Assembly: GCA_031763025.1 (NCBI GenBank)
Contig: JASSKH010000010.1
Span: forward strand, 5,513,901 to 5,577,900
Origin: Macrocystis pyrifera
Taxonomy: Eukaryota > Sar > Phaeophyceae > Laminariales > Laminariaceae
Direction of reading: 5' to 3'
DNA: 64,000 bases
Part shown: piece by piece, positions 1 through 64,000 of the stretch
How positions within the stretch are numbered: position 1 is the stretch's first letter
Layout of the letters: each line of letters starts with the position of its first letter
The notes under the pieces: model-generated
Told to the model about the DNA's origin: nothing
Database searches by the model: none
The model's input: the letters and a program-made list of their open reading frames with translations, nothing else
Position numbers and translations under genes: made by a program

Positions 1-240
1 TAACGGTGTGAATGAGGTAGTTGCCTGCCGCTCGCAAACGGCCGTGCAAGGGCGCTTCTAGGTGCAAAGTTTTGACCGTAGCGTGTTTCGGCAGAGTGGT
101 TTCCTGGTCTACAGTAAATCGGGCAATTTCGCGATGTTGAGGCTTGAAAAATCGTGACGTAGGCCAATCACACACACTAAAAACCGACCGAATTGTGACA
201 TAATTCGTACGCCGATTGGATGATGACTTGATGAACCTAG

Positions 241-414
241 CTTGTCAATTCCGCCGCCGATCGCAGCACGGCACAGCGCCTGCTGCAGAAGCACCTCACG
301 GCAGATAGAAAGCTCTCGATGGAGGAAGCACATCTATCTGACGACCCCGCAACAAGCACGCCGCCAAATGGTTCGTGTGATGCCGCCGGACAACCCCGAG
401 ACTGGAGATACTGA
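241..414 (+). CDS. Candidate 3'-terminal exon, unknown gene
   Basis: After an AG at 239-240, one frame stays open for 57 codons and ends in TGA at 412-414. The translation (LVNSAADRSTAQRLLQKHLT at its start, then an acidic SDDPATSTPP stretch) has the balanced composition of real coding sequence, unlike the surrounding low-complexity DNA. It could be the last exon of a plus-strand gene that begins before this window. I do not recognise a family, and the overlapping minus-strand frame is also open, so strand and reality are uncertain. Confidence 0.25.
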   Translation, partial: LVNSAADRSTAQRLLQKHLTADRKLSMEEAHLSDDPATSTPPNGSCDAAGQPRDWRY

Positions 415-2603
415 CCACAGCAGCAGCAGCAGTAGTTGAGGAAGGAGAGTGAGATAGCAAACTTGACAAGCGGTTGAGAACGAGAACCAAAAACTCCGAA
501 ACGTTTAAACCAGAGGCAGAGCCACCTCGACACCCCGACAGCAAGCATATGCATTTGTTGGAACTCGTACGATCACGGGGACTAGCTGTGTCGTTGCTGC
601 TGTTATTGCAGCGTGCGTGCGGATATTGTCGTAAAGAGAGAGTACCTACTCCCCCAAATCCGAACGTCGATTGGCGAGAAGAGACGGGGAAGGGGCTTTG
701 GGAAGAGCGTGGCGGGATTGTCAGGACCGTTGGGGCATAAATGTCAAGACCAAACGGTTGTTACATTGTTGCATCAGAATGGCACGTGCGTATCATTCGG
801 CGTCGTGGTTGGCTGGGGCCAATAATAAATATACCAAGTGCTACGACGAATTGAGGTGAGTAAATGCCTACCAGGTATGATATAGCTCCACGCAAGATCT
901 TTCGATTTTGGCTATTTTAACGGCGAGGTTGCAACTACAGCGCTCGTGGTGGCGTCAGCATAGAGCACATACATGGCTCCGGCAACAACAGCACAAAACT
1001 CAAAAACTTGAGCGACCCGTATCGAGAATGCCTGCGCAAGCCTTGAAATGTTTCCCTCTCCTCTTTTTTTCGCCTCTCCCAGGCCCCACTACTAAATAAT
1101 TGCCGTAAATCAGAGTGAATAGTAATTATCAAACAGGCAACAACAACAGAAACTACAGTCACGGCAGCAGCAAACAGATCGAACCATGAGCTTTCCGCGT
1201 CTCGTCGACTCGTACGAGTATCGAATTGTTGTATATGCTATTTCTTGTGTGCATTTCACGCGGTAAATAAATATCAGTCTACCTGGCACCGGACACCGCC
1301 GGGTGCACGGTGTGGGTCGGTGGGTCCTTCACACCAAACCGCATTTTTTTTAACCTTGAACATCCAAGACATCCAGTGACCATGTCTTTTATCCTGGATA
1401 CAGAATTCGATGACTTGGTTGGGTGATCAGCTGTTCGTATTGGAAAATGGGAAGCTTTCTGAGTTCAAGGTGTCCTCCACGGCAACAAACAGCAGAAGAA
1501 CGATTGATGAGTTGGATGGTGACACAACTGTATAGCGTCGTTGCTTCGCACCCGATGCACGGCCAGTGAGCGGGCGAGTTTGGGCCTAGATACCAAGAGA
1601 AGCGCACTCTTCGCGCATCTAGCGGTAGATACGTACTCGTAGATTACAGCACCGGCACAGCAGTGGCAGCAGTCAGTCACATTGTGAGGACAAGTTGACT
1701 TTTCAAGCACACTCGGCACATCCATCTGCCGCGAGACCAAAGAATGGCAGTCAAAGTTGGCTCGGACGCTTTGGTCCTATGCGCAGTGCAGCGTACCCAG
1801 TGCGTTTTTTCGCGGCACCAGACTACAACAACAGCAGGTGGTCTCGGAATTTGCCCGAATCTGTGCGCGCACAATAAATCCATTTTTTCCGCATTTTTCT
1901 AAAGACTACCAGTAGTTGTATATTTTATTCAAATCTAAAAAAACACGTCAGCTGCGAGTTCAACCGGTCGGCAGATCGATCGATACTCAACATTTCAAGC
2001 TGCGTGAACCGTCCGTGCGTTACCTCTAAATCCCCCCGCGTGACTTGTGGCCGGTGACTCCCCTGGACGCTACCAAGCTCGTCGAGAGGATAATACTTAC
2101 AAAAAGCTCGACTTCCAATTGATGTCGGCCAGTACCATTTCGTGCACTGAAACAGAAGATCGACGCGTGAGGGTCGGGGTACACAAGTCAGTCGAAAGTT
2201 GGTTTGTAGCTAATGAAACGTGACAGGCACACAAGACACAGAAAAGTGTCTGAAACACTCGATTTGCGAAGTTCATAGCTGAAAATACGATCGGGCCAAA
2301 ATCTGAAGCTCAAACATTTTATTTCACAACTGAATACTACTGCTGTATAGTCTACAAATAAATACGTGTCCACGGAGAAGTGCGCGCCGATCGCGTTTCT
2401 CTCGGTCCCCAGGCCCGAGCCCGCGCCAGCCAACTGTAATCTGGCCACGGAGAGATGCGCCACCTGCCGACCGCGCGTCGGACGCGAGGCAACGTCGCTA
2501 TACTGCTGTGTACTACTGGCGCACTTGCTCGTGCCGCTGCGATGCCCTGCAGCTGGTAGCTCTACATTTGAAACGAAGTGTTGGACCGGTGTGGATTTCA
2601 CAC
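415..2603. other. Unassigned intergenic or intronic DNA
   Basis: No recognisable gene or element. Within 2,371-2,551 several frames are open on both strands; the minus strand has an AG acceptor near 2,551 and a GC-rich reading (VAHLSVARLQLAGAGSGLGT) that could be an exon, but the other frames are equally open, so it is not called. Confidence 0.5.
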
Positions 2604-2714
2604 TTACTGGGGGCCATAGTAAATAGAACTACAAAATGTGAGTAAAAACATGTAAACATATAGGTGTTTATTTGTACCATAGGTCCTACGTATTTACTAT
2701 CGTCCCCCGTAATA
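2604..2714 (+). repeat. MITE family M1 copy
   Basis: Short palindromic element with ends of the form TTACGGGGG(A/T)CCATAGTAAATAGGACC and an internal AT-rich core containing ATATAGGT and GTACC-TAGGTCC. This copy is diverged (ACTGGGGGCC at the left end). It is one of 16 complete or partial copies in the window. The family consensus and TA target duplication are explained at the 41,105-41,305 entry. Confidence 0.85.
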
Positions 2715-5360
2715 AATAATCCCATAATAAAGGCCTGGCCATTTACTCCTCTACGAATTTGTGTCCGTCCAAGCAAGGACCGCTGTGTATCCCCAATTTT
2801 TGTGATTACTATCAATATATATATTTAACAATGTATAGTATCTGGTAAATAACTAGCCGACCAAGGCAAAAATGACAAATCACCCTCCATGTAGCCGCAG
2901 CAAGTTGGCATTGAGGTAGCACTTGCGGATTTAGTATATGCGTTGTCTACTGCTTTGCTCCGTACCAGGTAGGCCTGAAGGATATCATATGGTTGATATA
3001 TAATACTCGTAGACGGTTGATATGCGTCCGGTTTCACGGGGTCTGGTTGACGAAGGCAAGAAAGAGACCGTAGACAGGGCAGCAAGGTGCCAGACGGTCT
3101 GATAGGCAGAACTATACTATGCTACTCGTACAAACTACTACCGTTGCATGAAAGGCACTTTGCTGTACTTCGGCTTTCTTGTCATTTGCTAACATCGTTC
3201 TTAGGCTTACTGTGTTGTACTAGGGCACCTCGTGTGCCGGTGCAAATGGACCGCCTCGGGGTTGGGCCTGGCCAGGCGGGTCCATCTTTTCCTCCCAGCA
3301 GTACAAGTAGGAAAAAAACAAGGAAGCGAACACCGCGAAAGGCGATCACGCACGCAAGTGGCGAGCGGAAGAAGGATCGAATGATTTCGCTCGCGACCGA
3401 ATGGCATCCTACTGCTACGGGAGGGTCATAAAAAAATTAGAACCCACGACGTATCCACAAAACATGTCCTGGTATCCCCTAATGTTTACCTATGCCTTAT
3501 TTGGCTCTAGTGCTACAGCTCATTACTAAGTCGGAGACTGCACACGTATCATGTGGTACATGCCTGTGCATGTGCAGATGAGGTATCATCGACGAGTTCG
3601 GAGGCTCGGGAGGGGAGCTTACCGCTTGTTTCAAGAAAATGGTTGAGGGTCATCGTGTAGGAGACGAATAAGAACCAACCCTAGCCCTAACCCTCGCCCT
3701 AATCCAATCAGACACAATCAACCTACCATTGGCTAGTATTAGCAATAGACCCTTTGGCCTCGTGCCCGGCATGTGCCAATCATTTTCTCGAGTAAGTGGC
3801 AAGCTCTGGTACTGAGCTTCCTAGTCAACGATGTATACCAGGTACACTGGTTTGATAATAATAATATGTGCAAGTACTGTTAATGGGGAACATATAGATG
3901 AGGACCAAACGTAGTGTGCAAGAATACGGTAATATACGGTTTTTGAGTCGAGAGTGGATTCTGATAGCTGTTACCCACCGAAATAGTACGAGAAGTCATA
4001 TCTGGTAGAAATCATGACCAAGCATGGTTTGTCAACATATGGGGGTAGGCTGTAGACGATGATGTTTTACTCGGCTTGTGCAAGACGGGTCGGCACCAAA
4101 CTTTGTGCAGGATGCGGGTCTTAGTGGTCAAGGCTGGCCTTTCGGCCGCCCGGATTGTTTGAAAAACCAAAACACCACCAAAACACGCGGCGGAGCCGCG
4201 TGACTACCGCTGCAGACCTCGAGCCCGCCAAGGGTTGGGGTTCGGGTTGGGGTTCGGGTTAGGGCAAGGGTTAGGGTTCAAGTTCGGGTTTTAGGGTGAG
4301 GCCTGAGGTCGGATTGGTCTGAGCCGACGTGCAAGGTTGAAACTGACGACACAAGGCCTGTACAAAGTTTAGTGACGACCAGTCCTGCACATAGCGGAAG
4401 CCATGTTAATTGGGTCAACCGTGGGTTGTGGTTTCTCCTGTCAACTCTCTTCTCTTGTGGCCTTGTCCAGAGCTGCTTTCGTCCTTTGCAGGTCTCTGCT
4501 TTCTGTCGCGGCTTGGACCTGCCGCAGCATAATGGGTCGATTCGTAACCGCTCAAGTACGAGTAGCCAAAAAGAAGAGGAGAGCGTGCGGGCGAGATAAA
4601 AGGCCAACAAGCGATTCGCCAACAACGAGTCGCACATACAACGCATACATTAGTCGCGTGTATTGCGAGCACGAGTATATAACTTGCGGCCGGCGTTGAT
4701 GTGGAGTTTTTCTCTGAGCCCAGTGTTGGATAATTCAATCAGCTCCTACGTACAACACAATGTTTCACTCTGCTCTCATACTCGTCAATGATTAGAATAC
4801 GCCTCACTCCACGGCATCAACGATCGCATACGAAAGGGGGCGCATCACGTACCGAGAACACCGCGACATCCAGGGTAATCCTTCTAACAACCCCCCCCCC
4901 CCTAAACGGCGAGATCTTTGGGGCGGCGGTACTACTGTATGCGCCCCTATGCTGACCTACCCGCTTCGTTTCAATACCTGGGGAACCAGGGAGATGCCAG
5001 GTAAGTGTTTAGGGACGCACGCGCAGGCGTTTCCATAAAAGAAACGTTCGAAGTGAGTTTCGAACCCGTGTCCTCGACGACGTCAAACATGAAGGTATTG
5101 CCTACTGAGTATAGGGGTAAAAGACCAATCCATTACCCAGCCCAGGGTAATCTTTATAACAACAGCAGCAGCAGCAGCAGCAGCAGCAGTGGTGACCGTC
5201 GCCGCATGCCGACGCACGCGGCACCTCCTGGTATGTCGGAATACGACGATAACAGATTCTCAGCAATCACCTCAACGAACTTCAACGCAGTGCGCCGTGC
5301 CGCGTCCATAAGTACGACATATTTGCCACGCCCACATCGTCACTCATCATCAATCATCAC
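2715..5360. other. Unassigned intergenic DNA
   Basis: No gene recognised. The span holds telomere-like blocks (listed separately), a poly(C) run near 4,893, and an (AGC) tract at about 5,161-5,190. A minus-strand stretch at about 5,230-5,310 (reading ALKFVEVIAENLLSSYSDI) resembles coding sequence and could be a second exon downstream of the candidate exon at 5,361-5,498, but no convincing acceptor was found. Confidence 0.5.
4228..4300 (+). repeat. Degenerate interstitial telomere-like repeat
   Basis: Runs of GGGTT, GGGTTC, TTAGGG and AAGGGTTAGGG variants. The complementary CCCTAA/CCCTAG form occurs at about 3,678-3,712 in the opposite orientation. Degenerate TTAGGG-type arrays suggest an old interstitial telomeric insertion or repair patch rather than a chromosome end, because repeat-rich DNA continues on both sides. 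Confidence 0.6.
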
Positions 5361-5498
5361 CTTGGATAGACGTGTAGCTGCCGAGCCCACCGCCACCGAG
5401 GCCAGCGACATCCCCCGGGCTCCCACGTAGCTCGTATCCGCCGCGTTTGTTGCCTCGATCAGAGCGTCAAGCTCGTTCTCGAACTCCGACCACAGCAT
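5361..5498 (-). CDS. Candidate coding exon, unknown gene
   Basis: On the minus strand the DNA after TCTCCTGATGAG opens into 46 codons (MLWSEFENELDALIEATNAA at the start, then a small-residue stretch ending in TRLSK) followed by a GTGATG donor-like site. Composition is protein-like (amphipathic, acidic helix then Ala/Ser/Val rich) and GC-rich compared with the flanks. The ATG could be a start codon or lie just after an acceptor. No family is recognised. The plus-strand frame across the same DNA is also open for 141 codons, which lowers confidence. Confidence 0.3.
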
Positions 5499-5730
5499 CT
5501 CATCAGGAGACAGAATTGGCATTATCTGTATTACCTGGTACAGTGGATGCGACGAGTACGGAGTACACGTTCTGTACCAGTATGATGCTGTATGACACCG
5601 TACCCGGTATACATACACCGACGGATACTGCTGATACAACTATTAATACTACTACTACTATTGTAGTGTGTGTATGTAACCTTCGGCATGTGCGCCGATC
5701 TTTGCTCTGAGATCGGCGGTATGCCTACCA

Positions 5731-5841
5731 CTATTACGGGGGTCTATAGTTAACGGGACCAAATTTTGTTAGTAAAAATAGGTAAATATATAGGTTTCTA
5801 TGTACACCATAGGTCCTATTAACTATGGACCCCCGTAATAG
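5731..5841 (+). repeat. MITE family M1 copy
   Basis: Full-length palindromic copy, CTATTACGGGGG at the left and CCCCCGTAATAG at the right, with the canonical core (TTAGTAAAAATAGG...ATATAGGT...CATAGGTCC). Confidence 0.9.
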
Positions 5842-6159
5842 CTGTAATTACACGTGCCTGTTGATGACGAATGAGATCAGTCAATTGAGCTATCTCTGCA
5901 TTCGATGCAACTTGGTACCTCTCGACGTCTCGACTTCTCGTTTCTCGTATCCCGTCTCCTGTCTCCTGTGCATCCTGTAACCTGCTCCTCGACGACATCA
6001 GTTTTTTCTTTTCTTATTTCCTCTTTCTCTGTTTCTCTTTCGTTCTCTTTTGGTCTATTTTTTTGTTTTCTCTTTTTTTATAGAATGACATAGAATGTGT
6101 ATGTATGTCGTGCCTGTCGTATCCAGTACGATGACATGTCATTCATTTTCTACTCTGCT

Positions 6160-6312
6160 TGTGATATAGCATCTCTCTACGAATGTGCCGTAGTTTTGTG
6201 ACCAACATAACAATCTCTATACTCGTAGGATTGAAAGATCGGGACGGACACTGCTGGTTGTGGTGGATGTCGACGGTTAGAAAGAACGGTTTAATAATGT
6301 TAACAACACACA
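6160..6312 (+). mobile_element. 3' fragment of RTE-type LINE
   Basis: Diverged copy of the terminal ~150 bp of the LINE at 11.9-16.4 kb: it shares the GTGCCGTAG-TTTGTGACCA block, CGGACACTG, TGGATGTCGACG and TAGAAAGAACGGTTTAAT, and then ends in an AACAACACACAC-like tail. A second, shorter piece of the same 3' region lies at about 6,345-6,395 and a third at about 6,655-6,710. These show where the LINE 3' end lies and that its tail is a variable simple repeat. Confidence 0.65.
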
Positions 6313-6810
6313 CCAAAGTACTGCTGCTGTAGGAGTGCTGTGTAGGATCTCTCCGGCGTAGTTCTTGTGACCAGAGAGCTTGCATCTTGTACGTATCTCT
6401 CTATTATTAATTATGAAACACGTCTGACTCAGCTGTCAGCTCGACTGAATCTTACTTGATACTCAACTTTGCAAGCTGGGTACACCTCTCGTCTACACGC
6501 CATTTTTTACTGAATTCTGCAAGTGTTGTAGGTGTGGTATAAAATAGCCCTTCGCGCGATTTCTATACGAGTATATAATTTAATTACCTGTCAAGGATAT
6601 TATACGAGTAGGTCAGTGACTGCTACAACACTTGGAAGAATCGCCACGGATAACAACAGTGAGTGGTTGTGTTGGACATGTGGATGTCGAGGGGTAGAAA
6701 GAACGTCACACACATCCTATATTCTGTATCCTGATGATGCTGTATCTTTTGGGAATCTTGCATGTAGCTGTATCCTATACCTTGAAAATCCTGCACGTAC
6801 TACGTATTAA

Positions 6811-6912
6811 TATTACGGCGGACCATAGGACCTACGGTACACACAAAAACCTATATATTTCCTTATTTTTACCAACAATATTTGGTCCTATTTACTATGG
6901 TCCCCCGTAATA
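6811..6912 (-). repeat. MITE family M1 copy
   Basis: Complete, reversed relative to the 5.7-kb copy (the core reads GGTACACACAAAAACC then ATATTTGGTCC), ending in CCCCCGTAATAG. Confidence 0.88.
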
Positions 6913-7120
6913 GATGTATCCGGCATCCTGAAAATCCAGCATGTATCCTGTATCCTGTATCATCCTGGACTGTTGGTAGGATTGGTGGATGGCATGATGG
7001 ATGGTTTTGTTGCGGTTCGCGGAGAAAGTATCCCCGCAATCCAAGGCCTCTGCTTTATCAGTACCCTACAACTCCCGAACTACGTTTTTTTTTCAAGGCT
7101 TATCACAGCAGTGACTGAGA

Positions 7121-7626
7121 ATCGTGACGGGACGGGACGGGACAGTTTTTTATTGTTTGGCGGGAAAAACAATTGACGGCGGGACGGGACGGGACTGTAA
7201 AATTACGAGAAAAATAGTCGGCGGGACGGGACAGCGGGTGCATAATTTCTCGACGGGACGGGACGGTAACAGTTCAACGGATTTTTTTTTCGCGGCGGGA
7301 CGGGACGGTAAATATTTTTTCCCTCGGCGAGACGAGACGGTATATATTTTTTTCTTCGGCGGGACGGGACGGTAAATATTTTTTTCCTCGGCGGGACGGG
7401 ACGGTATTTTCTTTTCCTCGGCGGGACGGGACGGTAATTATTTTTTTCCTCGGCGGGACGGGACGGTAAATATTTTTTCCTCGGCGAGACGGGACGGTAA
7501 ATATTTTCTTCCTCGGCGGGACGGGACGGTAAATATTTTTTTCCTCGGCGGGAGGGGACGGTAAATATTTTTTTCCTCGGCGGGACGGAACGATACCTAC
7601 AGTTTTTCGTGACCGGAGGGACGGTA
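7121..7626 (+). repeat. Tandem array, ~33-bp GGCGGGACGGGACGGTA unit (left)
   Basis: About a dozen copies of CGGCGGGACGGGACGGTA followed by a T-rich spacer (AATATTTTTTTCCT). It is the subterminal array of the hAT-like element. Scattered single changes (GACGAGACGG, GGGAGGGGACGG) show it is not freshly amplified. Confidence 0.9.
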
Positions 7627-7962
7627 TTTTTTTTTTTTTTTTTTTTTATCCATCACTTTTACTTTCCAGCCCACTCGTAGGAGGTTTTACCCTCGACGAT
7701 CTTCTGGACAAACCGTGGTCACAGGTGTCGTCCCTTCTCCCCCCCGGTACGTGCCTTTATTTTTTGTCGCGCATAGGGTTCAGCATTCCCACTGCTCGTC
7801 GATTTTCATCGCATGTAGCCAACTCACGCTTTCGCGCTTTCCGCTTATCAATTTTTTATGCAAGAAAAAGTCCCTATGAGCATGCACTCGGTGGGACTTG
7901 AACCCACGAAATTGATCTTGACAGGCACGCGGACCACTTACCAAGCCACCGGGGACGCCGGC
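7627..7962 (-). mobile_element. tRNA-derived SINE, with poly(A) tail
   Basis: On the minus strand: a tRNA-like head with an A-box-like TGGCTTGGTAAGTGG and a perfect B-box GGTTCAAGTCC inside the hairpin GTGGGTTCAAGTCCCAC, a ~220-bp unrelated body, and a run of 21 A (T at 7,627-7,647). The acceptor stem does not pair, so it is not a working tRNA gene. It lies directly downstream of the LINE fragment at 7,963-9,682 in the same orientation, exactly as in the second LINE/SINE pair at 11.9-16.8 kb. Confidence 0.75.
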
Positions 7963-9682
7963 TATGTGTGTGTGTGTGTGTTCTTCACATTAAACCGTTC
8001 TTCTACTCGTCGACATCCAGCAAGCCCAGTGCCCGTGCTGATTCTTCACCCTAAAAAGATACGAGCTCTGTGGTCACAGACTACGACACAGAGATAACAC
8101 ACCGTAATGCATTAGTAGCCTACGCAATACCATGCCTTCGCACTAGGTGCGGCCGACACAACATACATACATACGCCAGCAACCAAAATACACCATAAAG
8201 AAAGAGAAGCAACGAAAAAAACAAACCGAAAAAAGAACAAGAAAAAGAAAAAGAAAAGGAGAAGAATCCCAAATAAATAAATAAAATGGGAAGCCAAAGC
8301 TCCGACACATACATACTTACCCCAAGCATGAGCCAAAAGGGACGTGCAAGGGGAAAGATACGAGAAGGAAAAAGGGGACTATGCATCCCGGTGAACACTT
8401 AACTAAGTAAAAAGAGCAATAGTGAGTGGGCCAAAATACGCTCGTCACCCACCCACTATGTAGTACTTCTTTCATAAGGATAAGAAGGGAAAAAAATCAA
8501 AATGCATACCGAACGGCCGCAGCAGTTGGCGGTACGAGTAGCAAAGAAACGTCCAACCTATTAGTCGGCCTGGTACCTTGCTACCCTATCTGCGGTCTCT
8601 CTGCTACTCTCTTCTACCGCGGTTTCCCTTCTACTCCTCCTGTTCCCCCCCCTGCCCCTATACACTTGTACGGTGTTCCCTCTACCCCTCCTGCTGTTAC
8701 CCCTCCCCCCATTCCCTCTAACACTACCTGCAGCGGATGCACGGCGCTGTCTACTCAGCTTTGCCTCAGCCTCGTGCCACCTGCCCATGAACTGTTCAGC
8801 TGCTTCGAGGATTCCCCGGTACCACTTTCCCGTCTGTTTTGCTGCAGTGGGCCACAGTGCGGTCCCAACTCCAAAGACTAAGGGGGAGTCTTCCGTTGAT
8901 CCCTCTGTGGCTTTGAACACTCTAAGGTCCTCAGCAATTGCCCTAGGCCAAGTCTTAGGCTGCCCGCCTGGTTTCGGGCTCCCCCCACCAGCGATCGTCC
9001 CGAACATCAACCGACTGGGCAATCGCCCCTCGTGTTGCCGCACCACAGCCCCCGCAAAGAAGAGTCGCCGTTTACGGATGGTCGTTTCGATACTTTCGCA
9101 TCGTGTTATCCTGAGCGCCTTCGCATACGAGAGGGTGGTGTGGTCGGTGCGTAGTCGGCGCTGGAAACCAATGACTCGCAGAAGGACTTCGTGGTGGGCT
9201 GATCGAAGCTTGGCGAAGTGATCCGCATTGAGGGTCCACGTCACGCAACCGTACAGCAAGGTCTCAATCACCTCGGCCTTCAGCATCCGGACTTTCAGAC
9301 TAAGCGGTGCGTTCGTCCTATCGTACAGTTCCGGACCATACCGTTTGAGGCATGCCCGCATCAGACGGATTCGTCGCTCGATTTCGAAGGAGAGGTCAGC
9401 GTTCTCGTGGATAATGCCTCCTAGGTACAAAAACTGGGTCGTCTGTTTATACTTTTGGCCTGCAGCTTCGATCGCGAGCGGTGAGGTGGTAAACGTCTGA
9501 TCCGGTGTTCGTAGGAGCATCGTCTCTGTCTTCTTCTCGGATACCGTGAGACCTACTGCTTCGAAGACAGTCACGATGACTGTCATCATTCTCGCAAGGC
9601 CTTCCGCCGACTTCGAGACTATTCCTGCATCGTCTGCATACAACATGCCCCACACAGCCCTTTGCACGCATGCCAACGGTTA
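7963..9682 (-). mobile_element. 5'-truncated RTE-type LINE copy
   Basis: Reverse-complement twin of 14,702-16,413. It keeps the last 371 codons of the LINE ORF, the whole 3' UTR and a (CA)n tail (TG run at about 7,966-7,980). Homology stops abruptly at 9,682 at AACGGTT, a typical LINE 5' truncation. ACGGT occurs both at this junction and next to the SINE poly(A) (ACGGTA at 7,621), which suggests microhomology at the insertion site. The near identity with the plus-strand copy indicates recent activity. Confidence 0.85.
8561..9676 (-). pseudogene. LINE reverse transcriptase, C-terminal fragment
   Basis: This 371-codon open frame equals residues 844-1214 of the full LINE protein with, as far as I can see, one substitution (Ala-Thr-Glu versus Ala-Ser-Glu near the C-terminus). 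It begins just before the YADD catalytic motif of the reverse transcriptase and contains the thumb and the basic, Gly/Arg-rich tail. It lacks the endonuclease and the first half of the polymerase, so it cannot retrotranspose itself. It is open only because the insertion is recent. Confidence 0.85.
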
Positions 9683-9955
9683 TAGGAAAAACTCGACGTG
9701 ACGGGAGATATTCATTAAAACACCTATCCTATGTATTCCAGAACAACCGGGGAAAAAAAAAACTGAACTTCCTTCACATTTCCACTATTATACAGTAGTA
9801 TACTCGCACATTAAATCGGCACGGCGAACGCACACCACGAAGTACACGCCACGTTTTGCGCTGAGAAACACCACATATCATGATTCTACCCAAATAGCCT
9901 CCCCAGCCGATGCATTCTGGGGTCGTCCCGAGGCAGGTAACTTTGTGACCACCAC
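9683..9955. other. hAT-like element interior, no gene seen
   Basis: AT-rich sequence between the LINE 5' junction and the BED-type exon. No frame resembles a transposase core here. Confidence 0.4.
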
Positions 9956-10243
9956 CGTGCACTTGACGTTTTTCTTCCCGACCGGCGGCTCAAACCCCGA
10001 GAAGTATTGCCACACAGGCGACGTCTTCTGATTCCTTCCCACCCCTGCCCCAAGCACTGTTGCGGTCCCAGCTGATGGCTGTTCTGATGTTTGTGCTTGC
10101 GGTGTGTCGCTGGTGGGTGTGGAGGTGGAGGTGGTGGGTGATGGAGGTGGTGGCGGCGGGGTGGGTGATGCAGGTGGTGGCGGCGGTGGTGATGCTAGTG
10201 CCGCTGCTGGTTGATCGACCACGCCCGTGAGATAGGCATCCAT
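9956..10243 (-). pseudogene. hAT transposase first exon with partial BED zinc finger
   Basis: From the ATG at 10,243 the minus strand encodes MDAYLTGVVDQ, a long Pro/Ser/Thr-rich linker, and then SPVWQYFSGF...KKNVKC, the hallmark first half of a BED finger (aromatic pair, Phe, then the first Cys). A GTGGTG donor follows TGCACG at 9,956, so the second Cys and the His pair would be on a later exon. I cannot find that exon in the element, and it may have been lost. Reading through the donor gives a short unrelated tail. The linker is low complexity, so only the VWxYF-KC part carries the assignment. Confidence 0.45.
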
Positions 10244-10736
10244 GGCGTCCGTGCCGGCCACACCAGTATTGGTTGCCGTGAGTTGAGGGGTCTGTGTTTG
10301 TGCGTGGCAACTGGTGGCTGTGGCAGGTGTTGCGCGTGGAAATATTAAATATGAAGATTCATGAAAAACAAAAACAAAAATTGAAAAAAAAAAAAAAAAA
10401 ATACCAGATATCAACTAAATTTTGTAATTCGCAAGTTTGTAGTTACGATTTTTTCAACATTCGTACTTCGTGATTTGTGATTAATACTTTCAGTTACTTA
10501 TGTAAATGAAAATACATCAACACCAGCACCACAGCTTCTGCCACAAAATAGAAAACGAAACTAATTTCTAATTTCATATTCGTGAAACTCGGAATTGCGT
10601 AATTTCGTAATTTCGTGGTGGGTGGGCATGTGAACGGGAGCAGACGACCACCAGTGTATCTTGGACATGAAGAGGCAAGTTGTGTCGGCGGGCAGGGACT
10701 ATTCTGTACCTGGTATGTGACAGCGGTGTAGTTTTT
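10244..10736. other. hAT-like element interior, AT-rich
   Basis: Contains an A run at about 10,383-10,401 and repeated TCGTAATTTCGTG-type words. No coding region is supported. Confidence 0.4.
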
Positions 10737-11070
10737 TTTGGCGGGACGGGACGGTAAATTCACGGAGTCACGGCGGGACGGGACGGTATATTTACGGAGT
10801 CACGGCGGGACGGGACGGTAAAATTACTTAGTCACGGCGGGACGGGACGGTATTTTTACGGTGTCACGGCGGGACGGGACGGTAAATTTACGGAGTCACG
10901 GCGGGACGGGACGGTAATTTTCAACGGGAGAGATTTTCTCGGCGGGACGGGACGGTAATTGACGGCGGTCAGGGAATTTGTCGGCGGGACGGGACGGGAC
11001 GGTACGGCGGTACGATTTTGACGGCGGTTTTACCGTCCCGTCCCGTCCCGTCCCGCCGTTACCGCCGTTA
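10737..11070 (+). repeat. Tandem array, GGCGGGACGGGACGGTA unit (right)
   Basis: About nine units with a different spacer from the left array (AATTTACGGAGTCA). The last ~60 bp contain the unit in the opposite orientation (CCGTCCCGTCCCGTCCCGCC), so the end can fold back. Same core motif as the left array, which supports both arrays belonging to one transposon. Confidence 0.9.
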
Positions 11071-11102
11071 TCGTCCCGCCGAAATTACCGTGATAAGCCT
11101 TG

Positions 11103-11840
11103 GTTTTTCTGGTTTTTGTTTCTTTTTCTCCCACATTTCACATTTTTCACACTTTTCGCTTTTTCGTCCGAGTCTGACGTTCCGAAATACGAACACCAAA
11201 CGTACGTGTCATCACTCGGCACCTTCTGACCAGCTGACTCAAAGCGAGCAAGGTGGGAATACTCTCGACGTAGGCGCAATTATGGCAGAGGGAAGATGGC
11301 TACAGTGGACGGAGCAGAAGATGGACATCCGCCCGTTCCCCGGTGGGCGAGGGTGTTTTTTTTTATCATGTCTGATGTGGTTTTGTCGATCAACTCTGCA
11401 GTCTAGATCTTTTCTGTTTTTTTTTTCATTTTTTTTTTCCCGACCACCATTGCGTTCACTGGCTGGGCTGGCTGTCCAGCCTGCGAAGATTGGTACAACG
11501 GTTCTCGGACAGACAGGCAGGCCAGTAGGCCTCCAGCCCTTGGGAGTTTCCAATCAGTTGGTTCATTCTCTCGGCGGAAGTTGTGGAAGAGGTCGTAGCG
11601 CTTGTTTGAACAGCTAATATAAGACGCTGCTGCTGTGTGTTTTTCTGACGATGAACGATGATCATCAGAGACAGGCGAGGGAGGTTGTTGAGTTTAAGAA
11701 CACACGCACCGGTACGTATCGTACGAGTACCCCGGGCAATGAATTAGACGCGACGAACACAGCAGCAGTGCATCGTCGGCGACATGTTTCGGTCGGTAGC
11801 ATGAACATCTCGCCCAAGGTGCAGCCAAACACCTTCCTTC
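11103..11840. other. Unassigned sequence
   Basis: No gene or known repeat recognised. Plus and minus frames of 100-200 codons are open in places but read as low complexity (FFF, SFFF, basic stretches). Confidence 0.5.
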
Positions 11841-11912
11841 CTATTACGAGAGACTATGGTAAACAGGACCAAAAATCTTGTTAGTAACAATAGCGAAGTA
11901 TATTAGGGTTTG
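11841..11912 (+). repeat. MITE M1, left half only
   Basis: Starts with CTATTACGAGAGACTATGGTAAACAGGACC and keeps the core as far as TATTAGGGTTTG, where LINE sequence begins. A right half of the same family lies at the LINE 3' end (16,414-16,467). See the finding on their relationship. Confidence 0.7.
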
Positions 11913-14900
11913 CCGTTGTAGTAGTCCATCCCACGGCCTGCCCCGTCCTTGGGGTGGGCCGAGGAAGCCCGCAAGGACTTACAGCGGTCTAGCAGCAGCC
12001 ACACGGGCATCGAGCCTCGGGCTGGGTAGAGAGGGAACCTCGCGCGGTCTGGCGAGTGAGCTGTTCACTCTAAGGACCGCGCGGGGTGGTGGTGATGAGT
12101 TTTTATTTTTAACCCGGATGCCGAGGAGTTCATCCCCGAGGCAGGACGGGTACATCACCACAGCAGAGAGCGCTGCGTGGGTAACCTGGGGAGAGGAGAG
12201 GCTGGCCACCGCGTGGGTACGCAAGCGCGACAGGAAGGATGGGGGTGTCGGAGTTGGCTGGGACGGCTGCACCCAACCAACGGAAACCAAGGCGCGAACC
12301 GGGCTACAAAGCGGAGAGCCAATATTATCATAGAGAAAAAGAAGAGACAAAAAAAGCAAAAAAGGAGGAGGGGACGAGCCTCTCGTCGGCTGGCAAAAAA
12401 AGCAGCACGCGAGGCTCGTAAGAGGCGGAAGGCGGCACTTGTGGTGGTAGCGACCTACAATGTGCGTACCCTGGCCGTAAAGGGGAAGAACGGGTACGGG
12501 CATGACGAGTGCGTACTTGCGAAAGGACGGCAACTCGGTTGTGACTTCATTGGTCTGCAGGAAACCCGACGGTCCGGCAACACGAGATTTCGTGCAGCTG
12601 GATACCAAGTTTTTTGTTCAGGTCAGGAAAAAACAGCAGCGAGACAAGGGTTGTATGGGGTAGGTTTAGCAGTAAAAGACTCAATATGCCGTACGTCTAA
12701 GTTCACTCAGCAGTTTATTGACGAACGACTTATGTCTATGCGCTTTGAGTTGGACGGTCGGTGCGATGCGGTTAATTTCGTCGTTGCGTACGCCCCAACT
12801 GATTGTACCAAAGACTCCAAGCAGAAAGGCATGTTCTGGCGAAAGTTGGAGGACCTGGTTGAGCAGATTCCTGCTAAAGAGTGTTTGTTTGTGCTTATAG
12901 ATGCCAATGGGCGAACTGGGGGGAGGATAGAAGGGTGCGGTGATGATGAATGTAGGGTGCTCGGAGCATACGGACGAGATGTTCGTAGTGATAACGGCAA
13001 ACGGCTTTTGTCGTTCGCTACCAGTTGTAAGCTAGCGCTCACCAACACATTTTTCAGCACGCGCAAGGGCGGAATATCGCATACATACAACGGCACCAGC
13101 CTGAATGATCGTAAGCGAATCGACTACATCCTAACTCGTCAAGTCCACCGACCTAGAGTACATAATGTTACAGTCGTCCCACAGCCCCCACCACCTGCTA
13201 AGGCTGATTCAGACCATAACATCGTGTACATCAAGGCCCGACTTAGGGGTCACTTTTCGTCTAACCGAAGATTGCTGAAACCCCCAAAACGCCGAGAATT
13301 CGACAGGCAGCTTTTCTTATCCGATGGAGAGCGTCGACACCGAATAGTCGAGAGGGTCGTTTCCACTCTTAACCAACCTACCCAGCCTCGTAACACGTCT
13401 GGCATGGTTGAGTTTTTCACCACAACTGTCATGAATGCTGTTGAGAAAGAGGTGCCACCTCCACCACGTCGTCACCACCGAAACGGTTGGTGTGAGACCC
13501 CCGAAACGGTGGCCGCTTTCAAAGTAGCATGGACAGCGAGGGAGGATGCGAGACAGCTCCTGCGTGTCTACCCCCGAGATAGTACAGCGTGGAAGAAGTT
13601 GAGATCCGCCTGTGCGAATCTGCAGGAAGTGGTCGCCGCAGGAGTCAATGCGTATTTTGAAGAGTACCTCGCTGAAACCGAGAAATTCCTCGCGAGTTCC
13701 GATCAACGAGGGTTCTACAAGCACCTGAAGAGTACGGTAGGGTTGCAAGGTACGAAAGCGAGGAGTGAACAGTTTATCATGGACGAGGATGGCACGCTGT
13801 TGCGAGATCAAGCGCGAATTCGTGAAAGATGGGCGGGGCACTACCACAAACTATTGAACACGAAATCGCTGAAACTTGACCCCACGATCATCGACCTAGT
13901 GCCACCACGACCGCTGAAACTATCCCTTGGAAATGAACCATCCATTGACGAGATGATGGAAGCAGTGAAGGGTATGTCAAACTGGAAAGCCGTTGGACCA
14001 GATGGTCTCCCGGTCGAAGTACTGAAACTTGACCACCCCGCTTTCGTGCAGTATTTTCACAGTATCCTTGTTAACGTTTGGGTAACGGGAGAAGTCCCCC
14101 AGCAATGGAAAGATGCGATCATAAAAACCCTTCATAAAAAGAAGGATAGAACTGATTGCAACAACTACAGAGGTATTTCGCTTGTTGCTCACGCAGGCAA
14201 GGTGTTGCTGAAAATCGTTGCGTCCCGTCTAAGCAGCTACTGCGAGACCGAGCATATACTCCCTGAAGAACAGTGTGGCTTCCGCCCCGCACGGTCAACA
14301 GTCGATATGCTGTTTGTCGTGCGCCGGTTGCAGCAGCTCGGGCGGCAGAAGAAAATCCCCCTGTACATGTGCTTTATCGACTTGCAGAAAGCGTACGACT
14401 CTGTCGACCGAGAACTGTTGTGGGAGGTACTCACACGCCTTGGTGTACCAACCAAGATGCTCACAATCATTCGCAATTTTCACGAAGGCATGCGGGCTCG
14501 CGTGCGTGCGGATGACGGTGAACACTCGGACTGGTTCAATGTAACCCAGGGACTGCGGCAAGGCTGCGTACTATCGCCGTTACTGTTCAACGTGTTCTTC
14601 GCCGCTGCGATACACATCGTGCTGGTACGCTTCAGCAAAGACGAATGCATCGTAAGGGATTTGGTTCATCTCGAAGAGGACAGGGTTGTCGGAAAAGAGG
14701 AACCGTTGGCATGCGTGCAAAGGGCTGTGTGGGGCATGTTGTATGCAGACGATGCAGGAATAGTCTCCAAGTCGGCGGAAGGCCTTGCGAGAATGATGAC
14801 AGTCATCGTGACTGTCTTCGAAGCAGTAGGTCTCACGGTATCCGAGAAGAAGACAGAGACGATGCTACTACGAACACCGGATCAGACGTTTACCACCTCA

Positions 14901-16413
14901 CCGCTCGCGATCGAAGCTGCAGGCCAAAAGTATAAACAGACGACCCAGTTTTTGTACCTAGGAGGCATTATCCACGAGAACGCTGACCTCTCCTTCGAAA
15001 TCGAGCGACGAATCCGTCTGATGCGGGCATGCCTCAAACGGTATGGTCCGGAACTGTACGATAGGACGAACGCACCGCTTAGTCTGAAAGTCCGGATGCT
15101 GAAGGCCGAGGTGATTGAGACCTTGCTGTACGGTTGCGTGACGTGGACCCTCAATGCGGACCACTTCGCCAAGCTTCGATCAGCCCACCACGAAGTCCTT
15201 CTGCGAGTCATTGGTTTCCAGCGCCGACTACGCACCGACCACACCACCCTCTCGTATGCGAAGGCGCTCAGGATAACACGATGCGAAAGTATCGAAACGA
15301 CCATCCGTAAACGGCGACTCTTCTTTGCGGGGGCTGTGGTGCGGCAACACGAGGGGCGATTGCCCAGTCGGTTGATGTTCGGGACGATCGCTGGTGGGGG
15401 GAGCCCGAAACCAGGCGGGCAGCCTAAGACTTGGCCTAGGGCAATTGCTGAGGACCTTAGAGTGTTCAAAGCCTCAGAGGGATCAACGGAAGACTCCCCC
15501 TTAGTCTTTGGAGTTGGGACCGCACTGTGGCCCACTGCAGCAAAACAGACGGGAAAGTGGTACCGGGGAATCCTCGAAGCAGCTGAACAGTTCATGGGCA
15601 GGTGGCACGAGGCTGAGGCAAAGCTGAGTAGACAGCGCCGTGCATCCGCTGCAGGTAGTGTTAGAGGGAATGGGGGGAGGGGTAACAGCAGGAGGGGTAG
15701 AGGGAACACCGTACAAGTGTATAGGGGCAGGGGGGGGAACAGGAGGAGTAGAAGGGAAACCGCGGTAGAAGAGAGTAGCAGAGAGACCGCAGATAGGGTA
15801 GCAAGGTACCAGGCCGACTAATAGGTTGGACGTTTCTTTGCTACTCGTACCGCCAACTGCTGCGGCCGTTCGGTATGCATTTTGATTTTTTTCCCTTCTT
15901 ATCCTTATGAAAGAAGTACTACATAGTGGGTGGGTGACGAGCGTATTTTGGCCCACTCACTATTGCTCTTTTTACTTAGTTAAGTGTTCACCGGGATGCA
16001 TAGTCCCCTTTTTCCTTCTCGTATCTTTCCCCTTGCACGTCCCTTTTGGCTCATGCTCGGGGTAAGTATGTATGTGTCTGAGCTTTGGCTTCCCATTTTA
16101 TTTATTTATTTGGGATTCTTCTCCTTTTCTTTTTCTTTTTCTTGTTCTTTTTCGGTTTGGTTTTTTCGTTGCTTCTCTTTCTTTATGGTGTATTTTGGTT
16201 GCTGGCGTATGTATGTATGTTGTGTCGGCTGCACCTAGTGCGAAGGCATGGTATTACGTAGGCTATTAATGCATTACGGTGTGTTATCTCTGTGTCGTAG
16301 TCTGTGACCACAGAGCTCGTATCTTTCTAGGGTGAAGAATCAGCACGGACACTGGGCTTGCTGGATGTCGACGAGTAGAAGAACGGTTTAATGTGAAGAA
16401 CACACACACACAC
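11913..16413 (+). mobile_element. Complete-looking RTE-type LINE
   Basis: About 4.5 kb: a 5' region of ~190-260 bp, one long ORF (endonuclease plus reverse transcriptase, no RNase H), a ~570-bp 3' UTR and a (CA)n tail. A single endonuclease-RT ORF and a microsatellite rather than poly(A) 3' end are features of the RTE group. It shares its 3' 1.7 kb almost identically with the opposite-strand fragment at 7,963-9,682, so together they form a 1.7-kb inverted repeat with arms about 5 kb apart. Fragments of its 3' end also occur at 6.16-6.31 and 19.6-19.7 kb with other simple tails. The exact 5' end is uncertain. Confidence 0.85.
12177..15821 (+). CDS. LINE ORF: APE endonuclease and reverse transcriptase
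   Basis: A 1214-residue polyprotein needed for target-primed reverse transcription. Residues 1-90 are strongly basic ([14 protein letters not shown]), likely nucleic-acid binding. The AP-endonuclease-like domain spans about 90-355, with TYNVRT (93-98), LQET (127-130), DANGRTG (242-248) and the catalytic SDHN (345-348). The reverse transcriptase spans about 590-900, with [16 protein letters not shown], the [11 protein letters not shown]-box, [13 protein letters not shown] and YADD at 856-859. The tail is Gly/Arg rich. All catalytic residues are present and no stop interrupts the frame, so it may be active. The frame is open upstream to 12,099 but has no ATG before residue ~186, so initiation must be non-AUG, or the 5' end is rearranged. 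Confidence 0.9.
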
Positions 16414-16467
16414 ATATAGGTTTTTGTGCGTACCTTAGGTCCTATGTAATATGGTCCCCCGTAATAG
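16414..16467 (+). repeat. MITE M1, right half only
   Basis: ATATAGGTTTTTGTGCGTACC through GGTCCCCCGTAATAG, placed between the LINE (CA)n tail and the SINE. The opposite-strand LINE/SINE pair has no MITE at this junction, where it reads CACATAGCCGG instead. Confidence 0.75.
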
Positions 16468-16481
16468 CTGCTGTGCATTCC

Positions 16482-16780
16482 TACCCCGGTGGCTTGGTAG
16501 GTGGTCCGCGTGCCTGTCAAGATCAATTTCGTGGGTTCAAGTCCCACCGAGTGCATGCTCACAGGGACTTTTTCTTGCATAAAAATTGATAAGCGGAAAG
16601 CGCGAAAGCGTGAGTTGGCTACATTCGATGAAAATCGACGAGCAGTGGGAATGCTGAACCCTATGCGCGACAAAAATAAAAGGCACGTACCAGGGGGGAG
16701 AAGGGACGACACCTGTGACCACGGCTTGTCCAGAAGATCGTCGAGGGTAAAACCTCCTACGAGTGGGCTGGGAAGTAAAA
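16482..16780 (+). mobile_element. tRNA-derived SINE
   Basis: Same family as 7,627-7,962, at roughly 97% by eye: a head with TGGCTTGGTAGGTGG and the B-box GGTTCAAGTCC, then the same body ending in AAGTGATGGAT. Here the poly(A) is absent and the sequence continues GGTGCACC. The anticodon-loop region reads TGCCTGTCAAG, tRNA-Asp-like, but the acceptor stem is unpaired. Confidence 0.7.
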
Positions 16781-17664
16781 GTGATGGATGGTGCACCGCA
16801 GTGAAAGTGGTTGACTGCCCCTTCGGCGAGCTTGGCTTCCTAACCCTATCTCCTATCTCCTATTGTACCGAAAAGGAGAGAGCACGACAGTTGAAGGTCT
16901 CTGACTACCCGTAGGGCGAGTTACAGTATCTGCCCCCATTCTACCGAAGCATGTGGAGGACGAGGTGGGTCGCGTCTACGTGTCCGGGGTGTAGCCTCCC
17001 CGTTTTTTTTTTCGCACGTTTTTTTTTCTGAAATATCCCGACTAATACATAATACACAGCAGCAGTAGTTACTACTATTAATACTTGTAGTAGTAAGCGA
17101 TACTCGCAGGTATTGAGATTTTTGGGAATTGATAATTTCGGGCTGTATTTTTGAACGATACTGAAATTCGAGTAGGACACACATTGCCCTGTCGTTTCGT
17201 AGTAAGTCGAGCCTGGCCTTACGTCAGTCATGTGTGTGTTGAAAAGTGAGTAATGTCGCATACTCTACATGCCTTCGGCAAATGACGTGACTGGCTTATC
17301 CAATCAGCAAATGAGTTGGGGTTTGACGGAAGGGTCGCCCTTCCGAGCTAGAACTCTGGCCCACAATATAAGCTACCCTTTAATTCTGAGATGGAGCTAC
17401 CATGTACCAGCCATGACGTACGATACCAACCTTCTCCTTGACTGTTAGATAGGTCGCTCCACCCAAGCACAGGAAATCGACCCCGGTGATGAAAGGGAGA
17501 AACTACATTAAAAAAGGCAAGTTTATCACCGGGGTACGTTAGATGCCACCCCCCTCCCGGGCCGATACGCCTTCCAATCAACATACAAAAATACCACCCT
17601 CCAGGGGGGGGCACACAACAATACTGTACGTACTAAGTATCGATATTTTTTGGCAGCGCACACC
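16781..17664. other. Unassigned sequence
   Basis: No gene recognised. A minus-strand frame at 17,348-17,614 (88 codons) is open without any family resemblance. Confidence 0.5.
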
Positions 17665-17889
17665 ATGGAAAACGACAACATCGAACAGGCGAGGAGCTCT
17701 TCCGTGCGGGTGGCCTATTTCCGTGGGCAAAACGCGCCTGTGGCCCCGGAGAAACCAGCTGCCCCGACACGGTGCTCTGGCGCGTCTCTGGCCTCGAGCG
17801 GGACCACGATCGCTTCGTTCTTCGTTCGTCCGCAAACCACCGCTGCTGCACCTGCCCCACAAGTTCCGACAGCATCGCGATTATATTAG
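17665..17889 (+). CDS. Uncharacterised short ORF
   Basis: 74 codons from an ATG in good context (CACCATGG), starting MENDNIEQARSSSVRVAYF, then Pro/Ala/Thr rich and ending in TAG. It is followed by a Gln/Pro/Ala-rich stretch with a CAG tract and C runs (about 17,985-18,115) that stays open in all plus frames. It could be a small gene, an upstream exon of the LysM gene about 4 kb downstream, or chance. Nothing in the sequence decides. Confidence 0.2.
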   Translation: MENDNIEQARSSSVRVAYFRGQNAPVAPEKPAAPTRCSGASLASSGTTIASFFVRPQTTAAAPAPQVPTASRLY

Positions 17890-18241
17890 ACAAGCCAGCT
17901 ACGGCAACACGTGCCACGCCAGCCAGTGGCGGTCTGTGTTTCCGGCACAACTCGTGGCGCCTCAAGCCCCGGCATCATCAGCAGCGCCCCCCCCCCCCCC
18001 CCCGCAGCAGCAGCAGCAGCAGCAGCAACAGCACCAAGTCCCCCGGCTGCAGCAGCAGCGCCAGCACCAAGCCCTCCGGCTGCAGCAGCAGCGCCAGCCC
18101 CCCCCCCCCGTTGTAACCCCCCTTCGGCCGGGCTTGGTTTTGCCACGTATGCCAAATACTATCCGTTGTACTCCGACCACCCCCCGCCGTTACTAGGCCC
18201 CACTTAAAATCGCCCCTCGGTGCTGAATGTAGGAAATATCG

Positions 18242-18984
18242 ACTAAGGGCCGTTCCTAACGAACCGAAAAAAAAATCACGATTCGTGATTTTTAGGCATG
18301 CCAAAAGATCACGATCCGTGACATTTCAGTTCAAAAAGCCGAAAAACGTCGCGTTTCGTGATATTTTCAAATAGTTAAAGTTCTGATATTTCAAACCCAA
18401 CGTTTTTGGGGGGTGTGGAGCAAACTCTCGAGAGTGGGGCACGGCCAGGCCGGGCTGGGCCGTCCGCACCTGGCCCAGCCCGTGACATATTCGAATCGCG
18501 GGCCGACGCCCGACCCAGCCTACGAGATTCCAACTTCGTCGCTTCGCGAGATTCCATCTCGCAGGCCCCGTCGGCCCGGCCTGGCCTGTGACATCCCCAG
18601 GTCATTTTCGCGTTTGTCTTCCAGCAGTGGCTCCTCCTCCTGGAAATTTCGAGGCCACAACCTCCTCGTTAGCCCGCGCCCAGCGGTGTCTTTGGGTAGC
18701 CGCCCGTTGTCCGCAAGCGGCGTACGAAGCAGAGTCTGCCATGCCCCTATGCCGACCATCAGATACCGTTGGTGCACGTGGGTTGCGTAGTGCCTTGATC
18801 AGGCGTATTTTGAGACACGACAAATGTCACGAATCGTGATTTTGTTTTTTTTAGGGAAAAGCTAAAAAAATTGGCGTCATGAATCGTGATTTTTTTTGTC
18901 GTGATTCACGACAAAAAAATCACGATTCACGACAAAAATCTCACGAATCGTGAATTGTTTTGTTCGTTAGGAGTGGCCCTTAGT
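18242..18984. mobile_element. TIR element with TCACGATTCGTGA subterminal repeats
   Basis: Ends ACTAAGGGCCGTTCCTAACGAAC (left) and GTTCGTTAGGAGTGGCCCTTAGT (right) are inverted, with two mismatches in the first 23. Inside each end lie several copies of the palindrome TCACGATTCGTGA or its variants, four or more at the right end. The 743-bp element has a GC-rich middle (18,405-18,800) resembling captured host sequence, including a CTTCCAG acceptor-like site. No transposase is present. A TAAGGG-type terminus suggests a non-autonomous hAT relative, but no 8-bp duplication is clear. Confidence 0.6.
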
Positions 18985-19611
18985 AATAGTTAGTGTCCGA
19001 GGATATGTTAACCCTCTTTGTTCTGTTCACCAAGGCCGTCTTGAGATCGTCGCGCGATCGACGAGGCACTTGATCGATTGGACGGCAGTAAGTAGCAGTG
19101 CCAGTTGCGTTTAGAGTGCCTGTATACAGTACACCTGGTATGCGCTAGCCAACAACACCGGCATTACTATCGCGGTAACCAACCGGCACTAATCCCTCCG
19201 CGCAGTGCCACACTGACAATAGTTTCAGCTGTGACAACCGATTTCACAGGCACTATACAGAACAGCCGGCACTATAGATGGAGAGGGACCACGGCCGTAA
19301 TTACAGATTTATCCACAGCAACCCCTCTCCCCCAATAAATTCACACACGCTCAATTCTTGAGCTGGACAGCCTTGGGAAAGCTTCATTTTTTTTTTTTTT
19401 TTCCCGTCGATGATGGAAGTATTAGGCACAGCTAGCTTGCCAAACCATCCCTTTCGACGAAGCCTTCGACTTCGCAGCTGACTTTTTTTTTTTGTAATTT
19501 TCTTTTCATTATCTGTGTACCAGTATACTGGGTGTATATTAATAGTCTAGTTCAGCGTTGCAGGTATGGAAGTGTGGGGCACGCTGAACCATTTTTTGTG
19601 CACCCACGTGC

Positions 19612-19702
19612 AATTATTGTTGTTGTTGTTATTGTTGTTGTTTTCTTCACATTACAGATTAAGCCGTTCTTTCTACCCGTCGACATCCAGCACATTGTAC
19701 AT
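19612..19702 (-). mobile_element. 3' fragment of RTE-type LINE with AAC-rich tail
   Basis: On the minus strand: CTGGATGTCGACGGGTAGAAAGAACGGCTTAAT, then AATGTGAAG and an (AAC)n-like tail (TTG repeats on the plus strand at 19,618-19,642). It matches the LINE 3' end at 16.33-16.41 kb but carries a different microsatellite. Confidence 0.65.
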
Positions 19703-19867
19703 ATATTCATTTGTTCTTGTGACGTACGAGTAATCAAATGTGGTATGTAGATGCTCCAACTGGAGAATTTCCCAAATTTGCGAAGTTCTGAAATTGCCCC
19801 AACATATATTAAACCCATGGTACTTTTTTTTACCGTTTTCTAGTCTATTATTCCCATGGATGATACT

Positions 19868-21108
19868 TTTTTTTACCGTGGTACAGCAGCAATATCACCT
19901 TCGGATAACTACTGCTGGGGAGCGCCTAATCACAACCCATGGATTGGTTGTAAAAGAGAACCAACTCTCAAACATCCGAGTAGTGTATATATATAAAAAC
20001 CCCGGGATTTCACCCCTAGCCGTCCCCGCCCACCCAGAACACTAAGATACACGAACGGCAAGAGAAACCGAGAAAGAGACAAATTTGGAATTACTAGTCT
20101 GTTGTACCTATCTCCTCATGCTGATATACTGCCGTGCTGCTGTGTATGGCGAAACAGGAGACGAAAAATACACATGGGATGTGACACAACACACACACAT
20201 TCACTCCTACCTGCTGCTGTCTGTCGTTATCGTCCGCTTTCACATTCACTTGCTGAGGCTTGCCTACTACTTGTTGGTCTTTGTTGTGTAGAGAGAGTCA
20301 AAGCGACAACAACAGATGGTAGTTGCTGCAGCAGCACAGCAGCAGCAGCAGCAGCGGCAGCAGAGGTAGGTGCAAGCTCTTCCCATCCGCAGCAGCACCT
20401 GACCGCCTTACCACCACCACCACCACCAGATGTGGACCGAGCGTGGTGTATATGGCGTAGAGAGAGCTATGATACTGGTGTGTACGTACATTATATAGGG
20501 ATGATGCTGCTGTTTCTTCTTCTTCTTCTGCTGTGTGTGCTGGTGTGTTGTTGTTGTTGTTGTTGTTGTTGGGCCGGAGTGTTGTGTCAACAAGAAACGA
20601 GAAGCAGCAACAACAGAACCCTTGCGTGCATGCTGCTGTGTGGGAAGGCTACGATAAGCGATAAGCGATAAGCGAGCGAGGAGCACCACGAGCCTATTTA
20701 CAGTAGTACAGCAGCAGCAGTAGCAGTAGTATTGGTTGTGTGTGCGCGTGCGATCGGCTGGGTGCCTTGCTTGCTTGCTTCTACAGCTGCTGATGCATTC
20801 ATATTCCATCGTCTCCTGTTGTCCCTTATACAGCAAAAGCCGTATCACGAGATAGGTACAGCAGTACTTCGAGTTTCGTCTCTTTCTCTCTCGGTTTGTC
20901 TTGCGGTTCGTATGTCTTTGTGTTCTGGGTGGGCGGGGACGGTTCGGGGTGAAATCCCGGGGTTTAAATACGCTGCTCGAATGTTTGGGTGTTGGTTCTC
21001 TTTTACAACCAATCCATGGAGTTGTGATTACAGGCGCTCCCCTACTGCCTACTGCTGTGCATCGGAATGCCTTGCTGTTACAGTAGTATGCTATGTGTAA
21101 ATACCGTG
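19868..21108. mobile_element. Long terminal-inverted-repeat (foldback) element
   Basis: About 230-bp imperfect inverted arms: the left (19,868-20,135) carries GGGGAGCGCCTAATCACAAC, CCATGGATTGGTTGTAAAAGAG, CCCCGGGATTTCACCCC and GAACACTAAGATACACG; the right (20,830-21,108) carries the reverse complement in the same order. The ~700-bp centre holds CAG/TTG microsatellites and no transposase-like frame. A non-autonomous foldback transposon is the simplest reading. Confidence 0.65.
20320..20575 (+). repeat. CAG and TTG/TTC microsatellites
   Basis: (CAG)n at about 20,330-20,356, (CCA)n at 20,411-20,429 and (TTC)(TTG)n at 20,514-20,570, all inside the foldback element. The poly-Ala, poly-Gln and poly-Cys frames they create are not genes. 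Confidence 0.85.
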
Positions 21109-22033
21109 GAAAAAGCTTGAGTCAAGTCAATGTGTTTTATTAATAACTGTCCGTGCAATGTGGGGACTACGCAGCGCATTCACTTGGAATGCGCCAGCCA
21201 CACACACAGCACTACGTACGTCTGATACCCAGTAGAAATTACGAACTCCATTCGAGCGCGTGCTTCCTTGGGTGGAGTTACGATAAGCGTTGAACGGACA
21301 TGCTCTTCATAACCGTTGATAAAACCTTACAGATACGGCGGTAGGTCTCGCTGATGACCTCGCTCTGTTTTAGTGGTAGATTTTAGTACACACATGTCGG
21401 CACATACATGACCAACAACAGTAAAATTCACTTGAAAATAGAATATACCAGCATGTCTGTATCTGCTACTTGCTGTACCAGGTATGCAACTATAACAGTA
21501 GCTATAAACTCGCTTGGGCTGATCGGTGTCACTTGTCTGGCTATTCTTTACTCAGCTTGCAAGAGTTCAATTGATGTTTTATCTTCTCCACCTGGTAGCT
21601 TTCAAGGCTTTTTTTTTGCCTTTCTTTTTTTTTCTTCTTAGGTTTCTCGTTCTCATATGAGTAGGTAGCCGATGTCATACTGACTGTACGAGGAACGGAC
21701 GCCTGCTGTGTTGTTGCGTTGTCCCTTTTTTGTCCCTTTTCGGCCTGCGACACCTCCGGGCTTTCAAGTCAACCACAATCCCGAAGGGGAACCTTGCATA
21801 TATGTATTGTATTATGTTGGTAATACACGGATACATACCCTGATTGTGTTGGTAGTACCCGAGTACATACCCGCGTATTTACCAGGGTACCCCGAGCACA
21901 TTCCCACTACACACCCATTGCGTAATTCACACCTTTTTTTTTCAAGACGCATATAGTGTGGGGGCGTGTTCGTCACCCCCCACCCCCGTCCGTTCTGGTA
22001 TCTGCACGCAACGTGGCTTACCGTGACGAACAG

Positions 22034-22192
22034 ACTACAAGGAGCTGGCCAAGCCTTTGAAGCCACCACCTCACGGGCTGGAGTGGCGGCGGTTACCTGA
22101 CGGGGCGTGGGAGCTGAGAACCGCGAGGAAGGCATCCCTAGTCGAGCAAGATGAGGCGGTGAAAGAGGAGGACGAACAAGCGACAGACCCAG
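22034..22192 (+). CDS. LysM gene exon (N-terminal, Trp-rich)
   Basis: Follows GACGAACAG and ends at CAG|GTGAGG, phase 1 at both ends. It encodes YKELAKPLKPPPHGLEWRRL, then PDGAWEL and an acidic tail (EEDEQATDP). The terminal G joins AC of the next exon to give Asp, keeping frame into DAPKKIHVPEF. It needs an upstream exon to supply one base and the start codon. Confidence 0.65.
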
Positions 22193-23202
22193 GTGAGGGT
22201 GGGAGGTTAACTCTTTTAGGACCGCAGTCTCCTTTCGGGGACAAACCAGTCAAATTCTAAGTATTTTGTCCGCAAAACCGGACTACGGTTCTGAAAGGGG
22301 CAAGACTGGGGTTTAGGTTGTGAGGAATGTAAGGGGTAAGGTGTAAGGTTTTGGTTAAGGCCAAAGCTTAGGTCATGGTGAAGGCTTAGGTTACGGGTGA
22401 AGCTATGGTTGTTAAATACACAGTTGAAGCTAAGGCTAAGGTTACAGTTATTTCTAAGGTTACGTTTAATGTTATGCTCATGGTCGAGGCTAAGGCTGTG
22501 GTTATGGCCAAGGGTGAAGTTGAAGGTTGCATTTGAGGTCAAGGCTAAGGGCTTTACTACTACAAACCACCTCTGAAGCTTATTCCAAGCATTGTCCCAA
22601 AAAAAAACTCGGGTGTAAATGCATGGGGAATTAGAGCCGGCTCCAAGGTAAAGGTGTGGCCATTATCTGTGCTCGACCTCTGCTGCTCTTGAGTCCTTAC
22701 TGGCCGTGGCGCTTGTCGCTTGCCATTCGACCAAGCTCGCGGATAAACCCATGTCGGTGTCTTCTTGTTTGCTGTGGATGCTGCGCCCACCGATGAAAAC
22801 CTAACACGACTTTGGCGGGTCGGAATCGAAAACACAACTTGTTCCTGACACCCCCCCCAAGCCGACGTCCTCCGTCCCGGCATTGTAGGGGTACATTGCG
22901 AGGGTCTACAGGTATGGTCATACGACTACGGCCATGAACAGGTCGAGTACAGCCCCCGCCCCCCCCCCCGCCCCGCCGCGCAATTCGTTCGATGCTGTCA
23001 TCCTTGAGCAAGAAAATCCGCCTCACAAGCGGTCATGAATAGGATGCAGCTCACCCTTCATGCGACTCACCCAATAACGGCGCTTCGCGCTTGGTGCAAG
23101 CCATGTCTCTCTGGTCGGCGAATACCCGACGTGCTCCGTCTCGGCATTGTAAGGAGCGAGGGTCTATGGTCGTACAAATACGCGCATGCATGACATCAGT
23201 CG

Positions 23203-23275
<73 letters not shown>

Positions 23276-23422
23276 TTCGCCGCGCGCGTGCGCACGCGGC
23301 CGAGCCAAAGCCGACATAAAACGACCAAAAGTGTGGAACCGCGCAAATCGGCTGTTGTTGATCTTGTCTTTTTCTGCGACGGCGAGAAGCCACGCTCACC
23401 CCTATGCCTCCGACCAAATACC

Positions 23423-23458
<36 letters not shown>

Positions 23459-25047
23459 TTCATGCATAATATACGTAACGGTGTTCGAACTCTCGACTTA
23501 GCTACCACATTGTAGTTTTTGCTTCGCCTCTCGGCGTTAGGAGCCTCGAAGAGAATCAAAGTTCCGGCCAATCACCTCTCGTTGATTACACTAACCAATC
23601 ACCCGCCGCCCCGAGAGTTTTGGTCAGCACGTTTTCGAGACAATGGTTTGGAGCCACTTGTGTAGGAGCCGAACATAACTATCCTAACCCTAGACCTATG
23701 AGCCAATCAGACCGAATCAACCCTGGCCCTAAGCCAATCAGACCACATCTCGAATAAATGGTAAGTTTTCGTACTCCCCCCCCCCTGTCTGGTCGGTGAA
23801 AACCCGACGTGCTCCGTCCCGGCATTGTAGGGATGCGAGGGTCTATGGTCTTACCGCTGAGGGCATGCGTGACATCGAGTACACCCCCCCCCCCTCTACT
23901 TCCTCCTCTCGACGCACTTCATCAATCGTCACAACGGATGTTTGAAATCTCGACGCGCTCATGCTTCTACGCCTAACGTTTCCACGTTTTTTTTTTCTTG
24001 TTCCCATCTGCCGGCGCTCTATAGACGCCCCGAAGAAAATCCACGTTCCGGAGTTCCTGGAGAACATAGTCATGCCCGAGGACACTCTGACCGGCATCTG
24101 CATGCGATACAAGGTACGCCAGGATTTCTGTGTGTTTTTTAACCCAGCGTTTTTTGCGGGATAAACTACTTGGAACTAGTATTGAATGGGGTCGGATGGG
24201 GTCACCTAACCCGGCCCGATCCGACCCGACCCGACTCGACCCGACCCGACTCGACCCGACCCGACCCAACCCGTGAGAAATCGAATACCTCCTGACCCGA
24301 CCCGACCCGACCCGATTCGAACCGTGAATTTCTGAAGATGATGCCAACCCGTGAACAGCCCTGATTTTTTCGTTGCCTTTCGCGCGCACTGCACCTTTTA
24401 CACGTGTTTTGGGGACGGTGACGTGAGAATTTGTGTGGGTTATTTTTCCTGCGCGTGAGTTTTTTTTCCCACGATTTCTGGAGAAAAAAGAGCACTTGGG
24501 AGTTTGTGGGATTTTTTTTTTTCTTTCATCCCTTAAGAATTGCATCCACGTTTTCGGGGGGGAAAATTACGTGTTCGAAATTGTCCTTAATCATTGGGAA
24601 TAGGGGACACCTGGGTGATATTTATTGGATAGAGCGAGCATGTGTGGTTGGGGTTGATTCAATGCGAGTCGACGGGGGAAGAAGTAAGTGCCGAACCATT
24701 CTCGTGATGAAATTGCAAGGCGCGTACCGTAGTGGAGGGGCGGGGGGAGGCTACCATGCTGAACGCCAGATCTTACGACTAATACGGGGGACCATAATAA
24801 TAGTAAGTAGAACTTAAGGTACACACAAGAACCCCTATATTTTCGTATTTTTACTGTAGTAACAATAATTGATCCTACGTACTGTGGTCGCCCGTAATAG
24901 GGAGGGAGGGAGGGAGGGAGAGAGAAAAAAAAGAGCGAACAAATAATATTTGAAGAGAATAGGAGGAAAAAAAGCGAAGAAAATAGAGCCAACATTCAGC
25001 GATAAGTTATTTCGTCGCCATCGAGGTAACGGCTATCGCGGCAATAG

Positions 25048-25132
<85 letters not shown>

Positions 25133-28100
25133 AGCTGTATCTATCGATAGAGATGACAGCCGGATTGGCAGTAAATATAACGGTCACACCAGCAGGTAAC
25201 AGTCACTAAATAAACAAAATCCGGAGTAGAATACAACCGGCGCTGAATTTCCAAGGTCAAGGACCGCGAGGCCCGGCGACTGAACGGTCTGGTGCAATAA
25301 CGAAAAGAGTGACAACGGCAGCGACGATAACAGCAGCAGCAGTAAAGTATTCCGAGGGACCATACTGCTGTAGTAATTAGGACCACATATTGTTAGTAAA
25401 AATAGGGGAATGTAATGGTTTTTGTGAATATCGTGGGTCCTATTTACTATGGCCCCCCGTAATGTCAATAGTATTAATGGCATGACAACAATAGTCGCGA
25501 CGATAATCGCTTAAAACAACGACGGAGAGCGTAAAACACCAGTATGAATAACAACAGTAGTCGTCATGACAATAGTCACAAGGACAGGACAGAGTGACGA
25601 AACGATGACTATCGTAGGAGCAACGGCAGTCTCAGCAGTACACAACCTCTTGGCCGAGCCTAGAAGGGGTCGACTATCAATAACGAGGGCCGACAAGTCC
25701 ATGACATGTAACATCGGTGGGGTGTCATGCTGAATCTGTGTTTGTTTTACAGATGGACTATTACGGGGGTCCATAGTAAATAGGACCAAACATTGTTAGT
25801 AAAAATAGGGAAATATATAGTTTTTTGTGTGTACCGTAGGTCCTATTTGCTATGGTCCCCCGAAATAGAACCGATACACGAATAAGAAAGTGTATTGGGC
25901 GAAAGCTTTTTTTTTTACCCAGATCTCCAAGGAGGATATAAAAAAAAGAAAAGAAAAAAAACAGTACACACAGCAATAGTGGAAACAAAGAGCCACAGAT
26001 CAATAACAGCGGCGGGAGTAACGGCAACAACTATTAATATTACGGGGGACCATAGTAAATAGGACCAAATATTATTGGTAAAAATATTGAAGTATATAGG
26101 CTTTTGTGTGTACCCTAGGTCCTATTTACTATGCCCCCCCGGAATAGCGCAACCAACATCAGCTTGCCCCGCGAAGGATCACGACGTGCGGCGTCTGAAC
26201 GGTCTCCTTTCACAACGGCCATCACGGCAAGTCACGATGAAAGTCGCGATGGCAGTCACAAAACACACACGGTAACAGCAATAATAGACTCCAAACATTG
26301 GCGACATCCATCACGATCACAGTCACAATGAACAGCGCAGAAGAACACGCTTAAAAAAAACATGAGTAAGAAACCATTAAATCGACATTTTTTTAATTAC
26401 TGTCGTCAGGTTAAGGATCGCGAGGTGCGGCGCCTGAACGGCTTCGTGGGAAACCACTTCCGGATGTGCGACTCCCTGATCGTCCCCAACAGATTCGCTG
26501 CCGGACAAGAGGTGAGCGAGCAGTCAGACAGCGCGTGGGTGATTTACTTGGGTTTCAAGTAGACGGCGCGCCTGCCTTTTCCTCGACTTACATGTGTCGT
26601 ATTCGCTGCTGTAGGAGTTGTATCATCTGTACGATGAGTTTCGACAGTATTCTCGATCTCACAGCTGATGTTTTTTTTCTTCACTTTTTTAACGTAGTGT
26701 GAGCTGTATGAGCTGCGCGGGTTTTGCACGAGTTGCCTTTATGGAATAATAGTATATTTTCTGTATGAGTTGTGGGAGCTGTATTATCTACCTAGGCTGT
26801 ATGAGCTGTATGAGCGGTATGAGTTGTATTGGATTTCAGTTGCATGGGCGGTAGGTGCTGACCGCGCGGTTTGGGCTTTTGCGTTGTTTGCGTGGCCTTA
26901 GTGTTGGTGTGACATTGTGTGCGGCCTAGCGTGTGGCTTAGCGTTTACCTTATATTGTATTTTAGCAGGAGGCATTTCCGTTATGTTCGGAACTACTGCA
27001 GGATTAGACTCCAATTAGAGGCGGTATCTCAACTCCCAACCCGGCGTTGTAGGGATGCGAGGGTCTATGGTCATACGACTACGACCATGCATGATAATGA
27101 GTACCCCCCCCCCACCTCCACCGCCTACTTACAAGTCGTACAACACATGTATCGAGTGCGCTAATTTCACTTTTTTTTTTTTTTTTTTTTGTCTGAGGTG
27201 TACCCCCTTCGCCTTGAGTAGTGCGTGTATCTTTCATCTTCAGGGCGCTTTTGGAGCCCACGTTTTGTGACCGTTACGAGGGGCATACCGCTCTCTCACT
27301 ACACGAAAGCGAGCAAATAATATTAATACTATTATGCCCTTGCTTTCGGGGACAGAAAAGTGGTGTCATGTTGTAATCGGAACTAGATTCGGGGACAGAG
27401 TGGTGTGATACGTTGTAATGGGAACTATTAATATGTTCGGAGACAGAGTGGTATGTTGTAATCGGAACTAGATTCGAGGACAGAGTGGTGTCATGTAATC
27501 GGAACTATTGTTCGGAGACAGTGGTATGTTGTAATCGGAACTGGATTCGAGGACAGAGTGGTGTCATGTTTTAATCGGAACTGTATTCGGGGGCAGAGTG
27601 GTATGTTGTAATCGGAACTAGATTCGGGGACAGAGTGGTGTCATGTTTTAATCGGAACTGTATTCGGGGGCAGAGTAGTATGCTGTACGTAATCGGACCC
27701 CACACTATGGACCCTGGCCGGAAATATAAAGACAGTTTATGCATGAACATGAATACAAAGCGGTTCTTATATTTTGGAGGCGAGTTACAGTGGTTGTACC
27801 CACTTAATGACCACCCCCTGACCTTGAAGACAATTTACGATGAAGGCAATTTATATGGTCTTGAATCTCCGCTTGTGAGTGTTGTCTTTTTTTACTGAAC
27901 AACTATCCCATACTATTCCCAAGCAGTGTTTTTTTTCCCTCGTGACGCGCCGATTGCCTGGTCTTATGTCTGCTATGGCCTTGAACCGGTTGCGCTGAAA
28001 GTGGGCCAGCTGTATTGCGAAAACAACACCCCCCCCCCCCCCCCCCCCCCCCCCACCGACTCGCCGAACACCGCACGGCGCTTCGCGCTTGGTGCAAGCA

Positions 28101-28150
28101 ATGTCTGCCTGGTCGGTGAAAACCCGACGTGCTCCGTCCCGGCATTGTAG

Positions 28151-28183
<33 letters not shown>

Positions 28184-30411
28184 CCCCCGACCCTCACCAC
28201 CCCTCCACCCAACCCCACGTCCTCCCACCACCCCTGTTCAGCCTAAACAAGACACCATTGGGCAGCAGCCGCTCACCGAGCCCGAGCTGCTCCAGAGCTT
28301 CAGCGTCTCCTCTCGATTGGGCACATCGGAGGCCAAGTACTACCTCGAGGGGAACAATTGGGACCTGGACAAGGCGCTCAAGGAGTGGCGCGATGAAAAG
28401 GCCTGGGAGCCTGAGCAGGTTTGTTGTTGTTGCTGCTGTTGTTGAGAGTCGATAGACTCTTCTTTTGCGAGCCGAGACTGCTTTGGTTCGGTTGGGATCG
28501 GTCGGGCCGGGTTGGGTTGGGGGGTATGGTAGGCTGGGTTGAGATAGGTTGGGTTGGGTTGCGTTGGTTGGGCTAGGTTGGCTTGGGCCGGGCTGGGTTG
28601 GGTTGGGTAGGGGTGAAGTGAGGTGGGGTTGGGGGGAGTTGGATTGGGCTGAGTTGGGGGTAGGGTGGGATAGAGGGTAGGATGGGGTGGAATTAGGATT
28701 GCGGTGGGTTGGGTTGGGTTGGGTTGGGTTGGGTTGGGTTGGGTTGGGTTGGGTTTGTTGTCGTTAGGCGGGAGGTTTTTGCAGCCCAGGAGGCGGACGT
28801 TTATACCTGTGACGGACCGCGGTCCAGAGTCAACGTACTAATGTGCTATTACGGAGGTCAATAGTAAATAGGACCTACGGTACACACAACACCTATATAT
28901 TTACCTATTTTTACTAACAATATTTGGTCCTATTTACTATGGTCCCCCGTAATAGTAATTGTAGTGTGAGCTCCTGAAAAGGTGTCATTGACCGCGTCTA
29001 ATTCTACAGTCTCGTGACACATCTGTGAACAACCAACGTCTCGGGTTGGGTTAGGTTGGGTTGGGTTGGGTTGGGTTGGGTTAGGTTGGGTTGGGCTGGG
29101 TTGGGTTGGATTGGCTTGTGTTAGGGTTGGGCTGGGCTGGATTGGATTGGCTTGTGCTAGGGTTGGGTTGAGGTGGGTTGGGTTGGTGTGGGTTGGGTTC
29201 GAATGAAGGTTCTCATTGCTGCATGCATCGTGTGGTTACCGCTATTTGTTGCAGCAGGCGCAGGAAACACCATCGACGTCGGTGCCGACGAAACGCAGTT
29301 GGACGCGGCAGCGAAGCCGGAAGTCAGTGGGCTCGCGTCAAGCCGAGGCGGCTCCGCGCGGACGTTTCCAGGTGCGTTGTGCTCCGCCCCGAAAACAAAG
29401 GGAGGGACACTCACGCGTTCGCGGTCATGGCTGGATACTCCCACTATTATTGCGTAAAGTGACACGACGCATGTTGTACGTGTATACAAAAAAGTAGAAA
29501 CGGGGGTAGTGGGTCTGGTGGGATCGAGGATTGCGTCGAAACTCATATTTTATTGCAGAGATGCGTGTGACGCTTCGATCGCGCGTACGAGGTTTGTTCG
29601 GCCCCTATATGACATACCTGGTACTTGTATAGGGAGAGAGGTTGGGTTGGCGTCGGTTGGCGGCGATGCTGTTGAACATGCCTCTCGCTGCGTCAGCTAG
29701 ATAACCAGAGTACCGTTTTTTGTTTTGTTTTGTTTTTGGCGGTCACCGCGGCTGGTGATCGAATTAGATCATTTTTGTGCGGGGAGAACCTTAACTCCGC
29801 ACAGGGGGGATGATCGTATCACCTATATGGCAGGGCACCCAAGAGGCAGTTACATAGTAAACCCATTGCTGTCTCTGGAAGTGGTGACACCAGAAAACCA
29901 AATCAAATCATTGACGCTCAACGGCGGTTTCTAGTAGGATGCAGATCACCCTTCATGCGACTCGTCCAACACCTCACGGCGCTTCGCGCTTGGTGCAAGC
30001 ATGTGTCTGCTTGGTCGGTGAAAACCCGACGTGCTCGGTCACGGCATTTTAGGGATGCGAGGGTCTATGGTCATACGACTACGGCCATACATGATAATGA
30101 GTACACCCCCCCCCCCACCCCCCCCCCGGCGTCTTTTTTGTTTCCGCCAGGCCACTTAGGGGACCACCTTGAACGGCAACTACTTGGTATCGGATGAGGC
30201 CTCTATACAGATGAACACCGCGATAGACTCGCGGACGCCCGCGTTCCGCTGCTTTCCGCGCAAGCCTGCCGCTAGCTATCGTTGCAGCGAAAACACACAA
30301 GACAGCGTAGCCGCGTTCGGGGGAAGGAAGATACAGAAAGCAAGGGGCTGGAGTATGACGGGTGTAGGATTCTCCGCCGCCTCTAACGCTTTTCGGACGA
30401 AACCGAGCTGA
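22034..30411 (+). CDS. LysM domain protein with UBA-like C-terminal motif (multi-exon)
   Basis: Exons: 22,034-22,192; 24,025-24,113; 26,410-26,511; 28,242-28,418; 29,255-29,371; and a last exon at 30,211-30,411. All junctions are GT-AG and splice phases agree (1,0,0,0,0). LysM (exons 2-3) reads HVPEFLENIVMPEDTLTGIC then MRYKVKDREVRRLNGF and MCDSLIVPN, the classic DTL-G-RY-V-LRRLN-I-P pattern. Exon 4 gives an EAKYYLEGNNWDLDKALKEW motif typical of UBA/TAP-C-like folds. With no signal peptide seen and a ubiquitin-fold-binding-like motif, an intracellular LysM adaptor is more likely than a secreted chitin receptor, but that is inference. The first coding exon (before 22,034) was not found. The last two exons are less certain. 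Confidence 0.75.
22205..22305 (+). repeat. Palindromic MITE family M2 copy
   Basis: ACTCTTTTAGGACCGCAGTC...GGGGACAAACCAGTCAAATTC, then the mirrored TTTTGTCCGCAAAACCGGACT. It matches the copies at 41.1, 55.1 and 61.2 kb and has no M1 insertion. Confidence 0.7.
22306..22560 (+). repeat. Degenerate GGCTAAGGTTA hexamer-like repeat
   Basis: Intronic run of words such as AAGGCTAAGGTTAC, AAGGCTTAGGTTA and GGTCGAGGCTAAGG with loose ~6-bp periodicity. It resembles a strongly decayed telomere-type array. No gene. Confidence 0.6.
22861..22978 (+). mobile_element. Poly(C)-tailed retroposon, truncated copy
   Basis: Keeps CGACGTCCTCCGTCCCGGCATTG, GAGGGTCTA and GGTCATACGACTACGGCCATG, then GAGTACAG and a C run. 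It lies in the LysM gene intron. Confidence 0.75.
23040..23275 (+). mobile_element. Poly(C)-tailed retroposon with 73-base C run
   Basis: Begins GGATGCAGCTCACCCTTCATGCG and includes CGCTTCGCGCTTGGTGCAAG, the TCGGCGAATACCCGACGTGCTCCG hairpin and GGTCTATGGTCGTAC, then ends in 73 uninterrupted C (23,203-23,275), the longest homopolymer in the window. The poly-Pro and poly-Gly frames over it are artefacts. A separate C run (23,424-23,457) follows without recognisable element sequence. Confidence 0.85.
23788..23894 (+). mobile_element. Poly(C)-tailed retroposon, truncated copy
   Basis: Starts abruptly at CTGTCTGGTCGGTGAAAACCC and ends GACATCGAGTACACC plus a short C run. It lies about 130 bp upstream of LysM exon 2. 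Confidence 0.85.
24025..24113 (+). CDS. LysM gene exon (first half of LysM domain)
   Basis: The acceptor follows a T-rich tract (TTTTTTTTTCTTG...CTCTATAG) and the donor is AAG|GTACGC. It encodes APKKIHVPEFLENIVMPEDT and LTGICMRYK: the first strand and helix of a LysM, with the conserved DTL and the RYK/RYG position. Confidence 0.85.
24196..24330 (-). repeat. (GGGTC)n-type degenerate repeat
   Basis: ACCCG/ACTCG units in the intron after LysM exon 2. A similar block with both orientations is at 42,295-42,350 in Sec3, followed there too by CCCGTGAGGTTTGACC-like sequence, so this is a dispersed repeat rather than only a local microsatellite. Confidence 0.7.
24779..24900 (-). repeat. MITE family M1 copy
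   Basis: Full length but diverged: TAATACGGGGGACCATAATAATAG at the left, GGTCGCCCGTAATAG at the right. Confidence 0.85.
25051..25135 (+). repeat. (TC)n microsatellite
   Basis: About 40 TC units with one interruption, inside the LysM intron between exons 2 and 3. Confidence 0.95.
25248..25292 (+). repeat. Partial duplicate of LysM exon 3 start
   Basis: AAGGTCAAGGACCGCGAGGC then CGGCGACTGAACGGTCTGGT aligns with the first ~40 bp of exon 3 at 26,410 (VKDREVRRLNGFV versus VKDREARRLNGLV) with a few changes. It then diverges into GAC/AACAG-rich sequence. A second partial copy is at 26,165-26,205. Confidence 0.7.
25348..25463 (+). repeat. MITE family M1 copy
   Basis: Left end altered (TATTCCGAGGGACCATACTGCTGTAG), right end GGCCCCCCGTAAT. 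Confidence 0.8.
25758..25868 (+). repeat. MITE family M1 copy
   Basis: Near-consensus: CTATTACGGGGGTCCATAGTAAATAGGACC and mirrored right end with a single change (CCCCCGAAATAG). Confidence 0.92.
26037..26147 (+). repeat. MITE family M1 copy
   Basis: Near-consensus copy, the third within 0.8 kb of the same intron. The right end is CCCCCCCGGAATAG. Confidence 0.92.
26165..26205 (+). repeat. Partial duplicate of LysM exon 3 start
   Basis: GCGAAGGATCACGACGTGCG then GCGTCTGAACGGTCTCC, an AKDHDVRRLNGLL version of exon 3, about 245 bp upstream of the intact exon. Confidence 0.65.
26410..26511 (+). CDS. LysM gene exon (second half of LysM domain)
   Basis: Acceptor TCGTCAG|GTT and donor GAG|GTGAGC, phase 0 at both ends, 34 codons. 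It encodes VKDREVRRLNGFVGNHFRMC and DSLIVPNRFAAGQE. The RRLN and LIVP elements complete the LysM fold begun on the previous exon. Confidence 0.88.
27032..27117 (+). mobile_element. Poly(C)-tailed retroposon, short copy
   Basis: Only the last ~80 bp remain: CCCGGCGTTGTAGGGATGCG, GGTCTATGGTCATACGACTACG, CATGATAATGAGTACC, C run. Confidence 0.85.
27335..27690 (+). repeat. Minisatellite, ~40-45-bp unit
   Basis: About eight copies of (G)GGGACAGAGTGGTGTCATG then TTGTAATCGGAACTAGATTC, with length variants, inside the LysM gene intron before exon 4. Confidence 0.9.
28027..28182 (+). mobile_element. Poly(C)-tailed retroposon between two C runs
   Basis: A C run (28,030-28,054), then GACTCGCCGAACACCGCACGGC...TCCGTCCCGGCATTGTAG, then a second C run (28,150-28,182). 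The terminal ~50 bp (GGGATGCG...GAGTAC) are missing, so this tail begins inside the element. The second C run is about 60 nt upstream of the exon 4 acceptor and is followed by further C-rich sequence that forms the polypyrimidine tract. Confidence 0.8.
28242..28418 (+). CDS. LysM gene exon (UBA-like motif)
   Basis: Acceptor CCTGTTCAG|CCT and donor GAGCAG|GTTTGT, 59 codons, phase 0. It encodes PKQDTIGQQPLTEPELLQSF, then SVSSRLGTSEAKYYLEGNNW, DLDKALKEW and an acidic end. The F-SVSSRLGTSEAKYYLE-WDLDKAL pattern is that of a three-helix UBA/TAP-C-like domain. Confidence 0.88.
28500..28765 (+). repeat. GGGTT-rich repeat
   Basis: Degenerate G-rich pentamers ending in about eight perfect GGGTT units (28,708-28,755). 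A related block is at 29,040-29,205. Both flank an M1 MITE in the intron after exon 4. Four-G-tract motifs could form quadruplexes. Confidence 0.85.
28846..28955 (-). repeat. MITE family M1 copy
   Basis: CTATTACGGAGGTCAATAGTAAATAGGACC left, consensus right end. Confidence 0.9.
29040..29205 (+). repeat. GGGTT-rich repeat
   Basis: GGGTTGGGTTAGGTTGGGTT units merging into GGCTTGTGCTAGGG variants, ending about 50 bp before LysM exon 5. Confidence 0.85.
29255..29371 (+). CDS. LysM gene exon (basic tail), frame uncertain
   Basis: Follows TTTGTTGCAG and ends at TTCCAG|GTGCGT. In the frame dictated by the phase-0 donor of exon 4 it reads QAQETPSTSVPTKRSWTRQR then SRKSVGSRQAEAAPRGRFQ. A second frame (AGNTIDVGADETQLDAAAKP...) has more natural composition and would join phase-1 to a short exon at 30,151-30,197 (HLGDHLERQLLGIG, stop) behind a strong acceptor, but it needs a phase-1 end to exon 4 that I cannot see. 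Transcript data would decide. Confidence 0.5.
29640..30127 (+). mobile_element. Poly(C)-tailed retroposon, full-length reference copy
   Basis: About 490 bp, the most complete plus-strand copy. Order: 5' end GGTTGGGTTGGCGTCGGTTG; CGTCAGCTAGATAACCAGAG; a T-rich tract; GGCGGTCACCGCGGCTGGTG; TTGTGCGGGGAGAACC...CTCCGCAC (hairpin); GGATGATCGTATCAC; CTGTCTCTGGAAGTGG; GGATGCAGATCACCCTTCATG; CGCTTCGCGCTTGGTGCAAG; TCGGTGAAAACCCGACGTGC (hairpin); GGGATGCGAGGGTCTATGGTC; ATACGACTACGGCCATACATG; ATAATGAGTACA; poly(C). It has no ORF and no recognisable tRNA-type promoter. Copies share the 3' end and differ in how far 5' they reach, as retroposed elements do. It lies in the intron before the last LysM exon. 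Confidence 0.85.
30211..30411 (+). CDS. Putative last exon of the LysM gene
   Basis: After CTCTATACAG the frame continues in phase 0 for 66 codons (MNTAIDSRTPAFRCFPRKPA ... WSMTGVGFSAASNAFRTKPS) and stops with TGA. The composition is protein-like and the phase fits exon 5. The acceptor lacks a clear polypyrimidine tract, and a competing acceptor (TTTCCGCCAG at 30,150) leads to a short alternative ending. No domain is recognised. Confidence 0.4.
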   Translation: MNTAIDSRTPAFRCFPRKPAASYRCSENTQDSVAAFGGRKIQKARGWSMTGVGFSAASNAFRTKPS

Positions 30412-30574
30412 GGGAAAGCAGGAAAGAAAGCAACTCTCCGAGGGTACAAAAAATATGCCGGCATCAAGGGTGATTCGGTGGGGTCTCATGTGTTCGGTGC
30501 TAATAATTGTCGACGAGGGCAAAAAGGGCCTTCATGAAGTCTTGGGATATAAACGCCTTCCAAGGCAAGAACCG

Positions 30575-30668
30575 TAGCAGTGGGGCTGAGGGAGAAGAGC
30601 CTGCTGTGTGACTCTGAGTTGCGACTATTAATGTCAATAGGAAGGAGAGAGGAAATAAGGGCGAAAGA
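30575..30668 (+). repeat. Dispersed repeat family S2 copy
   Basis: GGGAGAAGAGCCTGCTGTGTGACTCTGAGTTGCGACTA, then GGAAGGAGAGAGGAAATAAGGGCG. It matches, in reverse, the blocks at 54.74, 57.84 and 60.1 kb. Confidence 0.5.
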
Positions 30669-30714
30669 TAGTAGATGGCATGAAAAAAATGTGTAAAACG
30701 TACCTGGTACGATG

Positions 30715-30905
30715 TACCCTGGGAGTAATATATTTTGGGGTTTCCCGGTTATGTTACTCTGGAAGTACCCGGGTATATGTGCTCACAGGGTACCCGGGTA
30801 TATGTACTCTGGGGGTACCCAGGTATATATACTGTGAGGTTGGTAGCACCCGGGTATCATGCCGGCGGGAGTATTGCCCGTGTATGGGTACCCCAGTGTA
30901 CGTAG
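30715..30905 (+). repeat. Degenerate TACCCGGGTAT repeat
   Basis: Loose ~25-30-bp periodicity of (G)GGTACCCGGGTATATGTACTCTG. Related runs occur at 21,810-21,900, 43,780-43,990, 48,365-48,450 and 61,675-61,735, so it is a dispersed family of self-complementary words. Confidence 0.7.
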
Positions 30906-31115
30906 AGCAGTGTACCACTTGATATTTGTATCAGAATCTAAACGATGGTTATACATTCTGCCCAGGTAGTAAAGTCCACCTCGGACGGTGTGATCCGCCG
31001 CATGACGCCATCCGTGTCTCATGTGAATATAGGAGTTGCAGGAGTTTTGCGGAGATATGAATGCGTAGTCCCCTGTAGGTGGAGGGGGGACGGGGGGGAG
31101 GGAGGGGGGGCTCAG

Positions 31116-31162
<47 letters not shown>

Positions 31163-31380
31163 TTCCCCCCCCGGCTGGACAGCCGTTGCGTACATTGTTC
31201 TGTTAGTGTTTGCATGCTGTTTCGCTGACAGCGGTTCGCTGTATTTGATTATACTGCTGTTGCGTCATTTCATGAATCCATTCGTTCGTTCACTTTTTGT
31301 TCTATACCATGGTATTTCTTTTGTTTCGAAAGCTCTGTCCGATTTCCGCTGGGTGTTCCAACGCGTAACCTGGCGCGGAG
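30906..31380. other. Unassigned, with G/C homopolymers
   Basis: Contains a G-rich to C-rich switch (31,081-31,175), with about 45 C uninterrupted and no recognisable retroposon body next to it. No gene supported. Confidence 0.5.
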
Positions 31381-31525
31381 GCGTGGGGGGGGGGCGGGGG
31401 GGGGGGGGGTGTACTCATTATCGTGCATGGCCGTAGTCATATGACCATAGACCCTCGCATCCCTACAATGCCGGGACTGAGCACGTTGGGTTTTCACCGA
31501 CCAGGCAGACATTGGCGGGGGGGGA
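31381..31525 (-). mobile_element. Poly(C)-tailed retroposon, truncated copy
   Basis: On the minus strand: CTGGTCGGTGAAAACCCAAC, the GGCATTGTAGGGATGCG block, CATGCACGATAATGAGTACACC and C run (G at 31,386-31,410). Confidence 0.85.
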
Positions 31526-32949
31526 GGGGGGGAGAAAAACATCTGTGTACGCCGTGTTTGCTTAACCGGTGTCACTACGAGTACGTATCTGTAACGGCTA
31601 GGTTGGTGCTCTCCGTTTGTTGCGGTTCGCTTGCATCGGTCGTTTCCCACTCGCCACTCACCACACCACAAGCATTATTAAGGGGCACGTAGCAGTGTTT
31701 GCCTTTAGGGTTTCAGGGGGGTTGTGGAGGCACTTCGACATCTTTCTCTTTTTTTTTAGGTCGGGATGAATGGATGGATAGGAGATCGCGACGCACGGTG
31801 CGGGGTGGGGTGGGGTGGGGGTGGGGTGGGGTGGCTGCTGCTGCTGCCGCTGCTGCTGATCGTGCTCTTTTCTTCCTTCCGCGCCTCGAGTACAGCAGTA
31901 GCTGCCAGTGCTGCAGCAGATTGTGTGTTTGCAGTATCGGGTGCTAATCGAAGGACCGGTATGGCGCCGGGGTGTAACCGATGCCGTCCCCTTTCGTGCG
32001 GTACGGACGTTAGTTCAATCCCAGATATTTGCGAGCTTGGCAGCGCTGCATAAAATCACCCGTCAGCAGTACAATAGCACTCCAGAAACTCATACGGTAG
32101 TTTGCAGTACGGTATTGAGGGTAACATGTTGACAGTATACTACGCCTGCTGAAGGGTGAAGGAAATCACGCGCCTACTACGGAGTAGGGTTTCGCCCTGT
32201 GTTTGGCGTTTTTAGGGTGGTGGTGGTGGTGGTGGTGGTGGTGGTGGTGGGTGATTTGGGGATGATGTTGGGTTGTCACTCGAATTGAAGCGGAGGGAAA
32301 AGGGTGCTGCGTGCTTTCATATGATACGTGCCGCACGTATATATGATGTGCCTATATATGTATTCTTTGATGTTGCCGTGTGAGTGCTAGATATACATGT
32401 GCTGGGCGATTTGTGGGCGTAACGTGAGAGAGGGGGATCGTGTAGCTGCAGAATTTGATGGGTCTTACTATAATACGTGCGACATATACCCGGTACACGA
32501 CATGGGACCGAGGTTTCGTATATAGCTCTGCCGAATTTGAATGGCCTTTCGCACCACACATGCATGTATATGGCAAACACTCAAAAACCGGTACACCCAT
32601 GTACACCACGGTAGCAACGGCGACACACGCGATGCATGCAATCATCATGAGTTTTGCTTGGTAGGGCGTTTACGTAGCGTATCCCTATACGGGGACGCAT
32701 TGACGTACGTATACAAAAGAGGCAGTTGCGGAAGGGGTGATTGCTGGCACTGCTTGCGTCTGTCCCGTGTATTGTCGTTGACGGGGGAAATGAAAAGCGC
32801 ACGCACTGCTGCTGCAGTCGGTGCCAGGGTTGGTGTAGTAGTGGTTGTTGTTGCTGCTGTCCGTACGAAGAGCACGCATGGTCCGAAGATGACGAGCGCG
32901 AATGGAAGCCGTTGCCATCCAACGGGGGAGGGAGGAGGGCGCGCGCTCG
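31526..32949. other. Unassigned, with (GGT)n at 32,217-32,250
   Basis: A stretch at about 31,930-32,060 reads YRVLIEGPVWRRGVTDAVPF in one plus frame after a TTTGCAG and could be an exon, but no partner exon or family was found. The rest is low complexity. Confidence 0.4.
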
Positions 32950-33068
32950 GGGGGGTGTACTCATCATGTTATGCATGGCCGTACGACTACGGCCATGGAC
33001 GCTCGCACCCCTACAATGCCGGGACGGAGCACGTCAGGTCTTCACCCACCAGGCAGACATGGCTTGCA
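32950..33068 (-). mobile_element. Poly(C)-tailed retroposon, truncated copy
   Basis: Minus-strand copy from CATGTCTGCCTGGTGGGTG to ATGAGTACACCC. The immediately following 33,106-33,166 is a second, much shorter copy with its own C run (three G runs within 110 bp), so this is a cluster. Confidence 0.8.
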
Positions 33069-33105
33069 CGAAGGGGGGGGGGGGGGGGGTTAGGCGCGTT
33101 GTTGA

Positions 33106-33166
33106 GGGGGGGGGGGGGGGGGGGTGTACTCATTATCATGCATGGCCATAGTCGTATGGCCATTGT
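33106..33166 (-). mobile_element. Poly(C)-tailed retroposon, 45-bp remnant
   Basis: Only the 3' terminal CAATGGCCATACGACTATGG, CCATGCATGATAATGAGTAC and the C run remain. A further C run (G at 33,169-33,185) lies to its right. Confidence 0.75.
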
Positions 33167-33679
33167 GAGGGGGGGGGGGGGGGGGTCAGAGGCGATTTAG
33201 GCGCCATGTTTCATTGCTGTACACCAGACAATATCATTCAGTGTTTTACCTGATCGCGATTGGCTTGGGAGAAGACGAGAAGGGGAGGAAAGGGGGGCGA
33301 CGAGAGCACAGGCTATGGGTTCAGCTCCACCCTATGTGGTTCTGTATAGTATGGATAGCGCGGCAGAGCGGGATAGGAAAGAGAGAGGGAAACCTTTACG
33401 AGGGCTAGGGCCTTACCTGTTGTTGGTGCTGGTGCAAAGAAGCCATGGAGTGTCGATGACTGGTCGATGGAACATGCGACAAACCCCTTCGGGACAGGCT
33501 TGAGGGGCGAAAGCAGGCAGGGAGAACGAAATAGGTTATATATAAGCAACGCTTGACTCGTACCTGGTACATACGTTCATTTGAACACGAGTACACAGCA
33601 GTACAAGTACAAGAAGGCGCGTCTATTGACGAACGTGGTGTTTGTTCGAAAATATAAGCTGTACCGGGACATTTTTTGT

Positions 33680-33970
33680 TTGCCAGAAAACGGTATACCT
33701 TGACATAAAATATCATATGACTTGGGTTTGGTGTGCCCTGATCACCTCGTTTGTCTTTACGTACCGTAAACTGGCTAAAATACGATGGTGTACCGTTTTT
33801 TGGAATTTTTGCAAGTGAGACGGACGGACATGGATGTTTCGCCAAAAAAAAACGGTATACCTTGACAGAAAATGCCATATTACTTGGGTTGGGTGTACCC
33901 TGATGGCCTGGTTTGAGTTTTTCGGACCGTAAACTGGCAAAAAAGCGCTGGTGTACCGTTTTTTTGTCAT
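33680..33970. repeat. Pair of small MITE-like elements (M3)
   Basis: Two ~120-bp elements in tandem (about 33,686-33,802 and 33,846-33,966), each starting AAAACGGTATACCTTGACA and ending GGTGTACCGTTTTTT, so the ends are inverted repeats. The interior (CTTGGGT-TGGTGT-CCCTGAT, CCGTAAACTGGC) is ~80% alike. No coding capacity. Confidence 0.75.
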
Positions 33971-34007
33971 TTTGTCCGTTAGGACAGGAAATTAATTTTG
34001 CTTTTAG

Positions 34008-34147
34008 ATTACCCTAGGGTAAACCCTAGGGAATAGGGTAAACCCTAGGGAATAGGACCCACGGTACACACAAAAACCTATATATTTACCTATTTTTTAC
34101 TATTAAGAACAACATTTGGTCCTATTCACTATGCCCCCCCCCGTAAT
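34008..34147 (-). repeat. MITE family M1 copy with rearranged end
   Basis: The right end is consensus (GGTCCTATTCACTATG, CCCCCGTAAT). The left end is replaced by a triplicated CCCTAGGGTAAA/CCCTAGGGAATAGG word. Confidence 0.8.
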
Positions 34148-34436
34148 CGTACTGTAGACCGCTTGCTCTCGCCACACACTCTACCCGTCAGACAGGTGAC
34201 GATCTCCTCTAGTTATTAATAGTGAGATAATCTAGACCCTCTACATAGCCTCTGCCGTTAGGAAGAGGAGGTGTTGTGCGGGTTCCGTACGAGAAAACAT
34301 GCGACCCACTGTAGGAAACCTGCCCTATAGATTCATCCCTGCAGACTATACGGCACCCACCCGGCAGCACGAGCTAGATCAGGACTCTGTATATATATGC
34401 CCTGAATTATCCAGATCATCAAGTAAGTGTGAATGA

Positions 34437-34680
34437 TCCGTAGATGGTCTGTATATGGTCTATCTGTACATGATCTGTCTGTTCGAGGCGCGCACCACTT
34501 TGATCGTGGTTTCTGAGCAGCCCACAAGAGGGCGTAAGGCGGGCATGAGCTGATATATACTCGTAGATGATCTGCAAATGATCTATCTGTACATGATCTG
34601 TCTGTTCGAGGTGCACACCACTTTGGTCGTGGTTTCTGAGCAGCCCACAAGAGAGCGTAAGGTGGACATGCGCGGTTTAA
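34437..34680 (+). repeat. Tandem duplication, ~125-bp unit
   Basis: Two copies of ATGATCTGTCTGTTCGAGG, CACCACTTTG-TCGTGGTTTC and TGAGCAGCCCACAAGAG-GCGTAAGG, preceded by GATCTGTAGATGATCT-like palindromic words. Similar GATCTGTAGATGATC clusters recur at 50.48-51.51 kb. Confidence 0.85.
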
Positions 34681-35084
34681 CACCAGAAACAGATCTAAAC
34701 CGACGAACGAAGGCACGCAACGACGAGCTAGCCATCCAACATGTATTACCTCCCCCACCCCTCGCCTCCACGGACACCCCCCTTTCGCGAGCGTAGCATG
34801 GCGCTAGATAGCACTGGCGATGAGTGATCGACATGCACGGGGGGGGGCACTGCTGTGGCTAGGCCAGTTTTCATCACGGGCAGCGCCAAACAAATCGAAT
34901 GCCTCGGAACTGGTGTACGCATGTGCGAAATATACCCCGGTATAGAGGAGCTATAAGGGGCCTCTTCGTCCCAATGGTGGAGCGTCCATGTTTTGGATAT
35001 AGCAGTTCGTCCAAACAAACTCCGAAACCTAAGAGAAACACTACATCCTACTGAAGGTACAACACTTGAACTTACCGGTTGACA

Positions 35085-35612
35085 TCCTAACCACAATAGA
35101 TGCGTATGATATGTATCGGTTGATATCCCAACTATGATAGATGAGTACGATATGTATCGGTTGATATCCTAAATATAATAGATGAGTATGATATGTATCG
35201 GTTGATATCCTAACTATGATAGATGGGTATGATATGCATCGGTTGATATCCTAACTATAATTTATGCGTATGATATGTATAGGTTGATATCCTAACTATG
35301 ATAGATGGGTATGATATGTATCGGTTGATATCCTCACTATAATAGATGCGTATGACATGTATCGGTTGATATCCTAACTAAAATAATAGATGAGTATATA
35401 TGTATCGGTTGATATCCTAACTATGATAGATGGGTATGATATGTATCGGTTGATATCCTAACTATAATAGATGCATATGACATGTATCGATTGATATCCA
35501 AACTATAATAGATGCGTATGATATGTATCGGTTGATATCCTAACTATAATAGATGAGTATATATGATATGTATCGGTTGATATCCTAACTATAATAGATG
35601 CGTATGATATGA
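35085..35612 (+). repeat. Minisatellite, ~42-bp unit
   Basis: About 12.5 copies of TATGTATCGGTTGATATCCT then AACTATAATAGATG(A/C)GTATGA with small length variants. Confidence 0.95.
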
Positions 35613-35616
35613 ACTT

Positions 35617-36072
35617 ATGCAATCTACGTACGACCGACCTCCTAAAATAAGGAAATCAGGATTGCTTTTTTTTTTCTCTTTCTTTTTTCGGAAATTATAC
35701 CTCCCCAACGAACGCAAGCTGACAAGACTTTCAAATAGCCTGTTGCACAAGTTCTTGTCGACAACCGCTCTTATGTACCAGTATGTCCACTACTGGATGA
35801 TATATTTGGGGGTCGACCATCATGTATCTGTAAAGGCCACAGCTTGTGAAATGCGCGCTATGCTGGGCAATTACAAACGTCTCGCCCAGCAAGCTACCAC
35901 ACGAAAACTGACAAAACTGAGAGACAAACAAGAAAAAAAAGAGTACCGAGCTCTCGTCACTGCTGAAAATAAAGGCCTGGTACCTATCCCACCTTCGCAC
36001 GAGAACAACACAAAAAACACAGCAAAGAGTACGATGAAAAAAACAAAATGGACACGTCCCCCGAAAAAGTAG
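35617..36072 (+). CDS. Uncharacterised 151-residue ORF
   Basis: ATG-started frame immediately after the minisatellite. N-terminal part hydrophobic/aromatic (FFFSFFFRKLYLP); middle MYQYVHYWMIYLGVDHHVSV; C-terminal third strongly Lys/Thr rich and possibly coiled (KRLAQQATTRKLTKLRDKQE). No family is recognised. It may be a short gene, an exon, or part of an unidentified transposon. The minus strand is also open. Confidence 0.3.
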   Translation: MQSTYDRPPKIRKSGLLFFFSFFFRKLYLPNERKLTRLSNSLLHKFLSTTALMYQYVHYWMIYLGVDHHVSVKATACEMRAMLGNYKRLAQQATTRKLTKLRDKQEKKEYRALVTAENKGLVPIPPSHENNTKNTAKSTMKKTKWTRPPKK

Positions 36073-36207
36073 AAAAAGAGGGCAGAGAGGACTTACGACC
36101 ATGCAGGTAGTGTTGGACGCAAGCCCCCCCCCCCCACCTTCATACTTGTTTCAACACTTAAATTAGGCTCGTACATTAACCGACCCCGAAAGGGTCACCA
36201 CTCAAGT

Positions 36208-36552
36208 ATGATACCATTAACCGCGAACACACGCCAACACCTCCGACACAAAAATACCACCACAACACGTTTTGAGCTGGAGTACTTGGACCCACTACCC
36301 CCAGAGCACCGAGCGTTCATCGTCCCACGGCATACCTACATACTGTACATGCGTCATACGCCATGCCACAAGCCGCCGGATCAAGCCACAACCCACCTGA
36401 CCAGGAAGCCACAAACCGCCAGAACAAGCAACAAAAAAGGCCATGCCTTAAGTCAGAAACAGCCTCGACCACCTCCTCCCTTGCAGGGCATCCGCGCAAA
36501 GGCCGCGGCAACACACGGGCGAGGACCCAACCCTAACACCATCCTACGCTAG
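36208..36552 (+). CDS. Uncharacterised 114-residue ORF
   Basis: ATG start, with FELEYLDPLPPEHRAFIVPR near the middle and a Pro/Gln/Lys-rich tail ending in TAG. It is 135 bp downstream of the previous ORF in another frame, so the two could be exons of one gene. No family recognised. Confidence 0.25.
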   Translation: MIPLTANTRQHLRHKNTTTTRFELEYLDPLPPEHRAFIVPRHTYILYMRHTPCHKPPDQATTHLTRKPQTARTSNKKGHALSQKQPRPPPPLQGIRAKAAATHGRGPNPNTILR

Positions 36553-37086
36553 CGAAAACAACAACAGCAACAACAAGTCCGCGCGCATAACTAAGCCTCC
36601 CCCGTCGATTTCGACATCAGCGTTTCCTTTCGCGCCCCCCCCCCCCTCCCCCCCTATTGCGTTCCCCTCCAAACCCCCGCCCTCCGCCATATCCCAAAAG
36701 AGGGAATCTACTATATATACCTAGTCCCACTATGGCCGAAAATATTACGACTGCTTGGTCTTCATATGAATAACTAAAAGGTCCTTATATTTACGCCCAG
36801 GGTAGTTTTTCTCTGACCGAAATATAACACCTATTTCGTCTCTGAGACCAATATCAAACGGTGCTTATATTTCCGGTCAGGGTGGTAGTCAATGGTACCT
36901 CTCAAGGGTTCATACGCAGATGCTTGGCGAAAAACTGCTTGCCGCGATTCACGGGAGAATTCCCACCACCACCACCACCACCACCACTCCCTCTAGGAGA
37001 TGTCCACACTTCCGCTGGGGGGGGGGGAAGCGCCGCTAGTCTGAGAGCCGTTCAGCTTTCCAACGGACCCGGAACCGCCTCCACTT
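36553..37086. other. Region downstream of Sec3 stop
   Basis: Contains C runs, a (CCA)n tract (36,964-36,990) and words like CTTATATTTACGCCCAGGG that are mirrored at 36,866 and recur near 27.7 and 61.8 kb. It would include the Sec3 3' UTR on the minus strand; no polyadenylation signal could be singled out. Confidence 0.4.
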
Positions 37087-37441
37087 CTACCAAAGTATGC
37101 CCCCCCCCCCCCCTCCTCCGCCCCCACCCCCGCCCCCGCTCCCCCCACCACCGCCTCCTCCGCCGCTATCGCGACCCCCCGTGTTCGACGGGGAAGCTAA
37201 GCTCGAGAACGAGCCGAACCTACCCCCCCCAAAGCCTCCAGCAGAGGAAGGGGGGGAAGAAGGTGCAAGGTCCCCGTCTCCGTCCTCGTCGTCATCATCG
37301 CGGCCAGCAGTCCCCTTGGAGTTGGGGAACCGGCCTCGGGAGGGGGGCCCCCCGCCGCCTATTTCTGTGGCGGCTCGCTTGATGTCGACAGCCCCGGGGC
37401 TGAGCGTGTGCTGGTAGCATAGGGTGCAGAGCTCCTCGTAC
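37087..37441 (-). CDS. SEC3: Sec3 exon 17 (C-terminus)
   Basis: Acceptor CCCCCTGTCCAG|G, phase 2. It starts YEELCTLCYQHTLSPGAVDI then KRAATEI, matching the final Sec3 helix (QYKHFEGLIARCYPG-like). It then runs into a low-complexity tail: DDDDEDGDGD, SSPPSSAGGFGGG, and a Gly run encoded by C-rich DNA at 37,098-37,180, ending ILW-stop. The tail is not conserved in the family, and its frame depends on homopolymer lengths. Confidence 0.8.
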
Positions 37442-40400
37442 CTGGACAGGGGGGGGAGTGAGGGGGGCAAGCAAGCCGCGGCGATGGCAGCGGGGGTGGT
37501 AGGGTGGTGGATGATGAAGAGAAGGGGGGGGGGGGGCATAGGGGGTGTGGTGAAGATAGAGCGGAGAGCGGGGGGCGGGGGGGGGGGGCGTACTCATTTG
37601 TTGCTTGCCTTAGTCATGTGACCATTGACCACGCATCCCTTTCGAGACGGAGCACCGTTCCTACTCCTAATAGAGACACCTCCAACAAATGGGCGCTCAT
37701 TACGTTGTTTCCATATATTACATAGAAACTTTTTGCTAATCTTATCCCCTTCCTGTTTGGCCTCCTGTGGCCACCATCTATCTCCTAGGATAGCGATCGT
37801 TTTCTCGCTGCTATTCATTGTATCGAACTCCTCCATGTCACATTCGTCTATTTTCCTCATCTCCTCTTCTAACACATCCCGTTCTGTCTTGTATATTTCA
37901 CATTCTCCTACTATTGATATGAGTTCTACTCTCTATTGCTTTGCCACACGGGCACATCTGTGCGTCTACTTCCTCCTCCCGGCTACTGGTGTATCTCCTT
38001 CTTCTTTCTGGCAGGTCCAGGTCCCCTACACGAAAGCGCAGTTTCAGCGTTTTCGCGAAGTCCACTGGGCCATGCAAATACGTTTCCATTCCTATTCCTT
38101 CCCTCAATCCCCCGTATATATCTCAAGTGTTTGTCTGATTCCACCTTGTTTCTTAGCGCTAGCCTTTCCCTTCTTTCTATCCTTCTACTTCTGCCTTGTA
38201 CCTCCCAAACTTATCGGCGGACATAATCCCTTCCATACTTTCTCAACTACGCCATCCCACCTTATTCCAGCTCGCCCTTTTCTTACTTTCTCCCATACAG
38301 CTCTATCAACTATGGCTGGCAACCTCTTTTTAGGCATGTTCCTTTATATTGCCAGTTCAACTTTCTCATGTCTCTATTTGTCTTGAGTGGGCGCATTCCC
38401 AGTTCTGCTCTTAATACTGTATTACTAGTCGTACTTGAGCATCTTAGGATTTTTTTAGCTGCTGTCATTTGTACTGTTTCCAACTGTTTTACGAGTTTCG
38501 CGTTCCCTTCCCATACTTCTCCTGCATATTCTAGCTTTGGTACTATCACATTCATCAAGATACTTCTCTTAATCCTAGTGTCAAGGTTCGGGTCTGTTAG
38601 GATCGCATCCATCTTGCCTACTTGTGCCTTACCCTTTCCTATTACTTTTGCTATATGTGTATCCCAAGAGCAGTCTTTTGAGATCTCTACGCCAAGGTAT
38701 GTATACTGGTCTACGATCGGCAATTCATCTTCTCCCCACTTCCAACTGAAATTTACCGGGTTTACCAAATCTTCGTTGCAAACAACTACTGCGCATTTCT
38801 TGACGTTCGCCGTCACCCTCTATTTCCTGGTGTATTCTAGCGCCTTTGTTTCTGCAATCCTTCGGGTGTTTCTGATATCCCCACGAAGTCATCCGCAAAC
38901 ATCAATCCCGACACCGTATCTTCCCCTACCGTGACTCCCTGCCTTGCTCCCTCGACTGCTCCTATCAGGTCGTTAATATATATATTGAATAAGTTAGGTG
39001 ACAGCGTACATCCCTGTGCAACACCTTGTAAAATATCAACATACTTCGATATTTCCCCCCGTCCAGCATCACAGCACTTCTCTCACATTCCGTCATCTTT
39101 TTCATCATTCTCCACATCTTTCCTCTGATTCCTATTTCCCACAGTTTTTTTCCACAATCCATTTCTCCATACTGTGTCGTAGGCTTTCGGCACATCTAGA
39201 AAGAAACAGTACGTTGTTAGTCCCGCGTCTTTCCTACCTTGAATAATCTTACCTAAGGTGTACACATGGTCTACGCAGCTACGGTTTGGCCTAAACCCTG
39301 CCTGTCCTTCGCTTATTTTGTCTTCCTTCTCCATCACCGTTCCCATTCTATCATTCAAAATCTTACAAAATGTTTTGCCTACTGTGCTTAGTAGCGTTTT
39401 CCCTCTATAGTTCCCCGGGTCAGCCTTATCTCCTTTCTTGAATAAATTTACTACTACTCCTTCTCTCCACCTCCTAGGTGCGTACTCGTTTTTCCATATC
39501 CAGTTATACAACATAACCATCATGGTAAGCATTCCTTCTCCCCCGTACTTCATAAATTCATTCACTATTTGGTCTGCCCCTGCTGCCTTTCTATTCTTAA
39601 GTTTAGCTACACACTTCTTCACCTCTTCCCTTGTGAGCGGAGAGGGGGGGGGGGGGTGTACTCATCATCACGCATGGCCGCAATGGTATGACCATACACC
39701 TTCGCATCCCTACAATGCCGGGGCGGAGCGCGTCGGGTTTTCACCGACCAGGCAGACATTGCTTGCACGAAGCGCGAAGCGCCGTGAGGTGTTGGGCAAG
39801 TCGCAATAAGGGTGAGCTGCATCCTACTGAACCGCTTGTGAGGCGGATTCTCTTGCATATGGATGACAGCATCAATGAATTTATTTACTTTCTGGTGTGG
39901 CCACTTCCAGAGACAGCAATGGGTTCACTATGTACCATATACCTGGTACACACTATGTGATACGATCATCCCCTTTGTGCGGAGTATAGGTTTTCCCCGC
40001 ACAACATGATCCAACTAGACCGCCAGCCGTCGTAACCGCCAAACAAAACAAAAAACGGTACTCTGGCTGTCTAGCTCACGCAGTGAGAGGCGTGTTTTAC
40101 AGCGTCGTCGCCAATCGACACCAACACAACCTATATATAACAGGTATTAAATATAGGGGGGGGGGGGGGGGGGGGTGGGGGCAGGAGGGGGGAGGCGGCT
40201 ACGCTAGGAGTGCACCTACATTTTATGAGATGCTTCTCGTTTAAAGGTGTATACATGCTTTCAAGACCCACAAATTCGGGGCTATTATTAACAGAAAAAA
40301 CTGCAAGCTCAACCCGATATGAGCAAGCTCAAAACCCATGGGCCCGGAAATGTAACGAATACTATCGTTAAAAACCCAAACGACTACAATGGTTGGGTAG

Positions 40401-42618
40401 TTCGCCAGCCGAGTAGGCCCGTCATAGCCAGGACTCAGAGCCACCGTAAATAGCGTCGAGTTCGCCGCGCACACGGTGGAGTGCGATTGAGGACCAACGC
40501 CCCAACGGGTAGGGTGGACCGTAACTGGACCGTACCTGGACCGAGTCCGGCGGGAAGGCCTCATAGCCTCGGTTTTTGTTAGTGGGTGAGTTCGCGCAAG
40601 TCCCACACTACCCGGGAGAGATGACTCTCCCGGGTGGCTATCTCCACCGCACTCTGCTCCTCTCGGGGGTCAGTCAGGTCGGGTCAACGTGCCCAAATGG
40701 GCTAAATTGACACACGACACAAAATTGGAACGTGGGAGTGTGGTAAGCTTAAGCTTTAGTTTTACCACTCCGCCGGAGGATTAAAAAAAAAAAAAAGAAA
40801 AAAGTGGGGTGCGATGGTTTGATTCAGTGCTCCATCTTTTCCAGAAGACGGGAGGGTTTGGCCAACAGTACGGAACAAAAAAGGTTGCTTTCGGAAAGAT
40901 TTATTACGGGGGACAATATTAATAGTAAATACATCAAATATTGTTAGTAAACACAGGGGAATATATAATTCAGTTTTTTTTGTGTGTACCGTATGTCCTG
41001 TTTACTATGGTCCCCCGTAATAGTCGAGAGAAAGAGAGAGAGCGAGAGAGAGAGAGAGGGAGCCTCCCGGAAAATATGATGTTCGACTTTGTATAGCACC
41101 CTTGCCGTCAACCGCTTTTGTTGAGACTGCAGTCCCGTTTGGAGGAGAAGCCAGTAAAATTCCAACTATTACGGGGGTCCATAGTTAATAGGACCAAATA
41201 TTGTTTGTAAAAATATGTAAACAATATTTGGTCCTATTTACTATGGTCCCCCGTAATAGTCTGTTTGCAAAACGGGACTGCTTACACCGAAAGGATTAAA
41301 AGAGACAATGCGTGCTGAAAAACGATCGTACTCCTGTGGGCAAAACGGCCAAAAATGCTATACCCCTAATTGCAAACCCTATCGTATTCCACCTCTCTTT
41401 GCAATTCCTGTGTGGTGACAGGACGGAGGAGGGGGGGCAGAGAGGGGGGCGGAAGGGAATTGACTGAAAACACGCGAGATGAGAGATACTGTCAAGTCAG
41501 GCAGAAACGCGGAACGCTAAAAACACGCCATCACACGCACAGAAGTACGCCAAACAAATCCGAGGAGAGCAAACAAACCAGAGAGGGTTGGTATTGCACG
41601 CAATGTAACGAGAGGTATGGTGTAGGATATAATGCGTATTGCAAGCACGGCGCCTCTAGAACATGGCAAACAGCGATTGTCAAGTCAGGTAGAGGCAGCA
41701 AACACAAACGCACGCCAACACATCTACATCGAGCCCCGAGCAGAGGAAAAGAGTGGAGCCATGACATGACCCCGTATTGCAAGCACCGCACCTAGAAAAC
41801 ATGGCGAACAGCGTGTCGGACAGCTTGTCCCACAGCGGTCCCAGCAGCTGGCCTTCACGAGTGACATGCTTCAGCATCCGGTGGTGGGTCGCGCGGAGAC
41901 CTTCGGACAGCACCTGCGTACCGACCGGCAACCACCGCGCATGACCGGTGAAATCATCGCGCGCGGGGGGGGGGGGGGGGGGTTAGGGGAGGGGAGGGGT
42001 AGTAACACATTACACTAACATTTCTGGTAGTAGAATTTGCCCTATTTATCATTGAGTTCTCCGTGTAGCTGGCGACAATGACAGTGAATTAACGAGTTTC
42101 ACGTCTACCATAGACAAGACTCCAACCCGCCTTTGCATACCCTGAAGAACCGAGGTTCGAGAACCCGGACGCTGCATTTATATTCCATCCATATTCCAAC
42201 CTAGAAGTAATAGTTTCGGTAGTACTGAAGGAAATCGTTAAAAAAACTGGAAAACCCCCCCCGAAAATTCGGAACTCAACAACTTTTCAAATCTCGCGGG
42301 TCGGGTCGGGTTGGCTGACCCGACCCGACCCGACCCGTGAGGTTTGACCTGACCCGCGAAAACCCCTGGAAAATTCGGAACTCACCTTCATGTCACCCTG
42401 CTTTTTTAACGTGATCTCCAGGTTTCGCCTTGGCTCGTGGTACGTCACGTCCGAAGCCCCCACCTTCGTGAGGTCGTCCGAAAAACAAAAAAAATAAAAA
42501 GTTAAATCTAATGGCCATTTGAAAGACCACACATTCGGCGATACTTACTGTAGCTTGTCACGAAGGCAAAAAGGAGAAACAAAACAAGGACACGTAACGA
42601 ACCAGGGCTACGTAACCA

Positions 42619-42666
<48 letters not shown>

Positions 42667-45600
42667 GTAATCATTATCATGCATGGCCGTAGTCGTATGA
42701 CCATAAACCCTCTCATCCCTATAATGCCGAGACGGAGCACGTCGGGCTTTCACCGACCAGGAAAACAGTGGGGGGTGGGGAGGATCATTACGCGACGAGA
42801 AGGAGCCATGGAGAAACCAAACAGGAAAACGGGCATGCTCCTTACCGAGGAAACCAGCTCTTCCACCCTCACGAAGAACTGGGTCAGCGTCGGGAATTGA
42901 TAGCCGACGAGCCACTGAAGGTATCTGCACATCACATGGTTGACCAGATGATGAGGTGATGATCAGATGATGACAAGACGATGATCAGACGATGACCAGA
43001 CGATGCTCAGACGATGATCAGATGGCGACAAGTTCTTGATCAGATCGTGACAAGACGATGGTCAAGCGATAAACACACGATGACCAGATTATTATCCCAT
43101 GATGACTAGAATCTATGATGACGAGCTGATGATCAGATGATACCATGACCCGACGATGACCAGAGGATGACGAGATGAGGACAAGATGATCATATCACCG
43201 CCACAAGTGCTAGCAAGATGGAAGACAAGAACATGGGGCCCCGCTCCAAGAGTGATTCGGAACACGAAGCAGCGGCAGAGGCAAAACATCATTTCCAGCC
43301 GAGCATTGACGCAACGGTAAGGTGGCTTCGTGAAGGACGTTTTCAGTCGGGTACCGCTATACGGGGGCGTCGCAAAACACAGTTGAGGTGGTTTCGATGC
43401 CATATTTTTTTTTCCTTGCTTTAATGATCGTTCTTCAGGTGGTAGCATGAAGAATAGTATTTACATTATTTTGTTTTGATCTTCGTTTTTCCCTTTCCAG
43501 CTCAACCCGTATTGTACAAGTATTAAAAAAGGAGGCATTTGCCCTCAGCGGCCTTTTGGGCCTTAAGCCGCTTGTCACGGGCGTCTTCCCCTCTCCCCCC
43601 TCGGGATATACGTGTTCTCACTTCTATCGCGCAGGGGGTGCAGCATTCCAACTGCTCGTCGATTTTTATCGAGTTTTGCCAACTCGCTCATACCGGTGTG
43701 GTATAAGAGAAATCACACGCAGTAGTAATCTAGTGTATCATCGGTCCACAACTGTACCAAGGATGTCTTTGACAGGGTAAACCATACTCTCACAGGATAC
43801 CCCGGTATAAGTGCTCTGCGGGGTACCAGGGTATATGTACTCTGGGAGTACCCGGGTATAATCCTCTGGGGTGATCCGGGCATATTACTCTGCGGGTACC
43901 CGGGTATATTTATTCCGGGTGTAACCGGGTATGCATACTCACAGGGTACCCCCCGGCCGGTATATCTTCTCCGGAGGTTCTCGGGGTACATGGCCGAGGA
44001 CTGAATAACCCAAACAACCAGGTTTGGCAGGACTTATATACCTCAGAGTTCGTACAAAGTATTGGATTTGTATACTCGTACAACTACTCGAGTGGACACA
44101 GACGTAAGAAGTACCTGGTGGTGGCGACCTCCTCAAGCGCCTCTGCCTGAGCGATGTACTCGTCCAGCACATGGACCTGAAAACAAAAATGATCACAATC
44201 ATGGCCGAAAGTGAAGGCGAAAAGTGGTTTTGAAGCCGGCACTGAAGGTCTCAAGTAAGGGAGAAACTGAAAAAAGAAAAACGGTGAAAAGTGAAACCAA
44301 AATCATTCGACATGGATGACGAAAGAGCAGGCGAACCGTGGAAACGAAAGTGACATCGAAAGTCTGAAGTTGAAGGAGAAACTGAAAATTGGAACCAAAA
44401 CGATCAAAATAGTTGATGAAATTGAAGGCGACAGCGAAAACGACGCTGACTCTGAAAGTTTCCAGTGAAGAAAGCATAAAAAAGATGATAAAAAGTGAAA
44501 AAAAAAAAGCGAATGTTACGGCGAAGGTGGAAAAAAGTGAAAATGAAAGTGAAGGTGACGGAGAAAGAGGACGTGGAAATGACGGCGATGATGTGCAAAG
44601 TGAAAGTGAAAACGAGAGAGACGGTGGAAACGAATATTAGAGCGAAAGCGAAGGTGGCACGGCAGTGAAGGGTAAAGTGAAAGCGAAAGTTGACATGAAA
44701 GTGAAATTGAACATGAAGGAGAAAGTGAAAATATGTGGAAATGAAAGCGAAGCCAAAAGTGAAGGTGACAGTCAGAGCGACAACTGGGGGGAGAGTGAAG
44801 GGAAGGATAAAGTCAAAGTGAAGGTGAAAGAGAAAGAGAAGGTGGAAATGAAAGTTAGAAAGCGAACGGGAAGCCGAAAGTGAGGTAGTGAAAGTGAAAA
44901 GTGGAAGTGAAATTGAGAAACGAAGGTGAAAGTGAAGGCGAAGCTAAAAATGAAAGTATGGATCAGAGTGAACATCAAGGGGATGGTGAAGGTTGGAAAT
45001 AAAAAAGGTGAAAGAGAAAGAGAACGTAGAAATAACAGTGACAACCTACGTGAAAATGAAAGGTAAAATGAAGTTGAAACTGAAGCGGAAGGGCGGGGTG
45101 GGCGGGGGGGGGGGGAGGGGTGAAGGCGAAGGGGGGGCGGGGGCAGAAGGTAGACGCGATCCGGAGCTGAAGGTAGAAAACGATCGGGAAAAGAGAGCAC
45201 GAAAAATGACACACGAAAAAAAACCCCGTCAAAAGCACAGCAACAGAACGGCGGCAGCGTGTTGTATCGAATCGCAGGAAACAGTTTCGACAACAATACG
45301 TGCTCGATATGTATAACCAACCACCACAAAAAATAGAGTGATTAGTTGAATGAAAATTCGTCGACAGCAGCAAAAGAACGACGGCGTGCCGTCTCATGTC
45401 GCCACCAATACTATATTACGTACGTGCGCATGCATTCCTGAAAGGAAAACGCAACGAACAACTACTCTGTCCACCTGTCTCTTAGAATTCGTGCCTGTCT
45501 GTTTACGCGCCTTTTCGCCTGAACATTGCCTGCCCATACTGCGAGTGTGCTGTCTGCCTGTCAGTCTACCGCGGGACGGGGCTTGGTAATTCGGGGCGGG

Positions 45601-48600
45601 GGACAGGACAAGCGAGAAGCAATGCTCAACACAGCGCATAGGTTTGCGGTTCGTCAGCTTTGACTGCGGGAAACGACGACCGCGACGCCTAATAATAGTG
45701 GCCAGCCTTTACCGTCGTCACGAGGCCGAGATCTCGCGACGCAAGCGGCTCGAGGGGGCGGAGGGGAAAGGAGACGATCTGTCTTCTATCTGCCTGCCTG
45801 AACCTCTTTGTCTGTTTGAATGCCTGGCTCTCTTGTCGGTCTGTTTGCCTGTCTGTCTGTCTGACATTGTGCCTCTCTTCTGTCTGCCTGGCTGTCTCGT
45901 CGGTCTGCCTGGCCGTCTGTCTGCCATTGTGCCTCTCTGCTTGGATGGCTCTCTTGTCTGTCTGTCTGGCTCTCTTGCTTGTCTGTCTGCCTGGCTACCT
46001 GGCTGGCTGCCTGCCTTCCTCGTGTGTCGACTGACTAACCTTCAGCGGCCGAACCGTAGCGGAGAAGAAGTGGTAGTTCTCGAGACGAACCATGTGTTCG
46101 TACTTGGGGTTGCTGGCGGCGACGTCCTCGATGTGCTTGAACAGCAGCAGCACCAGCCTCTGGTAGAACTTCTGCGCTTCCGCCTATAAACAGAACGCGC
46201 GCAAAAAAGAAAAAAAACGCGTACAAGAAACCAAGGTCGACATAGCAAGAGAGCATATCATAAAAACGCCAACGACCCAACGTTATCCCATGGAAGCCAC
46301 TGCTGCTTTTCCCGCCCACCCACACACCCAGACACACAAGCCGTGCTCCGCGTCCCTACGCGACACCAATCCAGCATAACCAAACCAACCCTAACCCAAC
46401 CCAACGTATTTAATTACGAACACATCTGTTACTCTTGGGAAAAATATCTCAGTCGGCACATTGCGGGGAGGGGGGGGGTACTCGATATCATGCATGGCCG
46501 AGGTCGCATGACCATAGACCCTCGCATCCCTACAATGCCGGGACGGAGCACGTCGGGTTTTTACCGACCAGGCAGACAATTGCTTGCACCAAGCACGAAG
46601 CGCCGCGAGGTGTTCGGCGAGTCGCATGAAGGGGGAGCTGCATCCTACTAAGAGCCGCTTGTGAGGCGGACTGGCGTATGGATGACAGCTTCAATGAGAG
46701 AGGCGTATGGATGACAGCTTCAATGAGGGGGGGGGGCATCACCAGCAAATACGAGAAACAACGAAATGTGTTTCCAGGCACTTGTTGGTGGGAACAGCCG
46801 AATTATAGCCACATGTCGAATAGGGTGGTCAATCGCCTACTGTTTCAAACTCTACCAGATGCTAGGTACAAGTATCACTGAGTGCATATCATGTTTCAAC
46901 TCTACCTCCTGCTTCCCCTTGGGATCGACTGACATTGAATAAAAAAATACAAGGTTTAAAAATACAAATACTATGCTGGACTACTGTACGGCCCAACCAC
47001 CCACTGTACTCTTCTGTGCTGCACTGGACGATTCAATCGCCAAAGCACCGTACTGCTGAGCGGCTCAATCGGCTACAGTCATGCCCGCTACACACTACCG
47101 GGTACCATCACCAAATAGTGAGGAATATGTTTCAAGTTTACCTCCTCCTTCCCCTTGGAGCCGACTGCAGCGGTGGCCGCCGCCTCTAATTTCTTGAGTA
47201 GCGTCGGAAGTTTAGCGACGGCAGCGAGGATGCCCGCCTTTTTCCCGTCCCCCTTCTGCCCTGATATCCAAGTCACCTGTCCCGCGCAAATCCATACGGT
47301 CGTAAACGGTACGGTAAACTGTGAATTGCACGGTGAGGTCAAACGGTACATAGCACGGTACGGTAAAGCGCACGGCGCAGTAAGCGCACTTCTTACTACG
47401 ACAAACGACAGATAAGGCACGGCAAGCGGTTCGATACACGACACGACACGGTACACGGTACAGTACGCGATACGCCACGCGGGACGCTACACACAGCACG
47501 GTACACGGTACGGCACGCGGTTGTACGCGTCCGGTAATCGAGCGAAAAACTAAAAATGTTATCGCCGACAACCCCAAAAATATCAAACTCGAAACCCCAC
47601 AAGCGCTGCTACTGTAACCGTTTCACTTTATACTGCGAAAATTACCCTCCACTTGAGTCCAAGTAGCTTTTTGCCCCCCAAAAAAGTTGCAGTTCAAGGC
47701 GGGGATAAGGAGCCGGGTGTTTCATTCGACATACATTACCGTACTGTCTAGTGCATGACTGCAGACAGTGTACAACGCTCATAACCCCACGAAAAACAAA
47801 TGTCAGATTGGCCAGCTCGGCCCGGTCTCTAACACAACCGCCTCATGGACCGGAAAAAAGCCGCTCTTGAGAACCAAAAAGAGGCGGGAACTTCGCTCGA
47901 CCGGCGCCCGGCAGTCTTCTACTTCTACCAAAGTATGGTTATTAATAGCTATGGTCTGCTATTTTTTTTTCAGGTTTTGGCGTTTACTATCCATTGGGGA
48001 TGTACAAGGTGCAAGGCATCCCTTCGGAGGCATTCAGACGCGGGGTGAGGGGTACCCCGAGGCAGAATCCGATGACGTTTTGTACAGCTGAAAAAGATCG
48101 GAACGCGTACCATTCGTTGAATTTTTCAAGTCTACACAGCCCACAAAGCGAAAGGCATAACGAGCGGCGAAAGGAAATCGGTACACACACAACTCTCAGC
48201 GTAAATATAAGTATAAGTACCGCTTGCTCTTCATGCTCATGTCTATTACGGTAATGGACCATAGTAAATAAGACCAAATATTGTTAGTAAAAAGAGAGAA
48301 ATGTACAGGTTTTTGTGGTACAGTGGGTCCTATTTACTATGGTCCCCCGTAATAGACGGTCTATATATGTACGCCCAGGGTACATACTACTATGAGTTAC
48401 CCGGACACTAAACTACGGCTGTTGTGGTCCTATTCGGGTATGCACTCGGGTATAGTGTACACCCTACAGAACACACACTCATATTTTCACAGGAGAAGAA
48501 AGCGCACAGGCCACGTCAATACAACCTTGAACGTACAAATTAACAGGACGGCAAAAGCAAAATGCAAAACGCAACAAGAACAGGCAAAGCAAGAAAAAGC

Positions 48601-51600
48601 AACGCATAATCACTAAACAACAGGCGCAACAAACAAGTACTGGTAGCATGCACTGTAGTACGAATCGAAAGAGAGCAACCAAAGAGGGAACAGCAGCAAG
48701 AAACGAAACAGCTTACGAAACACACACCAATAAAAAACAACACAGCGGAACTATGTACCTGCACAAAACCCGCCGGCGCACAAGAAACAAGCAAATACCT
48801 ACATTCTGCACAATCATAGCAATAACGTCATTACTGCACATCGCCACACCACACACCACGCCTCCTTGATGAACTTGGTGACGCGGTGCATGAGCACTAC
48901 AGACATGTGTATACTGACGGTATCGTCACCGTCGATACCTCTTTCGATCTTATCATACTGTTAGTGTTGGTTGGACGGCAGTCAAAGAGTCAAACCGCGA
49001 TCAATGGGGGTAAAAAATCAAAGGGGCCAAACAGCGGTCATGGGGACCACACCGCGGTCAAGTCGGTCCAACCCAGGCCAAGGTGGTCAAGCCGCGGTCG
49101 CCAAGCCGCAGTCAAGTCGGTCAAACCGAGGTCAAGGGGGTCAAATCGGTCAAACTGGGGTAGATAGCATCATGCCTGCTCCTTTATGATTCTGCTGAAG
49201 CAGTGCATGCCAGCATCGTCACCGTCAAGACCTTTTCAGACCTTATTATACTGTGTTTAGTGAAGGTGGGCGGCCAGTCGAGGGGTCCAACCGCCGTCAA
49301 CATCGTCAAACCGCGGTCAAGGCAGCCAAACCGCGGTCTCCTACAATAGCATTGTACCTGCTCCGAGATGAACTTGCTGAAGCGGTGCATGAGCAGTCCC
49401 TTGAACTCGACCAAGATGCCTAGAGTAACCAGCTGCGGCTGCTTACACTGAGCGTCTTCCACAAGCGCCAGCACTCCCAGGGTGTCGAAAGGGTTGTCTC
49501 CAAGGTCCCCCGCGAGGCGCTTGTAGCTGGACTTGAGCTCCGCGAAGCCGATCTCCAGCATCCTGGTCGAATAAATTTGTTTCGCGTAACAACGGCCAGA
49601 ACATGTGACAAAAAGCAGAGTGTATCGAGCTCTCGGCGAAATCGTTTTCACTTTATCACGGTCATGCCTGTCGTAACTATCAAATCAGAAAGGGTTCACT
49701 ACTGTGCGTTCCCGCTCTCTCGTCGTCTTGTACGGCGATAAAGTCGGACAGAACATACAATAACTACCCTTTTTGAGGAGTACGGCGAAAGCCGCACAGC
49801 ACATACAAACCCTCCGCCTTGGCGTTGTTTTGCAGTACGGCGGAACCCGTCGCCGCACAATACATTTTTAGGAATATTGAACATGTATTTTTCCTTTTGC
49901 CTTTGGCGGTGTTTTTCACTTTCTCACTTGTGAAGGGATTCCCTGTCTTGCGGACTTTTGATCGGATCCAGGCCGAACAGCGTGATGAAAAACGCCTGCT
50001 CTCTTGCCACGGCAGGCATGGTGTGCTCCAGACATTGCCGCAATGCCGAAACCTGTCAAGAGCACAAGCAGCAGAACAAGCAGCAGCACAGCAAACATCA
50101 CCACCACCACCACCACCACCACCCGAGAGGGCATCACCGACAGAAAGCAGCAACAGCAGCGGCAAGGAAAAAGGCACGTCAGCATAGAGCTTCGAATCGA
50201 GAGAGCACGGCAACCCCGAGTAGGGTGCGAGAGAGAAAGGAGGGCGAGAGGGCACGAGATCACTCTTTTTTTCCCCTGGACACGCGTCCAAAATAAACCA
50301 AACCAACCCATCAGATACCAGGTTGATCGAACAACCACGATATCGATCGCTTTCAGGAACCGTACACTCTTTCACATCTCGGACAAATCAGAAGCCTGGT
50401 ATATCCTATCCCTACAGCATGATCTAGATACTTCAGGGCAGATGGACTCCTACAGAAGAGTAGCACGCACGATCTACTCTAGCTCATGCTGACGGGTGGG
50501 AGGGAGCTGTAAAAGGTACGTGATATTGCACGTGTTTCCTTAGTTGGATCTGCACTATACAGATCCTGAATAACACACACAACCTACCACAACGACAGGT
50601 CAGGGTCTAGATGATCTGTAGATGATCTACTGTAGATAGATAGATCATGACCTGTCCGAAATGTGCACCGTTTTCAGGACTCAACGCCTCCATTCAACCC
50701 CACCGGGCGCGCTCAAGTCGAAAATACACCCCATCACTCAAGGTTACACCCCATTTTTGTTTTTTGGTCACAGACAGGGGGGGGGTGGGGGATACGAAAA
50801 TCGAGTTCAACATTTTTGGAAAAAAATAACGTTTCTTTTTTCTTATCTGTAACAAAAGCCCAACGGGCTAGTTTGTTTTCAATTCCAACATGGTGAGTGT
50901 GGCTCCGTTTCTCTCTTCTTTTTTTTTTCCGTGTGCCCCTGCTGCATCACTACGCGTTAATATACAAAAACGGAAATTAAGTGTATTTAAGCAGTAAGGC
51001 GTACCTAAAGCAGTGCAGAGTAGGCTAATCTCACCCACTGCTGCCGAACGGCCAATTTCAGCAGTATTGTAATGGTACTGTTTAGACTACTGTACTGAAA
51101 GGCTGCTGTCAAGGCTGCTCAAAGACTGAGGCAAGACTATACGACGAACAACTACTATATGGAGTATTCAACACCTCGGACAGATCATCCCCAGATTATC
51201 TACAGATCATCTGCAGATCACCTACGTACAGAATATCCACGGATCATCTACAGATCAGTTAAAGATAATTCCCTCTTCAGTTCTAGATTTTCAAGGTAGA
51301 TCAATTCCCGATATGGCATGCTTTCGCTCATGTTGCTGGTGGGACCCGTGTATTCCGCATGATCTACCGCAAGTTTCCCGGGTTCGATCTGCACTATGCA
51401 GATCCTGCACAACTTCTCACAACGGCAGCTGAGGGACTAGATTATCTAAATCATGATCTATCCGTTGACAGATCATCTGCCTATCCGAGGTGTGCAGTAT
51501 TTATATGAGTTTTGATAAAAAATTCCGATCTCACAGCTCCGATAATGATTTTTTAAAATTCGAGTACGAGACCACTGCAAGCCAATGCGCGGTACCAAGG

Positions 51601-53455
51601 TTGATGCAATGATATTGATGCAAGATTGCCTTGATACAGGCACGTCTACCGCGATAAAAATACAGAAAGACTTGGATAAAAAATACAGAAAGACTTGGAT
51701 AAAGAAGCAGCCCAGGTATAACTACGGTATGACTATTTCGGTAAGACTGCTGTAACGATGCACATGCATGCAATACTATTCCACCACAACAGTAAGAATC
51801 CAGTAAGGCTGCCGTGAGACTAGACCATTGCTGTAAGACACCTGCTGCTGTGTCACAATACCTGCTGCTGCAAGACTGGACCGCTGCTGTGGGACACCTA
51901 CTGCACCACAATACCCGCTGCTGTAAGACTAGACTGCTGCGAAAAGACACCTACTGCTGTGTCACAATGCCGCTGCTGTAAGACTAGACTGCTGCTAAAG
52001 TCATTTACGGTACCACCATACCTGCTGCTGTAAGACTAGTCTACTGCTGTAAATAACCTACTGTCGTGTCACAATACCTGCTTTGGTAAGACTAGACTGC
52101 TTCTGTACGACACCTAATGCACCGCAATACCTGCTACTGCAAGACTAGACTACTGCTGTAAGACACCTACTGCGCCACAATACCTGCTGCTGTAAGACTA
52201 GACTACTGCTGTGAAACACCAATAGCTGTGTCACAATACCCGCTGCTGCAAGACTAGACCGCTGCTTTAAGGCACCTACTGCACCACACTATCCGCTGCG
52301 GTAAGCCTAGACTACTGCTGTAAGACACCTACTGCGCCACAATACCTGCTGCGGTGAGACCAAGTAGACGCATCGCAATAGACTGCAAGACGGGACCACT
52401 GCTGTAAATGACCTACTTCGAATAACAACACCTGGCATATTGTAAAACATACCGGCGTCAGCTGCTGTTGGAGCATCATGCTCCCAGGCGCCTTCGACGG
52501 CGGCTCTGGGGCCTCCCCTATCGAGGCCCGCTCCATAGACGCCAACCCGGGGTGGCTGTGCTGGAAAACAATTCGCGGGATGAGCTCGCTGAAGTACGCT
52601 TTGATGCGCGCCTAAAAATGTCAGCATCGAGGAGACGGTGAGCAGGAGGGAAGGGGGGGGGGGGGCGGGGTAGAGGTTCATTGCCGGGGTGGAGGTTCAC
52701 TGTCATACATGGCCGTAGTGGTATGACCATAGACTTTCGCACCCCTACAACACCGGAACGGAGCGCATCCGATTTACACAGACCAGGCAGACATTGATTG
52801 TTTGCACCAAGCACGAAACGCCGCGAGGTGTTGGGCGAATTGCGTTACGGGCGAGCTGCATCATACTAAGAACCGCTCGTGACGCGGGGTTTTTTTGCCT
52901 ACGGACTTAATTTTTTTCTGTTTTTTTTTTTCCCCCGTCGTGGCCACTTCCAGAGACAGCTATGGGTGTACTATGCAACTGTCTCCTGAGTGCCTTTACC
53001 ACATGTATACCTGGTAAACTCTACGTGATACGATCATTCCCCTTGTGCGGACTTAAGGTTCTCGACCCTGCAGAAGTGTTCAAACTCGACCACCAGCCAT
53101 GGTGACCGCCAAACAAGAACAACATGTGGGAGGGGGGGGGTGCACTCATGTCCTGCATGGCTGCAGTCTTACGACTATAGACCCTCGCCATAGACCCTCG
53201 CATCCCTACAATGCCGGGACAGAGCACGTCGGGTTTTTACCGACCACGCAGACATTGCTTACAACAAGCGCCAAGCGCTGTGAGGTGTTCGGCGAGTCTC
53301 ATGAAGGGGGAGCACCACCAGGGAGGGGTGTACTCGACATCCTGCATGGACGTAACGAAAAAAGAACATAGACCCTCGCATCTCTACATTGCCGGCACGG
53401 GGCACGTCGGGTTTTCACCGTCCACGCAGATATTGCTCGCAAGCACGAAGCGCCA

Positions 53456-53496
<41 letters not shown>

Positions 53497-56400
53497 ACAA
53501 GGGCTTGGGCGAAGACGCACGACCAAGTGCCCTTCTCTCTCACAACAGAACCGCGGACATTTCCACGAACCGTTCTTTGTCTGGTTCTTCATTTCTAATA
53601 ATTCTCCCCATCAAGGAGGCGGAATGCAGGGGGGGGTGCAGGGAGGGGGGGACCGGGGATACGGGGCTTTGGACGGAGACGTACGGTGAGGTGCACGGTG
53701 AGGTGCTGTCGCTGGACGGTCAGAACCCCTCTAGAGCTCAAACGAACGGCCTGTCGGCCAACGCGGGACAAGGACAGGACAGGACAGGACATGACAGGAC
53801 CTCGCAGCAACAAAACATGGCACAACACAGCCCAGCGCACCGCATTACCAAGCACACCACCTTGAGCTACAGCGCACCCACGACAAATTACAAAACGATC
53901 CAACCTTGAGCAGCCCCTGTCCAAGGTCGTCAGCGTACGTCCGCTGTAGCTCGGCGCTCCGCCTCCCCCCGACCTTGTCCAGCTTCCGCACCTGCCGACC
54001 CGTAGTTCAATCGGCGCAATGAATGGTATTATTAGTATTAAAGTTCATCGCGTTTTTTTTTGTGCTTCCTGATGTCCTTAACGTTTTCAGTGGCTACAAT
54101 GCCATTGTACTCGACGTCTTCAACTATATGAATATCCTCCCGCTGAGACCCTGTCCCGCTTTCCACACCTGCAGAAGACAAACCCAACAAAACCCTGGTA
54201 ACATTCGTTATATTGTACCTGCCGAGGTCATGGCCTATTCGTACATATTGTATGTCCGTAGACCATGGGAGTGTGAGTTCATCGGGGTGAGGAATAGCGC
54301 ACTTCAACTCAGGAGTCTCAGAAAAAAAAGGTGCGCCGCTACCAGTGTCGTGAACCGAAAACCGAACCGAAAGTCGTTTTTTTTTTTCGGTTTTTTTTTC
54401 GGTCGGTTTTTTGTCGGATTTCTTCAGGACCGAAAACCGACTTCATTTTCTTTGCTGAAATTTTTCTTGGCTTGTTCGCAAAAAACCGACCGAGACCAAC
54501 CCGACATTTTCGGTTCTTCACCGAAATAATATTCGGCTCCGGTTTCTTTTTATGTTGCAAACAGAAACTAAAACCGTTTTTTCTACCAAATACCGAAAAC
54601 CGACCGAGGCCATTTCCATTTTCGGTTCCCAGCACTGACTCCTACCGTAGGACTGGTCTCCTTTAGGGTGCTGCGATCATTGCCTTTTTTCTTTGTGGCT
54701 GAAATATTCAGGACGTTTTTTTGGTTTGGTTCTTTCTTCCATTAAAAATGTATATCCCTGCCCTATTCTCCCGCTCCCTCTCAGCAGTAACTCAGATCCG
54801 GGTCACATAAAGCCGGCGCTCCTCCTCCCCCCTCCCCACGACGGTGCGCGTGCCCTTCGTTGTCATCGTGGGGGAATAAATTCAGCATTTTTTCTTCCCT
54901 CGTCGACTCGCGTCGAATTGTGCGAACCCACGCTACTGCAGCAGAAGGGGCACTCTGACCGTGAACACAAGCCCCGCTATATATGCGTACCAGAGTCCAA
55001 ATGGGGCCTATATTTGCGCCAGATTGTACCCGGTGTGTTCAGCAATACTTAATTCTACCCTGGCGGTATGTGTTCATACCAACCTACAACAGACCACGGG
55101 AGATTTTCATCTCGTCGGGGATATATGATATATGACTCTTTTAGGGCTACAACCCCGTTTTTAGGACGAAATCAGTCAAATTCCAACTAATACGGGGGGC
55201 CATAGTAAATAGGACCAAATATTGTTAGTAAAAATGTGGAAATGTATGGGTGTTTGAGCGTACCGTATGTCCTATTTACTATGACCTCCCGTAATAGTGT
55301 GTCCCCAAAACGGGACTGCTGTCTTAACAAAAGGGCTAAGCGCACAGCAGTACCTATTTTTCCCGGTAAGGCCTTACCATGGGGTGATATGGTGAGCTTC
55401 TTACGTGAGTGTCAAGTGAGTGAGCACCAGCCTATGCAAAAAAATTGCATGTGTACCCAACCCACCCCAAAGACCGAAGCCAGTGAGTGTCAAGTGAGTG
55501 AGCACCAGCCTATGCAAAAAAAATTTGCACGTGCACCCAACCCACCCCAAGAACTGAAGCCTTGGTCTCCAGTAAAAGACAGTGCAACTGTCGCCACCAG
55601 CAGGAAAACTCGTGCAGCAAAAGCAGCACGTATTTCCATGAAAACAGTGAAGCACGTCAGCTGCGAGTACTACTGATTGATTGCCTGAAACCCAACTGCG
55701 CAAGCTGCTTTTTTTTTTCTTGAAAACTACCGTCGGCCACCTTGTACGCGTCGGCGAGATGGAGAGAAACGCCTGACGCTTTAGGCTACTCGAAAGGGGT
55801 CCCTACTGTGTAGCCTCCATCAATTTTACAAACTCCCATTCACTCGTCAAAAATACCGGTACATACACCAAGGACCGCTTTGACGAATGAATCAACATAA
55901 CACTCGTGCTATATACGGACAGTCTGGCGTCTGGAAGTAGTCTTCGTTGGAAATGATTGAGGGTTCCGCAGCAGCATGTTATCATTTGACCGAGTGGGTG
56001 GCGGCTAACGCGTGGTGCGTACGGTAGAATGAGGAAGGAGTATGATAGATACCTGTGCGAAGATCGGTTCATAATCGATCAGGTATCCGTGGAACTGGCG
56101 CTGGACCTGCAGCAAGCGCTGCTTCGAGGTGTCCCCCGCCAAGGAGCTACGCCTCGCAAGGTCTGGACCTCCGTCGTTGCTGACGGTGCCTTCTTGAGTC
56201 GCCAGCCGTTTCAGCAGCCGCCGGCAAAAGCCGACGAGCTGAGAGCACGTTACCTGCGGGAGGGATAGCAACAGCAACACGCAGCAGCGCCGAAACAAAA
56301 CAGGCACACGCGTGTTCTTTTACAAACAAGATTGCAATCGTTGGAATTTAGGGTCGACCCCTCGGATATGTCATATCTCCGTTTCACCATCTAAATATTT

Positions 56401-56922
56401 TCGGCGCACACAAACATACATACTTGATGCACACATACTTCGTCCCTGAAGACGTTGGATGTATGTACGCATCACACAAAGTAATACAATGTGCGAAACG
56501 ATGTCCTGTCGAACTGGGGGGGGGTGAAACTCGTATTGTGCGCCATTTCTTGTATGTGCGTGCGCTCGAGCGCAAACTCGCAGAGCTTATTATACGGAAT
56601 TAGAGATGTTTCCATATTTTGGAGATTCTGCATTAAAATAAACGTGGCATCGCCCCTCCCAAGCGTTGCTGTGTTCAACGGATCAAAAGCGAGAAACATT
56701 GAGGTTGGGCATAAGGGGTCTCATCTAATCTAATCCAACACTTACATTGAACGACAAACAAAGCAGCAGAATTAGTTGCGGCTTTGTTGTGTGGCATATC
56801 GGCGATGTATAATTGTCCTTGGCCATTCCCTTCGTGATGTCAATCGAGCACAACCCACGACAGCAGCAGTGCTACAGCAGTAGTTCGGATTTGGAAACAG
56901 ACACGCGAGAGTGCAACACAAC

Positions 56923-56963
<41 letters not shown>

Positions 56964-57150
56964 TGCTGCAAAGAGAGAGCAACGCAACAACAGCCGCAGT
57001 GCAGAGCAGCAGCTACAAACGCTCAAAAACACATTCAGAAGAAAATACGCAAAAAAATCGCTGCCTACAACGACTGTCTGACGTACACAAGAAGTACTGC
57101 AGTCACAGAAGTACACACAAAAAAAGTCTAGAAAACACACATGAGTATTT

Positions 57151-57188
<38 letters not shown>

Positions 57189-60100
57189 GCGGCAGCGGCA
57201 GCGGCGGCGTCAGCTCGGGGAGTGGATGCATCCGCAGCAGGAGAAATAAACAACAACAGCAGCACACCGCCGGTACGGCCCCTACCACTGCCGCCAGCAC
57301 AGGTGGGCCCCAGGTGGGTCGCTTCTGCCCTAGGCGGAAAGCTAAAGAAACAAAAAAAATCGTACGAGCAGCCGATGTCTGTCTGTCAGCATGTGGACTA
57401 CGGGCCCAGAAAGGTAAAGCGCCGTCCATGCTTCATGGGCCTTTCCCAAAGACACGATTCGAAGAACAAAAGCGGTTCTCGAAAGCTAGCGGAAAGCAAA
57501 AAGCGAAATAATTGGCCATCGGGCAAGTAATCGGGCGTGTAATACTGACCAGCCGAGAGGGGTTCATGGTTATGTATCCTCGACCTGTTTTGATCCGCAG
57601 GATAGGAAAAATCATTGTCGTACCTCAGCGAGACCCATGAGCTTGGTGCGCTGGTCCGCGAGTAGCTGCAGGGAGGACGTTGACTCGTGTGCCGCGAGCT
57701 GTTCCGTGGAGGCAAGGGCCGCCGAAAGAGCCTCCGCCGCCGCGACCACCTTCGGCAGGGATTAAGGACACCACATGGTTGAACAGACGGCAAGCCGATT
57801 ACGAAGGAAATATATCTCTTACTCTAGTTAGAGTGTACATTATACTTATTTTCCATCCAATTCATCGCTTTCGTCCTTATTCTCCTGCTCGCTCCCACCA
57901 GCAGTCGTAGCTCCGATCTGGGGTAACATACGCAGCAGGCCCGCCATCTGTCACCACGTGTCGTGCCTTGTGCTTTTTTTCGCCAGAAGGGTACAGATGT
58001 TCCTTCCCTCTTTGACTCGCGTCCACCCAACACTCCCTCAACGGGAAAAGAGATGACACAATAAACACCTCGGTACCAGGTAAATACCAATTACCAAATA
58101 CCAAGTATACAATGATATATACACAAACATACTGTGAGAAAACCCTCGTCACCTGTTCGACCTCCTGAGACGGGTCGTCGTCCCCGTTGGTGAGAGCGGA
58201 GTCGAGCAGGATCTGAGGATCTCTCAACATGCACTCGTTGCTCGGGCTGATGGAGATCGCCTCTACTAAGTGCTTCAGGTACACGTGCAGGTTCTGGAAG
58301 GTTCAAGGCGTTGAAGAAATCAGGGGGGGGTGGAGTGGGGTAGGGCGGGGTGGGGTGGAGCGGGGTGGGGTGGCGTGGGAACCATTGGGGTTGCTGCATG
58401 ATGGCAATGCTACACCAGACCAGTCTGCACACCCTGGACCTGTCCTGGCGACCCCGCCTCGGTGCGTCCTCTCGATCGCGAGTCAACAGCCTACAGCAGA
58501 GCTGGTGCCAGGTGCACTCATGGACTATACGGGTACAACAACCCGTGTTGATCCGATTGGTCAACTTCTCCCGTACATACAAAACACATTTTTTTCTCGT
58601 GCCACCGGTACCATAAGCGGCTCGCAAACGGTTCGCGACGCTCAACAAAAGAGTCGGGTTTAGTTTCACCACCTATCGTGTGGTACACGACACCTAGGCC
58701 CTAACCAACCATCGAAAAAATAAAACGAACAATAACAAAAACCAGGCTGAAGCACATGTTGCAATAGTAAACACGGGAGCAGTCATGCTGAGTATTGTGT
58801 ACAGCTGGTAGAATGCACGCATCCCCATGGCATGAATCCAGTCTTGAGCAGTCAGCACGTCAAACGTAAGCTTACCAATCCATGGAAACACTTATTCATC
58901 ACAACTTGTACCTGGTAGTTTCTCCACTGCACGTCTAGCTTGTTGTTTTTTCCTCTCGATCTGGGCCATGTCGACGCTCATCGCCTCCAAAGGCCGCCCG
59001 TGCTCCTCCAGCCAGCCCTTGTCCATGACAGCGCCAACACAGGGCGAAAATAATCAGAAAATAAAAAAAAAAGAAATATTTAAGAACGACACACCCAAAA
59101 CATGCTCGAGGCACCAGGTGAAGCGCATTTCATTTCAACCCAGTACTATTGGTGGGTACCTGGCACACGCGTTGCATGAGCATACGGCATTAATCAAAAG
59201 GAATGTGTACGAGCTTTACTGCCTGTAAACCCCGTTACTGCAAAAAACTGCAAAAAAAAAAAGTAATCCCCATCCAATTCCAGGTGATTTGTCCCCAAAA
59301 CGTATTGATACGTGCATTGGTAAAGGGGCATACCATGGTAACCTTGTACCAGCTATTACAGCAGTAGTGTGTATATATACATCATGCACTAGATAGGCAC
59401 TTGTACACCACACCATACACGATGTGCGCAAACAAAGTAGGTGCTGCCGCATCCGTACACCAGGTGTACCATACGTCGCAACTTACAGCAGTGCGTACGC
59501 GCACACCATACCCCCCTGTCCGGAAACAGAAGGACCACTTGACCACCAACAATAATACAGAGTACTATTAATATCAAACACGTCGGATTCCGTGTTCCTA
59601 CCATACAGGAAGCAATGCGTACGTACCCACTCGCGTTTGAACCAGGAGCCCAACCGAAAACACGACAAAAGAAAAACCACCTCTAGAATAGATAGAGACC
59701 ACACTTTCGTAGAGAAACGCCACCCATCCGGCAGTAAGCGTTTACGTTTCATCCCACGCCGGTAATCGTGAATCATACGTTGCCTTTCAAATTAGTTTTT
59801 TTTTGTTGGTTTTCGGAATCGGAGTGGGAGGAAAAAGTGTTGCCAAGAAAGCTGATGATCGACAGCATTGGCCACTGATTGGTTGGAAGATCATAATATT
59901 ATGACTTGTGTTTTCCCTGTGGCCATGTCTGGTATATACAGCAGCATAGATGTTACATTCCGACTTGGAATCGAGTACCCTTCCATACAGCATTAGTATA
60001 CAGCAGTCTCGATTCTATCAAGTTGGACCAACAAATATCCCACTTCCCCCTGTTGAAGGCCCCCACTGATGCCTCCCTCTCTTGACTAACCCGCGTTTCC

Positions 60101-62949
60101 CTTACGCCTCGTCATTTGTTTACTTTTTTATTCTTGTTTCCGTCCCATTTATTCTCTCTTCGCCCTATTCTTCTCTCTCCTCCCTAGTCGTATCTCAGAT
60201 TCGGGGTCACACAGCAGGCTCTCCTCCCCTACTGCTCGAGCGTTCATTTTTATCGCGTGAAATAAGACTTCAGCCCTTTCTGCCCTCGTCGACTCCCGTC
60301 TAACTGCTCCGATAATATTACCGGATTATGATACAACCATGGTATCAACGGGAGCTGTATGTACGACACAGGTAAGAGTGCTTCCGGCTGACATCTTTGC
60401 TTCTATGCGACCGCGGCGGATATTCCAAGTGGCAAAGGGGCATCTTCGAGGTGGCGGCGACGGCAGCGGCACATCTTAGAATAGACGGTGTACGTTCGAA
60501 GCGGTACCGGTGCACCTTCGAACGAACCTACGCAATTGCTTCTATGCGGCAGCGGTGCCCCTCCGAAGCGGCATCGGTGCGCCCTCGAAGCGGTACCGGT
60601 GCACCTTCGATGCGGCACCGGTGCGCCCTCGAAGCGGCACATGTGCACCCTCGAAGCGGTACCGGTGGACCTTCGAAGCGGCACCAGTACGCCTCCGAAG
60701 CGGCGCCGGTGCGCCTTCGAAGTTGTACCGGTGCGCCGTCGAAGCGGGACCGGTGCACCCTCGAGCAGTACCGGTGCACCTTCGAAGCGGTTCCAGTGCG
60801 CCCTCGAGGCTGTATCGGTGCGCGCTCGAAGCGGTACTGGTGCGCTGGTGCCCTCTCGATGCGGTACCGGTGCACCTTTGAAGCGGCACCAGTACAACTT
60901 TGAGGCGGCCTTCGAAGCTGCACCGGTGCACCCTCGAAGCGGTACCGGTGCGCCCTCGAAGAGGCACCGGTGCGCCTTTGAAGCGGTACCGGTGCACCCT
61001 CGAAGGGTCACCAGTACACCTTCAAAGCGGCACCGGTGCACCTTCCAAGCGGCACCGTTGCACCATCAAAAGGACGCTACAATTATACGCCATATCCCGT
61101 GCGGCAGCGTTACATGAAAACACACACACACACAAACAGCAGCCGTGAGATCGACATTCTCGTCCAAACTCATTTTTGCAAGCTGTGTGTGTGATACTTC
61201 GATCGCGCATACTACTGTACGGGTTTTTTACCCTTTTAGATTCGCAATCCCGCTTTGGGGACAGACCACTCTAATTCCGAGTAGTTTGTCCCCAAAACGG
61301 GACGGCTTACTATCGTATGACGTCAAGGAGGACATATATCCCTTACATAGAGGAACAAAATCTGAAGCTGCGAGTGTTAAATGGAAACGTACCTCCATGA
61401 TTTGCAGCTGCTTGTCGACCTCATCCAGCAGAGATATCAGCGTTTCTGTCTCGTCCGTTTTTTTTTTTCCGAGTACGCGATCAGCTGGAAACGGCCAGAG
61501 AAAAAACAGCATTGGGCAACGCAAAAGTATTATGACATATTTACAAGGGGGTCAGTATATATATTACGGGGGGCCATAGTAAATAGGACCATTTTTTTTT
61601 AGTAAAAATAGGGAAATGCATAAGTTTTTACGTATACCATATATCCTATTTACTATAGTCTCCCGTAAATAGTAGTCTACCCGGGTATATACCCGAGTAT
61701 TCCCAACATAACCAGGCTTGGTACGTACTCGGGGTACATTATACAAAAGCACAGGGCACTTTCCGTTCTGAACGGGAATATAAGCCCCGTTTGGGCTCTG
61801 ACATGCATATCAAACTGAGCCAATATTCCGGGTCGAATTGGTGTAACTAAGAAACCGAGCGCTAAGAAAGGCAGGCGAAGAGGTACAGGAAAACTAAGAA
61901 ATTTGGGGGGTCGTCATACAAAAGTTGCGAGAAAACGTTCTCAAAACTAGAAGTCACATCGTGGACCAGCTTTCTTGCTGACAATTTGCCTACGTCGGCC
62001 TATAGCACTCAGAGCCCATGATACACCCAAAGAGCATGTACGCGTATCCCCCTTGTGTTTTTACACCATGGTTGGATCTCAATGGTACTGGACCGTGTGT
62101 GTACTTCGGTAATACCTGTGCTGTACTACTGTACCCCAGAGTAGCCACCTTCGACTCAAAACACGCGCTTGAACGTTGCCGGAAAATTTAGCAGCGCACC
62201 AAAACAAGCATGGGCGCACACAACGACGAAGTACAAACGATGTGATCACGACGAGCGCTCGACCCGAGAGAGCAAAGCACAAGTGGCATCCATCCAAAAA
62301 CACCTTAAAATCTCCAACGAAAATGGCCCTTTACCTGCAAAACAGTCGTATACAAGGGAAGGTGGGTGTGTAGCAAAAATATAAAGACGAGAACAGAGAT
62401 GACCCAAAAAAAGGAAAATCAAGAAACCAAAAAATGACCTGGAAAACCAGGAGCAAAAAGTCTAAAATCGCGCGGGCTGCCCGTCACACCAGTACGGAGG
62501 AAACAATGAAAGGGGCAAAACAAGCCTGCGCTCCATCCCTGCAACCATCACGAACCTAAAAAATTTGAGGCATCAACCACTCAATCGGTCATCTCACAGT
62601 TGGCTTATGTTCATCGACTCTAGAAAAACTACCAGGTACCAGGTCAGGTATGCGTTGTATCCCTGTTATTTTTCTGCGAAAACGCCTCCCACACTAATTC
62701 CAAGTAGATTTTTCCAAAAAACAAACAGGGGGTGCAGCTCCGTAACACCGCCGATGTGCGGGTCATCGTCAACAAGTTCTGCCAGCGGCTCTCCCACCCC
62801 GCGTTGGGTAATCACTATCAATCCTTGGCGCTTGGTGCAAGCAATATCTGCGTGGTCGGCAAAATTCCGACGTGCTCCATCCGAGCATTGCAGCGATGCG
62901 AGCGTCTACGGTAAACGACTACGGTAATGCATGACACGAGGATGCCCTC

Positions 62950-62992
<43 letters not shown>

Positions 62993-63146
62993 GCGTTGCC
63001 ACCTGCTGAATGGTTCCTCCTTCCAAGCCGTCGAGCTCCTGAGACAGCTCTTCCAGCAGGCCCTCGCGCCCCTTTTCGAGCCACTTAAGGCGCCCTAGGA
63101 CCGCCTCTCCTTGCTCGAACTCGTCGTAGTCCCAACGCGGGTTGCC
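37087..63146 (-). CDS. SEC3: Exocyst complex subunit Sec3/EXOC1 (17 exons in window)
   Basis: Sec3 is the exocyst subunit that marks the plasma membrane site where secretory vesicles are tethered. The exons give 787 residues in the order of EXOC1: a coiled coil (LLEELSQELDGLEGGTIQQ; SLLDEVDKQLQIME; MSVDMAQIER), the middle region (FHGYLIDYEPIFAQ, RIKAYFSELIPRI), and the C-terminal CorEx helices (FKGLLMHRFSKFISEQ, KKAGILAAVAKLPTLLKK, MVRLENYHFFSATVRPLK, VLSEGLRATHHRMLKHVTRE). Each aligns by memory with human or plant Sec3. Introns are 0.4-4.4 kb and all GT-AG. Splice phases agree throughout, apart from one-base homopolymer discrepancies in exons at 61.4 kb (A11) and 59.0 kb (A6) that probably reflect sequence error. 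The N-terminal PH-like domain and start codon lie beyond 64,000. A ~85-residue Gly/Asp/Ser-rich tail extends past the usual C-terminus. Confidence 0.92.
37568..39634 (-). mobile_element. Second LINE, 5'-truncated, poly(C)-ended
   Basis: Inserted in the last Sec3 intron on the same strand as the gene. It holds reverse-transcriptase and post-RT sequence (see pseudogene entry) and ends, just after the coding part, in GGTCACATGACTAAGGCAAG, CAACAAATGAGTACG and a C run (G at 37,570-37,587). The final ~75 bp resemble the 3' end of the poly(C)-tailed retroposons. At its 5' side it abuts the C run of a full-length retroposon (39,645-40,135). It belongs to a different clade from the RTE-type LINE at 12 kb. 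Confidence 0.8.
37594..39634 (-). pseudogene. LINE reverse transcriptase remnant
   Basis: Reading down the minus strand: KNRKAAGADQIVNEFMKYGG (RT motif 1), KKGDKADPGNYRG, ISEGQAGFRPNRSCVDHVYT, CFFLDVPKAYDTVW (A-box, with Pro where Lys/Gln is usual), then in other frames QGVAQGCTLSPNLFNIYIND, SGLMFADDFVGIS (catalytic FADD), DQYTYLGVEISKD, a thumb region, and near the end CPCGKAIESRTHI, a Cys/His motif common at LINE C-termini. At least four frame changes split it (pieces at 39,622-39,083, ~39,030-38,880, 38,816-38,310, 38,107-37,594). The endonuclease is missing. Decayed and inactive. Confidence 0.85.
39641..40135 (-). mobile_element. Poly(C)-tailed retroposon, full-length minus copy
   Basis: Reverse-complement counterpart of 29,640-30,127 over its whole length, from AGGTTGTGTTGGTGTCGATTGG at 40,132 to CATGCGTGATGATGAGTACACC plus an 11-13 C tail at 39,642-39,654. 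Between them lie the GTGCGGGGAAAACC...CTCCGCACAAAGGGG hairpin and GCTTCGCGCTTCGTGCAAGC. It lies in the last Sec3 intron, joined end to end with the second LINE. Confidence 0.85.
40136..40901. other. Sec3 last intron, unassigned part
   Basis: Starts with a G run (40,157-40,176). A minus frame of 121 codons (40,606-40,241) is open but unrecognised. An A-rich tract lies at 40,783-40,801. Confidence 0.4.
40902..41023 (+). repeat. MITE family M1 copy
   Basis: Full-length with a small internal insertion. It is followed directly by a (GA)n run at 41,027-41,060. Confidence 0.88.
41105..41305 (+). repeat. MITE M2 carrying an M1 insertion
   Basis: M2 halves (CTGCAGTCCCGTTTGGAGGA ... AGTAAAATTCCAAC and GTCTGTTTGCAAAACGGGAC) are split by a short, almost perfectly palindromic M1 (41,166-41,259). 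Comparison with the uninterrupted M2 at 61,230-61,310 (AATTCCGAG-TA-GTTTGTCC) shows that M1 is TTACGGGGG...CCCCCGTAA flanked by a duplicated TA. This fixes the M1 boundaries and a TA target, as for Tc1/mariner- or PIF-type MITEs. Confidence 0.85.
41306..41791. other. Sec3 last intron, unassigned part
   Basis: Includes two copies of a (CGTATTGCAAGCAC)(GG/CG)CGCCTAGAACATGG(CA/CG)AACAG word, one at about 41,636-41,670 and one overlapping the end of exon 16 (41,773-41,812). This is another partial duplication spanning a splice donor. Confidence 0.5.
41792..41913 (-). CDS. SEC3: Sec3 exon 16
   Basis: Acceptor GTACGCAG|GTG, donor TCTAG|GTGCGG (phase 2). It encodes VLSEGLRATHHRMLKHVTRE then GQLLGPLWDKLSDTLFAMF, equivalent to [20 protein letters not shown] in human EXOC1. 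A 17-18 base C run (minus strand) lies about 51 nt upstream of the acceptor. Confidence 0.92.
42386..42463 (-). CDS. SEC3: Sec3 exon 15
   Basis: 26 codons, phase 0 to phase 0. Acceptor CACGAAG|GTG behind a T-rich tract, donor AAG|GTGAGT. It encodes VGASDVTYHEPRRNLEITLK then KQGDMK, matching the [20 protein letters not shown] segment of EXOC1. Confidence 0.9.
42620..42775 (-). mobile_element. Poly(C)-tailed retroposon with ~42-base tail
   Basis: From CCTGGTCGGTGAAAGCCCGACGTG to CATGATAATGATTACACC (GAGTAC changed to GATTAC), then C run (G at 42,624-42,665). Between Sec3 exons 15 and 14; its truncated 5' end is about 70 nt downstream of the exon 14 donor. Confidence 0.88.
42846..42924 (-). CDS. 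SEC3: Sec3 exon 14
   Basis: Acceptor GATGTGCAG|A, donor TCG|GTAAGG. It encodes YLQWLVGYQFPTLTQFFVRV then EELVSS, matching [20 protein letters not shown] in EXOC1. Enters in phase 2, ends in phase 0. Confidence 0.93.
42935..43200 (+). repeat. Degenerate GATGA/CAGACGATGA repeat
   Basis: Runs of GATGATCAGA, GATGACAAGAC and CGATGACCAGA with loose 12-14-bp periodicity, in Sec3 intron 13. Confidence 0.85.
43520..43690 (-). mobile_element. Diverged fragment of the tRNA-SINE body
   Basis: On the minus strand it shares GAGTTGGC, AAAATCGACGAGCAGT-GGAATGCTG, GCGCGA, and GGGGGGAGA-GGGAAGACGCCCGTGAC with the SINEs at 7.6 and 16.5 kb (about 70% by eye). The tRNA-like head is missing. Confidence 0.6.
43780..43990 (-). 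repeat. Degenerate TACCCGGGTAT repeat
   Basis: About seven loose units of GGGTACCCGGGTATATGTACTCTG type, as at 30.7 kb. Confidence 0.75.
44115..44176 (-). CDS. SEC3: Sec3 exon 13
   Basis: 62 nt. Acceptor TTTTGTTTTCAG|GTC, donor ACCAG|GTACTT (phase 2). It encodes VHVLDEYIAQAEALEEVATT, equivalent to the CLEAEKKEAKQKYTDHLQS region. Confidence 0.92.
44200..45180 (+). repeat. ~1-kb purine-rich GAAAGTGAAG repeat
   Basis: Sec3 intron 12 is almost pure purine on the plus strand, with loose 6-12-bp periodicity (GTGAAAGTGAAGGCGAAA). It yields Lys/Glu/Val frames on one strand and Phe/Ser/Leu frames on the other; none is a gene. Long purine tracts can form triplex DNA. Confidence 0.9.
45785..46015 (+). 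repeat. Degenerate CTGTCTGCCTGG tetranucleotide repeat
   Basis: CTGT/CTGC/CTGG units adjoining the donor side of Sec3 exon 12. The Leu/Cys/Val-rich frames are artefacts. Confidence 0.85.
46040..46183 (-). CDS. SEC3: Sec3 exon 12
   Basis: 48 codons, phase 0. Acceptor CGCCTATAG-type TTTATAG|GCG, donor AAG|GTTAGT. It encodes AEAQKFYQRLVLLLFKHIED, VAASNPKYEHMVRLENYHFF and SATVRPLK. The VRLENYHFFSATVRPLK segment matches VMMENFHHIFATLSRLK of EXOC1, one of the best-conserved parts. Confidence 0.95.
46465..46740 (-). mobile_element. Poly(C)-tailed retroposon, ~270-bp copy
   Basis: Minus-strand copy with GCCAGTCCGCCTCACAAGCG, GGATGCAGCTCCCCCTTCATGCG, the GCGCTTCGTGCTTGGTGCAAGC block and GGGATGCGAGGGTCTATGGTC, ending GATATCGAGTACCCC plus a C run (46,468-46,478). 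A 23-bp ATGGATGACAGCTTCAATGAG word is duplicated at its 5' side. Confidence 0.88.
46885..46935 (-). repeat. Duplicate of Sec3 exon 11 end and donor
   Basis: CGATCCCAAGGGGAAGCAGG then AGGTAGAGTTGAAACATG on the minus strand repeats the end of exon 11 (GGCTCCAAGGGGAAGGAGGA, GGTAAACTTGAAACATA), including its splice donor, about 235 bp further down the intron. Confidence 0.75.
47142..47276 (-). CDS. SEC3: Sec3 exon 11
   Basis: 45 codons, phase 0. Acceptor GCGGGACAG|GTG, donor GAG|GTAAAC. It encodes VTWISGQKGDGKKAGILAAV, AKLPTLLKKLEAAATAAVGS and KGKEE. KKAGILAAVAKLPTLLKK corresponds to SKVGILPFVAEFEEFAGL. Confidence 0.92.
47285..47560 (+). repeat. Degenerate CACGGTACGGTA repeat
   Basis: ACGGTACGGTAAAC, CGCACGGCGC and CGATACACGACACG words upstream of exon 11. 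Low complexity, no gene. Confidence 0.8.
47561..48242. other. Sec3 intron 10, unassigned part
   Basis: No recognisable element. CTTCTACTTCTACCAAAGTATG at 47,918 repeats a word also found at 37,080 (CACTTCTACCAAAGTATG), beside the Sec3 stop codon. Confidence 0.4.
48243..48355 (+). repeat. MITE family M1 copy
   Basis: CTATTACGGTAATGGACCATAG left end with a short insertion, consensus right end. Confidence 0.88.
48860..48930 (-). repeat. Duplicate of Sec3 exon 10 end (distal)
   Basis: CTCATGCACCGCGTCACCAAG then TTCATCAAGGAGGCG on the minus strand repeats the last ~40 bp of exon 10 (LMHRVTKFIKE versus LMHRFSKFISE). The donor is changed (GCGTGG). Confidence 0.75.
48965..49345 (+). repeat. GGTCAAACCGCGGTCAAG repeat
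   Basis: Loose 12-18-bp units of (G)GTCAAACCGCGGTCAAG between the three copies of the exon 10 end. The repeat is part of the duplicated unit: each unit holds exon end, intron start and this run. Confidence 0.8.
49185..49250 (-). repeat. Duplicate of Sec3 exon 10 end (proximal)
   Basis: GGCATGCACTGCTTCAGCAG then AATCATAAAGGAGCAG|GCATGA on the minus strand (MHCFSRIIKEQ versus MHRFSKFISEQ). The GT of the donor has become GC, the one tolerated alternative donor. Confidence 0.75.
49358..49562 (-). CDS. SEC3: Sec3 exon 10
   Basis: Acceptor ATTCGACCAG|G (phase 2), donor GAGCAG|GTACAA. It encodes MLEIGFAELKSSYKRLAGDL, GDNPFDTLGVLALVEDAQCK and QPQLVTLGILVEFKGLLMHR plus FSKFISEQ, aligned with the MLVKMSHHVW...VLVTVKRNFDKCISNQ part of EXOC1. 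Confidence 0.95.
49563..49927. other. Sec3 intron 9
   Basis: Three loose copies of a TACGGCG...GCACAG-ACATACAA word at about 49,730-49,865. Nothing else recognised. Confidence 0.5.
49928..50052 (-). CDS. SEC3: Sec3 exon 9
   Basis: Acceptor CTCTTGACAG|GTT, donor CACAA|GTGAGA (phase 2). It encodes VSALRQCLEHTMPAVAREQA then FFITLFGLDPIKSPQDRESLH, matching [27 protein letters not shown] in EXOC1. Confidence 0.93.
50480..51510 (+). repeat. Direct repeats with GATCTGTAGATGATC palindromes
   Basis: Two related ~200-bp blocks (about 50,480-50,700 and 51,325-51,510) share TCATGCTGA-GGTGGGA, GGATCTGCACTATACAGATCCTG and TCATGA(CT)-TGTCCG. Between them lie further GATCATCTACAGATC palindromes. In Sec3 intron 8, and related to the 34.4-kb duplication. 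Confidence 0.7.
50701..51324. other. Sec3 intron 8, unassigned part
   Basis: AT-rich sequence with G and T homopolymers. No element recognised apart from the palindromic words noted for 50,480-51,510. Confidence 0.4.
51790..52400 (+). repeat. Minisatellite, ~58-62-bp unit
   Basis: About ten copies of AATACCTGCTGCTGTAAGAC then TAGACTGCTGCTGTAAGACACCTACTG(C/T), in Sec3 intron 8 ending about 50 bp from the exon 8 donor. Confidence 0.93.
52453..52611 (-). CDS. SEC3: Sec3 exon 8
   Basis: 53 codons, phase 0. Acceptor ACATTTTTAG|GCG, donor CCG|GTATGT. It encodes ARIKAYFSELIPRIVFQHSH, PGLASMERASIGEAPEPPSK and APGSMMLQQQLTP. The first 18 residues match REIKDFFEVAKIKM; the rest is the variable Ser/Pro linker of Sec3. 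Confidence 0.9.
52649..53118 (-). mobile_element. Poly(C)-tailed retroposon, near full length
   Basis: Minus-strand copy containing the T-rich tract region, GGTCACCATGGCTGGTGGTCG, the GGGTCGAGAACC hairpin, GCTGTCTCTGGAAGTGG, and the whole 3' half. The 3' end is altered (ATGTATGACAGTGAACCTCC), with the C run (G at 52,651-52,665) about 40 nt upstream of the Sec3 exon 8 acceptor. Confidence 0.82.
53129..53500 (-). mobile_element. Two tandem poly(C)-tailed retroposon copies
   Basis: 53,129-53,325 and 53,325-53,456, each with GGATGCAGG/GACATGAGTGCACC or GTCGAGTACACC 3' ends and CCGACGTGC(T/C)C hairpins. A 39-base G run (53,457-53,495) follows. Head-to-tail with the copy at 52.65 kb, so three copies lie in 0.85 kb. 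Confidence 0.82.
53905..53991 (-). CDS. SEC3: Sec3 exon 7
   Basis: 29 codons, phase 0. Acceptor GGTCGGCAG|GTG, donor AAG|GTTGGA. It encodes VRKLDKVGGRRSAELQRTYA then DDLGQGLLK, matching [27 protein letters not shown]. Confidence 0.9.
54330..54640 (+). repeat. Degenerate CCGAAAACCGA repeat
   Basis: ACCGAAAACCGAACCGAAAG and its complement (TTTTCGGTTTTTTTTTCGGTC) alternate, so the tract is self-complementary and can fold. The Arg/Phe-rich frames are artefacts. In Sec3 intron 6. Confidence 0.8.
54740..54925 (-). repeat. Dispersed repeat family S2 copy
   Basis: Plus-strand words CTATTCTCCCGCTCCCTC, AGTAACTCAGATCCGGGTCACA, GGCGCTCCTCCTCC, TTCAGCATTTTTTCTTCCCTCGTCGACTCGCGTC. The same words in the same order occur at 57.84-58.03 and 60.1-60.3 kb. 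The TCGACGAG...ATGCTGAA part resembles the tRNA-SINE body, so these may be old relatives. Confidence 0.6.
55145..55345 (+). repeat. MITE M2 carrying an M1 insertion
   Basis: TTTTAGGGCTACAACCCCGT...GTCAAATTCCAAC, M1 (55,187-55,297), then GTGTGTCCCCAAAACGGGAC. M1 sits at the same TA as in the 41.1-kb M2. Confidence 0.85.
55395..55560 (+). repeat. Tandem duplication, ~84-bp unit
   Basis: Two near-identical copies of GTGAGTGTCAAGTGAGTGAG, CACCAGCCTATGCAAAAAAA and CACCCAACCCACCCCAA. Confidence 0.9.
56053..56253 (-). CDS. SEC3: Sec3 exon 6
   Basis: 67 codons, phase 0. Acceptor CTCCCGCAG|GTA, donor CAG|GTATCT. It encodes VTCSQLVGFCRRLLKRLATQ, EGTVSNDGGPDLARRSSLAG and RQFHGYLIDYEPIFAQ; equivalent to FSDLREHFARRLASHLNNVF through HRDLLRYAKL. 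Confidence 0.93.
56925..57190 (+). repeat. (CAG)n microsatellites
   Basis: CAG/GCA tracts at 56,925-56,965 and 57,149-57,192 in Sec3 intron 5, oriented so that the Sec3 transcript carries CUG. Poly-Gln and poly-Ala frames here are not genes. Confidence 0.92.
57624..57749 (-). CDS. SEC3: Sec3 exon 5
   Basis: 42 codons, phase 0. Acceptor CTGCCGAAG|GTG, donor GAG|GTACGA. It encodes VVAAAEALSAALASTEQLAA then HESTSSLQLLADQRTKLMGL plus AE, matching ACTNAADALLQCMN and VKQQQQRFSDL. Confidence 0.92.
57835..58030 (-). repeat. Dispersed repeat family S2 copy
   Basis: Shares CCTTATTCTCCTGCTCGCTCCC, CAGTCGTAGCTCCGATCTGGGG and TTGACTCGCGTCC with the 54.74- and 60.1-kb blocks. In Sec3 intron 4. Confidence 0.55.
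58153..58293 (-). CDS. SEC3: Sec3 exon 4
   Basis: 47 codons, phase 0. Acceptor AACCTTCCAG|AAC, donor CAG|GTGACG. It encodes NLHVYLKHLVEAISISPSNE, CMLRDPQILLDSALTNGDDD and PSQEVEQ, matching NVKLLSEIEFLVNHMDL. Confidence 0.92.
58294..58911. other. Sec3 intron 3
   Basis: Contains a GGGGTGGAG-rich run (58,322-58,378). The open frames on both strands show no family resemblance. Confidence 0.5.
58912..59017 (-). CDS. SEC3: Sec3 exon 3 (with one-base homopolymer discrepancy)
   Basis: Acceptor GGACAAG|GGC, donor CTACCAG|GTACAA. It encodes GWLEEHGRPLEAMSVDMAQI then ER. The exon is 106 nt and ends out of phase with exon 4. If the A6 at ~58,948-58,953 is read as A5, it continues KNNKLDVQWRNYQ in phase 0, matching the plant Sec3 IETRNNKLEMQSVNN pattern. 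The extra A is therefore probably a sequence error, or else a disabling change. Confidence 0.85.
59018..60104. other. Sec3 intron 2, unassigned part
   Basis: No element recognised; AT-rich with repeated CCAGGTA and GTACGCAC words. Contains a partial M2-like word (CCAATTCCAGGTGATTTGTCCCC at 59,273). Confidence 0.45.
60105..60305 (-). repeat. Dispersed repeat family S2 copy
   Basis: Carries CCTATTCTTCTCTCTCCTCCC, TCGTATCTCAGATTCGGGGTCACA and TTCAGCCCTTTCTGCCCTCGTCGACTC, in register with the 54.74-kb copy. Confidence 0.6.
60480..61075 (+). repeat. Minisatellite, 21-bp GAAGCGGYACCGGTGCRCCYTC unit
   Basis: About 28 copies with point variants. Because the unit is 21 bp and GC-rich, several frames on both strands are open for 120-210 codons (repeats of RSGTGAPS on one strand and RGCTGTAS or FEGAPVPLR on the other). 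In Sec3 intron 2; not called as protein coding. Confidence 0.95.
61230..61310 (+). repeat. MITE M2, uninterrupted copy
   Basis: TTTTAGATTCGCAATCCCGC, TTTGGGGACAGACC, AATTCCGAGTAGTTTGTCCC, CAAAACGGGACGG: the empty-site form of the M2 copies at 41.1 and 55.1 kb. Confidence 0.8.
61393..61484 (-). CDS. SEC3: Sec3 exon 2 (with one-base homopolymer discrepancy)
   Basis: Acceptor GGCCGTTTCCAG|CTG behind a strong pyrimidine tract, donor GAG|GTACGT. It begins LIAYSEKKK and, after an A11 run (61,460-61,470), must shift frame to give DETETLISLLDEVDKQLQIM. EXOC1 has [20 protein letters not shown] here. The exon is 92 nt; with A12 it is 93 and phase 0 at both ends. As printed, the frame meets TGA soon after the run. 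Homopolymer miscount is the likely cause. Confidence 0.85.
61560..61672 (+). repeat. MITE family M1 copy
   Basis: TATTACGGGGGGCCATAGTAAATAGGACC left, diverged right end (GTCTCCCGTAAATAG). Confidence 0.85.
61673..62827. other. Sec3 intron 1, unassigned part
   Basis: TACCCGGGTAT-type words at 61,675-61,735, then AT-rich sequence. Plus frames of up to 120 codons at 62.5-62.9 kb run into the retroposon at 62,828 and are not coding. Confidence 0.5.
62828..62990 (+). mobile_element. Poly(C)-tailed retroposon, diverged copy
   Basis: Starts GCGCTTGGTGCAAGCAATATC and keeps the TCGGCAAAATTCCGACGTGC hairpin and GATGCGAGCGTCTACGG; the 3' end is altered (GACACGAGGATGCCCTCG), then a 38-base C run (62,953-62,990). 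It ends 12 nt from the donor of Sec3 exon 1, on the opposite strand. Confidence 0.82.
63003..63146 (-). CDS. SEC3: Sec3 first exon in window
   Basis: 48 codons, phase 0. Acceptor TGCCGAGCAG|GGC, donor CAG|GTGGCA. It encodes GNPRWDYDEFEQGEAVLGRL, KWLEKGREGLLEELSQELDG and LEGGTIQQ, matching the start of the Sec3 coiled coil ([20 protein letters not shown]). It is not the initiator exon: it lacks a start codon and the N-terminal PH-like domain must be upstream. Confidence 0.93.
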
Positions 63147-63780
63147 CTGCTCGGCAAAACACGCACACCAACGGATGCCAGACACCACCACACACGTTGT
63201 TAAGCAAGCAAGTGAGCAAGTGAGCAAGCCAGCAAGCAAGCAAGCAAGCAAGCAAGCATACATTTAGTCAACCAAGCGAGCACGCACCAAAACGGGAAGG
63301 AAACACAAAAAAGCGAGCTCCGTAGCGCCCACAAAAGCGGGGAAGGAAGGCAAAAAAAAAACGAGCTATATCGCGCGCACAAAAGCGGGCATACTCCGCA
63401 CCAAAAAACGAGCGAATCAAAATGAGAGAGATCGGGTTCGCGTCTCAGTCTGTAACCTCTGTACGAACTGTCTTCGTGGCCGAGACCAAATGCCAAATAA
63501 CGACACCAAGGTGTACGCAGTATGAAAGCAAGCACGCATGGGCCCGCCATGTAGCGCGCGGGACACAAGAGCAGAAGATGACCATTTCAACACTGCAAAC
63601 AAGATGACAAGACAATTCAAATGCTTGAAAACAAGGATACGACAGCGCAAACAAACGAAAAGATAGCACAATGCAAAATGAACGAAAAAAAGTACCCAAG
63701 AAGGCGAAGAAGCAAGCACACACTCCAGAAAAAAAAAACACTATCCCTTACCCCCCGCTAGCACATATTATATATATATA
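63147..63780. other. Sec3 intron, AAGC-rich
   Basis: (GCAA)n at 63,205-63,257 and scattered AAAGCGGG and GCGCACAAAAGCGGGC words with loose repetition. No exon recognised. Confidence 0.5.
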
Positions 63781-64000
63781 GGTTGGGTTGGCGTCGGTTG
63801 GTGACGACGATATAAAACGTCTATCACCAAGTGAGCTAGACAACCAGGGTGCCGTTTTTTTTTTTTTTTTTTTTTTTCGGCGGTCATCACGGCTGGTGGT
63901 CGAGTTACCAGGTGGATCATTTTTGTGCGGGGAGAAGCTTGACTCCGCACGAGGGGGATGATCGTAGCACGTAGTGTGTATATGGTAAGGCACCCACGAG
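63781..64000 (+). mobile_element. Poly(C)-tailed retroposon, 5' part (runs off window)
   Basis: Starts GGTTGGGTTGGCGTCGGTTGG like the 29.64-kb copy and continues through the T tract, GGCGGTCATCACGGCTGGTGG, the GTGCGGGGAGAAGC...CTCCGCAC hairpin and GGATGATCGTAGCAC. The 5' boundary agrees with the copies at 29,640 and 40,132, which defines the element start. Confidence 0.85.

Follow-up and report, generated by a model that had tools for sequence, protein, structure and literature searches.

A short retroposon sharing its ends with a LINE and probably inserted into C-runs in the genome of the kelp Macrocystis pyrifera

The 64,000-bp stretch of Macrocystis pyrifera DNA analysed here (the window) harbors many copies of a short element and a truncated copy of a LINE (Table 1). 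Using positions 29640-30105 as the blastn query, the short element was found at 17 places, on both strands, and the same 17 places were recovered with a 520-bp query derived from an alignment (23 rows, of which two low-complexity matches at 11418 and 19350, three LINE matches and one LINE 3' end at 37590 were excluded). All 17 places listed in the original prediction, in both orientations, do carry copies; the type copy that it placed at 29640..30127 is a full-length one, but its true start lies upstream, in an AT-rich block (29606). The tail motif ATGATAATGAGTACCCCC, allowing up to three mismatches, occurs seven times in the window versus 0.04 expected, and its exact form is present 570 + 554 times in the whole genome, versus none for the reversed control. 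Rfam microRNA matches in the window scored below gathering and were discarded.

Table 1. Short-element copies, LINE copy and associated C-runs in the window
Feature	Position	Strand
Full-length short element, type copy of the original prediction: AT block 29606-29639, core 29640-30104	29606..30104	+
C-run past the 3' end of the type copy, broken by A	30105..30127	+
Full-length short element including the AT block; adjoining C20 upstream (40156-40175), C13 downstream (39644-39656)	39658..40155	-
Partner LINE copy, 5'-truncated, RT part; sits in the C-run behind element 39658-40155	37590..39636	-
Left half of the likely target duplication of the LINE: C13, then TCTCCGC (next TC may be LINE)	39637..39656	-
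Right half of the likely target duplication of the LINE: C12 G C6, then GCTCTCCGCTC	37559..37588	-
Full-length short element, 5' part, cut off by the window end	63772..64000	+
5'-truncated short element; C8 directly upstream (22851-22858)	22859..22936	+
5'-truncated short element, then C73 (23203-23275)	22981..23193	+
5'-truncated short element; C10 (23776-23785) on one side, C11 (23884-23894) on the other	23785..23882	+
5'-truncated short element; C-run on the downstream side only	27040..27104	+
Short element cut at both ends; C26 (28029-28054) before, C32 (28151-28182) after	28057..28150	+
5'-truncated short element flanked by C-runs	31411..31514	-
5'-truncated short element; C17 upstream (33073-33089), C7 downstream	32957..33073	-
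38-bp short element; flanks C17-TCACA / A-C19-TCAACA (likely duplicated C-run plus TCA)	33126..33163	-
5'-truncated short element, then C43 (42623-42665)	42667..42770	-
5'-truncated short element; upstream C10 at 46727-46736, downstream C-run	46478..46697	-
5'-truncated short element, 3' end decayed	52697..53122	-
5'-truncated short element, 3' end decayed; C9 at 53132-53140 farther downstream	53188..53313	-
5'-truncated short element; C40 directly upstream (53456-53495), C4 downstream	53330..53454	-
5'-truncated short element; C39 downstream (62952-62990)	62824..62934	+

The 3' side was scored in the 16 window copies whose 3' end lies inside the window. A run of at least seven C's begins no more than 25 nt past the matched 3' end in 13 of them, the exceptions being the copies at 52697 (decayed end), 53330 (C4TCCC) and 53188 (C9 only beyond the decayed end). 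The copy at 28057-28150 lacks its last ~50 bp, yet it directly adjoins C32. On the opposite side, 11 of the same 16 copies carry C5 or more at up to 25 bp from the 5' junction, a feature that the first reading had overlooked.

The structure of the element was then described on a genome sample of 159 copies with an intact 3' end, part of which had been picked by the tail plus CCCCC, so that the 3' side of this sample is biased. In 106 copies the 5' end is truncated, with starts scattered over the whole length, while the other 53 are full length and headed by the AT-rich block, whose length is 20-34 bp in most copies and ranges between 0 and 37 bp overall. A 5' inversion of the twin-priming sort was seen in a single copy (L086, no gap).

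The same genome contains a 5.9-kb LINE (copy L059), whose single 1137-aa frame joins an endonuclease domain (Exo_endo_phos, 9.6e-11) to a reverse transcriptase (RVT_1, 1.6e-29), i.e., the APE endonuclease plus RT in one frame that characterizes APE-type LINEs; ten PDB sequences were matched, each of them an R2, an L1 or an unnamed RT chain. The two elements have both ends in common: 43 bp on the 5' side of the short element match the L059 5' end (91%, E 1.8e-12), and its final 74 bp match the L059 3' end (74%) through AATGAGTAC. The 3' ends were aligned using 30 short-element and 18 LINE sequences, a part of those available. The LINE 5' motif has 56 exact copies in the genome, at least 12 of which, counted by eye among the 150 matches listed, sit 3.4-4.1 kb upstream of an RT match. 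A 3' stem common to the two elements was also considered and rejected, RNAalifold giving only three pairs (-0.03 kcal/mol).

LINE-dependent retroposons are marked by a 3' end that also occurs in an RT-coding LINE of their genome; the short element is thus very likely a non-autonomous retroposon of this kind, a SINE in the broad sense, which the LINE protein would mobilise. The retroposition put forward in the original prediction is supported by the fixed 3' end, the prevalent 5' truncation, the LINE with a matching 3' end, some target-site duplications and the 5' inversion. Copies sharing both ends equally had been named there as evidence to the contrary; this is partly the case, with C on both sides and one third of the sample (53/159) full length, a pattern that fits insertion into C-runs. 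The origin of the element is explained in part, both its ends being referable to a LINE.

No A or B box is present in the 520-bp query and the full-length copies contain T-runs of at least four, which makes Pol III transcription unlikely. The tRNA, 7SL or 5S promoter that was not evident from the sequence did not emerge here either: the type copy has no Rfam match up to E 10 and ARAGORN found no tRNA within the window. On the same grounds a classical SINE, with a Pol III head and a tRNA, 5S or 7SL origin, was rejected. A self-cleaving 5' ribozyme was rejected as well, since Rfam gave no match and folding of the first 121 nt is not better than that of shuffles (z -0.43). Relatives in viral contigs were looked for with one 24-base pattern, which had no exact match.

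Most copies of both elements are bordered by C-runs on either side. Among the 106 truncated short copies, 72 have C5 or more no farther than 25 bp upstream of their 5' junction, versus 3.3% of random window positions, and none has G5 or more there. The LINE behaves alike: 16 of 22 truncated copies have C5 or more upstream, and 19 of 20 LINE 5' ends, versus a background of 5.2%, have such a run at most 40 bp from the motif. Targeting of C-runs is a preference, since 34 of the 106 truncated short copies have no run within 25 bp upstream. Of 45 cases compared, 23 (19.4 expected) have the same first base beyond the C-run at the two sides. In a separate series, copies lie ~11.1 kb apart on C125; rDNA was considered for it and rejected, no Rfam match being found within the 5 kb checked.

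The clearest case is offered by a repeat unrelated to both elements, whose C-run is C4-C5 in all 17 empty copies read and reaches C9 in variants. Four insertions in the same sense, three short elements and one LINE, are located in that single run, the comparison being one among paralogues of the repeat. Both flanks were read for two short elements (L040 and L137, the latter as GCAA-C15-element-A-C8-TCTACCC) and for the LINE (L100/L120, interior left unread), and the right flank only for the third short element (L138), whose right-hand run, C3AC6, is no longer than the C9 variants. In L100 the left side lacks ~8 bp of target sequence (TTGCAACT), so that there is no clean duplication. Within the sampled loci, one clean empty site was found (L040/L031), the remaining rows being chains of copies or duplicated regions. 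The C-run counts and the four insertions in one run are those of a target-specific LINE, and, judging from these flanks, we think that insertion is aimed at the C-run, which would be a target as well as a tail, and primarily a target; the poly(C) tail of the original prediction is therefore at best half right.

Target-site duplications, which the first reading had suggested looking for, are clear in single cases. Duplications holding non-C letters include C10GTCA (L018), C9TTCCT (L011), ACTCCCACCCCTCCCTG (L022), CCCCCGTCTCGAA (L050) and, at the LINE of the window, CTCTCCGC(TC); they are about 8-17 bp long, without a single fixed value. Such duplications are few. Among truncated copies they number 9/106, above the 2.7 expected when the pairs are shuffled (60 shuffles, maximum 7), although two of the nine are units of a single tandem array (L014). 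Full-length copies do not exceed the shuffles significantly (10/53 versus 6.7, maximum 12), and one of these ten is an element end instead. An earlier scan of 114 copies, not allowing for the AT block, had given 18, 11, 6, 5, 3 and 2 copies with at least 2, 3, 4, 5, 6 and 7 non-C letters, respectively, versus 100 shuffles with means of 6.7, 3.0, 2.1, 1.9, 1.7 and 1.3 and maxima of 16, 7, 6, 5, 5 and 4; the three highest rows of the scan were rejected, element ends or AT blocks having matched there by chance. Duplications made of C alone cannot be told apart in such counts.

It might be argued that the C-run is the RNA's own tail or an untemplated addition, and that the 5' C-runs are mostly the tails of older copies hit by new insertions. 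In the 40 bp at each end the longest C-run is longer at the 3' than at the 5' side in 100 of the 159 copies and shorter in 53, and of the 34 truncated copies that lack a 5' C-run, 25 show immediate C's at the 3' end, both counts being affected by the sampling bias of the 3' side; moreover, an element-like end lies within 100 bp upstream in 45 of 159 copies, and L016 has a C17 next to what may be a TTGTCGC duplication, one that does not exceed chance. However, among the 72 truncated copies that have a 5' C-run, 42 lack GAG[TC][AG]C within 100 bp upstream (a search that decayed ends escape), the four insertions share a site that was just a short, plain run of C's within a repeat foreign to the system, and the duplicated C-rich target of L022 and of L001 meets the 3' end directly, without any added C-run. 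We consider this explanation unlikely.

Two further possibilities appear far less probable. C on both sides, the 53 full-length copies and the AT-rich 5' block might recall a DNA transposon or a Helitron with both ends fixed and a C-rich target, but the scattered 5' truncations show that the ends are not both fixed, they are shared with an RT-coding LINE and the duplications vary in length; a Helitron 3' end is CTRR, from which GAGTAC differs. Nor is it credible, except as a very slight chance, that long C/G runs joined unrelated contigs into chimaeric flanks. Chimaeric contigs with poly C/G boundaries do occur in another PacBio assembly, according to the available part of PMC12542154; yet at the common site the flanks of the three insertions read on both sides are the same repeat in register, thousands of tail copies have a single orientation relative to C, and short runs of 5-15 C occur alongside the long ones.

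The whole is thus most probably explained by a non-autonomous retroposon of ~0.5 kb, with LINE-derived ends and a different middle, copied into C-runs by the APE endonuclease and RT of the LINE. The endonuclease would nick the G-strand of a C-run, and the freed G-ended primer might pair with the C at the 3' end of the RNA (GAGUAC, perhaps plus extra C's), where target-primed reverse transcription would begin. Slippage on the homopolymer, or C's brought by the RNA, could lengthen the run, and second-strand joining would duplicate part of it, so that the duplication would often be all C and not recognisable. Since the C-runs remaining at either side of an insertion would be new targets, copies would pile up in chains.

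It is known that the homopolymer at the end of the best-known LINEs and SINEs is A, that L1 and Alu pair with A-runs at the target, and that the targets of such elements are A/T-rich sites or defined repeats; the short elements of trypanosomatids include RIME and NARTc. C-runs are therefore an unusual landing site for mobile DNA of this kind, and a limited literature search found no retroposon with a C-run as target or tail. The closest known system, likened by description, is that of RTEX-N1_Ec32 and the RTE-X LINEs of the brown alga Ectocarpus, the former a non-autonomous element of ~600 bp with more than 6000 copies, the most abundant single family, whose 3' end is common with LINEs, whose 5' source the authors could not determine and which they hesitate to call a SINE (PMC12477816, partial text). 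The kelp element resembles RTEX-N1_Ec32 in size, non-autonomy, host group and LINE-matching 3' end, and differs in that its 5' part matches a LINE 5' end and in its C-runs, unmentioned in the portion of that account available. Mammalian L1/Alu likewise combine a LINE and a non-autonomous partner with a 3' homopolymer lengthened upon insertion, 96.5% of new Alu inserts being full length (PMC3415434, in part), whereas the kelp element uses C instead of A, has both ends matching a LINE and no Pol III promoter found, and is mostly 5'-truncated. Togen, as far as the available text of PMC4640811 describes it, is a LINE inserting into the (TG)n microsatellite, i.e., also into a simple repeat; the kelp target is a mononucleotide run, down to 4-5 C in the resolved case, and the preference is not strict and is common to the LINE and its partner. 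Finally, trypanosomatid LINEs and SINE-like elements have in common a short 5' sequence, the Pr77 promoter, that drives transcription (PMC8190864, excerpt). The 43-bp motif of the kelp elements can be regarded as a putative promoter only. To our knowledge, no C-run target has been described for the trypanosomatid elements.

It is an evenly balanced proposal that both elements possess an intrinsic homopolymer specificity, directed at the G-strand of C-runs, and that each insertion doubles and lengthens the run and so yields two good landing sites. The pair would thereby create its own targets, give rise to chains and be one of the main sources of the kelp genome's long C-runs, for which it would account. 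A system based on C suggests that the pairing between the RNA end and the target matters, not which letter is used; it would provide a naturally occurring test of the way in which an APE endonuclease chooses a homopolymer and, possibly, a tool for insertion at G/C-runs. It also shows a possible source of the 5' end of such algal elements, left open by the Ectocarpus authors.

The dispersed family was traced by blastn, and each of the 17 places listed in the original prediction was recovered, on both strands. In the window (GC content 50.3%), the tail motif occurs seven times with up to three mismatches, versus 0.04 expected; in the whole genome (537,376,219 bases in 223 contigs), its exact form occurs 570 + 554 times, the reversed control giving 0, and the 5' motif of the short element 712 + 693 times. 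In all, 159 copies whose 3' end is intact were read together with the flanks. These were drawn from the window, from 8 + 20 + 40 loci out of the first 100 listed among the 1124 exact tail matches, and from 30 of the 44 matches to the type copy, the locus of the long LINE copy (L059) being also in the searched set. Sequences whose 3' end was not intact, those with too short a flank, places represented twice, and pieces of LINE ends (recognised by a flank ending in GTCTCGAA or GTCCCGAA) were excluded before counting. The 5' side of the sampled copies underwent no selection; the counts of 3' C-runs are inflated because part of the sample was picked by the tail plus CCCCC.

In the alignment of 46 full-length rows, the short element is 520 bp long and is composed of an AT-rich block of about 24 bp, followed by GGTTGGGTTGGCGTCGGTTGG..., a T-run in the interior and GAGTAC at the end; a second 3' variant harbors an additional ATCTCTCCTATCGAGTAC. 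Position 29640, proposed as the start of the type copy, is the start of the core, and the AT-rich block lies upstream of it. The variable 5' end was confirmed, 106 copies being truncated versus 53 full-length. The median divergence from the majority sequence is 6.8% (97 copies longer than 150 bp). In 50 of the 53 full-length copies, a raw count based on a loose rule, the stretch from the core to the last C-run (three or more C's) is either AT-rich and up to 50 bp long or shorter than 4 bp. One copy (locus L138) contains, near its 5' part, a hairpin-like insert of about 100 bp, TTACGGGGGTCC...GGACCCCCGTAA, which by eye is MITE-like. The type copy and its flanks (about 29.4-31.7 kb of the window) recur in inverted orientation about 168 kb away (L030, C190:5375857-5376327, minus strand) with about 95% identity. 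The 5' motif is present five times in C125:1566075-1610416, at a spacing of about 11.1 kb, as would suit a large unit repeated in tandem; Rfam gave no match on 5 kb (L139) of this series.

Features located in the window
Feature	Position	Strand	Remarks
Partner LINE, 5'-truncated	37590-39636	-	Behind full-length short element
Second LINE	12099-15821	+	1240-aa open frame with endonuclease and RT domains; 22% protein identity to partner LINE
Inverted partial copy of second LINE's end	8561-9679	-	By eye
Tandem array	60486-61064		Units of 22/44/66 bp
Tandem array	35076-35611		Units of 41 bp

With a piece of the RT of the window's partner LINE, the genome yielded 5070 first-look candidates, including 150 scored matches. 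The long copy L059 extends from GGGTTGGCGTCGAGTGGCGACGACGC to AACAAATGAGTAC, then a C-run, and contains a frame of 1137 aa with APE endonuclease and RT domains, with another frame after it. Positions 25-67 and 447-520 of the short element match L059 (43 bp, 91%, E 1.8e-12, and 74 bp, 74%, respectively); the remaining matches in the same comparison were T-runs or chance. The LINE tail with C's occurs, in exact form, 1738 + 1748 times in the genome (control 0), and the LINE 5' motif 32 + 24 times. Twenty of these 56 5' ends were read, one flank being common to two of them: the start before the motif is CTCTAAATCTG in 11, ACAAAATCTAGATC-like in five and other in four, and a run of C5 or more lies within 40 bp of the motif in 19 of the 20 (background 5.2%). 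Transcription of the short element by Pol III is unlikely; at a guess, the 5' motif common to the two elements might act as a promoter, by analogy with Pr77, the trypanosomatid promoter described in the available text of PMC8190864.

Among the truncated short copies, the 25 bp upstream contain a run of C5 or more in 72/106, versus 3.3% of random window positions, and a G-run in none of the 106; downstream, the figure is 100/106, on a side biased upward by sampling. Of the truncated LINE copies, 16/22 have a C-run upstream and 20/22 downstream. The upstream run is not merely a recognisable older tail, since in 42 of the 72 copies GAG[TC][AG]C is absent from the preceding 100 bp; a looser pattern finds an element-like end upstream of 45/159 copies, so that the short elements also form chains. 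In the window, 25 of the 51 C-runs of 8 or more have a same-strand copy within 30 bp, C-run lengths being approximate in this PacBio assembly.

When the insertion is removed, the flanks of locus L040 match a different repeat, present without insertion in L031. This repeat (L031:2860-3070) and its relatives are high copy, the best 40 of the 1052 first-look candidates, which were those scored, being at least 96% alike; the site carries C4 in L031, and C4 or C5 in all 16 read among the best 40. A genome-wide count of one exact version of the empty site gave 143 + 125. Places where GAGTAC lies no more than 30 bases from CTCTACCCGCCAG were searched for by pattern, which could detect insertions in this sense only; of the 19 obtained, 16 are variants of the repeat that themselves contain GAGTAC and have C-runs reaching C9, and three are insertions. 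Four insertions, including L040, are thus located in the same C-run and in the same sense. L137 reads GCAA-C15, element, A-C8, TCTACCC; L040 is bordered by C11 on its left and by a C/G run of 17 bp on its right; the LINE, of which the two junctions were read (L100 on the left and L120 on the right, 5.8 kb apart), shows C8 at its left junction, where about 8 bp of the target are lacking, and CT-C14 at its right one. In L138, where only the right flank was read, this is ACCCACCCCCC. The three sites read on both sides have a C-run on each, at least one longer than in any empty copy seen; in L138 the run on the side read is not longer than in the empty copies. The comparison of these four insertions with the empty copies (C4/C5 in those read) indicates, therefore, that a short C-run predates the insertion.

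Target-site duplications, as looked for under the predicted retroposition, gave a modest signal in bulk: they exceeded the shuffles in truncated copies (9/106 versus 2.7 expected, maximum 7 in 60 shuffles, two of the nine coming from one tandem array) but not significantly in full-length ones (10/53 versus 6.7 expected, maximum 12). Most duplications would fall within the C-run, and hence be uncountable; the first base past the run is identical on both sides in 23/45 cases, versus 19.4 expected. The visible duplications start with the C-run and extend into the right flank, as in C10GTCA (L018), C9TTCCT (L011), C7TTTGAA (L021) and C5GTCTCGAA (L050), and, for the window, in C-run-CTCTCCGC(TC) flanking the LINE and C-run-TCA flanking the short copy at 33126-33163; that of L022, ACTCCCACCCCTCCCTG, is C-rich throughout. 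In L086, 214 bp of the element are inverted directly before the 5' junction, as twin priming would produce. The C's might alternatively be carried by the RNA itself: the upstream run is missing in 34 truncated copies, and the C's lie immediately at the 3' end in 25 of these, which points to this possibility, whereas in L022 and L001 the duplicated target is joined directly, with no C-run added, which argues against it.

The short element is of the same general kind as RTEX-N1_Ec32 of Ectocarpus, as far as the available main text of that study (PMC12477816) describes it, and 'poly' as a whole word is absent from this main text. No C tails or C targets of retroposons were found among the listed papers of the open-licence literature, by searches that possibly missed the spelling 'poly(C)' and do not establish absence from print. 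LINEs with microsatellite targets (PMC4640811) and, for Alu, tail expansion upon insertion (PMC3415434) are already known from the available text of the respective sources.

The short element and the LINE have matching ends and a common target, and C-runs are located on both sides of most of their copies. As for the priming of insertion at the target run, a nick might occur on the G-strand of the C-run, the G-primer would pair with the RNA end, and slippage on the homopolymer may take place. The duplications starting with the C-run fit a G-strand nick inside the run, or at its left border, with the other strand cut a few bases to the right.
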